64,000 nucleotides of DNA. It comes from Rhizobium indicum (lineage in GTDB: Bacteria; Pseudomonadota; Alphaproteobacteria; Rhizobiales; Rhizobiaceae). Where the stretch lies: positions 4,319,501-4,383,500 of the forward strand of contig NZ_CP054021.1 in the NCBI RefSeq assembly GCF_005862305.2, read 5' to 3'. Made by a program: the position numbers and the translations under genes. This document shows, in pieces, positions 1 through 64,000 of the stretch (its first letter is position 1; each line of letters begins with the position of its first letter). The notes under the pieces are model-generated. The model searched no databases and had not been told where the DNA came from. It saw nothing but the letters and a program-made list of their open reading frames with translations.

Positions 1-246
<246 letters not shown>

Positions 247-277
247 GGGGCTGACGGCAAACCGCCAGCCCCGTTGC

Positions 278-814
278 TCATAGCCTGAGCCGCGCCATCG
301 TATAGGCGTCGACATATTGACCGGCGCGATATCCGAAGGCCTTCAGCAGCCCTTCCTGCTCGAAGCCGAATTTCCGGTAGAGGCCGATGGCAACATCGTT
401 ATCGGTGTAGACGGTCAGTTCCAGACGTTTGATATCGAGCCAGTCGTCAGCAGCATCGACCATTGCTCCGAGCAGGATCCGTCCGAAGCCGCGGCCGGTG
501 AAGTCGTCATGCACACCCATGCCGATGCTGGCGACGTGCTGCCTGCGGCCGGAAAGACGGTTGAGGCCGCTATTGCCGACGATTTTGCCGTCCTGGGTGA
601 CGACGAGGTTGAGCGCGCCGGGCGATGGATTTTCCATGTGTTTGCGAACCTCTTCGATCCTCTGATATGGCGGCCGTAAGGTGCCGGCCCGGTAGCTCGG
701 CAGATTTATGAGATCGGTGATCTCCTCCGCATCGGACAGGCGGACGGCGCGCACGAGGACGCCATCCGGCAAGCGCGCTCGGCCGCGAGGTTCATTCTCT
801 TCGTTTTCAGACAT
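278..814 (-). CDS. GNAT family N-acetyltransferase
   Basis: A 178-residue protein with the GNAT fold. The acetyl-CoA loop is visible as FTGRGFGRILL (about residues 105-115), followed by a VYTDNDVAIGLYRKFGFE segment typical of the C-terminal half of the family. A DGKIVGNSGLNRLSG strand precedes it. It should move an acetyl group from acetyl-CoA to an amine, but the substrate cannot be read from the sequence. The ATG at 814 has a GGAGAG Shine-Dalgarno and is well supported. It is convergent with ligA and stands alone. Confidence 0.85.
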   Translation of the reverse strand: MSENEENEPRGRARLPDGVLVRAVRLSDAEEITDLINLPSYRAGTLRPPYQRIEEVRKHMENPSPGALNLVVTQDGKIVGNSGLNRLSGRRQHVASIGMGVHDDFTGRGFGRILLGAMVDAADDWLDIKRLELTVYTDNDVAIGLYRKFGFEQEGLLKAFGYRAGQYVDAYTMARLRL

Positions 815-1028
815 TCATGCTCTCCATCGTGGTCGGGAGGAGAGCCGGTTTCCGAAAACCCTGCTCGCCTCGGCAGGGTTTCGGGATGATGATCGGATCG
901 CTGCTAACGCGCCATCGCTCCCGCGTACCCTTCAAGGGTCGTGGTGTGATGGATAAGCGCTGCCATGGTTAGGGAACCGATCATGGCAATAAGTTTCGAT
1001 ATGCGGGTTAAAAAGTCAACCGGGCGTC

Positions 1029-1688
1029 GTGTCGAATTTGCGCGGCCAGAAGCGGGGCGGTATTCCTGTGCCGGAAGAAACGATTCGGACTGCGGCATTG
1101 AAAACTATCGCGATTGACTTCGAGACGGCGAACGAACAGCGCGGCAGCGCCTGTTCCGTCGGCCTTGCCTGGATCGAGGACGGCAGGGTGACGCGCGTCG
1201 AGGAGCGGCTGATCCGGCCGCGGGACATGCGCTTTTCAGGGATGAACATCGCAATCCACGGCATCCGGCCGGAGCATGTCGAGGACGCGCCCGAGTTCCC
1301 CGAGGTAATGGATGAGTTCGAGGAGGATTTTCGCGGCGCGACGATGATCGCGCACAATGCGGCCTTCGATTTCAGCGTCTGGCGGGCGAGTCTCGATCTC
1401 TACCGGCAATCCTATCCTGAGCTTACCTATCTCTGCAGCCTGAAGATGGCGCAGCGGATCTGGCCGCATTTCCTCTCGCACCGGCTGAACCTGATCGCCG
1501 AGCATCTCGGCCTGCGTTTCGTGCATCATAACGCCGCCGAGGATGCCGCCGTCTGCGCAGCGGCGGCAATCGAGATGGCAAGGGCGGTCAAGGCCCATGC
1601 CGTCCATGCTATACCGGCGCTGATCGGCATGAGACCCGGCCGGCTGACGGCGCAGGCCTATGAGCCCTGCACCTGCCGAAAAGGCTGA
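1029..1688 (+). CDS. DEDDh 3'-5' exonuclease (DNA polymerase III epsilon-like)
   Basis: 219 residues from a GTG start; no ATG lies upstream of the first motif. The three exonuclease motifs are present: IDFET (Exo I, about residue 29), HNAAFDFSVW (Exo II) and HHNAAEDA (Exo III, with the His and Asp of the DEDDh type). The protein ends in a short Cys-containing tail. It probably degrades single-stranded DNA or RNA 3'-5' with two metal ions. It is shorter than, and distinct from, a replicative DnaQ, so a repair or RNA-turnover role is as likely as proofreading. Confidence 0.85.
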   Translation: MSNLRGQKRGGIPVPEETIRTAALKTIAIDFETANEQRGSACSVGLAWIEDGRVTRVEERLIRPRDMRFSGMNIAIHGIRPEHVEDAPEFPEVMDEFEEDFRGATMIAHNAAFDFSVWRASLDLYRQSYPELTYLCSLKMAQRIWPHFLSHRLNLIAEHLGLRFVHHNAAEDAAVCAAAAIEMARAVKAHAVHAIPALIGMRPGRLTAQAYEPCTCRKG

Positions 1689-1765
1689 TCCCTTTCCGCA
1701 AAGGCCGTTTTCTTGCAAAGCATGAGTGCATGCTTATCTAGAATGCGGATATTCAGGGAGCCGCC

Positions 1766-2260
1766 ATGTCCAGACTGCGCAATCTTCTCCTCGCCGCCTT
1801 CTCCTTCGCCGCCCTTTCCGCCGGTGCTGCCTCGGCCGAAGTCGTCGGCAAGGTCGGGGTCGACTGGATCGGCAACGACATCATCGTCGAGGCGGTCTCC
1901 GACCCTGAGGTCAAGGGCGTTACCTGCCACGTCACCTATTTCGACCGCAGCCTGATCGACCGGTTCAAGAACGGCAACTGGTTCGAGGATCCGTCCAACA
2001 ATTCCATTGCCTGCCGGCAGACCGGGCCGATCGAGATCGGCAATATCGACCTGTCCAAGGATGGCAGCGAGGTGTTCCGCCAGGGCATGTCGCTGATCTG
2101 GAAGACGTTGGTCGTCAACCGTATCTACGACAAGACGAACGACACGCTGATCTATCTCGCCCATTCGCGCGAACTGACCGACGGTTCGGCGAAGATGTCG
2201 ATCTCGACCATTCCGCTCTATGGGCAGAGCGTGACCTGGAAGAATGGGAAGCCGCAATAA
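1766..2260 (+). CDS. creA: CreA family periplasmic protein
   Basis: 164 residues. The first 24 or so form a signal peptide (Arg-rich start, Leu/Ala/Phe core, ending ASA before EVVGKVGVDWIGND). The mature part carries CreA hallmarks: VKGVTCHVTYFD, the DPSNNSIACRQTGP segment and a WKTLVVNRIYD stretch with two well-spaced Cys. CreA proteins are conserved exported proteins of unknown biochemical role. The start follows a GGAG-type site (agggagccgcc). Monocistronic as far as can be seen. Confidence 0.88.
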   Translation: MSRLRNLLLAAFSFAALSAGAASAEVVGKVGVDWIGNDIIVEAVSDPEVKGVTCHVTYFDRSLIDRFKNGNWFEDPSNNSIACRQTGPIEIGNIDLSKDGSEVFRQGMSLIWKTLVVNRIYDKTNDTLIYLAHSRELTDGSAKMSISTIPLYGQSVTWKNGKPQ

Positions 2261-2313
2261 GTCTGGGAGGTTCCGGGGTCTTTCGCTATCGAGATTAAAG
2301 ACCCCGCCCCAAA

Positions 2314-2422
2314 CCCCTCCCCACAAGGGGAGGGGCTTAACTTGCCGCACCAGCTTTCCTGATTTTCGACGTTTCGGTAGGAGCGGGGCGTCGGATTAGT
2401 CCCTCCCCCTTGTGGGGAGGGG
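2314..2422. repeat. Paired inverted copies of a CCCCTCCCC/GGGGAGGGG palindromic repeat
   Basis: The segment 2314-2335 reads cccctccccacaaggggagg (then gg), a near-perfect hairpin. A second copy at 2401-2422 (ccctcccccttgtggggagg, then gg) is in inverted orientation about 65 bases away, so the two can also pair with each other. Short G/C-run hairpins of this type are scattered between genes in rhizobial genomes. They lie between the convergent creA and cheW genes and could help end transcription. Confidence 0.7.
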
Positions 2423-2480
2423 TTGGGGAGGGGTTTTCGCAAAGTCTGATCCCATGCCCGTTTTGCCTCCACCCCAAAAT

Positions 2481-2507
2481 CAAAAAGGCCCGGACGAGCC
2501 GGGCCTT
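2481..2507 (-). terminator. Rho-independent terminator of cheW
   Basis: Read on the minus strand, a 9-bp stem AAGGCCCGG/CCGGGCCTT with a five-base loop is followed directly by a T-rich run. It sits 24 bases after the cheW stop codon. Confidence 0.8.
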
Positions 2508-2530
2508 CGAATTCCAGGTATGAGCATTCC

Positions 2531-3001
2531 TCAGGCGGCTTGTGTCAGCTCGTCGGCAATGACCGTGTCGAGGTTCAAGAAGCAGACCATGGTCTTTTCG
2601 AGCGCGACGATGCCGCGGCAGAAGGCGCGCTGGGCTTCCGGGATGATTTCCGGCGGCGGCTGCAGGTCTTCGCTCTTGATGGTCATCATGTCGGAAACCT
2701 GCTCGACCAGCAGGCCGACCAGCTTGCCGGCGATGTCGGTGACGATGATCGCCGAGCGCTCGGAGGGCTCGGTCATTTTCATGCCGAGACGGCAGGCCAT
2801 GTCGATAACGGGGATCACGGCGCCGCGCAGGTTGATGAGACCCAAGACGTAGGGCGGGGTGTGCGGCATCGGCGTCACCGGCGCCCAGCCGCGGATCTCG
2901 CGGATGGCCATGATGTCGATGCAGAATTCCTGATCGCCCAGGTGGAACGAAACGATTTCGAGATAAGCGCCCGACTGCTTGATGGCGTTATTGTTGTTCA
3001 T
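2531..3001 (-). CDS. cheW: Chemotaxis adaptor protein CheW
   Basis: 156 residues covering one CheW domain: FHLGDQEFCIDIMAIREIRG at the N-terminus, then TPMPHTPPYVLGLINLRGAVIPVID, the family signature, then IIVTDIAGKLVGLLVEQVSD. CheW couples methyl-accepting receptors to the CheA kinase at the inner face of the membrane. No other che gene is nearby, so this is a solitary cheW, as often found outside the main rhizobial che operon. A strong terminator follows. Confidence 0.92.
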   Translation of the reverse strand: MNNNNAIKQSGAYLEIVSFHLGDQEFCIDIMAIREIRGWAPVTPMPHTPPYVLGLINLRGAVIPVIDMACRLGMKMTEPSERSAIIVTDIAGKLVGLLVEQVSDMMTIKSEDLQPPPEIIPEAQRAFCRGIVALEKTMVCFLNLDTVIADELTQAA

Positions 3002-3314
3002 GGTCAGAATTCTTCCCAGTTGTCCCCAGCGGGAGAGGCGATGTAGAACCGCCGTTAAATATAGATGTGACGGCTTAAGTCTTTCCTAACGATATGTATT
3101 TTCGGATTGGCAGTCGCTCTAAAGGTAAGCTATTCAAACACATGCATTTTTGATCGGTGCAGATTCCTGAGGGCGGATTTCGTTGCCGTGGCAGTTTCTA
3201 CCGGTGAGACAATTCAACACGGGTTCGAAAACATATTCTTGAATTGCGCGCCTCCGGTCGAGGCTATAATCACGCCAGCAGGGGCGGGCGGCACATCCGC
3301 CTGAATCGAGGATC

Positions 3315-3923
3315 ATGCCAATGAAGACATTCCGCATCGCCGTCTGGGTCGGTGTCCTGATACTTGCCGGGTTTCTTGGCGCGTACACGCTCTACCTGAC
3401 GAAGTCGAAGAATGTCGTGGCGGAAGCGCCTTTCGGCGTGCCCTTCACCCTGGTCTCCCAGAACGGACAGCCGATCACCGAGGAGGCGCTGCGCGGCAAG
3501 CCGACGGCGCTGTTCTTCGGCTTCACCCATTGCCCGGAAGTCTGCCCGACGACGCTTTTCGAGCTGAACGGCTGGATGGAGAAGGTCGATCCGAAAGGCG
3601 ATAAGCTGCAGGCCTTTTTTGTCACCGTCGATCCGGAGCGCGACACGCCTGAGATCATGAACGAATACGTCTCCAATGTTTCCAAGCGCATTACCGGCAT
3701 TTCAGGCGCGCCTGACAAGATCGCCGAGGTCGTCAAGGGGTTCCGCGTCTACGCCAAGAAAGTGCCGGTCGACGAGAAGGATCCAAACGGCGACTATACG
3801 ATGGATCACACCGCCTCGGTCTTCCTGCTCGATTCGGCCGGGCGGTTTGCCGGAACGATCGCCTATGGCGAAAACCCGGACACGGCGGTAAAGAAGCTGG
3901 AGAATCTCGTCAGCAAGGGGTGA
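3315..3923 (+). CDS. SCO1/SenC family copper chaperone
   Basis: 202 residues with an N-terminal membrane anchor (about residues 6-26, MKTFRIAVWVG...) and a periplasmic thioredoxin-like domain. The copper ligands are visible: the CPEVC pair in FTHCPEVCPTTLFEL and the distant His in YTMDHTASVFLLD. The VDPERDTPEIM and RITGISG segments are also typical. SCO proteins deliver copper to the CuA site of cytochrome c oxidase or act as thiol reductases. No oxidase genes are adjacent. Another in-frame ATG lies two codons downstream. Confidence 0.9.
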   Translation: MPMKTFRIAVWVGVLILAGFLGAYTLYLTKSKNVVAEAPFGVPFTLVSQNGQPITEEALRGKPTALFFGFTHCPEVCPTTLFELNGWMEKVDPKGDKLQAFFVTVDPERDTPEIMNEYVSNVSKRITGISGAPDKIAEVVKGFRVYAKKVPVDEKDPNGDYTMDHTASVFLLDSAGRFAGTIAYGENPDTAVKKLENLVSKG

Positions 3924-3991
3924 CAGCTTCAGCGTGATGGGGCGTTGGCTCGAGCGGCGGCGGGTAACGGAAACGGGAAAGACCGCCTATC

Positions 3992-4870
3992 GTGAGTGAA
4001 ATCCGCCTTTACGTGACGACGACCGAAGCCAAGGCCGAAGAGATCCTCGACCTTCTGAGCGCGGTCTTCGGTGAAGAAGACTTTGCCATCGGCACCACCG
4101 AGATCGATGAGAAGAAGGATATCTGGGAAGCCTCGATCTACATGATGGCCGAGGACGAGGCTGAGGTGCAATCCCGGGTCGAGGACGCATTGAAGGTCTC
4201 TTTCCCCGATGCCCGGCTGGAGCGGGAAGTCATCCCCGAGATCGACTGGGTGGTGAAATCGCTGGAGGGGCTGAAGCCGGTCCGGGCAGGGCGTTTCCTG
4301 GTGCATGGTTCGCATGACCGCGACAAGATCCGCCCCGGCGATATTGCCATCGAGATCGATGCCGGCCAGGCCTTCGGCACCGGCCATCACGGCACGACGG
4401 CCGGCTGCCTCGAGGTGATCGATAGCGTGGTGCGTTCGCGCCCGGTCCGCAACGCGCTCGATCTCGGCACCGGCAGCGGTGTACTGGCGATTGCGGTGCG
4501 CAAGCTCAGGAACATACCGGTGCTGGCGACCGACATCGATCCGATCGCGACGAAGGTGGCGGCGGAGAATGTGCGCCGTAACGGCATCGCCTCGGGCATC
4601 GTCACCAGGACCGCGCCGGGCTTTCATTCGACGGCCTTTTCCGAGCATGGTCCCTTCGATCTCATCATCGCCAACATTCTCGCCCGGCCGCTGATCCGCA
4701 TGGCGCCGAAGCTTGCGACGCATCTTGCGCCTGGCGGATCGGTCATTCTCTCCGGCATCCTTGCCGGGCAGCGCTGGAAGGTGATTGCCGCCTATAGCGG
4801 CGCGAGGCTTCGCCATGTCAGAACCATCTGGCGCAACGGCTGGGTGACCATCCACTTCGACCGGCCTTGA
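3992..4870 (+). CDS. prmA: Ribosomal protein L11 methyltransferase PrmA
   Basis: 292 residues from a GTG start. The N-terminal substrate-binding domain is followed by a hinge (AGQAFGTGHHGTT) and a Rossmann methyltransferase domain with ALDLGTGSGVLAIA as the AdoMet loop, ATDIDPIA and the catalytic-region IIANILARPL. PrmA trimethylates lysines and the N-terminus of ribosomal protein L11 in the cytoplasm. Length matches the family. It starts 68 bases after the SCO gene and could be cotranscribed with it. Confidence 0.92.
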   Translation: MSEIRLYVTTTEAKAEEILDLLSAVFGEEDFAIGTTEIDEKKDIWEASIYMMAEDEAEVQSRVEDALKVSFPDARLEREVIPEIDWVVKSLEGLKPVRAGRFLVHGSHDRDKIRPGDIAIEIDAGQAFGTGHHGTTAGCLEVIDSVVRSRPVRNALDLGTGSGVLAIAVRKLRNIPVLATDIDPIATKVAAENVRRNGIASGIVTRTAPGFHSTAFSEHGPFDLIIANILARPLIRMAPKLATHLAPGGSVILSGILAGQRWKVIAAYSGARLRHVRTIWRNGWVTIHFDRP

Positions 4871-4939
4871 GTTTTTTGGCGGGGCGAAGGCTTGTCCTGC
4901 ACTGCACGCCTTATTTGAGGCGAGACGTCTCCTCCTCAC

Positions 4940-5069
4940 CTCATTCCTGTGCCTGTCACAGGAATCCAGCCATCGCGCGTCTGCGTGGTGAATGACTCCG
5001 TGACCTTGAGAGTTCCCGCGCCCAAGGACTTGGGCGCACTGGATCCCTGTGACGAGCACCGGGATGAGG
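4940..5069. repeat. Rhizobial intergenic inverted-repeat element, copy 1
   Basis: A 130-bp element bounded by inverted arms: ctcattcctgtgcctgtcac at the left and the complement of it, ending gacgagcaccgggatgag, at the right. It has an internal gcgcccaag...cttgggcgc hairpin. A second copy lies at 29311-29445 in the opposite orientation. It carries no coding capacity and looks like a non-autonomous (MITE-like) repeat. Confidence 0.75.
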
Positions 5070-5151
5070 GTGGGGAGAGGTCTGCACACCTATCGAAACG
5101 AAGCCGCTTCTTGCGCTGCCTTAAGGGCAAGAAAGCCTTTCCTGACACAAC

Positions 5152-5180
5152 AAAAAAGGCGGTGCCGATGGCACCGCCTT
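5152..5180 (-). terminator. Strong rho-independent terminator of the small gene at 5294-5467
   Basis: An 11-bp perfect stem (AAGGCGGTGCC/GGCACCGCCTT on the minus strand) with a three-base loop is followed by six T. It lies about 115 bases downstream of the stop codon of the 57-residue ORF and faces the right way for it. Confidence 0.85.
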
Positions 5181-5293
5181 GGACCGGTCTATCCGGTCAA
5201 TGCCCGCGAGCTCAAGGGGAGGAGCGCTCGAGCGGGCTCTACTGCATTCCAATAGGCCGGTCCGGGAGGGAGGAGACGGACTGGCTTTCAGGC

Positions 5294-5467
5294 TTAGAAC
5301 GCGTAGCTGAGGGCGCCCTTGTGGCGCGTGGCCCGCTGGCCGGCGCCGAGCAGCTTGAGGCTGTCCTCGTTCTGCGGGCGGCGGGCGCCGATTACGTGAC
5401 GCACGGTCTGGCGTTCGCCAGCCTGCACCGGGCTGCTATATGCGAAGCGCGAGAGAGAGGCGGTCAT
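5294..5467 (-). CDS. Small conserved-looking protein of unknown function (57 aa)
   Basis: The ORF starts MTASLSRFAYSSPV and ends in HKGALSYAF, giving 57 basic, soluble residues (many Arg, Gln, His) with no membrane segment. The start is backed by a good Shine-Dalgarno (AAAGGAATT, about 9 bases upstream), and the gene is followed by a strong terminator at 5152-5180, so it is a self-contained transcription unit. I do not recognise the family. The sequence upstream (5468-5560) is AT-richer and probably holds its promoter. Confidence 0.65.
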   Translation of the reverse strand: MTASLSRFAYSSPVQAGERQTVRHVIGARRPQNEDSLKLLGAGQRATRHKGALSYAF

Positions 5468-5746
5468 TTCAAGAATTCCTTTGTTTATAGGTTCATCGCG
5501 AACCGTTCGATGACGCTTATATAGCTATTCTGAAATGCGGAGGCAGAGGGTTTTGCTCATGGGAGCCATGCGGCCAACGCATAAAGCGTGCCAAATTAAC
5601 TTTTGGCGTCACAGTTCTGTCAAAATGTTGAGCGGCCCCAGAGGTTTCGACTCGTTTGGTCGCTTTTTCTCCCCATCGATTGAAATTTCGCTAACATGGC
5701 CGGCATCCCATTAACCGGATTCGTCTCAATCATTCGGGTTTCCAGC

Positions 5747-7582
5747 ATGTTCCAGTCCTTTGACGTCACCTCCACGCCGCAATTCGGCAGGGATCGGGTT
5801 TCCGCACTGCGCGCCAGTTTCGATTCTCTTGGCATCGACGCCTTCCTCGTGCCGCGCGCCGATGAATTCAACGGCGAATATGTTCCCGCATGTTCGGAGC
5901 GCTTGGCATGGCTGACGGGCTTTACCGGCTCGGCCGGCATTGCGCTGATCCTGCGCACGCAGGCGATCGTCTTCGTCGATGGGCGCTATGTGACGCAACT
6001 TGCCGAACAGGTCGACAGTTCGGTCTTTTCGGGCGGCGATCTCGTCAACGAGCCGCCGCATGTCTGGCTTGCCGCAAACGGAGCCAAGGGTCTGCGGCTC
6101 GGCATCGACCCCTGGCTGCATGCAGGGGCCGAGGTGCGCCGTCTGGAAAGGGCGCTGTCGGAGATCGGCGGCACGCTGGTCTTCCTGCCGCACAATCCGC
6201 TCGACAGGCTTTGGGCTGACCGGCCGGCCGAGCCGCTTGGCGCGGTCAGCATCCAGAACGTCGCGCAGGCTGGCGTGCTGGCGAGGGAGAAGATCGCGAC
6301 GATCGCCGCCGATCTTTCGAAGAAGAACCTTGCGGCGGTGCTGATCGCCGATCCCTCTTCGGTCGCCTGGACCTTCAATATCCGTGGCGCCGATGTGCCG
6401 CACACGCCGCATCCGCTGGCGCGCGCCGTCATCCATGCCGACGGCCGGGCCGAAATCTTTCTCGACAAGCGCAAGACCGGCATCGAGCCGGAGGCCTATC
6501 TCGGGCAGATCTGCACGCAGCTGCCGCCCTCGGCGCTGGAAGAAAGGCTTGCCGCCGTTTCGAGAGATGGCGGCCGCGTGCTGATCGACCCAGACATCGC
6601 CGCCTATGCGCTGGCAGAGATCATCCGCAAGGCGGGCGGCGAAGTGGTGGAGGGCGCCGATCCCGCCAAGTTGCCGCGCGCAGTGAAGAACGACGTCGAG
6701 ATCAACGGCTCGGCCGCCGCGCATCTGCAGGACGGGGCGGCGATGGTGGAATTCCTCTATTGGCTGTCGCAGACGAAGCCCGGCACGGTGAGCGAGATCG
6801 CTGCTGCCGAGCATCTCGAAGCGGCGCGTGCCCGCGTCGGCCAGAGCATGCAGAACCCGCTGAAGGACATTTCCTTCGACACGATTTCTGGCGCCGGCGA
6901 ACATGCGGCGATCATGCATTATCGCGTGACGACCGAGACCAACCGGATGATCGAGGCCGGCGAACTCTTCCTGATCGATTCGGGCGCGCAATATATCAAC
7001 GGCACGACCGATATCACCCGCACCGTTGGCATCGGCACTGTTTCGGAAGAGCAGCGGCGCTTCTTCACGCTGGTGCTGAAGGGGATGATAGAGATCAGCA
7101 CGGCGCGTTTCCCGAAGGGCACGCGCGGCTGCGACCTCGATCCGCTGGCGCGCATCGCGCTGTGGCGGGCCGGCGCCGATTTCGCCCATGGCACAGGCCA
7201 CGGCGTTGGCTCCTATCTCTCGGTGCATGAGGGGCCGCAGCGCATCTCCAGGCTTTCGACGCAGGAACTGCTGCCCGGCATGATCCTTTCGAACGAGCCT
7301 GGCTATTACCGGCCCGGCAGCTTCGGCATCCGCATCGAGAACCTGATCTATGTGCGGGGTGCCGAGGAGATCGAGGGCGGCGATGCGCCGATGCTTGGAT
7401 TCGAGACGCTGACTTTCTGCCCGATTGACCGCAGCCTCGTCATTCCCGAGCTTCTGACCCATGACGAGCTGCACTGGTTCAACGACTATCATCGCCGCAC
7501 ATGTGAGGCGCTGATGCCGCTCATCCACGATCACGATGTCAGGGCGTGGCTCGAAAACGCGACGCTGCCGCTGGAATATTGA
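5747..7582 (+). CDS. pepP: Xaa-Pro aminopeptidase P (M24 family)
   Basis: 611 residues from the ATG at 5747 (MFQSFDVTSTPQFG); an upstream in-frame ATG at 5696 would add 17 residues but is less likely. There are two creatinase-like N-terminal domains, then the pita-bread catalytic domain. The metal ligands are visible: LIDSGAQYINGTTDITRT (two Asp), GTGHGVGSYLSVHEGP (His), SNEPGYY (Glu) and GIRIENL (Glu). It removes N-terminal residues before proline and resembles the long three-domain aminopeptidase P type. Monocistronic. Confidence 0.9.
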   Translation: MFQSFDVTSTPQFGRDRVSALRASFDSLGIDAFLVPRADEFNGEYVPACSERLAWLTGFTGSAGIALILRTQAIVFVDGRYVTQLAEQVDSSVFSGGDLVNEPPHVWLAANGAKGLRLGIDPWLHAGAEVRRLERALSEIGGTLVFLPHNPLDRLWADRPAEPLGAVSIQNVAQAGVLAREKIATIAADLSKKNLAAVLIADPSSVAWTFNIRGADVPHTPHPLARAVIHADGRAEIFLDKRKTGIEPEAYLGQICTQLPPSALEERLAAVSRDGGRVLIDPDIAAYALAEIIRKAGGEVVEGADPAKLPRAVKNDVEINGSAAAHLQDGAAMVEFLYWLSQTKPGTVSEIAAAEHLEAARARVGQSMQNPLKDISFDTISGAGEHAAIMHYRVTTETNRMIEAGELFLIDSGAQYINGTTDITRTVGIGTVSEEQRRFFTLVLKGMIEISTARFPKGTRGCDLDPLARIALWRAGADFAHGTGHGVGSYLSVHEGPQRISRLSTQELLPGMILSNEPGYYRPGSFGIRIENLIYVRGAEEIEGGDAPMLGFETLTFCPIDRSLVIPELLTHDELHWFNDYHRRTCEALMPLIHDHDVRAWLENATLPLEY

Positions 7583-7651
7583 GAAAACGGCATTACAGCG
7601 TCGGCGACGCTGTAATGCCTTGAATTTCTGTGCCGGCTTTCGGGCCGGTGC

Positions 7652-7960
7652 TCAGGCGCCGATCGAGTGGCGCCAGGTCATCACGACGATCCAGGCGGCG
7701 ACCAGCATCCATGTATGGCTGAAGCGCAGGCCGATGAAGAGAGCGACGATCAGCGCCAGCTTCGATTCCCAGCCACCGATGAAGAAGGCGGGGGCGACCA
7801 GCGTCGTCAGCACGGCCGCCGGCACGGCGTTCAGCGCCGCTTCCATGCGCGGGGGAATGCTTTTCATTCGGGTGATGAGGATATAGCCGCCGATGCGGGT
7901 GGCGAAGGTGGCGGCTGCTGCGGCGAGGATGACGAGTGCCATGTGAAGATCGAATTCCAT
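7652..7960 (-). CDS. azlD: AzlD family branched-chain amino acid exporter subunit
   Basis: 102 residues that are almost wholly hydrophobic, with about four membrane helices (LVILAAAAATFATRIGGYIL, AALNAVPAAVLTTLVAPAFF, LALIVALFIGL and a C-terminal one). The small size and RIGGY motif fit AzlD, the small partner of AzlC in export of branched-chain amino acids. It begins three bases after the azlC stop codon, so the pair is one operon. Confidence 0.85.
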   Translation of the reverse strand: MEFDLHMALVILAAAAATFATRIGGYILITRMKSIPPRMEAALNAVPAAVLTTLVAPAFFIGGWESKLALIVALFIGLRFSHTWMLVAAWIVVMTWRHSIGA

Positions 7961-7963
7961 GGC

Positions 7964-8695
7964 TCAGACCTCGTGCACTTCGGATTTGAGGGCGTCGGCT
8001 TCGAGATCAGCCTCTTGCGGCGGCAAAGGCAGCACGGCGGCGAGCAGGATGCCGACGGCAGCACCGAGGCTGACATGCCAGGGCGAGCCGACATAGCGGT
8101 AGGCGAGCACGGAAGCCACCGCGCTGACGAGAGCCACGGGCAGGAAATTGTCTCGCTTGCGGAAGCCGAGGACGATGCCGAGGAAATAGGCCGGCAGCAG
8201 AATGTCGAGGCCGATGGCCTTGGGATCGCCAATGAAGCCGCCGAGCATGCCGCCGGCGACGCTGATCAGCACCCAGGGAATGTAGATGATGATGGCGAAG
8301 CCGAAATACCAGGCGAAGGTGAGTTGCCGGCCGGACTCGCCACGCTTTACCGCTTCGGCGAATTGCGGATCGACGAGCAGGAAGAAGGTGAAGAATTTCT
8401 GCACCGGCGTGAAATGGCCGATGTAGCGCGCCAGCGCCGCCGAATAGAGCACGTGGCGGAAATTGACGGCGAGGATCGACAGAACGATCAGCCAGGCATG
8501 GACATTGTGACCGAAGAGTTCGATGCCGACCATCTGGCTGGCGCCGGCATAGACGGTGGCGCTCATGAAGGCGGCTTCGGAGAGCGACATGCCGTTTTCG
8601 ACCGCAAGCGCTCCGAACAGGGCGCCAAAGGGCGCCGATGCCAGCGCAACGGCGGAGCCGCCCCGCAAACCTTCAACAAAGTCGGCGCGATTCAT
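7964..8695 (-). CDS. azlC: AzlC family branched-chain amino acid exporter subunit
   Basis: 243 residues from ATG 8695 (MNRADFVEGLRGG), chosen because AGGAAG lies just upstream; a longer frame to 8752 lacks such a site. It has several membrane helices and the AzlC signature (SLSEAAFMSATVYAGASQMV near the N-terminus, then HVLYSAALARYIG). AzlC with AzlD forms the LIV-E type exporter. azlD follows directly. Confidence 0.88.
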   Translation of the reverse strand: MNRADFVEGLRGGSAVALASAPFGALFGALAVENGMSLSEAAFMSATVYAGASQMVGIELFGHNVHAWLIVLSILAVNFRHVLYSAALARYIGHFTPVQKFFTFFLLVDPQFAEAVKRGESGRQLTFAWYFGFAIIIYIPWVLISVAGGMLGGFIGDPKAIGLDILLPAYFLGIVLGFRKRDNFLPVALVSAVASVLAYRYVGSPWHVSLGAAVGILLAAVLPLPPQEADLEADALKSEVHEV

Positions 8696-8826
8696 GGGAT
8701 CTTCCTGTTGGAATTCAGGTTTCCCCTTATGGCCTGCGGTTTGCAACGGCAATTGAATTTCATTGATTGACCAATCGATTTCGCTGAACCATCAAACTCC
8801 TGATCGCATTCGATAAAGAGGCAACC

Positions 8827-9072
8827 ATGAAGAAGATCGAATTTTCGAAGGAAGAAAAGGCTGAGATCGTTTCGCGCATCCGCGCTTATTTCGACCGGGA
8901 ACTCGATCCCATCGGTGCATTGCCGGCTGAATTCCTGCTTGACTTCTTCGCCGAGGAGATCGGGCCGTACTTCTACAATCGAGGGCTAAGAGATGCCCAG
9001 GCCGCCTTATTGCAGAGAATGGACGACGTAGCCGAGGATATCCATCTTCTTGAGAGGGAGGAAAAATTCTAA
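8827..9072 (+). CDS. DUF2164 family protein
   Basis: 81 residues, soluble and highly charged. The pattern FSKEEKAEIVSRIRAYF, then EFLLDFFAEEIGPYFYNRG, then a charged C-terminal helix fits the DUF2164 family, whose function is not known. Start preceded by AAAGAGG. It stands between azlC (divergent) and a membrane glycosyltransferase-like gene. Confidence 0.8.
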   Translation: MKKIEFSKEEKAEIVSRIRAYFDRELDPIGALPAEFLLDFFAEEIGPYFYNRGLRDAQAALLQRMDDVAEDIHLLEREEKF

Positions 9073-9243
9073 AGCGCGTCGCGATCTTTCAGATTCGCTT
9101 GTCGCGTTCAAACCGCTCCACAGTTTTGCGCGACATGCTTCAGCGCCCACGAAATCAAAAGATGGCCTTCACTTAACGCCAAATTATTTCTGCCCCGATA
9201 TGGTCGTGACGCTTTCGTTCACCGGGTTGCGTGTTATTTGGCC

Positions 9244-10830
9244 GTGATTGTCTCTGTTATCGATGCGCCTCGATCCGCCAAGCTCGGCAAGGCGTTGATC
9301 TTCATGACCTGGCTTGCGCTGGCGTCTGCGCTTTGCTGGTCCGAAACGGTCTGGCGTGACGAGGTTCGTGCATTGTCACTTGCCCTCCAGGGGGATAATT
9401 TCATCGATATGCTTCGCCAGATGCATGGCGAGGGTCATCCTGCTCTTTGGTACATTCTGCTGCGCGCCGCCTATGTCGTGGTCGGCTCACCTGTCGTCCT
9501 GAAAGTCGTCGCCCTGACGATTGCGGCAGCGGCGGCCTATCTTCTTGTTTTCAGGCTGAAATTGTCGCTTTCCATCATGCTGCTGTCGCTGTTCAGCAGC
9601 TTTTCGATTTTCGACTACGCCGCGATGTCGCGAAATTACGGCATCAGCATGCTGGTGATTTTCCTTATCGTCGTGAGTTGGGAGAAAGGAACACGAAACG
9701 GGCTATTGCTCGGCCTGTTGTTTGCCTTGCTGGCAAATACCAACGTCCATTCAGTCGTCCTCGTCGGCGGCTTCCTCGCCTATTGGTTTTTCGATTTAAT
9801 TCTGGCGCGGCCAAGGCCTGCCCTGACGGAATATCGGGGCTTTGCGACAGCCGCTGCCATTGCCGCGGTTGGAATTATTCTATGTTTCGTAACAGTCTAT
9901 CCGACCTTCAATGATACGGGGCAGAACGATCTCACTGGCAAGAATTTCGCTTTGCTTGCCCTTGGTGCACTTGCCGCGCCCAGTTCCCATTTTATGGCAT
10001 TCTATCCCGACCGGATCCTCGAATTGGTCGTGGCATACCCGTTGGCCTCCCGGGTTTTCGCAGCGTTGATGTCCGTGCTCATCTACGCCAGTCTTTTGGC
10101 GCTGGCGAACCGGCGGCCGGCGATGATCGCAGCCGGACTGGTTCTCTTAGGGCTTTCGCTGCTTTTTACGCTTGTCTATCCCGGCGGATACAGACATCAG
10201 GCGCTCTGGCTGGTTTTCATGATTGCGATCACCGCCTTGACCAGGCATACTCAGCGCGAGGGGGCGGGCGCTGCCGGCATCGAGGCTGCTGGCGGCATCG
10301 TAAAGTTCGGGCGCCTGTGCTTCCTGATATTGCTGGCGCTACAAGTCGTGTCCGGCATTGAAAAGGTCAATCAGGCCTTCATAGCCGAAATACCGCTGAG
10401 CCGAAGCAAGGATTTCGGTGCGTTCATGCAATCGCGCCCTGATCTCAAGGACGCGGTCATCATGGCGGATCCCGACTATCTCGTGGAAGCCTTGCCCTAT
10501 TACGTTTCCAATCGCACCTATCTCCTGCGGGAGGAGCGGTTCGGCGCCATCGTGCGATATACCCGGAACGCGCGGCTTTCGCTCAGCCTTGCCGATATTC
10601 TGCAAACGGCACATCGATTGCAGCAGAGTGAGCATGCGCCTGTCGTCATTCTTCTTTCGCAGCGGCTCGATCAGATTGCTGCGCCCGTCTCCCTGCGTGA
10701 AAGCTATGTTTGGCGGTTGTCTCTGACGCCGGAAGACATTTCTGCTTTCCAGAGCGCGACAAGCCTCGTCAAGCGCTTCGGCCCGGTTGCCGGAAGCGAT
10801 GAGACGTTCGACGCCTACGTATTGAAATAA
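9244..10830 (+). CDS. Polytopic membrane protein, GT39/ArnT-like glycosyltransferase
   Basis: About 528 residues with roughly ten membrane helices. Near the N-terminus it has WRDEVRALSLA with an acidic residue in the first periplasmic loop, then GHPALWYILLR and a SRNYG motif. These are landmarks of the GT-C (PMT/ArnT-like) enzymes that use polyprenyl-linked sugars. The C-terminal 150 residues are soluble. Neither the acceptor nor the sugar can be inferred. The start is uncertain: GTG 9244 is used here, TTG 9238 and ATG 9304 are alternatives, and none has a strong ribosome site. Lower G+C than its neighbours suggests it could be acquired. Confidence 0.7.
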   Translation: MIVSVIDAPRSAKLGKALIFMTWLALASALCWSETVWRDEVRALSLALQGDNFIDMLRQMHGEGHPALWYILLRAAYVVVGSPVVLKVVALTIAAAAAYLLVFRLKLSLSIMLLSLFSSFSIFDYAAMSRNYGISMLVIFLIVVSWEKGTRNGLLLGLLFALLANTNVHSVVLVGGFLAYWFFDLILARPRPALTEYRGFATAAAIAAVGIILCFVTVYPTFNDTGQNDLTGKNFALLALGALAAPSSHFMAFYPDRILELVVAYPLASRVFAALMSVLIYASLLALANRRPAMIAAGLVLLGLSLLFTLVYPGGYRHQALWLVFMIAITALTRHTQREGAGAAGIEAAGGIVKFGRLCFLILLALQVVSGIEKVNQAFIAEIPLSRSKDFGAFMQSRPDLKDAVIMADPDYLVEALPYYVSNRTYLLREERFGAIVRYTRNARLSLSLADILQTAHRLQQSEHAPVVILLSQRLDQIAAPVSLRESYVWRLSLTPEDISAFQSATSLVKRFGPVAGSDETFDAYVLK

Positions 10831-10927
10831 GACGCCGGTCGGCAGCCTATTTGGGCAACACGTCCACACTGTCGCGGCTGGCATCCTCGATGAAGCGCAG
10901 GTGCCTGTGGAATGCGCCCGGCGCGTC

Positions 10928-11593
10928 TCAGCCCTCGCGCTTCATCCGTTCTCTGCGTGCGATCTCGGCTTGCGAAGGCTCGGGCATTCCGAAGCTGCCG
11001 GTTTCGACCTCGCCGGCGCGCTCGTAGACGCTCATGATAACGCCGGTCGTCGATACCGAGTTGGCCGTGAGCTTCAGCGCTTCCGGCCTGGCGCCCTTGC
11101 CGAACAAGCGCTTCCCGGGGCCAAGGATGAGCGGGAAGGTCAGGAGCCGGAGTTCATCGATCAGGTCGTGCGCCAGCAGCGTTTGCAGCAAGCCACTGCT
11201 GCCCTGCGTCAGGAGGTCGGGACCATCCTGCTGCTTCAAGCGGGCGATTTCGGCGGCGACGTCGCCGCGCAGCGCAAAGGAATTTTCCCAGGTGAGCGGC
11301 TCGTTCGAGGTGGTTGCGACATATTTGGTCGCGGCATTGAAGGCTTTTCCGATGGGATCGTCTTTGCCGACGAAGGGCCAGTGCGCCGCGAAGATCTCGT
11401 AGGTCTTGCGGCCGAGCAGCAGCGCGAAGGGGTCGGTAAAAATCCCGTCCATGAAACCGCCCATCGACTCGTCCCAGTAATTGACGGTCCAGCCGCCAAG
11501 GGTGAAGCCGCCGGTCGGATCCTCCTGCGGCGCGCCCGGCGCCTGCATGACGCCATCCAAGCTCACGAAGGCTGCGGTAACAAGCTTTCTCAT
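10928..11593 (-). CDS. Dihydrofolate reductase family protein (RibD C-terminal domain)
   Basis: 221 residues of the RibD-C/DHFR-like fold: MRKLVTAAFVSLDGVMQAPG at the N-terminus, LLLGRKTYEIFAAHWP, then LTQGSSGLLQTLLAHDLIDEL and PLILGPGKRLF. Such proteins bind NADPH, but most members, often next to regulators, have no known substrate. The C-terminal tail is charged and may be flexible. Followed on the same strand by nothing obvious; pncA lies upstream on the same strand. Confidence 0.85.
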   Translation of the reverse strand: MRKLVTAAFVSLDGVMQAPGAPQEDPTGGFTLGGWTVNYWDESMGGFMDGIFTDPFALLLGRKTYEIFAAHWPFVGKDDPIGKAFNAATKYVATTSNEPLTWENSFALRGDVAAEIARLKQQDGPDLLTQGSSGLLQTLLAHDLIDELRLLTFPLILGPGKRLFGKGARPEALKLTANSVSTTGVIMSVYERAGEVETGSFGMPEPSQAEIARRERMKREG

Positions 11594-11688
11594 CTCTCAA
11601 CTCCCATGATTGGTGTGTTCAGAGCCAAGGACGGATGGACGTGTGCCGATCCGACATTCGCCACATTGTCTTTTATCGCTGATCTCAA

Positions 11689-12315
11689 TCAGTCGGCCAG
11701 GACCCTGGCGCTGTCGATGATCGCGATGCCATGCGTCCGCATCTCCTCGATGGCGGCGGTGACGCCTTCGGGCGTGATGCCGCGGCTTGCATCCTCGACG
11801 AAGCGCACGCGAACGTCAGGCATCATCTCCAGCGCGTCGAGCGCGGAGAACTTGACGCAATAGTCGGTCGCCAGCCCGCAGACGTCGAGGTCGGTGACGC
11901 CCTGGTCCTCGAGGAAATCGGAAAGGCCGGTCGAGGCGTCGCGGTCATTGTCGCGGAAGGCCGAATAGCTGTCGATATCAGGATTCTCGCCCTTCTGCTG
12001 GATCAGGTCGATCTCTTCGGATTTGAGCTCGGGATGCAGTTCGGCATCGAGCGTACCCTGAATGCAGTGGTCGGGCCACATCATCTGCGGCTTGCCCGAC
12101 AGTTCCCCCATCTCGAAGGGGGCGGCACCGGGATGGGCGGAGGCGAAGCTGCCGTGGCCTGGCGGATGCCAGTCCTGCGAGGCGACGATCAGATCGTATT
12201 TGCCGCTGTCGATCAGTCTGTTTGCGACGGGAACCACCTTGTCGCCATCAGGCACCGGCAGATTGCCGCCCGGACAGAAGCCGTTCTGAATATCGACGAG
12301 CAGCAGCGCTTTCAT
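11689..12315 (-). CDS. pncA: Nicotinamidase PncA
   Basis: 208 residues from ATG 12315 (MKALLLVDIQNGFCPGGNL); a frame to 12360 is longer but unlikely. Catalytic residues can be placed: Asp in VDIQNGF, a metal site in SQDWHPPGHGSFAS with its two His, and the nucleophile Cys in VCGLATDYCVKFSALDA. It converts nicotinamide to nicotinate in NAD salvage. The family length is normal. Confidence 0.92.
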   Translation of the reverse strand: MKALLLVDIQNGFCPGGNLPVPDGDKVVPVANRLIDSGKYDLIVASQDWHPPGHGSFASAHPGAAPFEMGELSGKPQMMWPDHCIQGTLDAELHPELKSEEIDLIQQKGENPDIDSYSAFRDNDRDASTGLSDFLEDQGVTDLDVCGLATDYCVKFSALDALEMMPDVRVRFVEDASRGITPEGVTAAIEEMRTHGIAIIDSARVLAD

Positions 12316-12649
12316 CAAGGCCAATCCCTTCGCTCTATTGCAGTGTAAGACGCCAAGCACACTGAATGGATCAACTAGTGGATTTCCAGGCGCGGACGCG
12401 CAAGTGTTAATTCTGGCACTAGCGGTAGTAAGTCTTCGAAACAGAATGCTCTAATGCAATCATTGCGATAGCCGGCGGCGGTTCTCGTGTTGAAATCGAA
12501 CGGAGGGGGAAGGCGCGTGCATGATTTCCGGATCGCAGACACGGCCCACGACGGTGGCAAGTGCCGGCAAATCGATCTGCCTACGTAGGATACTTTTGTG
12601 CTGCATCGATGGATCGAGGCTCCCCCGGCAGAGCCCGGATCTCGGCCAG
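12316..12649. other. Intergenic region, nothing recognised
   Basis: About 330 bases between pncA and the EF-hand gene (both minus strand). The pncA promoter should lie at its left end. I see no ORF with a ribosome site, no RNA gene and no clear terminator after the EF-hand gene. Confidence 0.5.
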
Positions 12650-13147
12650 CTAGACCGCCGCCACGTCTTCGGCCGCGGAATCACCTGCTACGGCGGAAGC
12701 GCCGTAGGTATTGCGGTAGGCCTGAAGGGCCGTCTGCATGTCGCTCAGCACCTTGGTGAGGAGCGGATCGCTGTCGCCTGAAGTCTTGATGCTGTTCGGA
12801 TCGGCGGCAAGAAATTCAGACTCGGTCAACTTGCCGTCGCCATCCGTATCCATCGCGGTGAAGACGCCCTTGGAAGCGTCGTCGCTCTGATCGCTGCCGT
12901 CGCCCTGATCGTCGCTGCCGTCGGTCTTCTGCATCGACAGCATCAGCGACAGGATGTCGGCGGTGATCTTCTTGACGATGTCGGTGCTGCTGTCGTCGCT
13001 GTCGGTCGACGCCGTGCCCGATGTAGAGGACTGCGAGGCGGCGGCCAACTCGTCCGCCGATATGACGCCGTCGCCATTCTTGTCCAGACTGGAAAGCGGA
13101 GACTGATATTGAGTTAAGGTGCTGCCGAGAGATGAAACACTGGTCAC
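12650..13147 (-). CDS. EF-hand calcium-binding protein
   Basis: 165 acidic residues from a GTG start with a very strong ribosome site (GAAGGAGG). Two EF-hand loops are clear: DKNGDGVISADE (about residue 22) and DTDGDGKLTESE (about residue 99). Between them lies a Ser/Asp-rich low-complexity linker. There is no classical signal peptide, but Ser/Thr/Gln-rich N-termini like this are common in rhizobial EF-hand proteins. It probably binds calcium; a partner is not evident. Confidence 0.82.
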   Translation of the reverse strand: MTSVSSLGSTLTQYQSPLSSLDKNGDGVISADELAAASQSSTSGTASTDSDDSSTDIVKKITADILSLMLSMQKTDGSDDQGDGSDQSDDASKGVFTAMDTDGDGKLTESEFLAADPNSIKTSGDSDPLLTKVLSDMQTALQAYRNTYGASAVAGDSAAEDVAAV

Positions 13148-13547
13148 TGGAACCTCCTTCGAAAAGTTCGTCGTGAAGCCTGCCTTTCATGGGCGGGCAG
13201 CCTCTGGGCTAAGCTGATTTGCGAAAGACGTCAAAGCGACGTTTTGACAGGGCAGAAGTGCGATTGACGACGTGAGGCAACGCACGTTAACCTTTCGGTT
13301 ACCAAAGTTTTTTCATTGGATTTATTGGCTTTTGTGGGCGGTCGGTTTGTCTGGGCGCGATTAAATCCATGCCGGTGTTGGCCCGAAATTGCCGTAACGC
13401 AGCGCGCGGAGGAGCTCTGGGCGGAGTGCCCGCGTTTGCGCGGCTGCGACATTTCGTCTGCTTTCTGCGAGAGGCGACGTCAGGCCGATCTTGCTCCGGG
13501 TCATGATTTCTGCCTTTCTTACTCAGAAGCAAGCCGGAAGCGAAGCC
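13148..13547. other. Divergent promoter region, no recognised site
   Basis: About 400 bases between the divergent EF-hand gene and a small membrane protein gene. It is locally AT-rich around 13290-13340. Several short overlapping frames occur on both strands, but none has protein-like composition. Confidence 0.4.
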
Positions 13548-13895
13548 ATGTCAGAGCCGGATCCCGACGAAAAGATCGATGCGACGTTTCGCAACGGGTC
13601 GCTGACGGCGGCCGGGATCATCCTCGGTTTCTCGCTTAATTTCATCAGTGTCTGGGTCTCCAATCCCAATGACTGGAGCCGCATCGATATTCTGCCGATG
13701 CTGTTCCTGACCGTGGGCATTGCCGTCCAGGTGAAGGTCTTTGCCGATTTGCTGGCGCGGGACTCCCTGTTTGCCGCCAAATATGACCGGTCTCGCCGGC
13801 TCTTTCTGATCGGATTGGGAATCGTCGCTGCGGGCATTGGCGTCGCCCTGATCAACGATATTCTCGGGCTCGGAAGGATGCGGATGCTCGGGTAA
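13548..13895 (+). CDS. Small membrane protein of unknown function
   Basis: 115 residues from ATG 13548 (MSEPDPDEKIDATFRNG); the frame is open to 13491 but the upstream codons look non-native. Three membrane helices are predicted by eye: AAGIILGFSLNFISVWV, ILPMLFLTVGIAVQVKVF and LFLIGLGIVAAGIGVALI. Charged ends and a short loop of KYDRSRR suggest a cytoplasmic turn. No family recognised. It is convergent with the helicase gene. Confidence 0.65.
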   Translation: MSEPDPDEKIDATFRNGSLTAAGIILGFSLNFISVWVSNPNDWSRIDILPMLFLTVGIAVQVKVFADLLARDSLFAAKYDRSRRLFLIGLGIVAAGIGVALINDILGLGRMRMLG

Positions 13896-13920
13896 GCCTT
13901 TTCGCGTCGTGCTGACGCGG

Positions 13921-16401
13921 TCAGACGCGCTCGACGAACCCGTCCAGCACCCGTTTCTGTCCCGCCCGGTCGAACTCGATCGTCAGCTTGTTGCCTTCGA
14001 TGCCGGTGATGTTGCCGTTGCCGAATTTCAGGTGGAACACGCGATCGCCGAGCGTGAATTTCGATGGCTCCGACGAGGTCGATTTCGCCACCAGCTCGCC
14101 TTCGATTGTGCGCCCCTTCGGGCCGCTTTCGCCATAGCCGATGCGTTCGACGGCGTGGCCGGAGCGGGTGCCCCAATTGTCGCGTGTGGCGTCGGTCTTG
14201 TTGGCCTGGGCTCGTTTCCAGCCGGGAGTGGAATAGGAGTTGGCGAAGGGTTCGGCCTTGTCGAAGCGGGACTGGCCGTAGCCGCCGCGGCCGTACCCGC
14301 CGTAGCTCTGCTCCATTTCGGCGACCTCGACATGGGTTTCGGGCAGTTCGTCGAGGAAACGCGAGGGCAGGGTCGATTGCCAGAGGCCATGGATGCGACG
14401 GTTGGAGACGAACCAGATGTGGCAGCGGTGCTTGGCGCGGGTGATGCCGACATAGGCGAGGCGGCGTTCCTCCTCCAGGCCGGCGCGGCCGCTCTCATCC
14501 AGCGAGCGCTGGTGCGGGAAGAGGCCTTCCTCCCAGCCGGGCAGGAAGACGGTGTCGAATTCCAGGCCCTTGGCAGAGTGCAGCGTCATGATCGAGACGG
14601 CATCGAGGTTCTCGTTGGTCTCGGCATCCATGACCAGGGAGACGTGTTCGAGGAAGCCGCGCATCGACTCGAAGCTTTCCATCGAGCGGATCAGTTCCTT
14701 GAGGTTTTCGAGCCGACCCGGCGCTTCGGCGCTTTTGTCGTTCTTCCACATGTCGGTATAGCCGGACTCTTCGAGGATCTGCTCGGCAAGTTCGGTATGA
14801 GGTGTGTTTTCAAGTAGTTCCTGCCATCGGCGGAAAGATTGAATCACGTCGAAGAGCGCCTTTCGCGCCTTCGGCTTCAGCTCGTCGGTCTCGATGATGT
14901 CGGCGGCTGCCGCAAGCATCGGGATATCGCGGGCACGGGCATAGTCGTGCAGCGCACGCACCGTCGTATCGCCGAGGCCGCGCTTCGGGGTGTTGACGAT
15001 GCGTTCGAAAGCGAGGTCGTCGGAGGCTTGAGCGACCAGGCGGAAATAGGCCATGGCATCGCGGATCTCGAGGCGCTCGTAGAAGCGCGGGCCGCCGATG
15101 ACGCGGTAGTTGAGGCCGAGGGTGACGAAGCGGTCTTCGAATTCGCGCATCTGGAAGGAGGCGCGCACGAGGATCGCCATGTCGTTCAAGAGATGCTTGC
15201 CGCGCTGGAGTTGCTCAATCTCCTCGCCGATGGCGCGGGCTTCCTCCTCCGAATCCCAGGAAGCGTGGACCTGCACCTTGACGTCGTCTGGATCGGAGCG
15301 GTCGGTGAACAGCGTCTTGCCGAGGCGGCCCTCATTATGGGCAATCAGATGGGCGGCGGCCCCGAGGATATGTTCGGTCGAGCGGTAGTTGCGCTCGAGC
15401 TTGATGACCTTGGCGCCGGGGAAATCCTTTTCGAAGCGCAGGATATTGTCGACCTCTGCGCCGCGCCAGCCATAGATCGACTGATCGTCGTCGCCGACGC
15501 AGCAGACGTTCTGCGGCTCGCCCTTGGAGCGCTGGGCGAGAAGCCTGAGCCACATGTACTGGGCGGTATTGGTATCCTGGTACTCGTCGACGAGGATGTA
15601 GCGGAAGCGGCCGTGATATTCCTTCAAGAGATCCGGGTTCTTGCGGAAGATCGCGATCGGATGCATCAGCAGGTCGCCGAAATCGCAGGCGTTCAGCGTC
15701 GTCAGGCGCGCCTGATAGGCGAAATAAAGATCGCGGCCGCGGCCATTGGCAAACGCGCGGGCGTCGCCCTCGGGGATATCGGCAGGGCCGAGACCCTTGT
15801 TCTTCCAGGTGTCGATCATGCCGGCGAACTGCTTGGCCGGCCAGCGCTTGTCGTCGAGGCCTTCGGCCTGGATGATCTGCTTGATCAGGCGGATGACATC
15901 GTCGGTATCGAGAATGGTGAAATCGGAGCGCAGGCCGACAAGCTCGCCGTGACGGCGCAGAAGTTTGACGCCGATCGAATGGAAGGTGCCAAGCCAGGGC
16001 ATGCCTTCGACGGCGCCGCCGACGAGCAACGCGATGCGCTCCTTCATCTCGCGGGCAGCCTTGTTGGTGAAGGTGACGGCGAGGATCTGCGAGGGGAAGG
16101 CGCGGCCGGTATTGAGGATATGGGCAATGCGGGTCGTCAGCACGCGCGTCTTGCCGGTGCCGGCGCCGGCGAGCACGAGGACGGGGCCTTCCAGTGTTTC
16201 GACGGCTTCGGTCTGCTCGGGGTTCAGCCCGGCGAGATAATCCGGTCGCTTGCCGCCATCGCGAGCCGCCATGGCGCGGGCGGCGATGCCGCCACTGGCG
16301 GCGGGCGCCCTTTCGGCGGTTGCGGCAGGCGGCTGCGGCTTGCGCGCCATCTCGCCCGGCTCTTCGTCGAAGAAGGGCATATCGTCGAAACTATTGCTCA
16401 T
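13921..16401 (-). CDS. uvrD: UvrD/PcrA-type superfamily 1 DNA helicase
   Basis: 826 residues with all SF1A motifs in order: a Q-motif (LNPEQTEAV), Walker A AGAGTGKT (about residue 80), Ia TFTNKAA, Walker B VDEYQDTN, III GDDDQSIYGWRGA, IV LERNYRST, V TLHSAKGLEF and VI AYVGITRAK. The C-terminal 100 residues hold a Gly/Tyr-rich linker and a Tudor-like tail (GDRVFHLKFGNG), as in PcrA/UvrD, where it contacts RNA polymerase. It unwinds DNA 3'-5' in excision and mismatch repair. The N-terminal 50 residues are low-complexity. Confidence 0.93.
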   Translation of the reverse strand: MSNSFDDMPFFDEEPGEMARKPQPPAATAERAPAASGGIAARAMAARDGGKRPDYLAGLNPEQTEAVETLEGPVLVLAGAGTGKTRVLTTRIAHILNTGRAFPSQILAVTFTNKAAREMKERIALLVGGAVEGMPWLGTFHSIGVKLLRRHGELVGLRSDFTILDTDDVIRLIKQIIQAEGLDDKRWPAKQFAGMIDTWKNKGLGPADIPEGDARAFANGRGRDLYFAYQARLTTLNACDFGDLLMHPIAIFRKNPDLLKEYHGRFRYILVDEYQDTNTAQYMWLRLLAQRSKGEPQNVCCVGDDDQSIYGWRGAEVDNILRFEKDFPGAKVIKLERNYRSTEHILGAAAHLIAHNEGRLGKTLFTDRSDPDDVKVQVHASWDSEEEARAIGEEIEQLQRGKHLLNDMAILVRASFQMREFEDRFVTLGLNYRVIGGPRFYERLEIRDAMAYFRLVAQASDDLAFERIVNTPKRGLGDTTVRALHDYARARDIPMLAAAADIIETDELKPKARKALFDVIQSFRRWQELLENTPHTELAEQILEESGYTDMWKNDKSAEAPGRLENLKELIRSMESFESMRGFLEHVSLVMDAETNENLDAVSIMTLHSAKGLEFDTVFLPGWEEGLFPHQRSLDESGRAGLEEERRLAYVGITRAKHRCHIWFVSNRRIHGLWQSTLPSRFLDELPETHVEVAEMEQSYGGYGRGGYGQSRFDKAEPFANSYSTPGWKRAQANKTDATRDNWGTRSGHAVERIGYGESGPKGRTIEGELVAKSTSSEPSKFTLGDRVFHLKFGNGNITGIEGNKLTIEFDRAGQKRVLDGFVERV

Positions 16402-16647
16402 GGCGCGTAATGTAGTGATTCGGGAAGGAAAGACCAGAAAAGATGTTCTGCTTTCATTCCCGAGCCGGCGCTATCCCAAGCGGTATGTTGCGGGCGGCAA
16501 TGCCGCCGCCTAGCCCGGCTGTGGTCGCCATGCGGGCGGGCGGAGCTAAAATTTCGATCGCGGCGTGTCGGAACCGGCGCCGGCGGGGCGTCCTTGGGTC
16601 ATCGGACAGCAGTCCGGATCAACACCCGTCAACAAGGAGGCCGTTTC

Positions 16648-17124
16648 ATGCCGAAGGTCGTTTCAAATCTCTGGTTCGCCGAGGAAGCGCGCGAAGCCGT
16701 CGAATTCTACGTGTCTGTTATCCCGGACTCCAGCATCGGCCGCACTACCATATTGCCGGCGGAAACGCCGAGCGGGCCTCCCGGCAGCGTCGAGCTGATC
16801 GAGTTCACGCTCGCCGACCAGGCCTTCCTGGCCATGAAGGCCGGCCCGCTCGATAGTTTCAACCATTCCTTTTCGATCGCGATTCTCGTGGAAAGCCAGG
16901 CCGAGATCGATCGGATATGGGAGGCCTTCCTCGGCAATGGCGGCACGCCGGAGGCCTGCGGCTGGCTAAAGGACCGCTGGGGCCTTTCCTGGCAGATCGT
17001 GCCGCGCGTGCTGTCCGAGATGATCGCCGACAGCGACCGCGAGCGGGCCAAGCGCGTGACCGAAGTGATGCTCGGCATGGTCAAGATCGATGTCGCCGCG
17101 CTGGAGAAGGCATTCAACGGCTGA
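16648..17124 (+). CDS. VOC superfamily protein (PhnB/3-demethylubiquinone methyltransferase-like)
   Basis: 158 residues from ATG 16648, with AAGGAGG upstream. It begins KVVSNLWFAEEAREAVEFY and contains GSVELIEFTLADQAFLAMKAG, then FLGNGGTPEACGWLKDRWG and SWQIVPRVL. This is the PhnB-type arrangement of one VOC fold. Many such proteins are annotated as 3-demethylubiquinone-9 methyltransferases, but the fold gives no support for methyl transfer. Function unknown. Confidence 0.82.
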   Translation: MPKVVSNLWFAEEAREAVEFYVSVIPDSSIGRTTILPAETPSGPPGSVELIEFTLADQAFLAMKAGPLDSFNHSFSIAILVESQAEIDRIWEAFLGNGGTPEACGWLKDRWGLSWQIVPRVLSEMIADSDRERAKRVTEVMLGMVKIDVAALEKAFNG

Positions 17125-17537
17125 GTCGCGCCGGGTAGCCGCATGATCACGATGCGGGGCGCATGGCTGGGATGCGCCGTTTTCCAGCATGTCTGGAGCG
17201 GATCGGCACACGCTGTCCCGCATCGACTTTGGGCAGTTTCACAGCCAAATCGTCGATTTCTCCAGAGCTCGAATCACGGGCGACATTGCACACCCTTTTC
17301 ATCTTTCTGTCACGTCGCGAAATGTGCTGATATCGCAATAGCCCTTTTCTCAACTACAATAAGAAACAGTTTCGTAGAGTAAAAAAATAACCGGTGCACG
17401 CACGTTTTTGTGCATTGCCAGAAACAGCCGGTGAGCGTGGAATATACCTGCGAAACTATTGATTCTTAGGAATGTCGTGGCCATCTCCTTTGGTATGACG
17501 ACCTAGAGCCTGTGGCATTAACCTTGATGGAGGGCCC
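17125..17537. other. Upstream region of the prkA operon
   Basis: About 410 bases, AT-rich in its right half, that must contain the promoter of the stress operon that follows. I see no EcfG-type GGAAC site at proper spacing. A TGGCAT-N5-TTGAT stretch just before the start codon resembles a sigma-54 site but is too close to it. Confidence 0.4.
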
Positions 17538-19481
17538 ATGCTGAGCGAATCCGTATTCGATGCGTTCACCCGCAGCTATGATGCGCGTCGCGAGACCGAT
17601 ATGTCGATCTCGGAGTATCTCGATCTTTGCAAAAAGGAACCGCTTGCCTATGCCAATGCGACCGAGCGGCTGCTCGCCGCGATAGGCGAGCCGCAGATGG
17701 TCGATACTGCCAGGGACACGCGCCTCGGCCGGATCTTCATGAACCGGACCATCCGGATCTATCCGGCCTTTGTCGGCTTCCACGGCATGGAAGAGACAAT
17801 CGAACGCATCGTTTCCTTCTTCCGGCATGCAGCGCAGGGGCTCGAGGAGCGCAAGCAGATCCTCTATCTGCTCGGCCCGGTCGGCGGCGGCAAGTCATCT
17901 CTGGCCGAGCGGTTGAAGCTGCTGATGGAGCTTCATCCGATCTACGTGCTGAAGGCGGGTGACGAGATCAGCCCCGTTTTCGAAAGTCCGCTCAACCTGT
18001 TCGACCCGGACACGATGGGATCGCTCCTGCAGGAGCAATACGGCATTCCGCTGCGGCGCCTGAGCGGACTGATGAGCCCGTGGTGCCTGAAGCGGCTCGA
18101 CGATTTCGGGGGCGATATTTCCCGCTTCCGCGTCGTCAGAGTACAGCCTTCGCGGTTGCGCCAGATCGCCATCGCCAAGACCGAGCCTGGAGACGAGAAC
18201 AATCAGGATATCTCGTCGCTGGTCGGCAAGGTCGATATCCGCAAGCTGGAGACCTATTCCCAGAACGATCCCGATGCCTACAGCTATTCGGGCGGCCTCA
18301 ACCGCGCCAATCAGGGCGTGCTCGAATTCGTCGAGATGTTCAAGGCGCCGATCAAGATGCTGCATCCGCTGCTGACGGCGACGCAGGAAGGGAACTATAT
18401 CGGCTCCGAGAATATCGGCGCCATCCCCTTCTCCGGCATCGTCCTTGCGCATTCGAACGAGGCGGAATGGCAGACCTTCAAGGCCAACAAGAACAACGAA
18501 GCGTTCATCGACCGTATTTGCGTGATCAAGGTGCCCTATTGCCTGCGCGTGACGGAAGAGCAGAAGATCTACGAGAAGCTGATCGAGGGATCGGAACTCA
18601 CCGATGCGCCATGCGCCCCGGCAACGCTCGAAATGCTGGCCCGCTTCTCCGTGCTTTCACGTCTGCGCAAGCATGAGAATTCGACGTACTTCTCGAAGAT
18701 GCGCACCTATGACGGCGAAAGCCTGAAGGAGACGGATCCGCGCGCCCGTAGTGTCCAGGAATATCGGGATGCCGCCGGCATCGACGAGGGCATGGACGGC
18801 ATATCGACCCGCTTCGCCTTCAAGGTGCTCGCCTCCACTTTCAATCACGACACCACGGATATCGGTGCCGATCCGGTTCATCTGATGTATGTACTGGAGC
18901 AGTCGATCCGCCGCGAGCAGTTTTCCGACGATGTCGAGAAGCGATATCTGGAATTCATCAAGGCCGATCTTGCGCCGCGTTACGCAGAGTTCATTGGAAA
19001 TGAAATCCAGAAGGCCTATCTTGAATCCTATGCGGATTACGGACAGAATCTGTTCGACCGCTACGTGGATTATGCCGATGCCTGGATCGAAGACGTGGAC
19101 TTCAAGGATCCCGATACCGGCCAGCTTCTCGATCGCGAGCTCCTCAACCAGGAACTGACGAAAATCGAAAAGCCGGCAGGAATCGCCAATCCGAAGGATT
19201 TCCGCAACGAAATCGTCAAGTTCTGCTTGAGATCGCGGGCAGCCAACGGCGGAAAGAATCCGTCATGGACGAGCTACGAGAAAATCCGGGAAGTCATCGA
19301 AAAGCGAATGTTCTCGCAGGTCGAAGATCTTTTGCCGGTCATTTCCTTCGGGTCGAAGAAGGATTCCGAAACGGAAAAGAAGCACAGCGAATTCGTCTCG
19401 CGCATGGCCGCGCGGGGTTACACGGAGAGGCAGGTTCGGCGCCTCGTCGAATGGTACATGCGCGTCAAACAGGCAAGTTAA
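17538..19481 (+). CDS. prkA: PrkA family serine protein kinase (YeaG)
   Basis: 647 residues, the normal PrkA length. The N-terminal AAA-like part holds the P-loop GPVGGGKSS (about residue 114), with SGGLNRANQGVLEFVEMFKA and LAHSNEAEW farther on; the C-terminal part is the PrkA kinase domain. PrkA/YeaG proteins are cytoplasmic stress and starvation proteins with reported Ser/Thr kinase activity. The ATG follows GATGGAGGG. It is the first of three genes (prkA, yeaH, spoVR), an arrangement conserved in proteobacteria. Confidence 0.93.
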   Translation: MLSESVFDAFTRSYDARRETDMSISEYLDLCKKEPLAYANATERLLAAIGEPQMVDTARDTRLGRIFMNRTIRIYPAFVGFHGMEETIERIVSFFRHAAQGLEERKQILYLLGPVGGGKSSLAERLKLLMELHPIYVLKAGDEISPVFESPLNLFDPDTMGSLLQEQYGIPLRRLSGLMSPWCLKRLDDFGGDISRFRVVRVQPSRLRQIAIAKTEPGDENNQDISSLVGKVDIRKLETYSQNDPDAYSYSGGLNRANQGVLEFVEMFKAPIKMLHPLLTATQEGNYIGSENIGAIPFSGIVLAHSNEAEWQTFKANKNNEAFIDRICVIKVPYCLRVTEEQKIYEKLIEGSELTDAPCAPATLEMLARFSVLSRLRKHENSTYFSKMRTYDGESLKETDPRARSVQEYRDAAGIDEGMDGISTRFAFKVLASTFNHDTTDIGADPVHLMYVLEQSIRREQFSDDVEKRYLEFIKADLAPRYAEFIGNEIQKAYLESYADYGQNLFDRYVDYADAWIEDVDFKDPDTGQLLDRELLNQELTKIEKPAGIANPKDFRNEIVKFCLRSRAANGGKNPSWTSYEKIREVIEKRMFSQVEDLLPVISFGSKKDSETEKKHSEFVSRMAARGYTERQVRRLVEWYMRVKQAS

Positions 19482-19493
19482 TGTGGAGCCAAT

Positions 19494-20768
19494 ATGCACA
19501 TTGTCGACCGTCGGCTAAATCCGCGCGGTAAAAGTCTGGAAAATCGGCAACGGTTTCTTCGGCGCATGAAAGGCGCCGTGCAGCAGGCGGTAAAACGTTC
19601 TCTGCAAAACCGGAACATTCGCGATGTGCTCGACGGCGGGGAAATCAGCCTGCCGATCGATGGAATGGCCGAGCCGAACTTGAGAAGGGGCGACGGCGGC
19701 ATCCGCGACCATATCCTGCCGGGAAACAGGGCCTTCGTCGAAGGCGACATTCTTCCGCGCCCGCCAGGGAGCCGGGGCGGAAAACCCAAGGATGCGGGTG
19801 AGGGCGACGGCGAGGACGGCTTCCGCTTCGTGCTGACGCGCGAGGAATTCCTCGATGTGTTCCTGGACGATCTGGAACTGCCCGACCTTGCCAAGCGGCG
19901 CCTGGCCGAAACCGAGGAGGAAACTCCGTTCCGTGCCGGTTATTCCGTGTCGGGATCGCCGTCCAACATCGCCGTCGGTCGCACGACCAGGCTCGCGATG
20001 ATGCGCCGTGTCGCGCTTCACCGTCCGCGCCGCGAGGAAATCGAAGCCCTGCAGCGGCAGATCGAGGAATGCGAGGACGACGAGAGCCGGCTGGCGCTTG
20101 AGGCAAAACTCAAATCCCTGACGGAAAAAAGCCGGCGCATTCCCTATATCGATCCGCTCGACGTGCGGTATCGCCGCTTCGAAAACGAGCCGAAGCCTGT
20201 GGCGAAAGCCGTGATGTTCTGCTTGATGGACGTCTCCGGCTCCATGTCGGAACACATGAAGGACCTGGCGAAGCGGTTCTACCTGCTGCTCTACCTTTTC
20301 CTGTCGAAGCGCTACAAGAAAGTGGAGATCGTCTTCATCCGCCATACCGACAAGGCCGAGGAAGTCGACGAGGAAACCTTCTTCTATGGCCCGGCAACGG
20401 GCGGCACGCTGGTTTCCAGTGCGCTGGCGGCAATGCGGGCGATCATCGCGGCGCGTTTCGATCCGGCAGAATGGAATATCTATGGCGCCCAGGCATCGGA
20501 CGGCGACAACGCCCATTCGGACGGGAACCTGAGCGGACAACTGCTGCGCGAGATTTTGCCGCTGTGCCAGTATTTCGCCTATATCGAAGTCGGCGAAGAA
20601 GGCGGTGACTCCTCGGTATCCCGCTCGCCGCTTTGGATGCTTTATGACGGGATCCGTTCCGAGCTGCAGCCGCTTTCGATGCGCAAGGTCTGCCGGCGAA
20701 ACGAAATATTCCCTGTTTTCCACGATCTCTTCCAGAAACGTGACGCACAGTCGAAGGTGACGCCATGA
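19494..20768 (+). CDS. yeaH: YeaH/YhbH family protein (DUF444, VWA-like)
   Basis: 424 residues. The N-terminal third is basic (HIVDRRLNPRGKSLENRQRF, typical of the family). The C-terminal half is a von Willebrand A-like domain with the MIDAS motif DVSGSMSEHM (about residue 246) and a later ASDGDNAHSDG loop. It starts 12 bases after prkA and overlaps spoVR by four bases, so the three proteins are probably made together. Known family behaviour: partner of PrkA in adaptation to sustained stress; mechanism unclear. Confidence 0.92.
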   Translation: MHIVDRRLNPRGKSLENRQRFLRRMKGAVQQAVKRSLQNRNIRDVLDGGEISLPIDGMAEPNLRRGDGGIRDHILPGNRAFVEGDILPRPPGSRGGKPKDAGEGDGEDGFRFVLTREEFLDVFLDDLELPDLAKRRLAETEEETPFRAGYSVSGSPSNIAVGRTTRLAMMRRVALHRPRREEIEALQRQIEECEDDESRLALEAKLKSLTEKSRRIPYIDPLDVRYRRFENEPKPVAKAVMFCLMDVSGSMSEHMKDLAKRFYLLLYLFLSKRYKKVEIVFIRHTDKAEEVDEETFFYGPATGGTLVSSALAAMRAIIAARFDPAEWNIYGAQASDGDNAHSDGNLSGQLLREILPLCQYFAYIEVGEEGGDSSVSRSPLWMLYDGIRSELQPLSMRKVCRRNEIFPVFHDLFQKRDAQSKVTP

Positions 20769-22315
20769 CCATGACGATGAGGCCACGAGAGCGGCTGTTG
20801 TTCGAGGGGGCCGACTGGGATTTCGCAACGCTCCAGCGCATCCACGACGCCTGCGAGGAGATCGCGCTCGGCGAACTCGGCCTCGACGTCTACCCGAATC
20901 AGATCGAAGTCATCACCTCGGAGCAGATGCTCGATGCCTATTCCTCGACCGGCATGCCGCTCTTCTATCGCCATTGGTCCTTCGGCAAACACTTTGCTCA
21001 TCACGAAACCTTCTACCGCCGCGGGATGCGCGACCTCGCTTATGAGATCGTCATCAACAGCTCGCCCTGCATCTCCTACCTGATGGAGGAAAACACGGCG
21101 ACGATGCAGACGCTCGTCACCGCGCATGCGGCCTTCGGCCACAACCACTTCTTCAAGAACAACTATCTCTTCAAGCTCTGGACCGATGCGGAGGGCATCC
21201 TCGATTACCTCGATTTCGCCAAGGGTTATATCACCCGCTGTGAGGAACGTTACGGCGAGACGGCCGTCGAACGCACGCTCGACGCAGCCCATGCGCTGAT
21301 GTCGCACGGGGTGCATCGATACGCGGGCAAGACCACGATCGATCTTCGCCAGGAGGAAAAGCGGCAGCAGGAGCGCCGCGCCCACGAGGAGCAGATGTTC
21401 AACGACCTGTGGCGCACGGTTCCCGTCGGCAAGGCGCGGAAGGCGGGTGACATCGGCCTAGAAAAGCGCCGCGCCGCCCTCGGGCTTCCTCAGGACAACA
21501 TCCTATACTTTCTGGAAAAGTCGGCGCCGCGGCTGCAGCCGTGGCAGCGTGAGATCCTTCGCATCGTCCGCCATGTCGCGCAATATTTTCATCCCCAGCG
21601 GCAGACCAAGGTGATGAACGAGGGAACCGCCACCTTCGTCCACTACCAGATCATGAACCGGCTTCACGAGCGGGGGCAGATCAGCGACGGAAACTTCCTC
21701 GAATTCCTGAAGTCGCACGCCAACGTCGTGTTCCAGCCGAGCTATGACGACCGGCGGTTCTCGGGCTTCAATCCCTATGCGCTTGGCTTTGCGATGATGC
21801 AGGACATCGAGAGGATCGTCACGACGCCGACGGAAGAGGACCGTGCATGGTTTCCCGATATCGCCGGACGAGGCGATGCAATGGCGGTCCTGCGCGACAT
21901 CTGGGCCAATTACCGGGACGAGAGCTTCATCAGCCAGTTTCTGAGCCCGAACCTGATCCGGCAGTTGCGACTGTTCCATCTCTACGACGATCCGGAACAG
22001 ACCGAGGGGGTACTGGTTTCGGCGATCCATAATGAGCGTGGATACCTGCGCATCCGCCGCCAGCTCTCCCGCGAATATGATATCGGCTGGACCGATCCGG
22101 CAATCGATATCGTCGATGTCGACCTCGCTGGCGACCGCCGCCTGTTGCTGCAGCACATCGTCATGAATGGCTGCTATCTTCAGGAAAATGACACGAAACT
22201 CGTCCTGCAGCATCTCGCCGATCTCTGGGGCTATGACGTGTTGCTTCAGGAAATCGACAGTTCCAGCACGGTGGCGAGAGAACACGCGGCGAGCCCGCGC
22301 AAGATCGTTCAGTGA
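20765..22315 (+). CDS. spoVR: SpoVR family protein (YcgB)
   Basis: 516 residues with SpoVR landmarks: LDVYPNQIEVITSEQMLDAY, MPLFYRHWSFGKHF, INSSPCISYLMEENT, and HGVHRYAGK. The ATG overlaps the yeaH stop (ATGA), which implies translational coupling. SpoVR is needed for spore cortex in Bacillus, but in Gram-negative bacteria it travels with PrkA and YeaH and its biochemical role is unknown. Confidence 0.92.
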   Translation: MTMTMRPRERLLFEGADWDFATLQRIHDACEEIALGELGLDVYPNQIEVITSEQMLDAYSSTGMPLFYRHWSFGKHFAHHETFYRRGMRDLAYEIVINSSPCISYLMEENTATMQTLVTAHAAFGHNHFFKNNYLFKLWTDAEGILDYLDFAKGYITRCEERYGETAVERTLDAAHALMSHGVHRYAGKTTIDLRQEEKRQQERRAHEEQMFNDLWRTVPVGKARKAGDIGLEKRRAALGLPQDNILYFLEKSAPRLQPWQREILRIVRHVAQYFHPQRQTKVMNEGTATFVHYQIMNRLHERGQISDGNFLEFLKSHANVVFQPSYDDRRFSGFNPYALGFAMMQDIERIVTTPTEEDRAWFPDIAGRGDAMAVLRDIWANYRDESFISQFLSPNLIRQLRLFHLYDDPEQTEGVLVSAIHNERGYLRIRRQLSREYDIGWTDPAIDIVDVDLAGDRRLLLQHIVMNGCYLQENDTKLVLQHLADLWGYDVLLQEIDSSSTVAREHAASPRKIVQ

Positions 22316-22470
22316 TCACAGATTATGCTGACGGCGATAATGAACAATTATCGGTGGCAACAAACACAAAGCCTTAGTAGTTTACCGCCGTTGCAATCGC
22401 CCACTTGATCTCGACCAGTTTCACCCTTTGCAGCGATCTTCCGGGGCGGATAGCGCGGAGACGAGAGACC

Positions 22471-23391
22471 ATGAGTGAAACGCGGCGCAAGCTGACGACG
22501 ATCTTCTGTGCTGACGTGCAGGATTATACGCGGCTGATGGGGGCTGATGAGGAAGGGACGCTCGCTGCACTCAAACGCTGCCGGGAAGCGATGGGGCGCC
22601 TGATCGAAAGCCATGGTGGCCGCGTCATCAATACCTGGGGCGATGGGCTGATCGCCGATTTCCCGAGCGTGGTCGAGGCGGTGCGCGCGGCCGTCGACAC
22701 CCAGAACGAACTCGCGGGTTTCAACGCCCGCCGCCCGGCCGACGGGCGCATGCTCTTCCGCATCGGCATCAATCTCGGCGACGTGATCGTCGAAGGCGAC
22801 GACATCTATGGCGACGGCGTCAATATTGCGGCGCGGCTGCAGACGTCGGCTGCGGCAGGCGGCATCGTGATATCGAACACCGTCTATGACCATGTCCGCA
22901 ACAAGGTGGCGGTTGGTTTCGAGTTTCTCGGACCGCTGATGGTGAAAAATGTCGATGAAGGCGTGCCGAGCTACGCGGTGAAGATCGGCGATGCCAAAGA
23001 CGAGACGCCTTCTGCGGAACGATCCGGCCCCGCGCGGCCGCAGCCGGCGTCGGTTATGGCGGCCGCTAAGGCCGAGACAACCCCAGCACCGGGCGGACGC
23101 AGGCTGTATGGCGTGCTCGGCGTCATCGCCGCCGTCCTGATCGGTATCAATCTCCTGTCGTGGCAGGGCGTCTTCTGGGCGCGTTTTCCGGTGCTCGCGC
23201 TGGCCGTCGTCGCGGCGCTCGCCTGGAACCGTGATCAGACCCGATTCAATCGCAAGATCACCTTGCTGGCGATCCTGGCGCTTGGTCTTGCCGGCATCAA
23301 CCTTTTCACCTGGACGGGGCAGTTCTGGGCGGTGTGGCCGATACTGGGGATTGCGGCTACCATGGGTGTGCGGTGGTCGATGCGTCGATAG
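22471..23391 (+). CDS. Class III adenylate/guanylate cyclase with C-terminal membrane domain
   Basis: 306 residues from ATG 22471 (MSETRRKLTTIFCADVQDYT). The catalytic domain fills residues 1-175, with one metal Asp in FCADVQDYTRLM, the second in NTWGDGLIADF, and the DDIYGDGVNIAARLQ segment. A Pro/Ala linker then leads to about four membrane helices (from residue 208). Rhizobia carry dozens of such cyclases; here catalytic domain first and membrane part last is the less common order. No partner gene nearby. Confidence 0.85.
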   Translation: MSETRRKLTTIFCADVQDYTRLMGADEEGTLAALKRCREAMGRLIESHGGRVINTWGDGLIADFPSVVEAVRAAVDTQNELAGFNARRPADGRMLFRIGINLGDVIVEGDDIYGDGVNIAARLQTSAAAGGIVISNTVYDHVRNKVAVGFEFLGPLMVKNVDEGVPSYAVKIGDAKDETPSAERSGPARPQPASVMAAAKAETTPAPGGRRLYGVLGVIAAVLIGINLLSWQGVFWARFPVLALAVVAALAWNRDQTRFNRKITLLAILALGLAGINLFTWTGQFWAVWPILGIAATMGVRWSMRR

Positions 23392-23658
23392 ACATCCAAC
23401 CCGCATCCTCGGGGATTTTGTACGGTATTTGCTCGACAATCGGCAGGATCAAAGACACGGGCCAGTGTTCATTCAAGCAAAAGTGAGCGGCCGGGTTATT
23501 TCCATTCTTTGCTGATATTACAAATCGGTAATGCCGGCTGCTTATGCTTGCCGGTAAGCTGTAAACGCGCGATATTGTCGCATCAGACGGGAGTGTCGAT
23601 CCCGCAGCGCCTCTTTCGACCGACCCTGGTCCAACCTCGAGTCCCTCCGGAGACGTGA

Positions 23659-24867
23659 ATGGCCTTTTGGAAGCAGTTTGTACTTTCGCTCATCGTCATT
23701 ATTGCCGGCTTTGCCGCGTGGGTTTTCTTCGTGCCCGGCGCCGGCGATACGATGCGCGATGCAGGCATTCCAGACAGCATCGTTTCCAAGATCGCGCCGA
23801 AGGCCGGGGAGACGGCCGATGCCGACGCTCCCGCCCGGGCGCAAGGGCAGCGTGGCGAGGGACAAGGGCAGGGACAGAACCGCCGCAATGGCGGCGGGCG
23901 CAACAACACCATTCTCGTCGCGACGCAGGCCGTCGTCCAAGGGATCGTCAACGACCGGCTGAACGCCATCGGCACGGGTGACGCGATCCGTTCGGTTGCG
24001 GTCACGCCGCAGGCATCCGGCACGATCCGCGAAATTCTCATCAAGTCGGGCGATAGGGTGACGGCCGGCCAGGTGCTGGCCAAGCTCGACAGCGAGGAGC
24101 AGGTGATCGCCCGCGGCCAGGCTGATGTGGCGGTCAAGGCCGCCGTCGAGAAGTCGAATCTCTATCACAACATCAAGTCCAGCGTGTCGCGCATGGACGT
24201 GTTCGATTCGGAGATCGCCGAGCAGGGCGCGCGGCTGCAGCTGCAGGCCGCCGAGCTCAATCTCGCCCGGCGCAACATCACCGCGCCGATCGACGGCATC
24301 GTCGGCATCGTGCCGGTCAATATCGGCGACAACGTCACGACGAGCATCCCGATCGTCACTCTTGACGACCGTTCGGAAATCCTTGTCGACTACTGGGTGC
24401 CGGAGCGCTTCGCCAATACGGTGTCGGTCGGCCAGCCGGTCGAGGCGATGTCTGTGGCAAGGCCGGGGCAGGTGTTTTCGGGCTTGGTCGAAGCCGTCGA
24501 CAACCGCATCGACGCGGCAAGCCGCACGCTGCGCCTACGCGCCCGGATCGACAACAGTTCGGACGAGCTGCGTGCCGGCATGTCCTTCAGTGTCAGCATG
24601 AAATTTCCTGGCGACAAATATCCGGCTGTCGACCCGGTCTCCGTGCAGTGGGATTCGCAGGGCTCCTTCGTCTGGCAGGTCAACGACGACAAGTCGCATA
24701 AGGTGCGGGTCAGCATCGTGCAGCGCAACCCGGATTTCGTGCTCGTCAAAGCCGATCTCGAGGATGGCGACGTGATCGTCACACAGGGACTGCAACGCGT
24801 GCGTGAGGGTGGGGCGGTGCGCGTGAGCGCCGATGTCGCCGCGACTGCGGAGGTCGCCACCCAATGA
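23659..24867 (+). CDS. RND efflux pump periplasmic adaptor (membrane fusion protein)
   Basis: 402 residues. One N-terminal membrane segment (about residues 6-26), a Gly/Gln/Asn-rich linker, then the adaptor: VTPQASGTIREILIKSGDRVTAGQVLAKLDSEEQ (barrel-sandwich half), a short alpha-hairpin, LNLARRNITAPIDGIVGIV, and beta-barrel and membrane-proximal domains. The hairpin is short, as in MexH/AcrA-like adaptors of Rhizobium. It bridges the inner membrane pump encoded next to an outer membrane channel. Overlaps the pump gene by four bases. Confidence 0.9.
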   Translation: MAFWKQFVLSLIVIIAGFAAWVFFVPGAGDTMRDAGIPDSIVSKIAPKAGETADADAPARAQGQRGEGQGQGQNRRNGGGRNNTILVATQAVVQGIVNDRLNAIGTGDAIRSVAVTPQASGTIREILIKSGDRVTAGQVLAKLDSEEQVIARGQADVAVKAAVEKSNLYHNIKSSVSRMDVFDSEIAEQGARLQLQAAELNLARRNITAPIDGIVGIVPVNIGDNVTTSIPIVTLDDRSEILVDYWVPERFANTVSVGQPVEAMSVARPGQVFSGLVEAVDNRIDAASRTLRLRARIDNSSDELRAGMSFSVSMKFPGDKYPAVDPVSVQWDSQGSFVWQVNDDKSHKVRVSIVQRNPDFVLVKADLEDGDVIVTQGLQRVREGGAVRVSADVAATAEVATQ

Positions 24868-27800
24868 ACGTGACCGAAATTCATCAGGACCGGGCGTCGG
24901 GCAAGCAGAGCTTCACTGCACTTTTCGTTCGTCGACCGATCCTGGCGCTGGTGTTCAACACGCTGATGGTCGTTGCCGGCCTTGCCGCCTATGTCGGCGT
25001 CGAGGTGCGCGAACTGCCCGATGTCGACCGTCCCGTCGTCACCGTGCGCACCACCTTCGACGGCGCATCGCCGCAGACGATCGACCAGGAACTGACCAAG
25101 GTGATCGAGGGGGCGGTCGCGCGCGTCAGCGGCCTGAAATCGATTTCGTCGACCTCGTCCTTCGGTCAGAGCCGGGTGACGCTGGAATTCTCGGATGCGA
25201 TCGATCTCTCGGTCGCCGCCAACGACGTGCGCGACGCGATCGGCCGCATTACCCAGAACCTGCCCGACGAAGCGGATGCGCCGCAGATCGTCAAGGCGGA
25301 TTCGGATTCCTCGGCGATCATGCGCCTTGCCGTCACCTCCACCAATCTCAACATGGACGATCTGACCCAGCTCGTCGAAAACGAGGTGATCGATCGCCTC
25401 GCCTCCGTCGACGGGGTTGCCGACGTCGAGGAATATGGCGACCAGGAGAAGGTCTTCCGCGTCGATGTCGACCAGGGGGCTCTTGCCAGCCGCGGGCTGA
25501 CCATCGGCGACCTGACGAAGGCACTCGACAATGCCGCACTCGACGTGCCGGCCGGCTCGCTGAAGAGCAATACGCAGGATATCGTGGTGCGCGCCACCGC
25601 CAACCTGCAGACCCCGGCGGATTTTTCCAACGTCATCCTGCAGGACCGCGTCCGGCTCGGTGACGTCGCGACGGTGATGCTTGGACCACGCGACGGCGAA
25701 ACGGCGCTGCGCTCCAACGGCAAGCCGGGCATCGGCCTCGGCATCATCCGCCAGGCGCAATCGAATACGCTGAACATCTCGACCGGCATCAAGGCCGCCG
25801 TCGACCAGCTGTCGAAGACGCTGCCCGAGGGCACGACGATCGCCATCACCAGCGACGACGCCGTCTTCATCCAGGGTGCGATCCACGAGGTGGTGCTGGC
25901 GCTGGTGCTCGCCGCCGTCATCGTCACCGCCGTCATCTACCTCTTCCTGCGCGACTGGCGGGCGACACTGATCCCGGCGGTCAGCATGCCGGTGGCGCTG
26001 ATCGGCACGCTGGCGGCGATCTACATGGTCGGCTTCTCGATCAACATCCTGACGCTGCTCGCAATCGTACTGGCGACCGGCCTCGTCGTCGACGATGCGA
26101 TCGTGGTGCTCGAAAATATCGTACGCCGGCGCTCCGAAGGCATGGGGCCGCGCGCTGCCGCCGTGCTCGGAACGCGCGAGGTGTTCTTCGCCGTCGTCGC
26201 CACGACGGCGACGCTGGCGGCGGTGTTCATTCCGCTCTCATTCTTGCCGGGACAGGTCGGTGGCCTCTTCCGCGAATTCGGCTTCGTGCTCGCCTTCTCG
26301 GTCGGGCTGTCGTCGATCGTGGCGCTGACGCTGTGTCCGATGCTCGCCTCGCGCATGCTGACCAAGCCGATGCTGGAAGATCACGGCATGCTCGGCCGCT
26401 TCGGCGGGGCGCTCGCCGATCTCTACAAATGGGCGCTGCACGGCTGTCTCAACGCGCCCTTCGTCGTCATCCTGTTCTCGGTGATCTTTGCCGGTGCGGC
26501 ACTCATCGCTTTCTCGACGGTGAAGAGCGAGCTGACGCCCGAAGAGGACCGGTCGCTGGTGATGATGCGGCTGACGACGCCGCAGGGATCGAGCCTCGAA
26601 TATACCCGCGACAAGATGCAACTCGTCGAAGAATATCTGCAGCCGTTGGTCGACAGCGGCGACATCCGCAATATCTTTTCGATCTCCGGGCAGGGCGGTT
26701 CGCTGAACAGCGGCTTCATGGTGCTGACGCTCGCTCCCTGGGGAGAGCGTGACAGGACGCAGACGGAGATCGTCGGCGATATCAACCAGGCAGCCTCCAG
26801 GGTGCCGGCCCTGCGCGGCAATGCTATTTCCTCGAACAGCCTTCGCATCCGCGGCGCCGGCAGTGGTCTGCAGATGGCGCTGATCGGCAATGATCACGAG
26901 GCGCTGACGGCGGCAGCCGCCAAGCTGGTTCAGTCGCTCGAGGCCACCGGCCAGTATGATACGCCGCGCCTGACCAACGAGCCCAGCCAGGCGCAGGTAT
27001 CGGTCGCGATCGATCGCGAGCGCGCCTCGGATCTCGGCATCGACATAACCGGGCTTTCGACGGCAATCCAATCGCTGCTCGAAGGGCGATCGGTGGTCGA
27101 CGTCTTCGTCGACGGCGAATCCTATCCTGTGCTTCTGACCTCGACGACGCGGCCGATCGACGATCCGACCGACCTTGAGAACGTGTTCCTGAAGACCGGC
27201 GACGGCAAGATCGTACCGATGTCGGTCATCGCCACGATGAAGGAAGGTTCGGTCGCGCCGCAGCTCAACCGCGAGCAGCAGCTCGCCTCCGTGGCGATCA
27301 CCGCCGGCCTCAGGAACGGCATGTCGCTCGGCGATGCCGTCAGCCAAGTGACTGCGCTCGCCGAGCCGCTGCTGCCGCCAGGCTCCCGCCTGTTGCCGCT
27401 CGCCGAGGCGGCGACGCTCGAAGAGAATTCGAGCGGCATGGCGCTGACCTTCGGCTTCGCCATCGTCATCATCTTCCTGGTGCTGGCCGCGCAGTTCGAA
27501 AGCGTGCTGTCCTCGCTGATCATCATGTCGACGGTGCCGCTTGGTCTTGCCTGCGCCGTCTTCGCACTTGTTATCACCGGCTCCAGCCTCAACATCTACA
27601 GTCAGATCGGCCTGGTGCTGCTCGTCGGCGTCATGGCGAAGAACGGTATCCTGATCGTCGAATTCGCCAATCAGCTGCGCGACCGGGGCGAGGATGTGCG
27701 GTCCTCTATCGAGAAGGCCTGCGCGCTGCGCCTTCGCCCCGTGATGATGACGATGATCGCCACCATCCTCGGCGGCGTGCCGCTGGTCTTTGCTCATGGC

Positions 27801-28019
27801 GCCGGTGCCGAAGCACGCGTTGCGCTCGGCTGGGTGATTGTCGGCGGCCTCGGTTTCGCGACGCTGGTGACGCTGTTCATCACGCCGGTCGCCTATCTGC
27901 TGCTTGCCCGCTTCGCCAAGCCGCACGCCCACGAGGAAGCGCGCCTGCACGAAGAAATGTCGGTCGCCACACGGCCGCGCGCCGCACCCGACGACGAGCA
28001 GCTGCAGGCCGCCGAATAA
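24864..28019 (+). CDS. RND family efflux transporter permease
   Basis: 1051 residues with the HAE1 RND architecture: a helix at about 25-45, a long periplasmic loop, helices 2-6 with GLVVDDAIVVLENI carrying the two transmembrane Asp of the proton relay, a second periplasmic loop, then helices 7-12 (GVMAKNGILIVEFANQLRDRG). It exports toxic compounds by proton exchange. It forms an operon with the adaptor (ATGA overlap). No outer membrane channel or regulator is adjacent, so a shared TolC-type channel is likely. A terminator follows at 28041. Confidence 0.93.
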   Translation: MNVTEIHQDRASGKQSFTALFVRRPILALVFNTLMVVAGLAAYVGVEVRELPDVDRPVVTVRTTFDGASPQTIDQELTKVIEGAVARVSGLKSISSTSSFGQSRVTLEFSDAIDLSVAANDVRDAIGRITQNLPDEADAPQIVKADSDSSAIMRLAVTSTNLNMDDLTQLVENEVIDRLASVDGVADVEEYGDQEKVFRVDVDQGALASRGLTIGDLTKALDNAALDVPAGSLKSNTQDIVVRATANLQTPADFSNVILQDRVRLGDVATVMLGPRDGETALRSNGKPGIGLGIIRQAQSNTLNISTGIKAAVDQLSKTLPEGTTIAITSDDAVFIQGAIHEVVLALVLAAVIVTAVIYLFLRDWRATLIPAVSMPVALIGTLAAIYMVGFSINILTLLAIVLATGLVVDDAIVVLENIVRRRSEGMGPRAAAVLGTREVFFAVVATTATLAAVFIPLSFLPGQVGGLFREFGFVLAFSVGLSSIVALTLCPMLASRMLTKPMLEDHGMLGRFGGALADLYKWALHGCLNAPFVVILFSVIFAGAALIAFSTVKSELTPEEDRSLVMMRLTTPQGSSLEYTRDKMQLVEEYLQPLVDSGDIRNIFSISGQGGSLNSGFMVLTLAPWGERDRTQTEIVGDINQAASRVPALRGNAISSNSLRIRGAGSGLQMALIGNDHEALTAAAAKLVQSLEATGQYDTPRLTNEPSQAQVSVAIDRERASDLGIDITGLSTAIQSLLEGRSVVDVFVDGESYPVLLTSTTRPIDDPTDLENVFLKTGDGKIVPMSVIATMKEGSVAPQLNREQQLASVAITAGLRNGMSLGDAVSQVTALAEPLLPPGSRLLPLAEAATLEENSSGMALTFGFAIVIIFLVLAAQFESVLSSLIIMSTVPLGLACAVFALVITGSSLNIYSQIGLVLLVGVMAKNGILIVEFANQLRDRGEDVRSSIEKACALRLRPVMMTMIATILGGVPLVFAHGAGAEARVALGWVIVGGLGFATLVTLFITPVAYLLLARFAKPHAHEEARLHEEMSVATRPRAAPDDEQLQAAE

Positions 28020-28040
28020 GGTTTTATCCGATTGCGAAAC

Positions 28041-28078
28041 GCCGCCGGCCAACCTCGTCCGGCTGCGTTTTTTTTGGT
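28041..28078 (+). terminator. Rho-independent terminator of the RND operon
   Basis: A GCCGG/CCGGC stem, extended by two outer pairs across a mismatch, is followed by eight T. It begins 21 bases after the pump stop codon. Confidence 0.75.
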
Positions 28079-28292
28079 GTATGAAACCTTGCAAAATTAG
28101 CTAAATTACTTCTGAAGTTTAGTCGTTTGTTAAGCATAAACGGCAATGATTGTGACCAGTAACCGACTGGTCTTCTTCGTTTCTTGAAGGCTGCGATGCG
28201 CTGGAGTTTCAGCGACCCCGGACATGAACGTCCGTGCGGCACGGTTCATTTTTAGTTCAGTTTGCGTCTGTTGTGTTTTGGAGTTTAGTCCC

Positions 28293-29291
28293 GTGAGTAT
28301 TTATCAGCGCGTCTCCGTGGATGCGGCGCTTTATGTGCTGCGCGATATCAATCGGAATATGACGGTCACGCAAAACCACATCACGACGGGTATGCGTGTC
28401 GCAAAAGCCAGCGACAATGCCGTCTACTGGTCGATCGCCACCACCGCGCGGACCGACAATAAAGCGGTTTCGGCCATCCAGGATGCGCTCGGCATGGCCG
28501 CAGCGACGATGGGAACGGCCTATACCGGCGTTCAGAGCGTCATCGACGTCGTCTCCGAAATCAAGGCAAAGCTGGTTGCCGCAACCGAAGACGGCATCGA
28601 CAAGAACAAGATCAACGAAGAGATCAAACAGCTGCAGGAGCAACTGCGCAGCGTTTCGGAATCGGCGACCTTCAACAGCGACAACTGGGTGGTCCTCACC
28701 AACGATGCGACGCCGACGCAGCCGCGCCAGATCCCGGCCTCGTTCATCCGCAACGCCGACGGCACGATCTCGATCGGCATGCTGAGCTACCATATCGACA
28801 ACACGCCCGTCGGGGCGACGACCTCCAAGGACGCGCGCTACTTGATCGACGACCGGGCCACCGGTTCCGGCGAATACGGGGTGCTGACATCGGCCTATTT
28901 CGCCACCGAACTTGGTGCTGCGCAAAATTACGTGCTGATGACGAGCAAGAACGGCACCACCACCGGGCAGGTGGTGATCTCGGTGACATCAAGCACGACG
29001 CAGGGCCAGATCGGCCAGATGATCAGCGTCGTCGATGCCGCGCTGACGCAACTGACGACGGTCGGTTCGGCCTTCGGCGCGCTGGAAAAGCGCATCAACC
29101 TGCAGAACGACTTCGCCACGAAACTGCACGACAACATCACCGCCGGCATCGGCCGGCTTGTCGATGCCGACATGGAGGAGGAGTCGAGCAGGCTGCGGGC
29201 GTTGCAGACGCAGCAGCAGCTCGGCCTGCAGTCGCTGAACATCGCCAACGCCACTTACGACACCATGCGGCAGCTCTTCCAGAACGTCTAA
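28293..29291 (+). CDS. Flagellin, solitary gene
   Basis: 332 residues from a GTG start (MSIYQRVSVDAALYVLRDIN) preceded by TGGAG; the frame is open upstream, but the extra residues are Cys-rich and not flagellin-like. The N-terminal D0/D1 helix holds GMRVAKASDNAVYWSIATT, and the C-terminal helix holds GRLVDADMEEESSRLRALQTQQQLGLQ. It is one of the minor flagellins that R. leguminosarum-type strains encode outside the main fla cluster. The central domain is variable and gives no more clues. Confidence 0.88.
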   Translation: MSIYQRVSVDAALYVLRDINRNMTVTQNHITTGMRVAKASDNAVYWSIATTARTDNKAVSAIQDALGMAAATMGTAYTGVQSVIDVVSEIKAKLVAATEDGIDKNKINEEIKQLQEQLRSVSESATFNSDNWVVLTNDATPTQPRQIPASFIRNADGTISIGMLSYHIDNTPVGATTSKDARYLIDDRATGSGEYGVLTSAYFATELGAAQNYVLMTSKNGTTTGQVVISVTSSTTQGQIGQMISVVDAALTQLTTVGSAFGALEKRINLQNDFATKLHDNITAGIGRLVDADMEEESSRLRALQTQQQLGLQSLNIANATYDTMRQLFQNV

Positions 29292-29310
29292 GAGGGCGAC
29301 CCCACTTTCC

Positions 29311-29445
29311 CTCATTCCTGTGCTCGTCACAGGAATCCAGTGCGCCCAAGCCCTTGGGCGCGATAGACTTTTTCAATCGCAACATTGAGCCATTCACCGC
29401 GCGGACGCGCGGTGGCTGGATTGCTGTGACGAGCACAGGAATGAG
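29311..29445. repeat. Rhizobial intergenic inverted-repeat element, copy 2
   Basis: Bounded by ctcattcctgtgctcgtcac (29311) and its complement, ending gtgacgagcacaggaatgag (29445). An internal cgcccaag...cttgggcg hairpin is present. On the reverse strand it follows the same order as copy 1 at 4940-5069, so the copies are inverted relative to each other. It lies just after the flagellin gene. Confidence 0.75.
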
Positions 29446-29725
29446 GGAGGAGAAGTGGGCGCTCCAACACGCGTTACGGAGACGTCAGTCGATAACGGCA
29501 ATCGTAATGAACGGCACCATCGGCCTGAAAACCGCAATGGCAGGCACGGCTTTATACCTATGGAGGCGCAGGAGCAGTCATCGGCTAAAACTGGTGATAT
29601 CAGCGCATTCCCGCAACATGGCTGTGTTTCGACGTCCGAATTTGCCCTATCAGGAGAGCATCTTCATTTTCTTGCCGCAATCCTTGCCATTTGCTCGCAT
29701 CAGTCGAACGGAGACCGTCCTGTCC

Positions 29726-30391
29726 ATGATCAAAAAATTCATACTTCTCGCTATTGCCGCAAGCTATCTCAGCGCCTGCACGACGACCGATCCCTATACC
29801 GGTGAACAGAAGGTTTCCAATACGGCCGGCGGCGCGGCGCTCGGCGCGCTGGGCGGTGCTCTCGTCGGCGTGGCTGTCGGAGGCGGTGGCCACGGCAAGC
29901 GTAATGCGGCGTTGATCGGCGCAGGCGTCGGGGCTCTCGCCGGCGGTGCGATCGGCAACTACATGGACCAGCAGGAATCTGAGCTTCGCGCCCAGCTCGA
30001 AGGCACCGGCATTTCGGTGACCCGCAACGGCGACAACATCATCCTCAACATGCCGTCGAACATCACCTTCGATGTCGATCAGGACGCGGTGAAGCCGGGC
30101 TTCTATCCGACGCTGAATTCGGTGGCGATCGTACTGCGCAAGTTCAACCGCACGCTGATCGACGTCAACGGCCATACGGATTCGACCGGCAGCCTGCAGC
30201 ATAATCAGGACCTGTCGCAGCGCCGTGCACTTTCGGTTGCCGATTATCTCGGCGGCCAGGGCATCGACCAGCGCCGCGTCTCCGCCGTCGGTTTCGGCCC
30301 GTCCCAACCTGTCGCCTCCAATGCGAGCGAGGCCGGCCGCGCACAGAACCGCCGCGTCGAGATCCAGATCGCGCCGATTACACAGGGCTGA
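29726..30391 (+). CDS. OmpA family peptidoglycan-binding lipoprotein
   Basis: 221 residues from ATG 29726. A lipoprotein signal ends in the lipobox LSAC (Cys 18), followed by TTTDPYTGEQK. Next is a Gly/Ala-rich glycine-zipper region (about residues 35-85) that probably inserts in membrane, then an OmpA-C domain with ITFDVDQDAVKPGF, VNGHTDSTGSLQHNQDLSQRRALSVADYL (split motif) and AQNRRVEIQI. It should anchor the outer membrane to peptidoglycan. A bidirectional hairpin terminator follows. Confidence 0.9.
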   Translation: MIKKFILLAIAASYLSACTTTDPYTGEQKVSNTAGGAALGALGGALVGVAVGGGGHGKRNAALIGAGVGALAGGAIGNYMDQQESELRAQLEGTGISVTRNGDNIILNMPSNITFDVDQDAVKPGFYPTLNSVAIVLRKFNRTLIDVNGHTDSTGSLQHNQDLSQRRALSVADYLGGQGIDQRRVSAVGFGPSQPVASNASEAGRAQNRRVEIQIAPITQG

Positions 30392-30414
30392 TTCTGGCTC
30401 ATACCGTTTGCGGA

Positions 30415-30440
30415 AAGGCCGGGTCACGCCCGGCCTTTTT
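30415..30440 (+). terminator. Rho-independent terminator after the OmpA lipoprotein gene
   Basis: A perfect 9-bp stem AAGGCCGGG/CCCGGCCTT with a five-base loop leads into a T run. It lies just before the stop codon of the convergent DUF2000 gene. Confidence 0.85.
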
Positions 30441-30442
30441 CG

Positions 30443-30850
30443 TCAGTGCTGCATCGTTGCGCCCTTGGTGATCTTGTCGACGATCTTCTTTTCGGCGCGC
30501 AGGGCGATGCCGACCACCTTGGCGTCTTCGGGCGCAAATTCTGCGAAGACGGCGCGGTTGGCCGCGTCGTGGCCGGTCGCAAACATCTCCTCGATGAACA
30601 GCGAGCTGGTGATATCGCGCTCCAGCGCGCGGCGGTGAACGGCTGATATGGTCGCCTCGTCGGCGGAGAGCACGATGATCGGCTGGATCGATAGGGGGGT
30701 GTAGAGATTGCCGGCGCGATCCCTGTAGGCTTCACCGATGATCTCGGGATGCCGGCCGGCGATGCCTGTCATCAGGAAGGCGGTGACGTTCAGCTTCTGC
30801 CAGCCGGCAAGATTGTTTCGCAGGACGACGGCAATTTTGGTATCAAACAT
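30443..30850 (-). CDS. DUF2000 family protein
   Basis: 135 residues from ATG 30850 (MFDTKIAVVLRNNLAGWQ); a frame start five codons earlier exists. It has the DUF2000 arrangement: NVTAFLMTGIAGRHPEIIGE, a short strand PIIVLSADEATI, and a C-terminal VVGIALRAEKKIVDKITKG. The fold is related to peptidyl-tRNA hydrolase 2, and the function is unknown. It is divergent from an AraC-type regulator, which may control it. Confidence 0.8.
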   Translation of the reverse strand: MFDTKIAVVLRNNLAGWQKLNVTAFLMTGIAGRHPEIIGEAYRDRAGNLYTPLSIQPIIVLSADEATISAVHRRALERDITSSLFIEEMFATGHDAANRAVFAEFAPEDAKVVGIALRAEKKIVDKITKGATMQH

Positions 30851-30895
30851 CGGACGGTCTTTCACCTATCTACGGGTTATGGAGTATCGGGCGCG

Positions 30896-31792
30896 TTGAA
30901 CCAGGACTTACATCCGCAGGTCTTCGAAGGTCTTGAACGTTTGTGCGCGGGACCATCCGGCAACGCCATCCTGGCTGCGCCAGCCTTTCCCGGCATCGAG
31001 CGCATCGAGGCGCAGTTCTCAGGCAATGCTTTCGAGCCGCATCGGCACGACACCTATGCACTCGGCGTGACTCTGAAGGGGGTTCAGACCTTCCGCTATC
31101 GTGGCGAGCGGCGCTTCAGCCTGCCGGGGCAGGTGATCGTGCTACATCCCGACGAAGAGCATGACGGCGGGGCGGGGACGGAGGATGGGCTGCAATACCG
31201 CATGCTCTATCTGGAGCCATCGCTGCTTCTCGAATGCCTGAAGGCGGATGGCGTCGGCCTGCCTTTTGTCGATGAACCCGTGATCGGCGATCCTGCGCTA
31301 GCAGGCGTGCTGCTGGCAGCACTCGGCGAACTCGACCGCGAACTAGACGCGCTTTTCGTCGACGATTTCGTATCTCAGGTGACGGGCGGGCTGTCACGGC
31401 ATGCGCGTATGCCTCGCCGGCCGCTGGGCCTGGTCGCCTGGCGGCAAGCGCGGGCGGCACGGGATTATCTCGAGGCGCATGCGACCCGGGCAGTGAATTC
31501 CGGCGAGCTTGAGGCGGTGACGGGTCTCGATCGTTTCGCGCTGGCGCGGCATTTCCGGGCGGCCTTCGCCACCAGCCCGCATCGCTACCTTCTGATGCGG
31601 CGGCTGCAGCGGGCCCGGGCGATGATCGGCGCGGGCGAGGGGATTTCCGATGTGGCGGCGGCGACCGGCTTTGCCGACCAGAGCCATCTCAACCGCCATT
31701 TCAAGAAGGCCTACGGCATGACGCCCGGCCAATGGGTAGCGCTCGCGCACAACCCCAAGCAGGGCACTAGAGCAATTCCAGGAAAAGTGTGA
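30896..31792 (+). CDS. AraC family transcriptional regulator
   Basis: About 298 residues from TTG 30896, with TATGGAG upstream; the frame is open farther up, but that part overlaps the divergent DUF2000 gene. N-terminal cupin (FEPHRHDTYALGVTLKGVQTF, LPGQVIVLHPDEEHDG) and C-terminal double helix-turn-helix (LDRFALARHFRAAFATSPHRYL and GFADQSHLNRHFKKAYGMTPGQW). It probably senses a small molecule and controls the adjacent divergent gene. The last eight or so codons and the stop lie inside a palindromic repeat. Confidence 0.85.
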   Translation: MNQDLHPQVFEGLERLCAGPSGNAILAAPAFPGIERIEAQFSGNAFEPHRHDTYALGVTLKGVQTFRYRGERRFSLPGQVIVLHPDEEHDGGAGTEDGLQYRMLYLEPSLLLECLKADGVGLPFVDEPVIGDPALAGVLLAALGELDRELDALFVDDFVSQVTGGLSRHARMPRRPLGLVAWRQARAARDYLEAHATRAVNSGELEAVTGLDRFALARHFRAAFATSPHRYLLMRRLQRARAMIGAGEGISDVAAATGFADQSHLNRHFKKAYGMTPGQWVALAHNPKQGTRAIPGKV

Positions 31793-31872
31793 AGCGGTTT
31801 TCCGTCCGGAATTGCGTAAAAACAAAAACTTAGAGCGGTTCTGCGTTTCCATGAAAAGCTGAACCGCTCTAG
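31768..31872. repeat. Two palindromic intergenic repeats that contain the stop codons of both flanking genes
   Basis: The first hairpin pairs gcaattcc (31772) with ggaattgc (31808-31815) and includes the ggaaaa/ttttcc inner pair. The second pairs agagcggttc (31832) with gaaccgctct (31861-31870). Both motifs are of the types common between rhizobial genes. The AraC-type gene ends at 31792 and the convergent membrane-protein gene ends at 31869, so the repeat supplies both stops. Confidence 0.75.
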
Positions 31873-32963
31873 ACGGGATTTTCCGCAAGGCCGGAACGGC
31901 GGGCGATGAAACGCGCGAGCATCGGGCCGATCATCAGGATCACCAGGAAACGGCCGGTCTGCATTGCCATGACGAAGGGCACGTCGACATCGCTGGAGGC
32001 GGCGATGATGGCGACGGAATCGGCGCCGCCGGGGCTGGTGGCGAGATAGGCGGTCAGCGGATCTATGCCTGCGAAGACGTGAAGCGCCACCGCCATGCAG
32101 CCGCAGAGCGCCATCAGCAGCACGATGCAGGCCGATACCCTCGGCAGGGCGCGCGCCACGTGCTTGAGGATCGAGCGGGTGAAACGCAGGCCGATGCTCC
32201 AGCCGACCAGTGCATAAGCGATGGCGAGCAGCCACATCGGTAACTCAATTTTCAGAAGGCCCATGCCCTGCAGCAAGGCGCCAAGAAAGAGCGGCACGAT
32301 GATCGTGCCGCCTTGGAGGCGCAGGCGCCGGACGCCATAGGCACAAAAGGCGGTAAAAGCCATCGTCGATGCAAAGGCTGGCCAGTCGATCTCGGGAAAG
32401 AGGACGAGCGGCGGCGGTTCGGCGCCGTCGGCTGCCACCCACAGGCGCGAGATCACAGACGCGCCGACGGCAACGAAGACGACGCGCAGATACTGCATGA
32501 AGGCGACGAGACGGGCATCGGCGCCATAGGCTTCCGACATGATGACCATGGCGGAGGCGCCGCCCGGCGAGGAACCCCAGACCGCGGTCGTCCCAGGCAG
32601 CACCTGCCAGCGCGTCAAAAGCCAGCCGAGGCCGGTGGCGATGGCGATGACCGAGAAGATGAACAGCAGGAAGAGCGGTGCGTCCTTCGCCATCGTGCCG
32701 AGAATGTCAGGGGTGATGGTGCGCGCCATCATCAGGCCGACGAGGACCTGGCCGAACTGCAGCGGCCAGAAGGGCACGCGAAGCTTTCCCTTGCCGACGG
32801 TCAACGCCAGTGCGATTGCCGCGACCATCGGCCCGATCAGCAGCGAGGCCGGCAAAGCGAAGAGTTCGAGGAAGACGACGAGGGCGGTCGAAAGTGCCAA
32901 TAGCAGCGCCCATTTCGGCAGGCCGGCATCCCGCAGCAGGCGGCTTGCGTCGCTGAGTGACAT
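31869..32963 (-). CDS. AbrB family integral membrane protein
   Basis: 364 residues from ATG 32963 (MSLSDASRLLRDAGL), about ten membrane helices in two similar halves. SPGGASAMVIMSEAYGADARLVAFMQYLR in the first half and TSPGGADSVAIIAASSDVD in the second are the paired AbrB signature. Members were once labelled ammonia monooxygenase, without support; they are regarded as transporters of unknown substrate. It is convergent with the AraC-type gene. Confidence 0.85.
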   Translation of the reverse strand: MSLSDASRLLRDAGLPKWALLLALSTALVVFLELFALPASLLIGPMVAAIALALTVGKGKLRVPFWPLQFGQVLVGLMMARTITPDILGTMAKDAPLFLLFIFSVIAIATGLGWLLTRWQVLPGTTAVWGSSPGGASAMVIMSEAYGADARLVAFMQYLRVVFVAVGASVISRLWVAADGAEPPPLVLFPEIDWPAFASTMAFTAFCAYGVRRLRLQGGTIIVPLFLGALLQGMGLLKIELPMWLLAIAYALVGWSIGLRFTRSILKHVARALPRVSACIVLLMALCGCMAVALHVFAGIDPLTAYLATSPGGADSVAIIAASSDVDVPFVMAMQTGRFLVILMIGPMLARFIARRSGLAENPV

Positions 32964-33132
32964 GATCCCCGTGTCTTTCCTGGCCGGCGCCAAGCCCTGA
33001 GGCTGAAGATGGGAGGGGCTCCGGCATGACGAAGAAAGGCCGGCTGCAGGAGCCGGCTGGCGCGGGTTCGGTATAGGCGGGTGGAAGGCGAGCGGTCAAT
33101 TGCCAAATTTGGCTTCTCGGCGTCTTAACATG

Positions 33133-33183
33133 CGAATTTGATTCATGCAGCCGCTTTAAGTCATTGTTTTTGTGTATGTCGCC
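33133..33183. repeat. Intergenic repeat of the gaatttgattcatgca type, copy 1
   Basis: About 50 bases starting gaatttgattcatgca, then gcttta...tttgtg...atgtcgc. A related copy sits at 40858-40908. Both lie just beyond the 3' end of a gene (lysR-type and asmA-type). No coding capacity. Confidence 0.6.
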
Positions 33184-33219
33184 CTCCTACGTCGCTGCAC
33201 GGTTTTGGGCGCGGTACGG

Positions 33220-34122
33220 TCAGAAACGCACATGGCTGGCGAGAAAATCGAGCAGTGCGCGTACGCGTGCCGGCAGCGGACCGCCCTGGCCCATATAGAC
33301 GGCGTAGAACTCCTCGATATCGCCGGGATTGGCCTCTTCGAGCACCGGCACTAGGCGGCCGGCATCGATATCGGCGCGCACGGTGAAGGCGGCGAGCCGG
33401 GCAAGACCGGCGCCTGATAAGGCGAGGTGGCGCATGGCTTCACCGTCTCCCACCTGCAGGCCCGGGGTGATCGGGATCGTTACCGTTTCGCCACCTTCGC
33501 GCAGCAGCCAGCCCTCGATGGCGCGGGTGTAGGAAAAGCCGATGCGGCAATGGCGACGGAGATCGGCGATCGAGCGTGGTTTGCCGTGACGCGAGAGATA
33601 ATCCGGCGATGCGACGATGATCTTGCCGGTGGCGCCGAGCTTGCGGGCGATCAGGCTGGAATTCTTTAAGGGGCCGGCGCGGATTGCGACATCGGCGTGC
33701 TCCTCCATCAGGTCGACCATCCTGTCGGTATGGGAAATATCCAGCGTCACGGCCGGATGCAGCGCCATGAAGGCAGGCACGAGCGGCGCCAGCACATGGT
33801 TGCCGAACGAGCCGCTGGTGTTGATGCGGATGCGGCCTGAGGCCTGTTCGCCTGTCGATGCCTGACGTTCAGCTTCGGCGATATCGGCAAGGATGGTGAT
33901 GCTGCGCTCGTAGAAGGCACAGCCTTCCGGCGTCAGCTGCAGCCTGCGGGTCGAACGGTTGAGGAGGCGGGCGCCGAGGCGTGTCTCCAGCCGGGCGACG
34001 AGCTTGCTGACGGCGGACGGCGTCATGCGCCGGGCCGTGGCGGCGGCGGAAAAGCCGCCGCGCTCAACGACGCTGACGAAGACTTCCATTTCGCCGGAGC
34101 GGTTGATGTCCTGACGGCTCAT
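33220..34122 (-). CDS. LysR family transcriptional regulator
   Basis: 300 residues. The N-terminal helix-turn-helix is clear (GGFSAAATARRMTPSAVSKLVARLE), followed by the linker helix and a periplasmic-binding-like effector domain (HADVAIRAGPLKNSSLIARKL). It is divergent from an aldo/keto reductase gene 92 bases away and probably regulates it, the usual LysR arrangement. The effector is not known. Confidence 0.92.
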   Translation of the reverse strand: MSRQDINRSGEMEVFVSVVERGGFSAAATARRMTPSAVSKLVARLETRLGARLLNRSTRRLQLTPEGCAFYERSITILADIAEAERQASTGEQASGRIRINTSGSFGNHVLAPLVPAFMALHPAVTLDISHTDRMVDLMEEHADVAIRAGPLKNSSLIARKLGATGKIIVASPDYLSRHGKPRSIADLRRHCRIGFSYTRAIEGWLLREGGETVTIPITPGLQVGDGEAMRHLALSGAGLARLAAFTVRADIDAGRLVPVLEEANPGDIEEFYAVYMGQGGPLPARVRALLDFLASHVRF

Positions 34123-34139
34123 GATGAATTCAAGTCACA

Positions 34140-34170
34140 GATGATTTGCTTGTAGGCACTCTATATCATC
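34140..34170. promoter_or_regulatory. Possible LysR operator between the divergent genes
   Basis: GATGAT (34140) and ATCATC (34165-34170) form a dyad with 19 bases between the arms in the short divergent region. LysR sites usually have the T-N11-A form, which is not clear here, so this is only a candidate. Confidence 0.25.
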
Positions 34171-34214
34171 GAATGCCCGGGGTCTATCTCATAGGAAACA
34201 CAGGAGACAGATCC

Positions 34215-35249
34215 ATGGACTACAGAAATCTCGGCGCCTCCGGCCTCAGAGTGCCGGTCTTGAGCTTCGGCGCGGGCACATTCGGCGGCAGCGGGCCGCT
34301 GTTCGGCGCCTGGGGCAATACCGATGCCGAGGAAGCGCGGCGGCTCATCGACATCTGCCTGGAAGCCGGCGTCAATCTCTTCGACACGGCCGACGTCTAT
34401 TCCGCCGGCGCGTCCGAAGAGGTGCTTGGCCAGGCGATCCGTGGCCGGCGCGACGCTGTGCTGATCTCAACGAAGACGGCGCTGCCGATGGGCGAGGGGC
34501 CGCAGGAGTGGGGAACGTCGCGGGCGCGGTTGATCCGCGCGACCGAGGATGCGCTGCGCCGGCTCGGGATCGACTATATCGACCTGCTGCAGCTTCATGC
34601 TTTCGATGCCTCGACGCCGGTCGAGGAGGTGCTGTCAACGCTCGATGGGCTCGTTGCAGCAGGCAAGATCCGCTATGTCGGCGTTTCCAATTTTGCCGGC
34701 TGGGAATTGATGAAGTCGCTCGCCGCCGCCGAGCGCCACGGCTATCCGCGTTATGTCGCCCATCAGGTCTATTATTCGCTGGCAGGGCGCGATTACGAAT
34801 GGGAGCTGATGCCGCTCGGCGCCGACCAGGGTGTGGGCGCCCTCGTCTGGAGCCCGCTTGCCTGGGGACGGCTGACCGGCAAGATCCGCCGCGGCCAACC
34901 GTTGCCTGAGGCAAGCCGGCTGCACGAGACGGCGCAATACGGCCCACCCGTCGACGACGAGAAGCTGTTCGACATCGTTGAAGTGCTGGACGCCATCGCA
35001 GGCGAGACTGGCCGGACGGTGCCGCAGATCGCCATCAACTGGCTGCTTAACCGGCCGACTGTATCGAGCGTCATCATCGGCGCCCGCAACGAGGAACAGC
35101 TTCGGCAGAACCTTGATGCGGTCGGTTGGAGCTTGTCGAAGGAGCAGGTCGAAAGGCTCGACGCCGTCAGCACTGTCACGGCGCCCTATCCCTATTTCCC
35201 CTATCGGCGGCAGGAGGGCTTTGCCCGGCTCAATCCGCCGATCGTATGA
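34215..35249 (+). CDS. Aldo/keto reductase
   Basis: 344 residues from ATG 34215, with ACAGGAGAC upstream. A TIM-barrel reductase with catalytic Asp and Tyr in LFDTADVYSAGASEEVLG, Lys in ISTKTALP and the YIDLLQLHAFD strand. NADPH-binding elements are NWLLNRPTVSSVIIGARNEEQL. It resembles the YajO/Tas-like group that reduces aldehydes and quinones. Probably controlled by the divergent LysR-type regulator. Confidence 0.9.
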   Translation: MDYRNLGASGLRVPVLSFGAGTFGGSGPLFGAWGNTDAEEARRLIDICLEAGVNLFDTADVYSAGASEEVLGQAIRGRRDAVLISTKTALPMGEGPQEWGTSRARLIRATEDALRRLGIDYIDLLQLHAFDASTPVEEVLSTLDGLVAAGKIRYVGVSNFAGWELMKSLAAAERHGYPRYVAHQVYYSLAGRDYEWELMPLGADQGVGALVWSPLAWGRLTGKIRRGQPLPEASRLHETAQYGPPVDDEKLFDIVEVLDAIAGETGRTVPQIAINWLLNRPTVSSVIIGARNEEQLRQNLDAVGWSLSKEQVERLDAVSTVTAPYPYFPYRRQEGFARLNPPIV

Positions 35250-35361
35250 GACGCCGGGGACGGCGGATTTGTCTATAGCAGCCGGCCTATAACAAAGTGG
35301 GAATGAAATCTTCTGCCAATCTTAACTGGACAGCCGCTTTGACTTGCCGCATACCCAGCCT

Positions 35362-35411
35362 GCTGCATAATTCCTTAAATCGGAATCGATTTAAGGATGA
35401 AATTATGCAGC
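35362..35411. repeat. Palindromic repeat, gctgcataatt...aattatgcagc type
   Basis: A 50-base near-perfect palindrome: ctgcataatt pairs with aattatgcag, and the inner ccttaaatcg pairs with cgatttaagg around a gaat loop. It would form a very stable hairpin. It lies in the 267-base space before the FAD oxidase gene. Confidence 0.7.
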
Positions 35412-35423
35412 AATTCTAGAGTC

Positions 35424-35467
35424 CTACAGCGTCCTTTGCGCGGCTGAAAAGACGCGCGGCGCTGTAG
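35424..35467. repeat. Palindromic repeat, ctacagcg...cgctgtag type
   Basis: Arms ctacagcg and cgctgtag enclose an inner CGCG/CGCG stem. It follows the previous palindrome by twelve bases. Both are non-coding, and together with the upstream AT-rich part they make up most of this intergenic space. Confidence 0.65.
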
Positions 35468-35516
35468 CCTGCGGAACACGATATGGTTTCTGCGGAATGG
35501 CAGGGAGGTCAAAGGG

Positions 35517-36929
35517 ATGGCGCTGAAGGACGCGAAGGCTGGCACACGCAACGAGGCTGGAATTGCCGCGGTGCTCGGCATTCTGAAGCAGAGCTTCGGC
35601 GAGCGTTTCCAGACCGGCCAGTCCTTCCGCGAACAGCATGCGCATACGACCACCTATATCCCGCCGCAACTGCCCGACGGGGTGCTTTTCGCTGAGAGCG
35701 CCGAGGATGTGAAAGCGGCGGTCAGAGCCTGTGCGACCCACAAGGTGCCGGTGATCGGTTTCGGTGTCGGCACCTCGCTGGAGGGGCAGGTCAATGCTGC
35801 CAATGGCGGTATTTCGATCGATTTCAGCCGCATGAACCGGGTGCTCGAGGTCAATCCCGAAGATCTCGACTGCACCGTCGAACCGGGGGTGACACGCGAG
35901 GCGCTGAACATCCACCTGCGCGATACCGGTCTGTTCTTCCCGATCGATCCCGGCGCCAACGCTTCGATCGGCGGCATGGCTTCGACGCGGGCCTCCGGCA
36001 CCAATGCCGTGCGCTACGGAACGATGAAGGACAATGTGCTTGCCGTCACCGCCGTCACCGCCAATGGCGAGGAGATCCGCACAGCCCGGCGCGCCCGTAA
36101 ATCTTCGGCGGGCTACGATCTGACGCGGCTCTTCGTCGGCGCCGAGGGCACGCTTGGCATCCTGACCTCGGTGACGCTGCGCCTGCAGGCGATCCCGCAG
36201 AAGATTGCCGGAGGGGCCTGTGCTTTTCCGAGCATCAAGGCCGCCTGCGATGCCGTCATCATGACGATCCAGATGGGCATTCCGGTGGCGCGTATCGAGT
36301 TGCTCGACACGGTACAGATGCGGGCCTGCAACGCCTATTCCAAGCTTTCCTATGCCGAAAGCCCGACGCTGTTCCTCGAATTCCACGGCACCGACGAGAC
36401 CGTGCCGCTGCAATCGGCAGCGTTTGCCGAGATCGCCGCCGAATGCGGCGGCGGCGAATTCCTATGGACCGCCAATGCCGAGGAGCGGACGAAGCTCTGG
36501 AAGGCGCGCCACGACGCCTATTGGGCTGCAAGGGCGCTGGCGCCCGGGCTTGCCGCACTTTCGACCGATGTTTGTGTTCCGATATCGAGGCTTGCCGATT
36601 GTGTTTCCGAAACGCAGGCGGATATCGAGGAGCATGGGCTGCTGGGGCCGATCGTCGGCCATGCCGGCGATGGGAACTTCCATGTGCTGCTGTTGTTTGA
36701 TGACAAGAGCACCGAAGGCGTCGCCGTGGCCGAGGCTTTCGTGCAACGGCTCAACCGGCGGGCGCTCGCAATGGACGGAACATGCACCGGTGAACACGGG
36801 GTCGGACAGGGCAAGATGGCGTTTCTGGAACAGGAGCTCGGCGGCGCGGTGGATCTGATGCGACAGGTGAAACAGGCGCTCGATCCGGACGATATCTTCA
36901 ATCCCGGCAAGATTTTCCACCATGGCTGA
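35517..36929 (+). CDS. FAD-linked oxidase, GlcD/D-lactate dehydrogenase-like
   Basis: 470 residues; the start follows GGGAGG. N-terminal PCMH-type FAD-binding domain: VIGFGVGTSLEGQV and GGISIDFSRMNRVLEV, then a C-terminal FAD-oxidase domain with GHAGDGNFHVLLLFD and the closing GTCTGEHGVGQGKM, family markers for D-2-hydroxyacid dehydrogenases. It oxidises a D-2-hydroxyacid such as D-lactate or glycolate and passes electrons to the respiratory chain or cytochrome c. Lacks the Fe-S partner genes of the glc operon, which favours the D-lactate type. Confidence 0.88.
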   Translation: MALKDAKAGTRNEAGIAAVLGILKQSFGERFQTGQSFREQHAHTTTYIPPQLPDGVLFAESAEDVKAAVRACATHKVPVIGFGVGTSLEGQVNAANGGISIDFSRMNRVLEVNPEDLDCTVEPGVTREALNIHLRDTGLFFPIDPGANASIGGMASTRASGTNAVRYGTMKDNVLAVTAVTANGEEIRTARRARKSSAGYDLTRLFVGAEGTLGILTSVTLRLQAIPQKIAGGACAFPSIKAACDAVIMTIQMGIPVARIELLDTVQMRACNAYSKLSYAESPTLFLEFHGTDETVPLQSAAFAEIAAECGGGEFLWTANAEERTKLWKARHDAYWAARALAPGLAALSTDVCVPISRLADCVSETQADIEEHGLLGPIVGHAGDGNFHVLLLFDDKSTEGVAVAEAFVQRLNRRALAMDGTCTGEHGVGQGKMAFLEQELGGAVDLMRQVKQALDPDDIFNPGKIFHHG

Positions 36930-37043
36930 AAACGAAACCTTCTCATGAAGTTGGGTCTTGCCCCCGGCATGAATAGCGCTAGAACAAGATGATGGTAGGC
37001 CGGCTCGCCCTGAAATCTGAATCCTGTTCTCAATTAAAGAGTT

Positions 37044-37093
37044 AGAGCATGATGTCGTCCGAAAACCGCTCACACTTTTCGGCATCATGCTCT
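37044..37093. repeat. Palindromic repeat, agagcatgatg...catcatgctct type
   Basis: A 50-base palindrome with arms agagcatgatg and catcatgctct and an inner ccgaaaa/ttttcgg pair. The type is frequent in rhizobial genomes. It lies between the FAD oxidase and the asmA-type gene. Confidence 0.7.
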
Positions 37094-37131
37094 AGTGTCG
37101 GCAACAGAATCCCGAATGGAGACGCTTTGCA

Positions 37132-40100
37132 TTGGTAGGCCGGTTCCTCGTCTTTCTGGGGGGAGTGATCGTCGTAGTGCTGTTTGTGGCGCTGCTTGCG
37201 CCGCTGTTCATCGACTGGACGGATTTCCGCAAGAATTTCGAGGATCAGGCAAGCCGCATCATCGGCAAGAAGGTCACCGTCTACGGCACGGTGGATGCGC
37301 GCCTGCTGCCGTTCCCGTCGGTGACGCTGCATGACGTGCGCGTCGGCCAGGAAGCTGACGGCACGCCGATCGTCAAGGTCGAGCAGTTCTCCATGGATGC
37401 GGAGCTCGCGCCTTTCCTGTCGGGCGAAGCGCTGATCTTCGACATGCGCGTCGTCAATCCGAAGGTGCGCTTGAGATTGCTCAAGGACGGCACTCTCGAC
37501 TGGATGCGTGGCAGCCGCGCGGAAATACCGGCAAGGACCGTCGTTCTCGAAAACGTGCATGTCAGCGGCGGCGAGGTCGAATTCATCGACGATCAGTCGG
37601 GTCGCTCGCGTCGCATCACCGGCCTCAACGCGGAAATGTCGGCAAAGTCGCTGGCTGGTCCCTGGCGCATCGAGGGCGACGCCGCGCTCGACGGCGAGCA
37701 CGGCGGCTTCTCGATCTCGAGCAGTCAGCCGGACGAGAAGGGCGTGCTGCGCATGCGCACAAGGCTTTCGCCGGACAAGCACCCTGTCAGCGTCGATCTC
37801 GACGGCGAGCTGAAGCTCGTCGACAGCAAGCCGAACTATCAGGGCCAGCTTTCGGCCGCGGTCGAGATCCGCAACAGCGCCAAGCCCGCCAACAAGAAAG
37901 AGCAGCCGCCGCGCGTCAAGGGCCGCTTCGAGCTCACCAATGAACGCATTCGGATTCCCGAATACAGGATGGAGATCGGCCCGACGGACGACCCCTATGT
38001 CATAACCGGCGAGGCGACGCTCGATACCGGCAATGCGCCGGAATTCCTGTTGACCGCCGACGGCCAGCAGATCGATGTCAACCGCATCGGCAATCAGGGC
38101 TCGGCCGGCAAGACGACACGGGATCCCGCTGTTTCGGCGCGCCAGAGGCTGAATTCGCTGATCGATATCGTCGCGCAGGTGCCGATCCCGCAGGTGCCGG
38201 GCAAGGCGAGCGTCAAGCTGCCGGCGATCGTCGCCGGCGATACGACGCTGCGCGACGTACAGCTGGAGCTCGAACCGGCCGGCACCGGCTGGCTGATCGA
38301 CAGCGTCACCGGCACGCTGCCGGGGCGCACGCAGGTGGAGGGCAAGGGCAAGCTCCTGCTTCAGGGCGAGCCTTCGTTCAACGGCCAGATCCTGGTGGCC
38401 TCCAGCCAGCCGACGGGGCTTGCCTCCTGGCTAGCCGGCTCGGTCGATCCGGCCATCCGGCAATTACGGCAGGCGGGCTTTTCCGCCAATGTCAGCCTGA
38501 CGCACGAATTGCAGCGTTTTGAAAATCTCGAGGTCGCCATCGGACCGGCGACGCTGAAGGGCCGGCTGGAGCGCCAGGCGATCTCCGGCCAGACGCCGAC
38601 GCTATCGGTGGCGCTGAACGGCGATACGCTCGATCTTGACGCGCTGCAGGCGCTGAGCGGGCTGATGACCGGCCAGGATGCCGGCGACAACGTGCTCGAC
38701 CACAAGATCGCCGCCCAGCTCAAGGCCGACAAGTTCACCGCCTTCGGCGTCAGTGCCGAGAATGTCGAGACCACGTTTACGATCGCCGATGGGGCGCTCG
38801 CCGTCGATCGGCTGTCGATCAAGAATATCGCCGGCGCCGAGCTGACGGCGACGGGCAGGGCGGAAGGCTCGCTGCTCGATTACAAGGGTGCGGGCGAGAT
38901 CACCTTCAAATCGGCCGATCCCGGCGGCTTCTTCACCATGCTGCGCGAGCACCTGCCGCATCACCCGGTGCTCGACCGGCTGGTGCGCAATGCCGGCTGG
39001 TACGGCAATACGGCGCTTCGCGGCGCGCTGACGCTCGGCGGCGACGAGGGCAATGCGCTGACGGTGACGCTTGCCGGCGTGGCGAACGGCAGCCGCGTCA
39101 ATCTCGATTACCGCATGTCCGACCTCCTGGCGCTGACCGGCAACGGCACGACGAGCCTTGAGGCGACGCTCGAAAACGCCGTGCCATCAGTCCTGTTCGG
39201 CCAGGCCGGGCTCGACCCGCTGCCGGTCGATGTCGGCGCCAATGGCCGGCTGACGCTGAAAGTGAAGGCATCGGGCAATGATCCCGCCGACGCGGCGCTG
39301 ACCTTTGCGACCGATCGGACCTCGTTCATGGCCAACGGCAAGGTCGATGTCCGGCCGGAGACCTTCATGAACGGCCAGATCGCGCTTTCGCTCGACAGCG
39401 CCGATATCGACCCCTATCTCATCATGAACGGCATCGCTCTGCCGCAGACCGGAACCGGGCTGCCGTTCGGCCTGCAGGTCAATGCCACCGTCGACAGCGA
39501 CAAGATCGTCTTTTCCGATCTCAAGGGACATGCGGCCGACAACGAATTTTCCGGTGCGCTAACCTTCGACCGGAAGGCTGCGAAGACGACCGCGAGCGGC
39601 GGGCTGACACTCTCCAAGGCCGATGCCGGCTGGCTCGGCGAGGCGGTGTTCGGCCAGATCGTCGATCCCGCCAACGGTCAGCTGACGACGGCGGCGCTGG
39701 GGCTGCCCATCTTCAAGGATCTCGACGTCAATGTGAAGCTGGCGGCCAAGCAGTTCTGGCCCGGCCTGCCGGAAACGGCGGTGTCGGACTTCACCAGCAA
39801 TGTTGCCTACAAGGGCGACGAGCTGCAGCTCAACGACATGGCCGGCAACTGGGACGGTGGAAAGCTCTCCGGCAACCTGCTCTTCACCAATGCCAGCGGC
39901 ACCGGTTTCCTGCAGACGAAGCTTGCGCTTGCCGATTCCGATCTTTCCGGCGTCGTCTGGCTGCGCGACGGCGCGCCGATCGCCAACGGCAAGTTCGGAT
40001 TGTCGCTGTCGATGGAGGCCTCAGGCAAGACGATCGGCGAGATCGCCAGCTCGCTCAATGGTTCGGGCGAACTGAGGCTCGGCGATACCAGCATACGCGG

Positions 40101-40848
40101 GTTGAACCTTGCCATCCTTCCGCCGCTGCTTGCCGCGACCGATACGATGCAGGAGCAGATCAATGCCGGCAAGGTGCATCCGATCATCGAGACGCTGCTC
40201 AGCAACGGCGAGGCGAAGCTGCCGCCGCTCGGCATCCCCTTCAACATCGCCGACGGGACGCTGAGGGTGCAGAATGTCACCGTCGCCAACGATCTCGCCC
40301 GCATCACCGCCGATGCGCAAATCGCGCTACCGGAAGAGCGGATCAGCGCGACGCTGGGTGTCGGGTTCAATCCCGGCACAGAAACGCTTTCCGGCGCCGA
40401 GCCGGCGCTCCGGCTGAATTTTTCCGGCATGCTGCCGTCGCCCGGCAAGACGATGGATGTGACCGATATCACCAGCTATCTGTCGCTGCGCGCCTTCGAG
40501 CGCGAGCGTCGGCGCGTCGAGCGGCTGCAGGCGATTGTGCTCGAAAAACAGCGGCTGCGCCGCGAGGTGGCGCTCTACCGGTTCAACGACGCCGAGCGCA
40601 TCAAGGCGGCCGAGATCGAGCAACAGCGGCAGGCGGAGGAAGAGCGGCTGCGCGCGCTGGCGCAGAAAGCAGCCGCTGAGAAGGCTGCTGCGGAGGCGGA
40701 GGCCGCACGCGCGGCGGAAGCCAAAGCGAAGGCGGATGCGGATGCGCAGGCGAGGGCCGCTGCCGAGGCGGAAGCAGCACGGCGCAGCGGGCAAGCGCAG
40801 CCCGGTCCGCTCAATTTTGATCAGTTGCCGGGCGTTCAGGCGCAGTGA
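37132..40848 (+). CDS. Large AsmA family protein
   Basis: 1238 residues from TTG 37132, with GGAG 13 bases upstream; no better start is seen. One N-terminal membrane anchor (FLVFLGGVIVVVLFVALLAPLF), then an AsmA domain (DWTDFRKNFEDQASRIIGKKV is its usual opening) and a long periplasmic beta-rich body of the bridge-like type. The last 110 residues are a Lys/Glu/Ala coiled coil (from ERERRRVERLQ). AsmA-like proteins span the periplasm and are linked to phospholipid transfer to the outer membrane. The coiled-coil tail is a rhizobial addition. Confidence 0.88.
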   Translation: MVGRFLVFLGGVIVVVLFVALLAPLFIDWTDFRKNFEDQASRIIGKKVTVYGTVDARLLPFPSVTLHDVRVGQEADGTPIVKVEQFSMDAELAPFLSGEALIFDMRVVNPKVRLRLLKDGTLDWMRGSRAEIPARTVVLENVHVSGGEVEFIDDQSGRSRRITGLNAEMSAKSLAGPWRIEGDAALDGEHGGFSISSSQPDEKGVLRMRTRLSPDKHPVSVDLDGELKLVDSKPNYQGQLSAAVEIRNSAKPANKKEQPPRVKGRFELTNERIRIPEYRMEIGPTDDPYVITGEATLDTGNAPEFLLTADGQQIDVNRIGNQGSAGKTTRDPAVSARQRLNSLIDIVAQVPIPQVPGKASVKLPAIVAGDTTLRDVQLELEPAGTGWLIDSVTGTLPGRTQVEGKGKLLLQGEPSFNGQILVASSQPTGLASWLAGSVDPAIRQLRQAGFSANVSLTHELQRFENLEVAIGPATLKGRLERQAISGQTPTLSVALNGDTLDLDALQALSGLMTGQDAGDNVLDHKIAAQLKADKFTAFGVSAENVETTFTIADGALAVDRLSIKNIAGAELTATGRAEGSLLDYKGAGEITFKSADPGGFFTMLREHLPHHPVLDRLVRNAGWYGNTALRGALTLGGDEGNALTVTLAGVANGSRVNLDYRMSDLLALTGNGTTSLEATLENAVPSVLFGQAGLDPLPVDVGANGRLTLKVKASGNDPADAALTFATDRTSFMANGKVDVRPETFMNGQIALSLDSADIDPYLIMNGIALPQTGTGLPFGLQVNATVDSDKIVFSDLKGHAADNEFSGALTFDRKAAKTTASGGLTLSKADAGWLGEAVFGQIVDPANGQLTTAALGLPIFKDLDVNVKLAAKQFWPGLPETAVSDFTSNVAYKGDELQLNDMAGNWDGGKLSGNLLFTNASGTGFLQTKLALADSDLSGVVWLRDGAPIANGKFGLSLSMEASGKTIGEIASSLNGSGELRLGDTSIRGLNLAILPPLLAATDTMQEQINAGKVHPIIETLLSNGEAKLPPLGIPFNIADGTLRVQNVTVANDLARITADAQIALPEERISATLGVGFNPGTETLSGAEPALRLNFSGMLPSPGKTMDVTDITSYLSLRAFERERRRVERLQAIVLEKQRLRREVALYRFNDAERIKAAEIEQQRQAEEERLRALAQKAAAEKAAAEAEAARAAEAKAKADADAQARAAAEAEAARRSGQAQPGPLNFDQLPGVQAQ

Positions 40849-40857
40849 AAGCGCATA

Positions 40858-40908
40858 GAATTTGATTCATGCAAGACGCTTCAGGTCTTTGTTTTCATTG
40901 ATGTCGCC
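40858..40908. repeat. Intergenic repeat of the gaatttgattcatgca type, copy 2
   Basis: Begins gaatttgattcatgca and continues in parallel with copy 1 (33133-33183) through gcttcaggtctttgttttca to atgtcgcc. It starts ten bases after the asmA stop codon. Confidence 0.6.
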
Positions 40909-40940
40909 CCAAATCGCTACGCAATTTTGAGCAGCACACA

Positions 40941-41165
40941 TCAAGGCTGGTGGCCGCCGCCGGCCTTTATCCAGGAAAGCACATGCAAGCGCAGCGCCGA
41001 AGACAGGTTGCTGTCCGGTGGGCGGTGGTCGTCGATTTCGGAGATCAGGGCGGCGAGCGGTATCGAACGGGCTGCGGCAATCGTCTTCAGCTCGGTCCAG
41101 AACTCATCCTCCAGCGAGAAACTGGTGCGATGGCCGTGCAATGTCGCCGAATGCTTGCGAATCAT
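40941..41165 (-). CDS. Ribbon-helix-helix domain protein
   Basis: 74 residues from ATG 41165, with GAAGG upstream. The sequence HGHRTSFSLEDEFWTELK, then AAARSIPLAALISEIDDHRP fits the RHH_4 (AraR-like) family: a beta strand followed by two helices. Such proteins bind DNA as dimers and act as small repressors. It is the last gene of a probable minus-strand series (sspB, DUF4169, this). Confidence 0.8.
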   Translation of the reverse strand: MIRKHSATLHGHRTSFSLEDEFWTELKTIAAARSIPLAALISEIDDHRPPDSNLSSALRLHVLSWIKAGGGHQP

Positions 41166-41320
41166 GAGGCCTTCACATCCAGATAGAGCACGGGCGCCCG
41201 AGACGACGCGCTCAGGACGTTCTATCAAATTAAGCGTGGGTTGGCAGATCGATTCAAGGAAAGGGCGCAAGTGGCTGATCGCAGAATCCATTCCAGCTTT
41301 TCACGCTTTGCGTGAAAGCG

Positions 41321-41515
41321 TCACGCGCCGTCGTCATCCGTCTCGATCCGGCCGTCGCGATGGGCCTTGTCGGCCTTGTCGGTCAGGCTGCGGGTCAGCT
41401 GTTTCTCGGTCTTGGTGCGGCCGAAGGAGATGCGGTTCTGCTCGGCCTGCTTCTCCTTTTCGGAGCGGGCCTGCTTCTTGCGGAACTGGCGCAGATTGGT
41501 GATTTCGGCGCTCAT
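41321..41515 (-). CDS. DUF4169 family protein
   Basis: 64 residues from ATG 41515 (MSAEITNLRQFRKKQAR). Highly charged, helical, with RISFGRTKTEKQL, the DUF4169 signature. Found almost only in alphaproteobacteria, often beside sspB, as here (49 bases after its stop). Function unknown. Confidence 0.85.
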   Translation of the reverse strand: MSAEITNLRQFRKKQARSEKEKQAEQNRISFGRTKTEKQLTRSLTDKADKAHRDGRIETDDDGA

Positions 41516-41564
41516 GCGGTTGCCTGGACCCTCACGAAAAAGGGAGGCTTGGCCTCCCTTCAAA

Positions 41565-42080
41565 TCACTGCTTCTTGCGGAAGGAGTCGAGCGAGACGAC
41601 GGAGCCCGGTTTCTTCTCCTCGCCGTCGGCGGGTTTTGCGCCTGCGGCGTCATCGGGTTTTCCGGCCGCATCTACCGGATAGGCGGTGATTTCTCCGGAC
41701 GGCAATTCCTCGCCATCGGCGAGCGGTACGTCGAATTCGAGCTCGAAGTTGACGGAGGGATCGTAGAAGCCGCGGATCGCATTGAATGGAATGACCAGCT
41801 TTTCCGGAACGTCTGAGAAGGAAAGACCGATCTCGAAATGCGTCTCGGTGATCTTCATGTCCCAGAACTGGTGCTGGATGACGATGGTCATCTGCTCGGG
41901 GTATTTCGACTTCAGGTGCTGGGAGATGCGCACGCCGGTGGCGCCCGTGAGGAAGGTGATGAAGAAGTGATGATCACCGGGCAGACGGCCCGTCGCTCCG
42001 ACTTCCGCCAATACCTTGCGGATGACGCCGCGAAGTGCATCCTGTGCCAGAATGTCGTAGCGGATATGATCCTGCCCCAT
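41565..42080 (-). CDS. sspB: ClpXP adaptor SspB (alphaproteobacterial type)
   Basis: 171 residues. The substrate-binding domain contains DHHFFITFLTGATGVRIS and YPEQMTIVIQHQFWDM, which in this family bind the ssrA tag. An acidic linker and the C-terminal VVSLDSFRKKQ tail follow; this tail docks on ClpX. SspB delivers tmRNA-tagged proteins to ClpXP for destruction. Its gene lies 110 bases downstream of ssrA on the same strand, so the tag maker and tag reader are neighbours. Confidence 0.92.
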   Translation of the reverse strand: MGQDHIRYDILAQDALRGVIRKVLAEVGATGRLPGDHHFFITFLTGATGVRISQHLKSKYPEQMTIVIQHQFWDMKITETHFEIGLSFSDVPEKLVIPFNAIRGFYDPSVNFELEFDVPLADGEELPSGEITAYPVDAAGKPDDAAGAKPADGEEKKPGSVVSLDSFRKKQ

Positions 42081-42194
42081 GCTTTTCCTGTCTTTCGTCG
42101 GTTCGGAGTCTTTTCACAAGGTTGTATGCCACGTCCGGGCGCCTTGGGAAAGACCGGAGCCGAGTCACGTTTTTAAGCAACATACATGATTTCG

Positions 42195-42525
42195 GCGGCA
42201 GGGAGAAGGTGAAGGCTTCTGTTGCCAGGTGCCTTCGGACCCCGCCTAGAGGTGCGAACCACTAGGACTTTATTTGAAGTGTCACACCGCGATTAAGCAG
42301 CGAGACGAGCTTCCGCATAGTTGTCGTTTGCAACTACAATTTTAGCCCGATAACGGCGGTACAATGCCGAGCAAAAAGACGATCTTTACACCCTTGTCGA
42401 TCCTGTTTCGCCCCCATCAAAAGCCGGCCTTTGAGGCCGCCGGTTTTTGGTGGAGGCGCCGGGTACCGCCCCCGGGTCCAATAGGTTTATTACACCGCTC
42501 ATTTATCGCCATAGCCGACCCGAAA
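42195..42525 (-). ncRNA. ssrA: Transfer-messenger RNA, permuted two-piece form
   Basis: On the minus strand the acceptor piece comes first: T-arm region GGACCCGGGGGCGGTACCC, then GGCGCCTCCACCA with encoded CCA ending at 42448. An excised loop of about 32 bases follows. The coding piece begins GGGGGCGAAACAGGATCGAC (5' end near 42415), and its reading frame (42331-42293) encodes ANDNYAEARLAA and a stop. This acceptor-first order is the circularly permuted gene of alphaproteobacteria. tmRNA rescues stalled ribosomes. Outer ends are approximate; the 3' hairpin is around 42200. Confidence 0.93.
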
Positions 42526-42681
42526 GCCGGCAAGGCTGATATAGTGGTTTCCTCAGCCCAAGGAAAGGGCAAACGTCATAAAAGCGTTATGCGACCCATC
42601 AGAAACATTGGGAAAATACCCGCCGGTGATTGGTTTCCCGGTTCCGAGGGCTTAAATTGGCCGAAACGGAATCAGCGCGAC

Positions 42682-43251
42682 ATGAAGCAATATCTCGATC
42701 TCTTGAATCATGTGATGGAAAAGGGCTCCGACCGGGGCGACCGCACCGGCACCGGCACGCGCTCGGTCTTCGGTTACCAGATGCGCTTCGACCTCGAACA
42801 AGGCTTCCCCGTCCTTACCACGAAGAAGCTGCATCTGCGCTCCATCATCCATGAGCTTCTCTGGTTCCTGAAGGGCGAGACGAATATCCGCTATCTCAAG
42901 GAGAACGGCGTTTCGATCTGGGACGAATGGGCCGATGCAAACGGCGATCTCGGGCCGGTCTACGGCGCCCAGTGGCGCTCCTGGCCAGCGCCCGACGGCG
43001 GCCATATCGACCAGATCGCCAATCTCGTCAAAGGCATCGTCAACAATCCGAATTCGCGCCGCCACATCGTTTCGGCCTGGAATCCGGCCGAAGTGGACGA
43101 AATGGCGCTGCCGCCCTGCCATTGCCTGTTCCAGTTCTATGTGGCTGACGGCAAGCTTTCCTGCCAGCTCTACCAGCGCTCGGCCGATATCTTCCTCGGC
43201 GTGCCGTTCTTTCCCATAATGTCGACCGGTAGCACGCAAGTAATTCATTGA
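42682..43251 (+). pseudogene. thyA: Host thymidylate synthase thyA, truncated by island insertion
   Basis: Starts normally ([19 protein letters not shown]) and runs intact through the active-site Cys ([10 protein letters not shown]) to [12 protein letters not shown], codon 176 at 43207-43209. The next residue in the family is the invariant Asn that binds dUMP (E. coli Asn177). Here the frame instead reads 13 foreign residues and stops at 43251. About 88 C-terminal residues, including the His and Tyr of the dUMP site, are missing, so the product cannot work. The missing part is not in the window. Confidence 0.93.
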
Positions 43252-43294
43252 ATTATCAGCGATAATTCTCATATCGTCAAGATACCGGTATCTT
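43250..43294. repeat. Two perfect palindromes at the island's left end
   Basis: GAATTATC-AGC-GATAATTC occupies 43250-43268 and AAGATACCGGTATCTT occupies 43279-43294. Both arms are exact. They lie 40-85 bases inside the boundary, between the thyA break and the replacement thyA, in a non-coding stretch, and may be recombinase-binding sites or operators for the downstream genes. Confidence 0.6.
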
Positions 43295-43347
43295 CGCCGA
43301 AACAGCTTAACGCGATAGTAATTAAACCACAGCGCTTGGGGCAATCC

Positions 43348-44256
43348 ATGACCCGTCATCCAGAAAGTCAGTATCTCGGTCTCCTTCAGCGTGTTCTGGA
43401 TTCCGGAGACCGCCGGATGGACCGGACCGGTGTGGGTACTGTCAGTTCGCTTGGCGCTATGATGCGATTTGATCTCTCGGAGGGTGATTTTCCAATATTC
43501 ACGACGAAGAGGGTCTATTGGAAGCTCGCGGTCAAAGAGATGATCTGGTTTCTCACCGGAGGCACGAATATACGACCGCTTCTTGCCGAGGGGGTGAGGA
43601 TATGGACTGATTGGCCGCTAGCAGCGTACCGGCGGGCTACGGGCGAAGAGATCAGTCAGCTAGATTTCGAGCAGCGTGTCCTCGGCGACGAAGGGTTCGC
43701 TATGCAGTGGGGCGATCTCGGTCCAGTATATGGGAAACAGTGGCGGGCGTGGGTGGCATCTGACGGCACGATCCATGATCAGGTGGCCACGCTCATCAAC
43801 GATCTAAAGGTCAATCCCTCAAGCAGGCGTCTCATTTTTCACGCTTGGAACGTGGGCGAACTGCCCAAAATGGCACTCGCGCCTTGTCACATGGTGTACC
43901 AATTCCACGTTTCGGGGATAGGCTCGCGCCCGCGATTGAATCTCATGGTATTCCAGCGTTCCTGTGACCTTTTCCTCGGTCTGCCCTTTAACGTGTGCCA
44001 GCAAGCCGCACTACTGCACATGATTGCGCAGCAAGTGGACATGGAAGTGGGTGAACTTGTCTGGACGGGTGGCGACGTTCACATCTATTCCAACCATTTC
44101 GAACAGGTCCGGGAGCAGCTCAGCCGTGATCCACGGCCGTTCCCCAAACTCTCAATCAGCCGCCGGGCTTCCGACATCAACGACTTCACGATCGGAGATT
44201 TCAGCGTTACCGGGTACGAGCCTCATCCGCCAATAGCCGGAGATGTCGCAGTATAG
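43348..44256 (+). CDS. thyA: Island-encoded thymidylate synthase (replacement ThyA)
   Basis: 302 residues from ATG 43348. Complete: the loop RRMDRTGVGTVSSLGA, the catalytic Cys in MALAPCHMVYQFHV, the dUMP site QRSCDLFLGLPFN with its Asn, and GGDVHIYSNHFEQV with the His and Tyr. It differs from the host copy throughout and carries the longer insert (WPLAAYRRATGEE...) of the 300-plus residue ThyA group. It makes dTMP from dUMP with methylenetetrahydrofolate. Sitting between the broken host gene and the gin genes, it most likely restores the lost function. Confidence 0.92.
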   Translation: MTRHPESQYLGLLQRVLDSGDRRMDRTGVGTVSSLGAMMRFDLSEGDFPIFTTKRVYWKLAVKEMIWFLTGGTNIRPLLAEGVRIWTDWPLAAYRRATGEEISQLDFEQRVLGDEGFAMQWGDLGPVYGKQWRAWVASDGTIHDQVATLINDLKVNPSSRRLIFHAWNVGELPKMALAPCHMVYQFHVSGIGSRPRLNLMVFQRSCDLFLGLPFNVCQQAALLHMIAQQVDMEVGELVWTGGDVHIYSNHFEQVREQLSRDPRPFPKLSISRRASDINDFTIGDFSVTGYEPHPPIAGDVAV

Positions 44257-44532
44257 CTTTATGTTTTACCTTGAAACGCGAGCACGGGATGCTGGCGAAT
44301 GGGCTGGCAATCAAAGACGTCATCCAAGTCTTTAATTTCCGTGCTTTGCTAAAAAAGGAAGACTTCAACCATGCTATTCGGTATTGACTTAATAGAAGAC
44401 TCCGAGCGTTAGTCTTTCTGCGGTTAGTCCTGCGTCGAATTTTTCATGTTGCGGATTTTATATTGGCCAGGATTCCTGTGTAACGAATAATTAACGAATT
44501 TGACTTCTGATTTCCGGCATCGGTGTTGTTCG

Positions 44533-47055
44533 ATGGCGGCGGATATGAAGTTGCTTGCGAAATCGTTATTCAAAAAGGAGGGCCGCACTCGCCGGGCTGG
44601 TAGCGGCGATCTCACCCATCTGGCGTCAAGGGGGCCGGAGGCGGTCCTAGACGATGTCAGTCAGGGCGCATGGGGGCGAGAGAGGATTCGTCAATTTTTG
44701 GACGGCGCTCCGTCGTTCAACTTGGTGCCTTACACTGACCACGGATTCGTCAATCAGACCGAGCTCGCTCGACAGCTTGGCTTGTCTCAAGCTTGTGTGT
44801 CGAAAAACCAGGACCTCATTCGCGAATTTGAAGACAGGACAGCGGACGGATATGCCAACGACAGGCTGGCCAAGCTGCGTGCTTTTATCGATCAGGGCTT
44901 TCGCGATGGGACTTTGCACTATTCCACCCGCAAGTTCACGCGCGAACTATACGGCACAGCCAATCTAAAGGCCCTGCGCAAGGAGCTGGGTATACCCAGG
45001 CTCCATCAAGAGGCATTGGACCTTATCGCTTTGTTCGAGAATGAGAACATTACTCGTCTTCGAGCTGATCCCCTTTGCGCCGAAATCGAAGGACGGTTCT
45101 TTGCATTTAGCGGTCTCTGCGATCTCGGATATCCTCTGCCTTACGTTGAAAAAATGGCCGAGTCTTTCCGAAAATCATATTCGGAAGTGAAGGGACCGGA
45201 GGCCGGTCGATACCACCTCGCTCTTATGAAGCTGTTCACCTGGCTGAAGCATCAGGACAAGCTAGTAACTGCTGTAGCCAACAACATTCACATCAGAGGA
45301 GCTGTTAAGGACGTCGATTGGCTATATGTGCTGATGCAGTATAGAGACAGTGTCGATGAGGAGAGCCAACCTCGATTAGTTTCGGCGGTTAACAATCTCA
45401 GCCGCAGTCTCGCTGTCACCGGTCTCGTGCCATGGCTCGCTCGTGGCATCCCTGATGAGCGACGCAAGGCACCCACGGGCACCATCAAGTCTTTCGCAGA
45501 AGTTGCTACGACGCTGGTCGAAGGCCACGAGTCTACAGTCGACGGCTTTATGGAGTTCATCGAGAATTTCACCAATTCCGACAATCTCTCGTTGTTTGCG
45601 GAAGCCGATCGAGTTGATTCCAAGAATTTCTACGCGGCCCTGAAGCAGGACTTCCTTATCAACGGCAAAGAAGGTCCCCTTGAAGTGGTGGCTGCCACCC
45701 GCACTCTGATTGAAAAGAGGCAGGGTCTTTTCAACGAGCGGTTCAACACGCTGATCGCCGAGGGGGTGCAGACGCTGGAAGAGGGAGACCGCCTCGCGTC
45801 TCTTGGGGAGGACCCGGACCTTTATTGGGACCGTCTTTGTGACGGTGAATTGAATCAGGGCGAAAGATCACGCCTGATCAGAGAGTTTTTCCCGAACCCA
45901 GATACAGAAGACCGCACAGCCTTGAAGAACATTCTTAGGCTTGTCCGGGACAAGTTCAAAAGGAAAGCTCCGCTCGAAGGCGAGGAGGCAAGTTGGTTTT
46001 TCAAGAAGCGCTATCAGGAAATTGCACCATCCAGCGAGATTCAGGCCTACCTGCTTCCGACCAATGCCCTGATGTTGGCTTGCGCGTCGATATATTTCCA
46101 GGGGTCGGGCGTCAACCTTCCGGTTGGGCGCGGGTTACTGGAAAAATGCTACCAACCGTCTAATGACAAAAACTACCGCCGGGTGGTGGGCTTCAAGGCG
46201 AAGGCAAAAGGGAAGCCTATCATATACTATTTCGAGGTGAGGTCTGATGAATGCCTTGCTTTGGAAGTCGCACTGAAGTGGGGCAAGTATCTTAGGGATG
46301 TTGCTCCCCCAGAACATAAAGGCCTGATGTTTTTGCAGAAGGTTGGGCCACGGATACAACCGATCAATCAGTATGGGCTTCGAACGTTCTTCGAACAGCA
46401 GCGCAAGACGATCGAAGGGCTTGAGCAGGTTGCCTTAACTCCGCAGATGTGGAGACCTACGTTGCTTCTCCTTGCCGCGATCGACAGCGGCGGAAAGCTC
46501 GGCGTTGCCCTTGCGCTGGCTCAACATACCGAAGGCGTCAGCGGACACTATTATGACCGACTGCCGCTACGGCTAATGCACGAAGTCCGGCTCCGCTATT
46601 TCAAAGAGCTTCTGGAAGCGGCTGTAGTACACGCGGTCCCGGGTTCCCCTGCTTACATTGGGTTAGACCCCAAAACGATTGACCGGAGGCTCGCCGAAGC
46701 GATTGACGTCGGGATCGGCATAGCTTGCGCTGATCCTTATGAAAAGTCCGCCGGCCAGTCCATTTGCGATACGCTCGACTGCTTCCGATGCAAAAAAATG
46801 ATGATCTCGATCGACGCTGAATCCCTATCATGGTTGATCATCTGGCGGAGTTCCCTCGAGCAGGCCGAGGGCGATTGGGTGAGAGACCACCCGGACCGCT
46901 GGGAAGAAGAGTTCCTTCCTTTCTTATCCCTCGTCGAGGTGGTCGAAGAGCTCATGCAGCCCGCGATGTACCTGCCGATCTGGCTAGAGGCGGAAGATAT
47001 CGCCGGTCAAAGGTTAGAGGACCCTAATTTTCAAGCCTATCAGCCTTGGAGTTGA
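44533..47055 (+). CDS. ginA: GInt recombination protein GinA (divergent tyrosine recombinase)
   Basis: 840 residues from ATG 44533; TTG 44500 and ATG 44545 are alternatives. A helix-turn-helix (NQTELARQLGLSQACVSKN, about residues 76-94) is followed by a long helical middle. The C-terminal part resembles a recombinase catalytic domain: MWRPTLLLLAAIDSGG, then ALAQHTEGVSGHYYDRL with a His and Tyr in the expected order. I do not find a clear box I Arg (the place reads YFQGSGVNLPVG). It ends with a CDTLDCFRCKKM cluster. Transcribed with ginB after one base. Confidence 0.75.
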   Translation: MAADMKLLAKSLFKKEGRTRRAGSGDLTHLASRGPEAVLDDVSQGAWGRERIRQFLDGAPSFNLVPYTDHGFVNQTELARQLGLSQACVSKNQDLIREFEDRTADGYANDRLAKLRAFIDQGFRDGTLHYSTRKFTRELYGTANLKALRKELGIPRLHQEALDLIALFENENITRLRADPLCAEIEGRFFAFSGLCDLGYPLPYVEKMAESFRKSYSEVKGPEAGRYHLALMKLFTWLKHQDKLVTAVANNIHIRGAVKDVDWLYVLMQYRDSVDEESQPRLVSAVNNLSRSLAVTGLVPWLARGIPDERRKAPTGTIKSFAEVATTLVEGHESTVDGFMEFIENFTNSDNLSLFAEADRVDSKNFYAALKQDFLINGKEGPLEVVAATRTLIEKRQGLFNERFNTLIAEGVQTLEEGDRLASLGEDPDLYWDRLCDGELNQGERSRLIREFFPNPDTEDRTALKNILRLVRDKFKRKAPLEGEEASWFFKKRYQEIAPSSEIQAYLLPTNALMLACASIYFQGSGVNLPVGRGLLEKCYQPSNDKNYRRVVGFKAKAKGKPIIYYFEVRSDECLALEVALKWGKYLRDVAPPEHKGLMFLQKVGPRIQPINQYGLRTFFEQQRKTIEGLEQVALTPQMWRPTLLLLAAIDSGGKLGVALALAQHTEGVSGHYYDRLPLRLMHEVRLRYFKELLEAAVVHAVPGSPAYIGLDPKTIDRRLAEAIDVGIGIACADPYEKSAGQSICDTLDCFRCKKMMISIDAESLSWLIIWRSSLEQAEGDWVRDHPDRWEEEFLPFLSLVEVVEELMQPAMYLPIWLEAEDIAGQRLEDPNFQAYQPWS

Positions 47056-47056
47056 G

Positions 47057-49078
47057 ATGAGAAGTCGAGAAAAACTTTTGATCGAACCAGTACGTCAGAG
47101 CTTACTTGCAGCTTCCTCCGAGCGCTCTGCAAAGTGGATGAGGGGTAGCAGCTACGGCGCTTCAAAATGGACGGTTTACGATGACTATGGACCGGGCTGT
47201 GCGACCCTAGACTTCGAGTTTAGAATGCCTGATGGCCGCTGTCTTATGCAGAGCCCAAATTGGCTTTCAGCCGCGCGAGAGTTCACCTTCTGGATTCGAG
47301 CGGGGCCTTATGTCAAGTTGAAGGATGCCGTGACCCATCAACGCTGGCACCGCATAGGCCTTAATACCGTTCATGGTCTCGCTCTCAGAGGGTTTAAATC
47401 CCTCGAACAGCTCACGGAAGACAACCTGGAGGATTACTTCGAGGAATCTGTTGTGATGGGCGTTGATGGCATTCTCAACGTCGACGGCCGGACTAATGCT
47501 CTATTGCTGCCGTTTCACACCATCGAGGATGTGCCAGAAGAGTTCCTGATTAGGAAACCGGAACTAAAGTTGAACGCAGTAGCGGTTGCGAAAGCATGCA
47601 ACCTTCCTGCCTCGGTCGTAAGTTTGAAGGCCTTTCATTCCAAGCTACGCGTACATCTCGAACGCTTGACACCTCGGCGCTTGTCGCGGGAGGCCGAGGC
47701 CGAGTCCGACGGGATGGAAGGGAGTGTGCTTTCCGCCGGCTCCTTGTACGATTTCATATCGTACTTCGAAGCGCAACACGCGCTGCGAGATGTAATGAAC
47801 TGTCCTACCATCAGGTTCAATCCTTTCATGGAGGAAACGCCGGCCGAGATCGCAAAGCGTCTCGGCCGAGCTGGCAGGAAAACACCGATTGCCCCTCACC
47901 ACTTGATGATCCGATTATTTGAGGGGTGCACAAAGATTCTGGTGAACGACTGGGACGATATTCGAGCGGAATACATTCGAGCAGCCCGAGCCTATCTCAA
48001 TTCGACTGTCAGTTGGTCGGCAGTGTCGCAGGCTCGCTCGAAGGTCCTTCACGTAGCGAACGCGTGCTTTGTTTTAATCAGCGGCTTTACCGCACGTCGT
48101 CCCGGCGAGGTCCGGCTGTTAGAGCGTGATTGTTTGGCTGGCAACAACGAAAAGGGGTGGTGGCTCAAGGTCACCATAATTAAGAACCACGATCACACGA
48201 AAACTTGGGTCACAATACCCAACATTGTGGCACGTGCGGTCAGCATTCTAATAGAAATCGCTGACTTCCACGCAGATGAAGCACGAACAGACAAACTTTT
48301 TGTCATTTACGCCCCCTCAAAAAAACGGTTCGTAGAGCTGACGGTATGTAGGGGGATCACAGAGTTTGCCCGCAAACTCGATGCCGTTTCGTACGTGGAA
48401 GACGGCGTAAACAAGGAATGGCTTTGGTATCCGCGCCAGTTCCGCCGCTTCTTCGCGGTTGTCTTCTTTCATAGGTTCAACGGTGGGATGGAAACCCTCT
48501 GCCACGAGTTGCGGCATTGGAGCGTTGATCAGGCGCGGGGATACGCGACGCTTGACACGGAGGCGGCTCGTTACTGGCTCAAGACGGAACAGGAATTCAA
48601 GCGTCACGTTGCCACTACAATTGCGAACGACGAAGAAGAGTTAACGGGGCCGCTAGCTAATCGTTACCGGAAGCTGTCGGAGCGCTTGAAGCGGATGTTA
48701 CGAGGCAAAATAGTCCCGGTGGACCAAACAGCTGCAGAGATGATTGTCCGCCATATGGGCCGCGAGGCAAATGTGTTCACTGTTAACGCGTGGAGCACAT
48801 GCGGGTGCCCAAATTCACAGAAAGGCACCGACAAAGCAAATTGCCGCAAGGGTGGAAAAGGGCAAGGCTTAGGCGCTAGTCTAAAGGACGCGGGGACGTC
48901 GGTCTGTGGTGACTGTCCTTGGAGCATGCAGAATGCAGCGCAGCGGGAGTATGTCGCGCGGGACGCCGCCAAGACAAGGGAAATCCTTGAGAACGATTGC
49001 CGCCCTCAGAATATTTTTAAGATGCTGCAGGAGCGTCGCTACTTGCGTCTGGTCGAGTTTGTGGAGGACGCAGCATGA
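47057..49078 (+). CDS. ginB: GInt tyrosine recombinase GinB
   Basis: 673 residues, start one base after ginA with GGAG before it. Catalytic landmarks: SGFTARRPGEVRLLE (box I Arg, about residue 345), WWLKVTIIKNHDHTK (beta-hairpin Lys) and CHELRHWS (His 483, Arg 486, His 487). The tyrosine is uncertain (Tyr 496 or Tyr 506), because the spacing is shorter than in Xer. The C-terminus has a Cys cluster (STCGCPNSQKG...NCRKGG...VCGDCPW) that could bind zinc. Overlaps ginC by four bases. Confidence 0.8.
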   Translation: MRSREKLLIEPVRQSLLAASSERSAKWMRGSSYGASKWTVYDDYGPGCATLDFEFRMPDGRCLMQSPNWLSAAREFTFWIRAGPYVKLKDAVTHQRWHRIGLNTVHGLALRGFKSLEQLTEDNLEDYFEESVVMGVDGILNVDGRTNALLLPFHTIEDVPEEFLIRKPELKLNAVAVAKACNLPASVVSLKAFHSKLRVHLERLTPRRLSREAEAESDGMEGSVLSAGSLYDFISYFEAQHALRDVMNCPTIRFNPFMEETPAEIAKRLGRAGRKTPIAPHHLMIRLFEGCTKILVNDWDDIRAEYIRAARAYLNSTVSWSAVSQARSKVLHVANACFVLISGFTARRPGEVRLLERDCLAGNNEKGWWLKVTIIKNHDHTKTWVTIPNIVARAVSILIEIADFHADEARTDKLFVIYAPSKKRFVELTVCRGITEFARKLDAVSYVEDGVNKEWLWYPRQFRRFFAVVFFHRFNGGMETLCHELRHWSVDQARGYATLDTEAARYWLKTEQEFKRHVATTIANDEEELTGPLANRYRKLSERLKRMLRGKIVPVDQTAAEMIVRHMGREANVFTVNAWSTCGCPNSQKGTDKANCRKGGKGQGLGASLKDAGTSVCGDCPWSMQNAAQREYVARDAAKTREILENDCRPQNIFKMLQERRYLRLVEFVEDAA

Positions 49079-49641
49079 TCAAACGGACGAGGCGAATTCG
49101 AACAGCTGAGAGGAAGAAGAGACGTGTGTTCGAAGGCTCGATGGAACAGCGACTACGTTCTAGGATTGATGTTCTCGAGCAATTGAAGCCCGAAGATATC
49201 ACTCCCGAACTTTGGGAGAAAATGGGAAGCCTCGAGGCCGTGAGAAACTGGGAATCTCAGGAATATGGCATTCAGCCGATCGGTTCGAAAAAGAAGTACA
49301 CAACAATAGATGCGGATTTTGGTGGAATGGTCGTTCTGTTGCAGCGTGAAATCAACCGTCTTCGACCGCCTCCGGCGAGTGTCACTCCCGGTCCCAGAAA
49401 GCCGCTCGCGGTACAGCTCGTCGAAAGTAAACTAGCACGGGAAGTGCTCGCCACGCGTCTGGGCGTTGCCAAAAAGGACCGACGTCGTCTGTCGCAAGAA
49501 TTGGGAAAGAAAACGAAAACCGCACGAGCGCAAGAAAAACTGATTGAACACTACGAGCAAAAGATCGATGCGCTTAGCCAAGAAAACAGGAACTTGAAAA
49601 CCAGGCTCCTGGCTTTCGAAGGTTTCAAGGCTGTCCAATGA
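49075..49641 (+). CDS. ginC: GInt accessory protein GinC (basic, coiled coil)
   Basis: 188 residues. The N-terminus is strongly basic (MIKRTRRIRTAERKKRR), the middle is unclear, and residues 120-183 form a long amphipathic helix (LGVAKKDRRRLSQEL, then QEKLIEHYEQKIDALSQENR) that is probably a coiled coil. It overlaps ginB and ginD by four bases each (ATGA), so all are translationally coupled. In characterised GInts the small third protein is required for integration and excision; a DNA-bending or bridging role is inference. Confidence 0.75.
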   Translation: MIKRTRRIRTAERKKRRVFEGSMEQRLRSRIDVLEQLKPEDITPELWEKMGSLEAVRNWESQEYGIQPIGSKKKYTTIDADFGGMVVLLQREINRLRPPPASVTPGPRKPLAVQLVESKLAREVLATRLGVAKKDRRRLSQELGKKTKTARAQEKLIEHYEQKIDALSQENRNLKTRLLAFEGFKAVQ

Positions 49642-51302
49642 GTGTTTCGAACGCATCACTCAGCGCAACCTATAAACAACGACTGAAAGAACTCCGTCAG
49701 GAGCACGAGACAACGGCACCCATTGATCGTGGAAGGGTAATTCGCAAGTGGATAACCAAAGAGATAGCGTGCCATCCTTCTTTCTTGAGTACGTCCACCG
49801 TGAAGCCGTTTCTTGAAGAGTGGGATTCCGTCCGAGGGGGGAAGACGGCGGCTGACAAAACCACCTCGGAAATACCGGCAGCGAAACCGGTGCATCGAGA
49901 TGCCCAGTTGGACGAGCTCACCATCGAACGCATTCGGCGCGAGCAAGCCCGGAAGTTTCGCGACGCGATTGAGTGGGGAGAAGCCCGCGTGGGTCGTAAG
50001 ACCCGAAAGTGTCCCGAAGTCACTCTCAATGACGTCTTTCAAGAAGAGATTTACAGCTGGCAATGCGTTCGGGCAAGAATCGAACTACCAGACTCTCTCT
50101 GGGACAGTGCAAAGATCATGTTGCAGTTTTTTCGGTGGCTTCGCAAAAAGAGGCTTCACTGGGTCGACGTGGACGACGAGATTATTCTCGAGTTCCGGGA
50201 GGAGTTGCGAGCAAACGGCGACACAAAGGCCCACGTCAATAAAGTCATGGGCGTCATCCATTCCTTTTATCGGCACCAGGAACTTTCCGGTCGATTGAGA
50301 TACAGAGTTCAGGTGTACGAACTGAATGCGCTACCCGAGGAATTGCGCGATTACCAATTCCCTATCACCAGTGAACTTCGAACGCGTGTGTCAAAACGTG
50401 GCGCTAAAACGAGCGGCTGGGCATCGCCTTGGTTGCTCAGAGGTAAGGAAAGCTCGTACGGGAAAAAGGCAACGCCAACTGACGAGGTTATGGAGGCCGT
50501 TCATAAGCTCCTCCGTAATCAAAAACATGGACTAAGAAACTCTGCGATGTTGTCGGCTTACGAGGACAGCGGCGGAAGACGTAAAGAGGTTCAATCGATA
50601 AACGTCGGCCAATTGCCTTCTGTGCAACAGCTGCACACACTTTTGACAACCAACGACGAGTGGGTGATTGAGGTTACCCGCAAAGGACAGGACGAGCAGA
50701 CGGGCGAAACCGCGCCATTGCGTTTCAGGCCCGCTACTATGATGCGATTGATGAGTTATGTTGAGGGTCCGCGCGCGGCGATTGTTCGGGGAACTGGCTC
50801 TGCGACGCAACAACTTTTCCTGAAAGACAACGGTGAGACCTTGAGGCTCGACAGCGTTACCAAGATTGTGACGAAGGTGCTTCGCGAGGCGGGATTTCCG
50901 AACAGCACCCTCCATAAGGTGAGAAGCCGCTTCATCAAAAAGAAAATCAAGACGCGTTTGGACACCGCTAGAGCGCACGCGGCAAAGATTGGTCCGGCTT
51001 CCAATTGGACGGAAACAATCCTTTCCGGTTCTGCCATCGACATGAACCACAGCACCACTGAATCTCTTCAACCGTACATGTACGACATTTTCGCAGAGGA
51101 GACTGCTAATGGGGGGCCGGATACCCTAGACAATATTGAGCACAAGATACTGGAAGCCAAGCGAACACTTGCCGATATCGAGACGCGTCTTGCGGGTCCC
51201 TTGGCGTTCGACCAGATACTCCGGAGAGTCGAACTATCACCGCGCCGAGATTTCATTCTCAAGCAGCTTCAGGTCCAAGCGGAGGAGCTTCTAAGGGCAT
51301 AG
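49638..51302 (+). CDS. ginD: GInt tyrosine recombinase GinD
   Basis: 554 residues, start overlapping ginC (ATGA). An N-terminal core-binding region (about residues 110-215, with SLWDSAKIMLQFFRWLRKK) precedes the catalytic domain: YEDSGGRRKEVQSIN (box I Arg, about residue 312), WVIEVTRKGQDEQ (Lys), LHKVRSRF (His-x-x-Arg, about 426-429) and MNHSTTESLQPYMYD (second His about 471, Tyr about 480). The full Arg-Lys-His-Arg-His-Tyr set can be proposed, so this is the most canonical recombinase of the three. It ends in a helical tail. Confidence 0.82.
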   Translation: MSVSNASLSATYKQRLKELRQEHETTAPIDRGRVIRKWITKEIACHPSFLSTSTVKPFLEEWDSVRGGKTAADKTTSEIPAAKPVHRDAQLDELTIERIRREQARKFRDAIEWGEARVGRKTRKCPEVTLNDVFQEEIYSWQCVRARIELPDSLWDSAKIMLQFFRWLRKKRLHWVDVDDEIILEFREELRANGDTKAHVNKVMGVIHSFYRHQELSGRLRYRVQVYELNALPEELRDYQFPITSELRTRVSKRGAKTSGWASPWLLRGKESSYGKKATPTDEVMEAVHKLLRNQKHGLRNSAMLSAYEDSGGRRKEVQSINVGQLPSVQQLHTLLTTNDEWVIEVTRKGQDEQTGETAPLRFRPATMMRLMSYVEGPRAAIVRGTGSATQQLFLKDNGETLRLDSVTKIVTKVLREAGFPNSTLHKVRSRFIKKKIKTRLDTARAHAAKIGPASNWTETILSGSAIDMNHSTTESLQPYMYDIFAEETANGGPDTLDNIEHKILEAKRTLADIETRLAGPLAFDQILRRVELSPRRDFILKQLQVQAEELLRA

Positions 51303-51430
51303 GTGGGGTTGGTCGCAGAGGTTGAGGCAACTCTGTAAAGGTTGCCCGAGATTGGCAGGCGGCCAGTTGTGCGCCTTTAAGGCCTAGACGTGCAAGTACC
51401 GTATCGCCTTCTAGCGGCATTACCTTCCAC

Positions 51431-51697
51431 CTAACCCTTCAGACGCACCCACTCATGGAAGTCGCATCCTCGATCGGGGCATACCACGCTAGGCGATACA
51501 AACCCGTCCTGCGACACGACGTGGTTGCGAAGCGTCAGCGTGTGTCCGTTGGGGCATGTGAGGGATGCCTTGAACAGGCGCGCCGTGGACGGATGACAGG
51601 GTGACCATCGTGACCGCTTGCCGTTTCGGTGGGAATAGGGAGATGGAGCTTGCTTTGAGAGCCGGGCTACGGGACGTCTCAGTAACGCGATCATCAT
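51431..51697 (-). CDS. Small Cys/His protein coupled to an ImmA-like remnant
   Basis: 88 residues. After a basic N-terminal 45, the sequence reads LTCPNGHTLTLRNHVV, then SVVCPDRGCDFHEWVRLKG. The CPNGH and CPDRGC pairs look like a zinc ribbon. Its ATG overlaps the stop of the upstream ImmA-like frame by three bases, so it was translated together with it. I do not recognise the family; a role in the same regulatory pair is likely. Confidence 0.6.
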   Translation of the reverse strand: MMIALLRRPVARLSKQAPSPYSHRNGKRSRWSPCHPSTARLFKASLTCPNGHTLTLRNHVVSQDGFVSPSVVCPDRGCDFHEWVRLKG

Positions 51698-52029
51698 AGC
51701 CGATGCAAGTTCATGAGCGTCGCGATCCTGATCGTCATCGCCTGGACGCTGACATGGTACGTCCTCGCCAGGTCCTTGATCATGGCTTCATCTTCAACAT
51801 CGACGAACCGGTCGCGCAAATCCTGCTGAAGAAACTGCTGGGGCATTAAGAGGCTTGCCGCGAACGCGTTGGCCTCAACCTCTTCCACGTCAACCGCCGC
51901 AGACTGCAGCAGCCAAGAATGCAGATACGCAAAAAATCCTGTGTGTATTCCCACCCGAGCAAGGTGAAAACTCGCGAGATGGTAGCACTTGCAACTTGGC
52001 CTCAGTACAACCGAGCTGAGGAGTCGCAC
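51694..52029 (-). pseudogene. ImmA/IrrE family metallopeptidase remnant, 5' truncated
   Basis: The last 70 residues match the C-terminal part of ImmA/IrrE peptidases: EEVEANAFAASLLMPQQF carries the conserved EANAFA third motif, followed by MIKDLARTYHVSVQAMTIR, a helix-turn-helix-like end. The HExxH zinc motif, normally just upstream, is absent in every frame. The frame begins one base from the divergent NTPase start, so the 5' half seems to have been lost when that gene arrived. Confidence 0.65.
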
Positions 52030-54333
52030 ATGAAATCGTTTTTTGCTTACCCGTCATCTCAATCGGAAGTCGTCAAGGTCATACGGTCAGCAAAAGACCA
52101 GCTTGCCCGAAGCGGACTGCAATTCGATATCCAATTGTGGGAAGAAAACGAAATTTGCGGGCGTCCGCTGACTTCGCCGATTTTCGAGGGAATTAAAGAC
52201 GCCGACTTTCTGATCGCCGATATAACCTCTCTGAACTTCAACGTTACCTTCGAGATCGGGTATGCGATCGGTTTGGGAAAACGGGTCTATCTCACCAGGA
52301 ACTCGAATTTCCGCAGAACCGGCGACCTGATCGACAAGATTGGCATCTTCGACACGCTGGGCTTCCAATCCTACGCGGACCAGGATGATCTCAAGAAGCT
52401 GATCGCCGGATTTGATGGCAGCTACCCCATTCCGTTGCGAACGGTCCTCAACGTCCGATCTCCCGTTTACCTTCTGAGAACACCCCAATCGAATTCGTCC
52501 GAGCTTGCGATTATCAGCCGGGTCAAAAAGGCCAGGCTTGGTTTCAGGGCATATATGCCTTCGGATGATCCGCGATTGTCCGCGTCGCAAGCGATAGACG
52601 ACGTCTCGGCGTGCTTCGGCGCGATCATAACGCTTCTGCCGCTCGATTTCGCGGATGCCGAAGTCCACAATATTAGGGCCGCCTTCGTCAGCGGACTTGC
52701 CCTCGGCATGGGGAAGCTTACGACCATCCTGCAGCCGAGAACGGGTCCGGCCCCGCTCGACGTTCGCGACATCGTCAAAACTGTCGCCTCCGACGATCTG
52801 ATCACCGAAATCATTGGGGAGTTCGCACTGGACGTCACGGAGCGGCTCCAGGCCGACGACCCGCTGCCTCTTCCAAAGGGCAATTTCCTGGCCGAGATGT
52901 CCATCGGCGACCCAGTGGCAGAGAACGAATTCCAGACCCTCGGGAGCTACTATCTGCGGACCGATCAGTTTCAACGCGCGTCTCGCGGCGAGGTCAACCT
53001 AGTCGTTGGCCGCAAGGGTGCCGGCAAGACGGCACTGTTTTCCCAGCTTCGTAATGCGAAGCGTAACAATGTTCAGAATATCGTCGTTGATCTCAAGCCT
53101 GAAGGCTACCAGCTGATCCGCCTCAAAGAAGACGTTCTCGATTATCTGGCCGACGGTGCGCGAATGCACCTGATCACAGCGCTCTTCGAATACGTGTTTT
53201 ATCTGGAAATTTGCTACAAACTCCTCGAGAAGGATCAGGATCGACACCTCCGTGACCCCCGGTTGTACGAGCTCTACAATAATCTCCAGGAAGTCTACAA
53301 AAGCGGCGCGGCGGGCGAGGGCGACTTCTCGGAGCGCCTTCAGGGTCTTTCCCGCGACTTGGCAGCATCGTTTCAGAAGCGCTTTGGGACCACCTCGGAT
53401 CAGCGGCTAACTGCAGCGGAGGTGACGGAGCTGATCCATAAACACAACATACGCGACATCCGGAAAGCCATGTCGGACTATCTGAGCGTCAAGGAAAGCG
53501 TGTGGGTGCTCTTCGACAACCTCGACAAGGGATGGTCGTCACACGGATTGACCGATGACGACATCCTTATCCTGCGAGGCTTGATTGACGCCGCGCGGAA
53601 AATCCAGCGGCAGATGCAATCGGAGAGGCACGACTTCAATTGCGTAGTGTTTGTTCGCAACGATGTTTACCAGCTCCTTGTCGAGGCGTCCTCAGATTAC
53701 GGCAAGGAGAGCCGCGCAACTTTGGACTGGACGGATTCGGACTTGCTGCGCGAGATGTTGCGCAAACGGCTGATCTATAACTCGCTTCCTGATTCAACGC
53801 CGTTCGAACGGGTCTGGGCGCAAATCTGCATTTCGCACTACCAAGGCGAAGAAACCAGCCAGTTCATCATCGATCGATCTTTGATGCGTCCACGTAATCT
53901 GATTAAGCTGCTGAGCCACTGCCGCGGCTTTGCGGTCGGCATGGGGCGGGCGCGGATCGAAGAGGTCGATTTTGAGAAGGGACTCAAGGCCTATTCACTG
54001 GACCTCATCACCGAGGCCGATCAGGAACTCACCGACATTATCGGTCGTGACACCAACCTAATCTACCATTTCATCGGCGAGGGCGAGACCTTCACGGCCA
54101 CACATCTCAAGGAGATTTTGGTGGGCGGAGGAATCAGCCAGGAGCAGCTGGAGAGCGTCACGAACTTCATGCTTTACTACGGATTCCTCGGAGTGAAAAT
54201 CGGAGCCAATACCCCCAAGTTCATCTTCGACGTGGCCTACGACATGAAGCTGATCGGCGTTCTGATCATGAAGGCAAAGGAAGACATGGTCTACGTGCTC
54301 AACCCGGCCTTCCATGCGGGGTTGAATTTCTAA
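52030..54333 (+). CDS. Tandem TIR/deoxyribosyltransferase-like domain fused to P-loop NTPase; candidate defence protein
   Basis: 767 residues from ATG 52030, with GAGGAG nine bases upstream. Residues 1-95 look like a TIR/nucleoside deoxyribosyltransferase fold (SFFAYPSSQSEV, then DADFLIADITSLNFNVTFEIG). A weaker second copy covers about 150-240 (IDDVSACFGAIITLLPLDFADAEVHNIRAAFV). From 290 an NTPase follows: Walker A GRKGAGKT (about 326), Walker B VWVLFDNLDKG (about 491), and a helical C-terminus. Sensor-effector fusions of this sort are common in anti-phage immunity, where the TIR-like part degrades NAD or makes signals. Function here is inference. Confidence 0.7.
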   Translation: MKSFFAYPSSQSEVVKVIRSAKDQLARSGLQFDIQLWEENEICGRPLTSPIFEGIKDADFLIADITSLNFNVTFEIGYAIGLGKRVYLTRNSNFRRTGDLIDKIGIFDTLGFQSYADQDDLKKLIAGFDGSYPIPLRTVLNVRSPVYLLRTPQSNSSELAIISRVKKARLGFRAYMPSDDPRLSASQAIDDVSACFGAIITLLPLDFADAEVHNIRAAFVSGLALGMGKLTTILQPRTGPAPLDVRDIVKTVASDDLITEIIGEFALDVTERLQADDPLPLPKGNFLAEMSIGDPVAENEFQTLGSYYLRTDQFQRASRGEVNLVVGRKGAGKTALFSQLRNAKRNNVQNIVVDLKPEGYQLIRLKEDVLDYLADGARMHLITALFEYVFYLEICYKLLEKDQDRHLRDPRLYELYNNLQEVYKSGAAGEGDFSERLQGLSRDLAASFQKRFGTTSDQRLTAAEVTELIHKHNIRDIRKAMSDYLSVKESVWVLFDNLDKGWSSHGLTDDDILILRGLIDAARKIQRQMQSERHDFNCVVFVRNDVYQLLVEASSDYGKESRATLDWTDSDLLREMLRKRLIYNSLPDSTPFERVWAQICISHYQGEETSQFIIDRSLMRPRNLIKLLSHCRGFAVGMGRARIEEVDFEKGLKAYSLDLITEADQELTDIIGRDTNLIYHFIGEGETFTATHLKEILVGGGISQEQLESVTNFMLYYGFLGVKIGANTPKFIFDVAYDMKLIGVLIMKAKEDMVYVLNPAFHAGLNF

Positions 54334-54750
54334 GGACGACGCGGGGCAGGCGTAGAGGGCGCGTCGCGCCCCAATCGAACTCCCCGGGATGTTTGTCGGT
54401 TTCTGTCATCGGGCGAAGTGCGCGGCATCTCCGGTAAGTCGATCCGGAACTCCAACCAAGCGGTTATGAGCCGCAGTCACCAACTAAGCCGAGGCTCCGG
54501 ACCAACCGCCATATAGCGGACGGCCGCCGTCGACCCTTCCGCCCGATACCAATCGCTTTCGAGCAGGCAATTGGGTTCGTCCTCTCGGACGCCGGGGGGG
54601 CGTTGGTCTCGGACTTTGCCATGTGGAAGTAGATGGCCTTCCGCTCTGCAGCGTCAACGGCTACGCCAGGGCGGTAGGACTTATGCGCTACGGCTTCGCG
54701 TTTCGATCTTGCGTTGGCGTTGCAGGATCTGGGGGCCAAAGCTTTGGCAG
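54334..54750. other. Intergenic region with a doubtful short frame on the minus strand
   Basis: About 415 bases between the NTPase gene and the gene downstream of ku. A 91-residue minus-strand frame (54464-54739) contains KSYRPGVAVDAAERKAIYFH, which is protein-like, but its end is low-complexity and a run of seven C/G could mark a frameshift. It may be a gene remnant. No RNA gene or terminator is clear. Confidence 0.3.
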
Positions 54751-55014
54751 CTAATGCCGGGTGTCCAGAAGTGGTTCGTCGTCGTCAAAGTTTCCATTGC
54801 TGGCGGCATCGTACGGGTTGATGCTCCGGCCGCCGCCACGCGTGCCATATGCCGTCAACTGAACCATGACCTCCTTCGCCCGCTCAATGGCCTCGTCTTC
54901 GCTTGCAGCGTGACCGTCCGCGACCTTGATCGAAACCTCTTCCCCGTCGTCGCCAACGAAATCTATCCGCCAGCCCGTTGTCTCGTGCGCAACCTTGGTT
55001 TCTAGCAAGTGCAT
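54751..55014 (-). CDS. Small acidic protein downstream of ku (unknown function)
   Basis: 87 residues from ATG 55014 (MHLLETKVAHETTGWRIDFV), four bases after the upstream Ku gene stops, with GGAAGG as ribosome site. The composition is acidic with a GGGRSINPYD tail. No family recognised. Its position as third gene of the ku operon suggests co-expression under stress. Confidence 0.65.
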   Translation of the reverse strand: MHLLETKVAHETTGWRIDFVGDDGEEVSIKVADGHAASEDEAIERAKEVMVQLTAYGTRGGGRSINPYDAASNGNFDDDEPLLDTRH

Positions 55015-55018
55015 GTGA

Positions 55019-55831
55019 CTACCCGGCCTTCCTGTCTTTGAGATCGGCCTCGACGCTCTTCCGGAGCGCATCCATGATGTTGAACACATTCGACTTCGGA
55101 GCGGCTTCGGCAGCTTTCCCCTTCGCCGTTTTTTTCGGTTTCAACGCCTTTTTCTTCTCGTCGATGAGCCGCAGCAGGCTGGTCTGAATGGGATCGCTGA
55201 CCATGTCCGGCGACCAGCGCGCGGTCTTCTGCTTGATGAGCTTCTGGACGAGCGGAATGAGATCGGGATCGGCCTGCTCGTCGATTTCCTCGAAGTAATT
55301 TTCCTCCGGCCGAACCTCGTCGCCGAAACGCAGCGTCCAGAGCACGATGCCTTCGCCGCGCGGCTCGAGGACAACGGCACGCTCTCGGCGGCCCATCACA
55401 AGCTTCGACACGCCGAAAACCTTGTCGGCCTTCATGGCATCCCTGATCACCGCAAATGCCTCGTTGCCGACGGCGTCGTCCGGCATCAGGTAATGCGGCT
55501 TCTCAAGGTAGATCCACTCGATGCTGTCGGCCGGGACGAACTTGTCGATGTCGATCGTCTTCACCGTGTCGAGCGCAACGGCATCCAGATCTTCCTCGGT
55601 GAGGATAACGTAGTCGTTCTCCCCGCGAGCGTAGCCCTTGGCTTCGTTCTCGTCCTTGACGGGCTTGCCCGTGACGGAATCGATGTACCGGGAGACGACG
55701 CGGTTGCCCGTCTCCTTGTTGAGTGTATGGAAGCGAACCTTCTCGCTTTCGCTTGTGGCCGGGGTCATAGCAACGGGGCAGGTGACCAGGGAGAGTTTGA
55801 GATAGCCTTTCCAGTAATATTTCGGAGCCAT
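55019..55831 (-). CDS. Ku protein, second copy of a tandem pair
   Basis: 270 residues with the bacterial Ku core: YYWKGYLKLSLVTCPVAM at the N-terminus, RFHTLNKETGNRVV, DDYVILTEEDL-type segment (NDYVILTEEDLDAV), the EKPHYLMPDD loop, and MVSDPIQTSLLRLIDEKKKA. A basic tail follows. Ku binds DNA ends as a ring and recruits LigD for end joining. It begins 11 bases after the first ku, so one operon. Two non-identical Ku chains of this type form heterodimers in Sinorhizobium (Ku3/Ku4), which may apply here. No ligD is in the window. Confidence 0.9.
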   Translation of the reverse strand: MAPKYYWKGYLKLSLVTCPVAMTPATSESEKVRFHTLNKETGNRVVSRYIDSVTGKPVKDENEAKGYARGENDYVILTEEDLDAVALDTVKTIDIDKFVPADSIEWIYLEKPHYLMPDDAVGNEAFAVIRDAMKADKVFGVSKLVMGRRERAVVLEPRGEGIVLWTLRFGDEVRPEENYFEEIDEQADPDLIPLVQKLIKQKTARWSPDMVSDPIQTSLLRLIDEKKKALKPKKTAKGKAAEAAPKSNVFNIMDALRKSVEADLKDRKAG

Positions 55832-55842
55832 GACCTATCTCC

Positions 55843-56751
55843 CTAGCTGGCTTTGCGCTGCGGGGCAGCCTTTGAAGCGGCGGACTTCGCTGCCGCCCCG
55901 CGCGCGGCGCGCTGCCTCCCAGTGCCAGTGTTAGCGTTGGCGGCAGTGCGTTTCGGGTTGTCCGCAGCGGCCTTCAACATGCCTGCGCTCTCGCGGAGCG
56001 CGGCCAGCAGATCGTTGGGCTTCGAGACCTGCACCTTCTTCGGCTTTGGAAGCGACTTGCCTTCCAGCTTCGCCTTCACCAGGTCCGCAAGGGCGGCTTC
56101 GTAGCGGTCATCGAAGGTCGCCGGATCGAACTCGCCCTTCTTGGTGCTGATGATGTGCTTGGCGAGATCGAGCATCTCGCCCTCGATCTTGAGCTTGGGC
56201 ATTTCCTCGAAAGCCTTTTCGGAGGAACGAACCTCGTAATCGTAGTTGAGCGTGCTGGCGATCAGGCCCTTGCCGTGCGGCCGTATCAGCACCGTACGCA
56301 TTCGACGGAACAGGACGGTGCGGGCGATGGCCGCGACCATCGACTTCTTCATCGCATCGCGGAGAGCCGCGAACGCGTCTCCGCCCATCTTGTCGGGCGT
56401 GAGGTAGTAGGGCTTGTCGAAGTAGACGTCGTCGACGTCGGAGCAGGGGATGAACGCCTCGATCTCGAGCGTCTTGTTGCTCTCAGGGATCGCGGCGGAA
56501 ACTTCCTCAGGATCGATGATGATGTACTGGCCGTTATCGATCTCGAAGCCCTTGGTCTGGGCTTCCTTTGGCACCGGATCCTCGGTCTCGCTGTCTATGA
56601 AGATGCGGTTGACCCGATTGCCCGTGGCCTTGTTGATGGTGTTGAAGGTGATGCGGTCGCTAGTCGAGGCTGCCGTGTAGAGAGCGACGCCGCAGCTTAC
56701 CTCACCGAACTTCAGAAAGCCTTTCCACTGTGCACGCTGTCCTGACGGCAT
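55843..56751 (-). CDS. Ku protein, first copy of a tandem pair
   Basis: 302 residues. The core is present (AQWKGFLKFGEVSCGVALY, TFNTINKATGNRVNR, YFDKPYYLTPDKMGGDAF, RHxLI-like RTVLIRPHGKGLIAST), followed by a long Lys/Ala-rich tail (from about 245) that probably binds DNA. It is the first gene of a ku-ku-small protein operon on the minus strand, led by an RpoE2-type promoter at 56785-56809. The start has GGAG upstream. Stress-controlled end joining is inferred from the promoter and from the rhizobial precedent. Confidence 0.9.
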   Translation of the reverse strand: MPSGQRAQWKGFLKFGEVSCGVALYTAASTSDRITFNTINKATGNRVNRIFIDSETEDPVPKEAQTKGFEIDNGQYIIIDPEEVSAAIPESNKTLEIEAFIPCSDVDDVYFDKPYYLTPDKMGGDAFAALRDAMKKSMVAAIARTVLFRRMRTVLIRPHGKGLIASTLNYDYEVRSSEKAFEEMPKLKIEGEMLDLAKHIISTKKGEFDPATFDDRYEAALADLVKAKLEGKSLPKPKKVQVSKPNDLLAALRESAGMLKAAADNPKRTAANANTGTGRQRAARGAAAKSAASKAAPQRKAS

Positions 56752-56784
56752 GACAAATTCTCCGAATCACTAATACGCGACTCA

Positions 56785-56809
56785 AAGACGTGTCAGGGTG
56801 ATTCGTTCC
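56785..56809 (-). promoter_or_regulatory. EcfG/RpoE2-type general stress promoter of the ku operon
   Basis: On the minus strand GGAAC (56809-56805) is followed by 18 bases and TT, an exact match to the Sinorhizobium RpoE2 consensus GGAAC-N18/19-TT. The expected start is about 25 bases before the first ku ATG. A dyad, GATTCGTT (56800) and AACGAATC (56817-56824), overlaps the -35 element and could be an operator. Confidence 0.65.
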
Positions 56810-56812
56810 GAC

Positions 56813-57007
56813 TCAAAACGAATCATTTTTCAATACTTTACGGAATTTCTCTCCCAAATTGATTCCGCCGTCTCCACTGGTCGAATTGCGCCCGGCAGTG
56901 GTGGAAAGCGGTGGCGATTGCTTAGTTCGAGAGCCGCAGCAACCTGCTTCCTCCAGCACCATGCTTAGGAATTCCGCAGCCGCTTCAAGCGCAGCATCAT
57001 GATCCAC
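56813..57007 (-). CDS. Short ORF upstream of ku, possible small protein
   Basis: 64 residues from GTG 57007 (VDHDAALEAAAEFLSMVLEEAG), with GGGAGA five bases upstream. The N-terminal half is an amphipathic helix with two Cys at its end; the rest is Ser/Gly-rich. It ends inside the dyad that overlaps the ku promoter. Protein-like composition is the only support; no family recognised. Confidence 0.4.
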   Translation of the reverse strand: MDHDAALEAAAEFLSMVLEEAGCCGSRTKQSPPLSTTAGRNSTSGDGGINLGEKFRKVLKNDSF

Positions 57008-57016
57008 TATCTCCCG

Positions 57017-57041
57017 GGAACCACCGGAATCGTTGTGAGTT
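57017..57041 (+). promoter_or_regulatory. EcfG/RpoE2-type general stress promoter of the DUF3606 gene
   Basis: GGAAC (57017-57021), 18 bases, then TT (57040-57041), ending 34 bases before the ATG at 57076. Same spacing as the ku promoter, opposite direction. Small stress genes of this family are typical members of the rhizobial general stress regulon. Confidence 0.65.
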
Positions 57042-57075
57042 TCTGCTGCGGACGTTCATTCCGAGGAGAAGCCCG

Positions 57076-57258
57076 ATGGCACAGACACCGACATCCCGCG
57101 GCCGCGCACAGGATCGAGCCCGCGTGGCCGGCGGCCAGGATCACGAGGTCAAGTACGAAGCAAAGAAGGAGGGCGTCTCGAAGGATGCCGTCAAGAAGGC
57201 CGTGAAGAGCGCTGGAAACTCACGGAAGAAGGTCGAGGCCGAGATTGGTCGCCGTTAG
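57076..57258 (+). CDS. DUF3606 family small stress-type protein
   Basis: 60 residues, basic (MAQTPTSRGRAQDRARVAGG), with VSKDAVKKAVKSAGNSRKKVE, the DUF3606 motif. The start is supported by GAGGAGAAG. It has its own RpoE2-type promoter at 57017-57041. Function of the family is not known. Confidence 0.8.
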   Translation: MAQTPTSRGRAQDRARVAGGQDHEVKYEAKKEGVSKDAVKKAVKSAGNSRKKVEAEIGRR

Positions 57259-57406
57259 GCGGCCGAGCGGCGTTGCCCTGTCCACGGACGAGGCAGGTCC
57301 CCGTGGATGTCCTGTCTTTCCTAGTCTGGATCATGGCGACGCCGCTGTGTCGTAACGAAGCAGTCATAGCCACGCAGGCCTGCCGCCTCCATGTCTGGGG
57401 TAACGC

Positions 57407-57643
57407 ATGTCCAAGTGCATACAGGAAGACCACCTGCTAATGTCGAAGGCGGTCCGTGAATGGTATCGGTACTACGAGGTGGAGTGGGACGATCAAGCGT
57501 CCTCGTTTTTGTGTGATGCCGCCATCGAACTCTACAACGAGGGCTGTCGCTCGGTAGAGGAGATGGCGACCGTTCTGATCGGCACTTACGTCGGGCTGGC
57601 CGCTACGCGCGTAAACGCGCCGTCTTCGAGCTCAGTGCATTGA
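57407..57643 (+). CDS. Small protein of unknown function
   Basis: 78 residues, or 67 if the second ATG (57440) is used. The sequence REWYRYYEVEWDDQASSFLCD, then AIELYNEGCRSVEEMATVLIGTYVG is protein-like and predicts three helices. No family recognised. It is convergent with the frameshifted gene at 57653-58487 by about ten bases. Confidence 0.55.
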   Translation: MSKCIQEDHLLMSKAVREWYRYYEVEWDDQASSFLCDAAIELYNEGCRSVEEMATVLIGTYVGLAATRVNAPSSSSVH

Positions 57644-57652
57644 CCGGCCAAT

Positions 57653-58487
57653 TCAGATCGGGCTGAACTCGACGAATTCGCACTGCATGTGATCCGACCG
57701 CGTCTTCATCCAGTCGTAGACATATTCCCCCTGGTCGATTGCCGAGCAGCTCATTCCAGGCAACACGGTACCGGATGGATTGGTCGCCGCTTTCCGAGCG
57801 ATGTACCGCCAGAACATGCCCGAGGTTTCGGACTGGTCCTTCTCGATACGAGAGAGTTGGACGACACCGCATGGACCTTCGGGATGATACGACCCAAGCT
57901 CCACCATTCGTGAAGTCGGAGATCCAGACGAACTCCTGCGTGAACGGGTTCGAGCTGACCTGGCAGGTCCGAAGATCCTTCGCGTGGTCGGCCCTGGTGA
58001 TCTTCAGGAAGTTCTCCTCGGTCGGATGATCGCACATGCCTGCGAGAGCGCGGAACGTGTCGAGCATACTGGGGTTCGCCTTCGCGTCCTCTCGCAGACG
58101 GACCATGCCTTCCTTAAACTTCGCGGCATCCGTCGCGATTCCAGGATTGCGGGCGAGGGCGTCATCAATGGAAATCTGACCGGTGGCCATGCCGAGCCAC
58201 GCGCCCATCATGTTGCATTCCTTGGGATCGGAGAATTCCTTCACAGCACCCGGATAGTTCTTGCGAGCTTCGTCGAGCTTCTTTTCCAGATCGGCTGCCT
58301 TCGCCTTCTTGCGAACAGCCGTCTGAAGGAACTCGCACCGGAGGCGCTGCTGGCCCGCCTGAAGCTTGCAGCTATACGTCAGCGAGGAATCCTCCTGCTG
58401 GTTATAGAGCATGCCATTGGTGGGATAGTCTGTGGCGACGGCATCGAACGCCACCATTCCAACTGCAAGCATTATCAGCGTTTTCAT
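57653..58487 (-). pseudogene. Exported protein gene with a frameshift
   Basis: Starts MKTLIMLAVGMVAFDAVATD, a signal peptide, and continues with a Cys-containing mature part (SLTYSCKLQAGQQRLRCEFL, SDPKECNMMGAWLG, RTCQVSSNPFTQEFVWISDF). Near 57905 the sequence breaks: the natural continuation (ELGSYHPEGPCGVVQLSRIE, later MQCEFVEFSPI) lies in another frame and ends at 57653, while the original frame reads Arg-rich junk to 57603. Either a real mutation or a sequencing error. Family not recognised. Confidence 0.7.
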
Positions 58488-58705
58488 CGATTTTCCCCCG
58501 TGCTCAACTTTGCTCCGGCAGGAAGGGGAATTCAAGCCTCAGGACACGCCGCATCTTGTGACCTACTAAGGTTCAACGGATCCTTGCCACGACTCGTTCT
58601 GGTGTCTAGCTTTCGGTGCTCGCGCTGTCGCGCCGTTGCATAGGCCGCTTCGCTGCCGCAACATTGTCTCTGGGCATGCTCTTCCTGAACTGACGAGGAC
58701 TCGAC

Positions 58706-58906
58706 ATGCTTGCCGAACGTCATATGACACCGGAATCCAACCCCGTCGACGCAGCGATGGCCTGGCACGGAGGGGATCCGCGCGCAACCATCGATGCTCT
58801 GCTCAAGGATCGTGAACGGCTGTGCGAACAGCTCGCAATCGCTCGGGCATGTATCAGCAAAGGTTATACGCGCGGTTGGCTGCCCGGCGCTGAATTCGAG
58901 GGATGA
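58706..58906 (+). CDS. Small protein of unknown function, upstream partner of 58903-59238
   Basis: 66 residues from ATG 58706, with GAGGA upstream. HGGDPRATIDALLKDRERLC and EQLAIARACISKGYTRGWLPG are helical and end in a polar tail. The next gene starts within its last codon (ATGA-type overlap), which supports both being real and translated together. No family recognised. Confidence 0.6.
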   Translation: MLAERHMTPESNPVDAAMAWHGGDPRATIDALLKDRERLCEQLAIARACISKGYTRGWLPGAEFEG

Positions 58907-59238
58907 TGACGATAACTGCGGAGACGAGCAGCGTCCCGGGGTTCGTCGCAGAACTCGTAAGGGCGGCGAATGAAGTCGACCGCCTGACCGCGAGCGAAAT
59001 CGAGAGCTTGTTGGTTCGTGCGATGACCACGGTGCGCGATCTGCGCGAACAAGCTGGCATCCCTGGAAGTGGTACCGAACACGATGCAATCGTCCGTCTG
59101 GACATCGCGGCAAAAGGCGTCGTCACATTTTCCCAAACGAATATCTCGGCATCCCTTCGGGAAGCCGCAGATTTGGTCCGAACACTCTGGATCATCGTCG
59201 ACAGTGGGACGGTTGTGACCTTAAAGCCGTCTCGGTAA
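58903..59238 (+). CDS. Hypothetical protein, second gene of a two-gene unit
   Basis: 111 residues, mostly helical and acidic (SSVPGFVAELVRAANEVDRL, then EIESLLVRAMTTVRDLREQ). No signal peptide and no membrane segment. It overlaps the preceding gene by four bases. I do not recognise it. Confidence 0.55.
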   Translation: MMTITAETSSVPGFVAELVRAANEVDRLTASEIESLLVRAMTTVRDLREQAGIPGSGTEHDAIVRLDIAAKGVVTFSQTNISASLREAADLVRTLWIIVDSGTVVTLKPSR

Positions 59239-59400
59239 ACCAACAGCGATCGTCCTTGATCGAGTTCAGTGCGACCCAGGCTAGTAGCTCCCCGGGTCAT
59301 GGGGCCGGCCGTTGCGATGGACATGGGGTTCTTGCGACTGATCGTTTGTCCGAAGAGAGCACGGCGAAGATGTCCTTGACGCGAGACCGGACGTAGAGCG

Positions 59401-59754
59401 CTATTGCGCACCCAGTTTCCAACTATCCCCGGATGGGCAGGCCACGCCGTTGAAGCGCGTGATGCCGTCGAGAGATTGCCGACTGGTTACAAAACCGCGA
59501 CATCCGTCAGGCCCATCGTTACTGGCATCGATCTGTTCGATAACACCCGCGCTGCCCGTCGATGGGTTCGCCCAAGCAAGCGCCGTTGCACCGACGGCAC
59601 TGTGACCCACCGTATCTGCGATCACGGCTTGATCGGTCAAAGGCGTCTGGTGCTGAATTGCTGACTGGGCGAGGGGCGTCTCAAGCGGGTCGATATGCGA
59701 GCATGCCGCCAAAGCCGCGATACTGATTGCCGAGATGGAGTGCTTCAGATTCAT
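59401..59754 (-). CDS. Lipoprotein of unknown function
   Basis: 117 residues. The signal MNLKHSISAISIAALAACSH ends in the lipobox LAAC (Cys 18), so it is lipid-anchored. The rest (GATALAWANPSTGSAGVIEQ, DGCRGFVTSRQSLDGITRF, CPSGDSWKL) resembles the short surface-antigen-like lipoproteins of rhizobia. Two Cys may form a disulfide. Confidence 0.8.
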   Translation of the reverse strand: MNLKHSISAISIAALAACSHIDPLETPLAQSAIQHQTPLTDQAVIADTVGHSAVGATALAWANPSTGSAGVIEQIDASNDGPDGCRGFVTSRQSLDGITRFNGVACPSGDSWKLGAQ

Positions 59755-60026
59755 CGGTCGGATAAAGCGCTTTGCTTATTGTGTTTCAAGTTACTTATGG
59801 TTCACGATGTTGCGAGGTCTGAAGAAAGCGCATCGCTTTGAGACGGCGCGAACGTGTTCTCCAAAGGGGCAAGAGACCTTCAATGAGCACGGCCGGACAA
59901 TGATCTCTCCGCGTTTGAACCGTTCGCGACGATTACCTCTATGACCAAGTCTCCGTTGCTCGTTCAGCCGACACTCATTAATCTCGCCGTCTGACCGAAA
60001 GGTCATTATTGAAATGCAGCGATTCG

Positions 60027-60476
60027 ATGGCCATTCTCTTCAAAACAACAATCAGCGAAAACTCGGCATTCGCGATGATCGAACGGTCACTGTCAGGCCC
60101 TTACCAATATGACGGTTACCTCAATGTCGTTCGCGATGCGGGCGAGACGGCATTGTCTTGGGGGCCGGCAATGCATGCCGAGGAGTTCAAGGCAGAGGTC
60201 AGCCAAATCCTACGGCAGACTTGGGATGCTGCCCGCTTCTGGGTCATCTATGAGCGCCGCGACGACCGGGGGGATCCAAAAGGGACTGAGATCCGTAACG
60301 CGGCTTTCCGCCTGACGCGCGGATACAGCGGCGTTATCGTTGTCACGCTCAGCCTCCTTGGCAAGCGCGACAGCGCCAATGACCTGGAACTCGTCTTCGT
60401 CTGCTTCGAGCAGGATTTTCACAGAAGAAATTTTCGCGTGCGCTACGAGGGCAAGCCAATACCAAACCAGGATTGA
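60027..60476 (+). CDS. Hypothetical cytoplasmic protein
   Basis: 149 residues from ATG 60027 (MAILFKTTISENSAF); an in-frame TTG-type extension exists but has no ribosome site. The protein is mixed alpha/beta and soluble (LSGPYQYDGYLNVVRDAGE, ARFWVIYERRDDRG, VFVCFEQDFHRRNF). No family recognised. Located between the lipoprotein and permease genes. Confidence 0.55.
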   Translation: MAILFKTTISENSAFAMIERSLSGPYQYDGYLNVVRDAGETALSWGPAMHAEEFKAEVSQILRQTWDAARFWVIYERRDDRGDPKGTEIRNAAFRLTRGYSGVIVVTLSLLGKRDSANDLELVFVCFEQDFHRRNFRVRYEGKPIPNQD

Positions 60477-60576
60477 TGTTGCTCTTCTGAACGCGCAACG
60501 GCGTGCGGCGATTTGTCGGCGGCATTGGACGAGAGGCTCGGCCGGACTCAGGCTTGGGGGCTAAGGCGACCTGAAC

Positions 60577-61326
60577 ATGTACGATATCATGCTTCTTTTC
60601 CTTGCTGGCCTGTTAGCAGGTAGCATGAATGCGTTGGCGGGCGGCGGGTCGTTCGTATCCCTGCCTGCGCTGATATCGGTCGGAGTGCCGTCGGTAGCCG
60701 CAAACGCGACAAGCACCTTAGCCTTGTTTCCCGGCGGCATGGCGAGCTCGTGGGTCTACCGTGACGGGGTTAGGAGTGTGTGCGGTGTCAATGTCGTGCC
60801 CATTGCTATCGTGACGGTTGTGGGTGGTGTGGCCGGAAGCATTCTATTGCTGCTAACCCCATCGAGGATTTTCGATGGTATCCTGCCATGGCTTTTGCTG
60901 GTGGCGACATTGATGCTGGCGGCAGGTCCGAGGGTCAGCGCCGTATTCCGGACGCAGGCACGTCCGAGTGTTCTGACCTTCGCAACGGTTCAATTCTTTC
61001 TCGGTCTTTATGGCGGCTATTTTGGCGGCGCGGTGGGTCTTATGATGCTTGCGGCATGGAGCGCGCTCGGGGGCGGGGCCATCAAGAGCCTGAATCCGAC
61101 AAGAATGGTGATGGTCACTGCCGCCAACGCGGTCGCCGTCGTCGTCTTCGTGGTTGCTGGGGCAATCGTATGGCAGGAGTGCATTCCCATGACGATTGGA
61201 GCCGTTATCGGCGGATGGATCGGAGCCCACATCGGACGTAGGCTGCCATCATCGGTCGTTCGGGTGCTAACCCTCACGGTCGCCTTTTTAACGACCGCGG
61301 TGTTCTTTTCGCGAGCTTACCTTTGA
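60577..61326 (+). CDS. TauE/SafE family permease
   Basis: 249 residues with eight membrane helices in two halves, each with the family motif: GSMNALAGGGSFVSLPALIS in the first and GLYGGYFGGAVGLMMLAAWS in the second. Members export sulfite, sulfoacetate or related anions. Substrate cannot be inferred. It appears to be a single-gene unit. Confidence 0.88.
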   Translation: MYDIMLLFLAGLLAGSMNALAGGGSFVSLPALISVGVPSVAANATSTLALFPGGMASSWVYRDGVRSVCGVNVVPIAIVTVVGGVAGSILLLLTPSRIFDGILPWLLLVATLMLAAGPRVSAVFRTQARPSVLTFATVQFFLGLYGGYFGGAVGLMMLAAWSALGGGAIKSLNPTRMVMVTAANAVAVVVFVVAGAIVWQECIPMTIGAVIGGWIGAHIGRRLPSSVVRVLTLTVAFLTTAVFFSRAYL

Positions 61327-61393
61327 GCGGAGGTCCGGCACCCAGCGAGGCAGGCTTTAACCCCGGAACATCCAGCTTTGGATGTCCCAAAAA

Positions 61394-61486
61394 CGGGAGC
61401 CAGCGCCCGACAGTCGGCGTGGCCTATCGAGAGATGGCCGCCATGCACCGGGCGGCCGCAACCGCCTACGGCACCACTGGCTCCCG
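61394..61486. ncRNA. Candidate structured RNA element (strand unknown)
   Basis: A 10-bp perfect stem, CGGGAGCCAG (61394-61403) and CTGGCTCCCG (61477-61486), encloses a 73-base interior with smaller hairpins: CCGA-CAG-TCGG, GGCC...GGCC and GGCGG-CCGCAA-CCGCC. The nested folding looks like a small RNA or a recombination site. No known family is recognised. Confidence 0.4.
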
Positions 61487-61498
61487 GGCAGCCAATCT

Positions 61499-61684
61499 TT
61501 AGAGTTGGTTCTTCGAGGCGACAACGTCGCGGAGCGAGATGAATTCACCGTAGGTATTTTTCTTCGATGACTTTTCAGTGGCTGTGGACGGTTCCTCGTT
61601 ACGAGATTGAATCCATTCGTCCTTCCGCTTCAGCAGCATGGGGAAAGGTTGCAGTTCGCGGAGCACTCGCCAGCATATGTACAT
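61499..61684 (-). CDS. Possible small protein divergent from imuA
   Basis: 61 residues, polar and basic (LLKRKDEWIQSRNEEPSTATE, then KKNTYGEFISLRDVVASKNQ). It is divergent from imuA with the LexA box between them. The ribosome site is weak and an inner ATG (61639) may be the true start. Protein-like composition is the main support. Confidence 0.4.
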   Translation of the reverse strand: MYICWRVLRELQPFPMLLKRKDEWIQSRNEEPSTATEKSSKKNTYGEFISLRDVVASKNQL

Positions 61685-61703
61685 TGACTCACATTGCCCA
61701 AAG

Positions 61704-61718
61704 GAACAAATAGAGAAC
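61704..61718. promoter_or_regulatory. LexA (SOS) box upstream of imuA
   Basis: GAAC at 61704-61707 and GAAC at 61715-61718, exactly seven bases apart, match the alphaproteobacterial LexA site GAAC-N7-GAAC (also written GTTC-N7-GTTC). It lies 50 bases before the imuA start, so the mutagenesis cassette is probably induced by DNA damage. Confidence 0.8.
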
Positions 61719-61767
61719 GTACTCGCTTTCGAGTGAGATGAAAACCTGATTTTGAAGAAGGCTTCGA

Positions 61768-62523
61768 ATGGCGCAGAACGGCGCGAACCCCATCATTTGC
61801 GATCTTCGAGACCGCATCCAGCATCTCGAAGGCGCGGTGGCTCGCCCTAAAACGGTCCTGCCATTTGGTGTTTCCGAGATCGATGAGCGGCTTCCGGGCG
61901 GCGGACTGGCATATGGCGCGATCCACGAATTCGCCGGAGGTGGGGCAGGGTCGGTTGATGGGGCCGCAGCCGCGCTTTTTGTTGCCGGTGTCGCGGCCCG
62001 TACCAAGGGCAAGGTGGTTTGGTGTCTCGCTCGCCCTGATCTTTTTGCCCCGGCGCTGGCACAGGTCGGCCTCCACCCTGATCGTGTGATCTATGTCGAA
62101 GCGATCCGTGAGGAATATGTCCTCGAAGCCTTCGAAGAAGCCTTGAGGTTCGGAGGGCTTGCAGCTGTCGTCGCCGAACTGGTCCGGTTGCCGATGGTAG
62201 CTTCGCGCCGCCTTCAACTTGCCGCCGAAGGGTCCGGGACCATCGGTCTGGTGATCCGACGATGGCGGCGGCAGACCGAGGCCGGAGATTTTGGGCATCC
62301 GACAGCTGCGGCAACACGGTGGCGAATATCGGTTCTGCCGTCCGAGCCGCTTCGGGTTCCAGGTATCGGCCGGGCGCGATGGCTGGCGGAACTGATCAGG
62401 GTCAAGGCAGGTGAAAGTGCGGATTTTGAAGTAGGTGCATGTGATGCCCAGGGTCGTATCAGTCTTTTTTCCGACGCTGGCAACGGATCGGATCAGACGC
62501 GCCGATCCGTCCATACCGGCTGA
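61768..62523 (+). CDS. imuA: ImuA, SOS mutagenesis accessory protein
   Basis: 251 residues resembling a degenerate RecA: LPFGVSEIDERLPGGGLAYGAIHEFAG opens it, with a P-loop-like region that lacks a proper Walker A (the site reads GGGAGSVDGAAA). ImuA works with ImuB and DnaE2 in error-prone bypass synthesis. Its 3' end overlaps imuB by 80 bases. The first gene of a LexA-controlled cassette. Confidence 0.88.
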   Translation: MAQNGANPIICDLRDRIQHLEGAVARPKTVLPFGVSEIDERLPGGGLAYGAIHEFAGGGAGSVDGAAAALFVAGVAARTKGKVVWCLARPDLFAPALAQVGLHPDRVIYVEAIREEYVLEAFEEALRFGGLAAVVAELVRLPMVASRRLQLAAEGSGTIGLVIRRWRRQTEAGDFGHPTAAATRWRISVLPSEPLRVPGIGRARWLAELIRVKAGESADFEVGACDAQGRISLFSDAGNGSDQTRRSVHTG

Positions 62524-63958
62524 GAGCCCGCTCGTCGTTGTCGCACGGAGCGGCTCGAAACGCTGGCTGTCGGCCGTCGATCAGAACGCAGCAAAGGTCG
62601 GCCTGCACGTTGGCATGGCAGGCGCAAAAGCACAGGCACTTGTCCATGGCCTGCATATGGTTGACGCCGATCCGGCGGCCGATCTTGCTGCACTCGAACG
62701 CCTGACGCTCTGGGCGCTGTCTCAATATTCACCGGTTGTGGCAACCGATCCTCCTGATGGCATCGTCATGGACACGGAAGGGGCCGATCATCTGCAAGGC
62801 GGCGAAGAGCTGATGCTGTCCGGTCTCGTGAACCGGTTTCTTGCACGCGGTCTGCCAGCACGTGCTGTCATTGCCGACACCTGGGGAGCCGCATTCGGGC
62901 TGGCGCGGTCCATGAGGGCTGAGACGAAGGTTATTCCAACATGGAAGACGGCCGACGCTGTTGTACGACTTCCCCTCTCGGCATTGCGGTTGAGTGCCGA
63001 GACGATTGTCGGCCTGCGCACGCTCGGGTTCAAAACGGTCGGCGAACTGGCTGCGACACCGCGTGCGCCACTGTCCCTTCGCTTCGGTCCGGAGATCGGC
63101 CGTCGTCTCGACCAGATGTTCGGCCGCGTAGCAGAGCCCATCGATCCCATCCGCTGTCCGGAGATCATCGAAGTCCATCGTGCTTTCGCCGAGCCGATTG
63201 GCGCTGCTGAGACCATCGGAAAATACATCTCGCGGCTCGTGACCAAGCTCTGTCTCGAACTTCAGGCTAAGGGGCTTGGTGTCCGGCGCACCGATCTCAT
63301 TATCCACCGCGTTGACAACACCATTCAGGCGCTGCGGGCGGGGACGGCAAAGCCGGTGCGAGATGTCGTCTGGCTGACGAAACTCCTCCATGATCGCATC
63401 GAGAGGATCGATCCCGGCTTCGGTATCGAGAAGCTCAGCCTTGCCGCAACGATGGTCGAGCCGCTGAAGGACAGGCAGATGGTTTCCGGTCTTGTGGAGG
63501 CAGCCGACGTCGACGTTACCTCGCTGATCGACGTATTGGGTAACCGTGGAACACAACGCATTTATCGTCTGGCACCAGTGGCCAGCGACGTTCCGGAGCG
63601 CTCGGTACAGCGGGTCTCACCGGTTGCCGAGGAAGACGGCCAGACGTGGCCGATGATCTGGCCGCGCCCGGTGCGCCTGTTGGACCGCCCGGAACTCATC
63701 GAGGTGATCGCGCTGCTCCCCGACCATCCTCCCGTTTCCTTTACCTGGCGCGGCAAGCGTCGGCGTGTGAAGCGAGCTGACGGACCCGAGCGCATCTTCG
63801 GGGAATGGTGGCTGCGAACATCCGAATGGACCGCCGTCCGCGACTATTTCACCGTCGAGGACGAGACCGGCGAGCGTTACTGGATTTACCGATCAGGTGA
63901 CGGCGTTGACGCGGACACGGGCTCCCATCGGTGGTTTATTCACGGGACTTTCGCATGA
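62444..63958 (+). CDS. imuB: ImuB, inactive Y-family polymerase adaptor
   Basis: 504 residues from ATG 62444 (MPRVVSVFFPTLATDRIRR); GTG 62435 is an alternative. The Y-family fold is visible (VGLHVGMAGAKAQALVHG, then GLRTLGFKTVGELA, a helix-hairpin-helix), but acidic metal-binding residues of an active polymerase are not found. The C-terminus (HRWFIHGTFA) matches the family end. ImuB brings ImuA and DnaE2 to the beta clamp. Overlaps dnaE2 by four bases. Confidence 0.9.
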   Translation: MPRVVSVFFPTLATDRIRRADPSIPAESPLVVVARSGSKRWLSAVDQNAAKVGLHVGMAGAKAQALVHGLHMVDADPAADLAALERLTLWALSQYSPVVATDPPDGIVMDTEGADHLQGGEELMLSGLVNRFLARGLPARAVIADTWGAAFGLARSMRAETKVIPTWKTADAVVRLPLSALRLSAETIVGLRTLGFKTVGELAATPRAPLSLRFGPEIGRRLDQMFGRVAEPIDPIRCPEIIEVHRAFAEPIGAAETIGKYISRLVTKLCLELQAKGLGVRRTDLIIHRVDNTIQALRAGTAKPVRDVVWLTKLLHDRIERIDPGFGIEKLSLAATMVEPLKDRQMVSGLVEAADVDVTSLIDVLGNRGTQRIYRLAPVASDVPERSVQRVSPVAEEDGQTWPMIWPRPVRLLDRPELIEVIALLPDHPPVSFTWRGKRRRVKRADGPERIFGEWWLRTSEWTAVRDYFTVEDETGERYWIYRSGDGVDADTGSHRWFIHGTFA

Positions 63959-64000
63959 GATACGCCGAACTCCAGGTCACAACGCATTTCAGCTTCCTGC
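63955..64000 (+). CDS. dnaE2: Error-prone DNA polymerase DnaE2, 5' end only
   Basis: The ATG at 63955 overlaps the imuB stop (ATGA). The 15 visible codons read MRYAELQVTTHFSFL, the standard DnaE2 opening before its PHP domain. The rest is beyond the window. It is the polymerase of the imuA-imuB-dnaE2 mutasome. Confidence 0.85.
   Translation, partial: MRYAELQVTTHFSFL

Follow-up and report, generated by a model that had tools for sequence, protein, structure and literature searches.

Essential genes are usually viewed as poor targets for mobile DNA and as slow to be exchanged. What we regard, by analogy, as the closest precedent for the locus described here is the 65-kb genomic island of Pseudomonas putida KT2440, which lies in tmk and carries its own dNMPK, the function of which has been proved (PMC10653934); the available part of that paper also describes tmk-type islands with tyrosine-type recombinases in other genera and a stand-alone dNMPK replacing tmk (PMC10653934). 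The GInts, according to the accessible portion of their description, are site-specific elements with a four-gene module at one end coding for three recombinase-like proteins and one small protein, a large and varied cargo, imperfect direct repeats of 10-17 nt at their ends and a proposed 6-nt staggered exchange; their authors consider inactivation of the target gene by the insertion as probably not full (PMC5385486). In the strand-biased circularizing integrative elements (SEs), as far as the source at hand goes, the native 6 bp are found at attL and the imported 6 bp at attR, and the same source describes RIT elements as having three tyrosine recombinases of 315-410 aa in a row (PMC10214605). 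Finally, Tn552-II, an element of the Tn554 type, carries a homologue (tgl) of its target gene that, in the available text, its authors suggest may provide rescue (PMC12486829).

The window analysed here, i.e., the whole stretch of 64,000 nucleotides, covers C1:4319501-4383500 of the 7.53-Mb genome of Rhizobium indicum (6 contigs, 100% complete) and includes the left part of an island in the host thyA gene (Table 1). Loss of thyA is lethal without thymidine. We propose, with a probability of roughly 85%, that this island is a site-specific integrative element dedicated to thyA and that its predicted rescue gene has been repeatedly domesticated, a strategy that may be termed "break-and-replace".

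Table 1. Features at the left end of the island, in positions of the window
Feature	Position	Strand	Basis or remark
Host thyA 5' part, codons 1-176	42682..43209	+	PF00303 match 1-178 of 266, reading frame
Left 6-bp core CCGTTC	43204..43209	.	Right core CCATTC, beyond window
Left terminal inverted repeat TTTCCCATAATG	43210..43221	.	11/12 bases match right end
Truncated host frame tail: 13 foreign codons and stop	43210..43251	+	Reading frame
Island portion within window	43210..64000	.	Continues to C1:4457892, 95,183 bp in all
Island thyA, complete, 302 aa from ATG	43348..44256	+	PF00303 2-266 of 266; only full thyA in genome
R1, large tyrosine-recombinase-like, ~850 aa	44500..47055	+	Start codon uncertain
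R2, large tyrosine-recombinase-like, 673 aa	47057..49078	+	Invariant residues; PHROG integrase E 5.9e-4
R3, small, 188 aa, coiled-coil-like C-terminal part	49075..49641	+	Weak matches only
R4, XerC/XerD-like tyrosine recombinase, 554 aa	49638..51302	+	XerD model E 1.5e-6, below its cut-off

The break itself is as the initial annotation had described it: read from 42682, the host ThyA is intact to codon 176 and continues for 13 foreign residues up to the stop at 43249-43251, and the first residue that it lacks is the invariant Asn of VPFN, the junction falling between GVPF and N. The complete ThyA that had been noted inside the island is likewise present, its ATG at 43348 being 96 bases past that stop and its frame extending to 44256. 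The DNA past 64000, where the rest of thyA and folA had been expected, holds both: the 3' remainder of the host gene (88 codons) restarts at C1:4457893, 95,183 bp from the 5' part, and folA is next to it. The GC content of the island is 57.1%, as against 61.2% and 61.6% in the flanks at hand. At its right end an open frame of the island enters the thyA 3' remnant in frame, with a 152-aa chimera as a possible product (L007:14701-15159).

The initial annotation had named two findings that would count against compensation by the island copy, namely a backup synthase elsewhere and an assembly artefact. With respect to the former, PF00303 matches three places genome-wide, the host 5' part, the complete copy that comes directly after it and the host 3' remnant (C1:4457881-4458156), and this profile search of the whole genome recovered no other thyA; a search of the genome with PF02511, a profile that was positive in 6 of 14 control genomes, had no match to thyX. 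Neither backup is therefore recognizable by these profiles. An artefact is very unlikely because both thyA pieces are on one contig, of 5.03 Mb, and because the same break with an own ThyA recurs in nine other genomes.

The island ThyA is a diverged version of the enzyme, sharing 44% identity with the host part across 208 alignment columns, and keeps all nine active-site residues that were checked (R21, E58, W80, C146, R166, D169, N177, H207 and Y209 in E. coli numbering), as do 56 of 56 long ThyAs compared. Among the matches listed, its nearest named relatives are from R. rosettiformans (93% identity) and R. indigoferae (82%), and named-Rhizobium ThyAs in general reach 72-93%. The stretch of the island thyA equivalent to the target departs from the consensus at 10 of 23 specified bases, seven short copies being 0-2 off; the count for long copies covers the two of G000 (this genome) and G090, the motif search having missed most long ThyAs. 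At the protein level, GVPFNIASY is present in 73 of 77 short-ThyA loci, a set in which some genomes are counted twice, but was seen neither in the 53 long ThyAs nor in the 117 motifs that could be read out of 120 homologues. A special recoding of the target in the island ThyA through selection was considered and is not claimed: long ThyAs differ at 37 of 151 conserved columns, the mismatch at the target being part of this general divergence. A sigma-70-type scan, which covers that type alone, detected no promoter-like or terminator-like site on the + strand from the host thyA start to the island ATG; read-through that begins at the host promoter would fit this. The 1.3-Mb plasmid pRlX5 of R. 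leguminosarum TP16 (NZ_CP140867.1; L157:9001-10571) also codes for a long ThyA (54% identical), accompanied by a folA-like stretch, with no match to R1-R4 within the 19 kb around it.

The island sits at the Pro-Phe codons of the VPFN segment, with one 6-bp core on each side. Its left junction reads GGCGTG-CCGTTC-TTTCCCATAATG and its right junction CATTCTGGGAAA-CCATTC-AACATCGC, where host sequence resumes with AACATCGC at the Asn codon; island-free relatives have an uninterrupted locus that reads GGCGTG-CCNTTC-AACATC or close to it. The initial notion of a very conserved target site is borne out. The inverted ends are TTTCCC...GGGAAA here and TTTTCC...GGAAAA in most relatives. On comparing both ends of ten elements (G000, G035, G058, G076, G114, G146, G932, G1108, G381 and G348), the first 12 bases agreed at 8-12 positions; given that the left ends were located by a pattern that fixes bases 1-6, positions 7-12 provide the fair test, and here the mean agreement was 4.2 of 6 within an element versus 2.5 of 6 between elements. 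The right core codes for Pro-Phe in nine of the ten and the left core in five. The simplest reading of these sequences would take the right core as native and the left one as brought by the element; G348 is reversed, with a left core that codes for Pro-Phe and a right core that does not, and the R. indicum element leaves the origin of the cores ambiguous, since it has the same left core as its nearest relatives. A direct repeat at the island ends was also looked for and rejected, as the left and right regions compared share no stretch of 11 nt or more; inverted ends fit instead, although the two 6-bp cores, 5/6 alike, might be read as a short imperfect direct repeat.

The island thyA is followed by a four-gene module for three large tyrosine-recombinase-like proteins and one small protein. 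Across four elements we found invariant R536, K558, R644, H668 and Y676 in R1 (numbered from base 44524), R347/R348, K376, R463/R464, H487 and Y496 in R2, and R314, K349, H426, R429, H471 and Y480 in R4 (i.e., R, K, HxxR, H, Y). R4 matches XerH in the PDB (E 0.0035). For R1, no family was matched at E up to 10; it aligns with R2 in catalytic register, though far below significance (probability 0.8%, E 0.067). R1-R3 recovered nothing in Pfam, NCBIfam or PADLOC at E <= 0.001, and up to E 10 the NCBIfam matches of the module were Xer-type models (R4), one diol dehydratase model and VPA1267 (R3, E 0.61). NCBIfam holds models for the Gamma-mobile-trio proteins, none of which was matched by the module up to E 10. 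Protein searches were limited to the best 8,000 scored candidates each and genome searches to the best candidates per genome, such that misses are possible; within these bounds R2 has at least 26 relatives at E <= 1e-5 (best 8,000 of about 5.8 billion proteins scored), weaker matches falling in other large recombinase-like ORFs. R2 was without a match in phage records and without a confirmed one in viral contigs, and no R4 was found in plasmids. A pattern scan for R2 in named genome contigs yielded 24 stretches, none of which was confirmed. Separately, the locus of a weak R2 relative (G460; L062:6445-11399) displays a row of ORFs of 671 aa, 819 aa (integrase-like) and 159 aa (coiled-coil-like), perhaps another type of three-recombinase module.

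The same arrangement, in which thyA is split by DNA that has inverted ends, a 6-bp core and a ThyA of its own, is found in ten genomes from three families. In the genus sample, all 148 genomes have a PF00303 match, the best of which, by E-value, is to a short ThyA in 94 and a long ThyA in 54; all 54 of the latter were read as sequence and 47 of the 94 former were fetched with their flanks. Six of the 54 (G000, G035, G058, G076, G114 and G146) are broken at the same point with a long ThyA alongside. In the family sample (297 genomes, 289 with a PF00303 match) the short ThyA is the best match in most, about 33 genomes, G000 included, having a long-type best match as judged by E-value only; two of the sample, G932 and G1108, share the break with an own copy, and G1033 presents a decayed form, in which codons 142-176 persist as a worn 5' piece and the 3' piece is divided in two. 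G381 and G348 show it in further families of the order. In G348 (L061, L153) the interrupted native thyA is itself of the long type, and hence the element is not confined to the short thyA. Weak PF00303 matches of 68-103 bits (G010, G027, G066, G111, G094, G059, G087, G062, G1165) were taken by score as another protein, and second matches in G113 and G128 were left out.

Where both thyA pieces are on a shared contig, they are from about 6 kb (G035) to 129 kb (G1108) apart. R1-R4 directly follow ThyA in eight of the ten split genomes; that of G076 is at the opposite (right) end of the island, some 78 kb away from ThyA, and none was detected in G035. Measured from the left end, the ATG of the island ThyA is reached after 138 bp here and after 129-193 bp across all six split genomes from the genus. 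Strong matches to R2 (E < 1e-90) were obtained in 5 of 148 genus, 3 of 397 order and 1 of 385 class genomes, with G000 in all three sets, and every one of the seven genomes with such a match has a split thyA. The island ThyAs of the five other split genus genomes are 63.5-65.2% identical to that of R. indicum, and the R1-R4 of three of them 18-34% identical to its module, so that the recurrence is not one recent spread.

Beyond the split loci, another 48 of the 148 genus genomes have an island-type ThyA as their sole full-length copy. This long thyA adjoins sspB in 47 of them (G110 being at a contig end), with folA downstream in 39. PF00303 matches once in 42 of these genomes, and G012, G059, G062, G073, G087 and G094 each give an additional match that is partial or weak. 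Two of the 48 retain pieces of the broken native gene, and one of the two also a right end and a recombinase fragment. In G012, within ~3.5 kb, there follow one another codons 1-27, the long ThyA, a fragment of R1 (hmmsearch E 1.9e-15), a right end GGAAAA-CCGTGC-AACATC, the 3' codons and folA. G073 has the thyA start, a deletion and a left junction with TTTTCC; its 3' piece, in two frames, and folA are on another contig, and therefore its island may still exist. The other loci are more bare: in 46 of the 48, including a clade of 33, no native thyA remnant was detected at E <= 0.01, and for these the route of take-over is only inferred. The R1 fragment of G012 was the sole recombinase trace after ThyA in the 48, G077 having one weak tblastn match (E 0.012); in most sole-copy loci no island was recognized. 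The prediction that the island would be hard to lose calls for refinement: the islands do shrink, to ~6 kb between the pieces in G035 and ~3 kb in G012, while an intact island-type ThyA is found in each sole-copy locus.

These sole-copy genomes bear on an alternative, namely that the long ThyA is an older native gene in part of the genus, from which the element acquired it there, and that the sole-copy genomes are not island-derived. The clade of 33 lacking a native remnant would fit this, as would the nesting of short-ThyA species in the long part of the flank tree, the trees being unrooted by other genera. Against it, the 48 sole-copy sequences form seven clades in the ThyA tree (33, 8, 3 and four singles) that are interleaved with island copies, albeit with several weak deep nodes; G012 has pieces of the old thyA, a right end and an R1 fragment around its long ThyA, and G073 has the left junction; and the prevalence of the short ThyA as best match in the family sample points the same way. 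We consider this alternative unlikely. The flank tree, built from five flanking proteins of 99 genomes (47 short, 47 long and 5 split; G058 and G110 are absent), requires 13 state changes under parsimony as against a mean of 32.9 and a minimum of 24 in 200 shuffles, and each of the five split genomes in it is a single tip beside a short-ThyA species. We also observed short-ThyA species nested among long-ThyA species around G046, G096, G111, G039 and G085; thus, the change may not be one-way, with reversals or other exchange, and a return of the short thyA in these is possible.

That the island ThyA is instead ordinary cargo near an end, the target having been picked for its conservation and dTMP being obtained from reassembled ThyA pieces or by salvage, appears more improbable still. 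It could draw on G076 and G035, where ThyA is not beside a recombinase module; yet, all ten split genomes contain an own ThyA, at the distance from the left end noted above in the six from the genus, the host pieces in R. indicum are 95 kb apart with the 5' piece stopping before the active-site Asn, and the own ThyA is what survives decay.

A prophage or phage satellite with a phage-derived ThyA can be set aside as highly improbable: although phages often carry a ThyA (matched in 3,839 of 50,697 records), an origin of the island gene from them is unsupported in that all phage matches are below 60% identity, as against the higher values in named Rhizobium among the matches listed, R2 is absent from phage records and unconfirmed in viral contigs, and no phage structural protein was found among the 16 of 86 cargo ORFs scanned with Pfam. 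As to the cargo itself, the first gene past the module (window 51919-54333) codes for an 804-aa P-loop ATPase of the Sll1717 family (NCBIfam E 1.2e-91) that also matches anti-phage models weakly. Further along (55019-56751 and 62435-64000, on into L004) are two Ku genes, an ImuB-like polymerase and a DNA polymerase III alpha (DnaE-like), which by their sequence are a predicted DNA-repair/mutagenesis set.

Returning to the dedicated thyA element that we favor, we advance the following mechanism. R1-R4 would insert the element into thyA at its Pro-Phe codons, the exchange being staggered by 6 bp, a step suggested by the ends and the active-site residues and modeled on the mechanisms in the available accounts of GInts, SEs and Tn554 (PMC5385486, PMC10214605, PMC12486829). 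The island ThyA, read from the host thyA promoter ahead of it, would then restore dTMP synthesis, as the want of any other recognizable enzyme and the recurrence of the arrangement suggest; on this proposal, integration into an essential gene becomes survivable and loss of the island thyA is punished. Devoid of the target sequence, the island copy would itself not be hit. Over time the island would erode with its thyA being retained, such that the imported gene takes the native locus, a succession suggested by comparing the stages that different species present. That the island copy compensates for the break, as the initial annotation had put forward by inference, is made more likely than that reading could show by the recurrence in ten genomes and the part-decayed forms, as far as sequences can tell. 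We hold it as rather probable, if with less assurance than the element itself, that ThyA was made part of the core unit of this element family as an obligate rescue, and that insertions and their decay rewrote the native thyA in about a third of the genus and here and there in the family. In outline such a break-and-replace device resembles the engineered cleave-and-rescue drive.

Against the usual view of essential genes, we thus see one recombinase module at the same thyA codons in several genera and three families, with a replacement aboard, and related species that span the range from a fresh split to a full take-over. If the proposal is true, it provides a concrete route for the in-place replacement of essential genes by foreign versions; it would also give the removal of such an island a concealed and potentially lethal cost, and would make thyA unreliable as a phylogenetic marker in rhizobia.

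How far is this element foreshadowed by the described systems? As in the KT2440 island, a gene of dTMP metabolism is split, here into two thyA pieces on one contig, and the activity is supplied by the island, in our case as predicted from sequence. Unlike it, per the available description, where the target is tmk and the replacement a kinase related to that of phage T4, the present island targets thyA and brings a diverged member of the enzyme family to which the broken gene itself belongs. In the KT2440 system, the four genes described as flanking code for a TetR-type regulator, two recombinases and an unknown protein, the recombinases being compared by description alone; here no TetR-type ORF was found between ThyA and R4, ThyA being followed by R1-R4. 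Taken together by analogy, the two islands suggest that break-and-replace might be a more general strategy, acting at two steps of dTMP supply. With the GInts, as accessibly described, the element shares its site specificity, three recombinase-like proteins and one small protein at one end and a large varied cargo; in contrast, the small protein GinD is last in ginABCD (GinA-D being compared by description), whereas the order here is R1, R2, small R3 and Xer-like R4, with inverted repeats around a 6-bp core and thyA within the unit. Tyrosine recombinases, target specificity and a 6-bp core of differing origin on the two sides are shared with SE/Tn554 elements as given in the text at hand, but their rule of a native left and an imported right core does not hold here, where the right core looks native in most elements and, in five of ten, the left core cannot be the native Pro-Phe codons while the right is; further, their Tfp is described as being without the catalytic motif, unlike the three large proteins here, all of which have R, K, R, H, Y (PMC10214605). 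Tn552-II differs as a 9-kb staphylococcal element with tnpABC, for which the available text describes no essential metabolic gene and no native-gene replacement, and the ~850, 673 and 554 aa of our recombinases, with their 188-aa companion, are outside the size range described for RIT. In the portion of the open-licence literature covered, there is no report of an island in thyA carrying its own thyA. Hence, the idea of breaking a gene and supplying its function was already known; new here are the target, the recombinase module, as set apart by descriptions, and a fuller series of stages.
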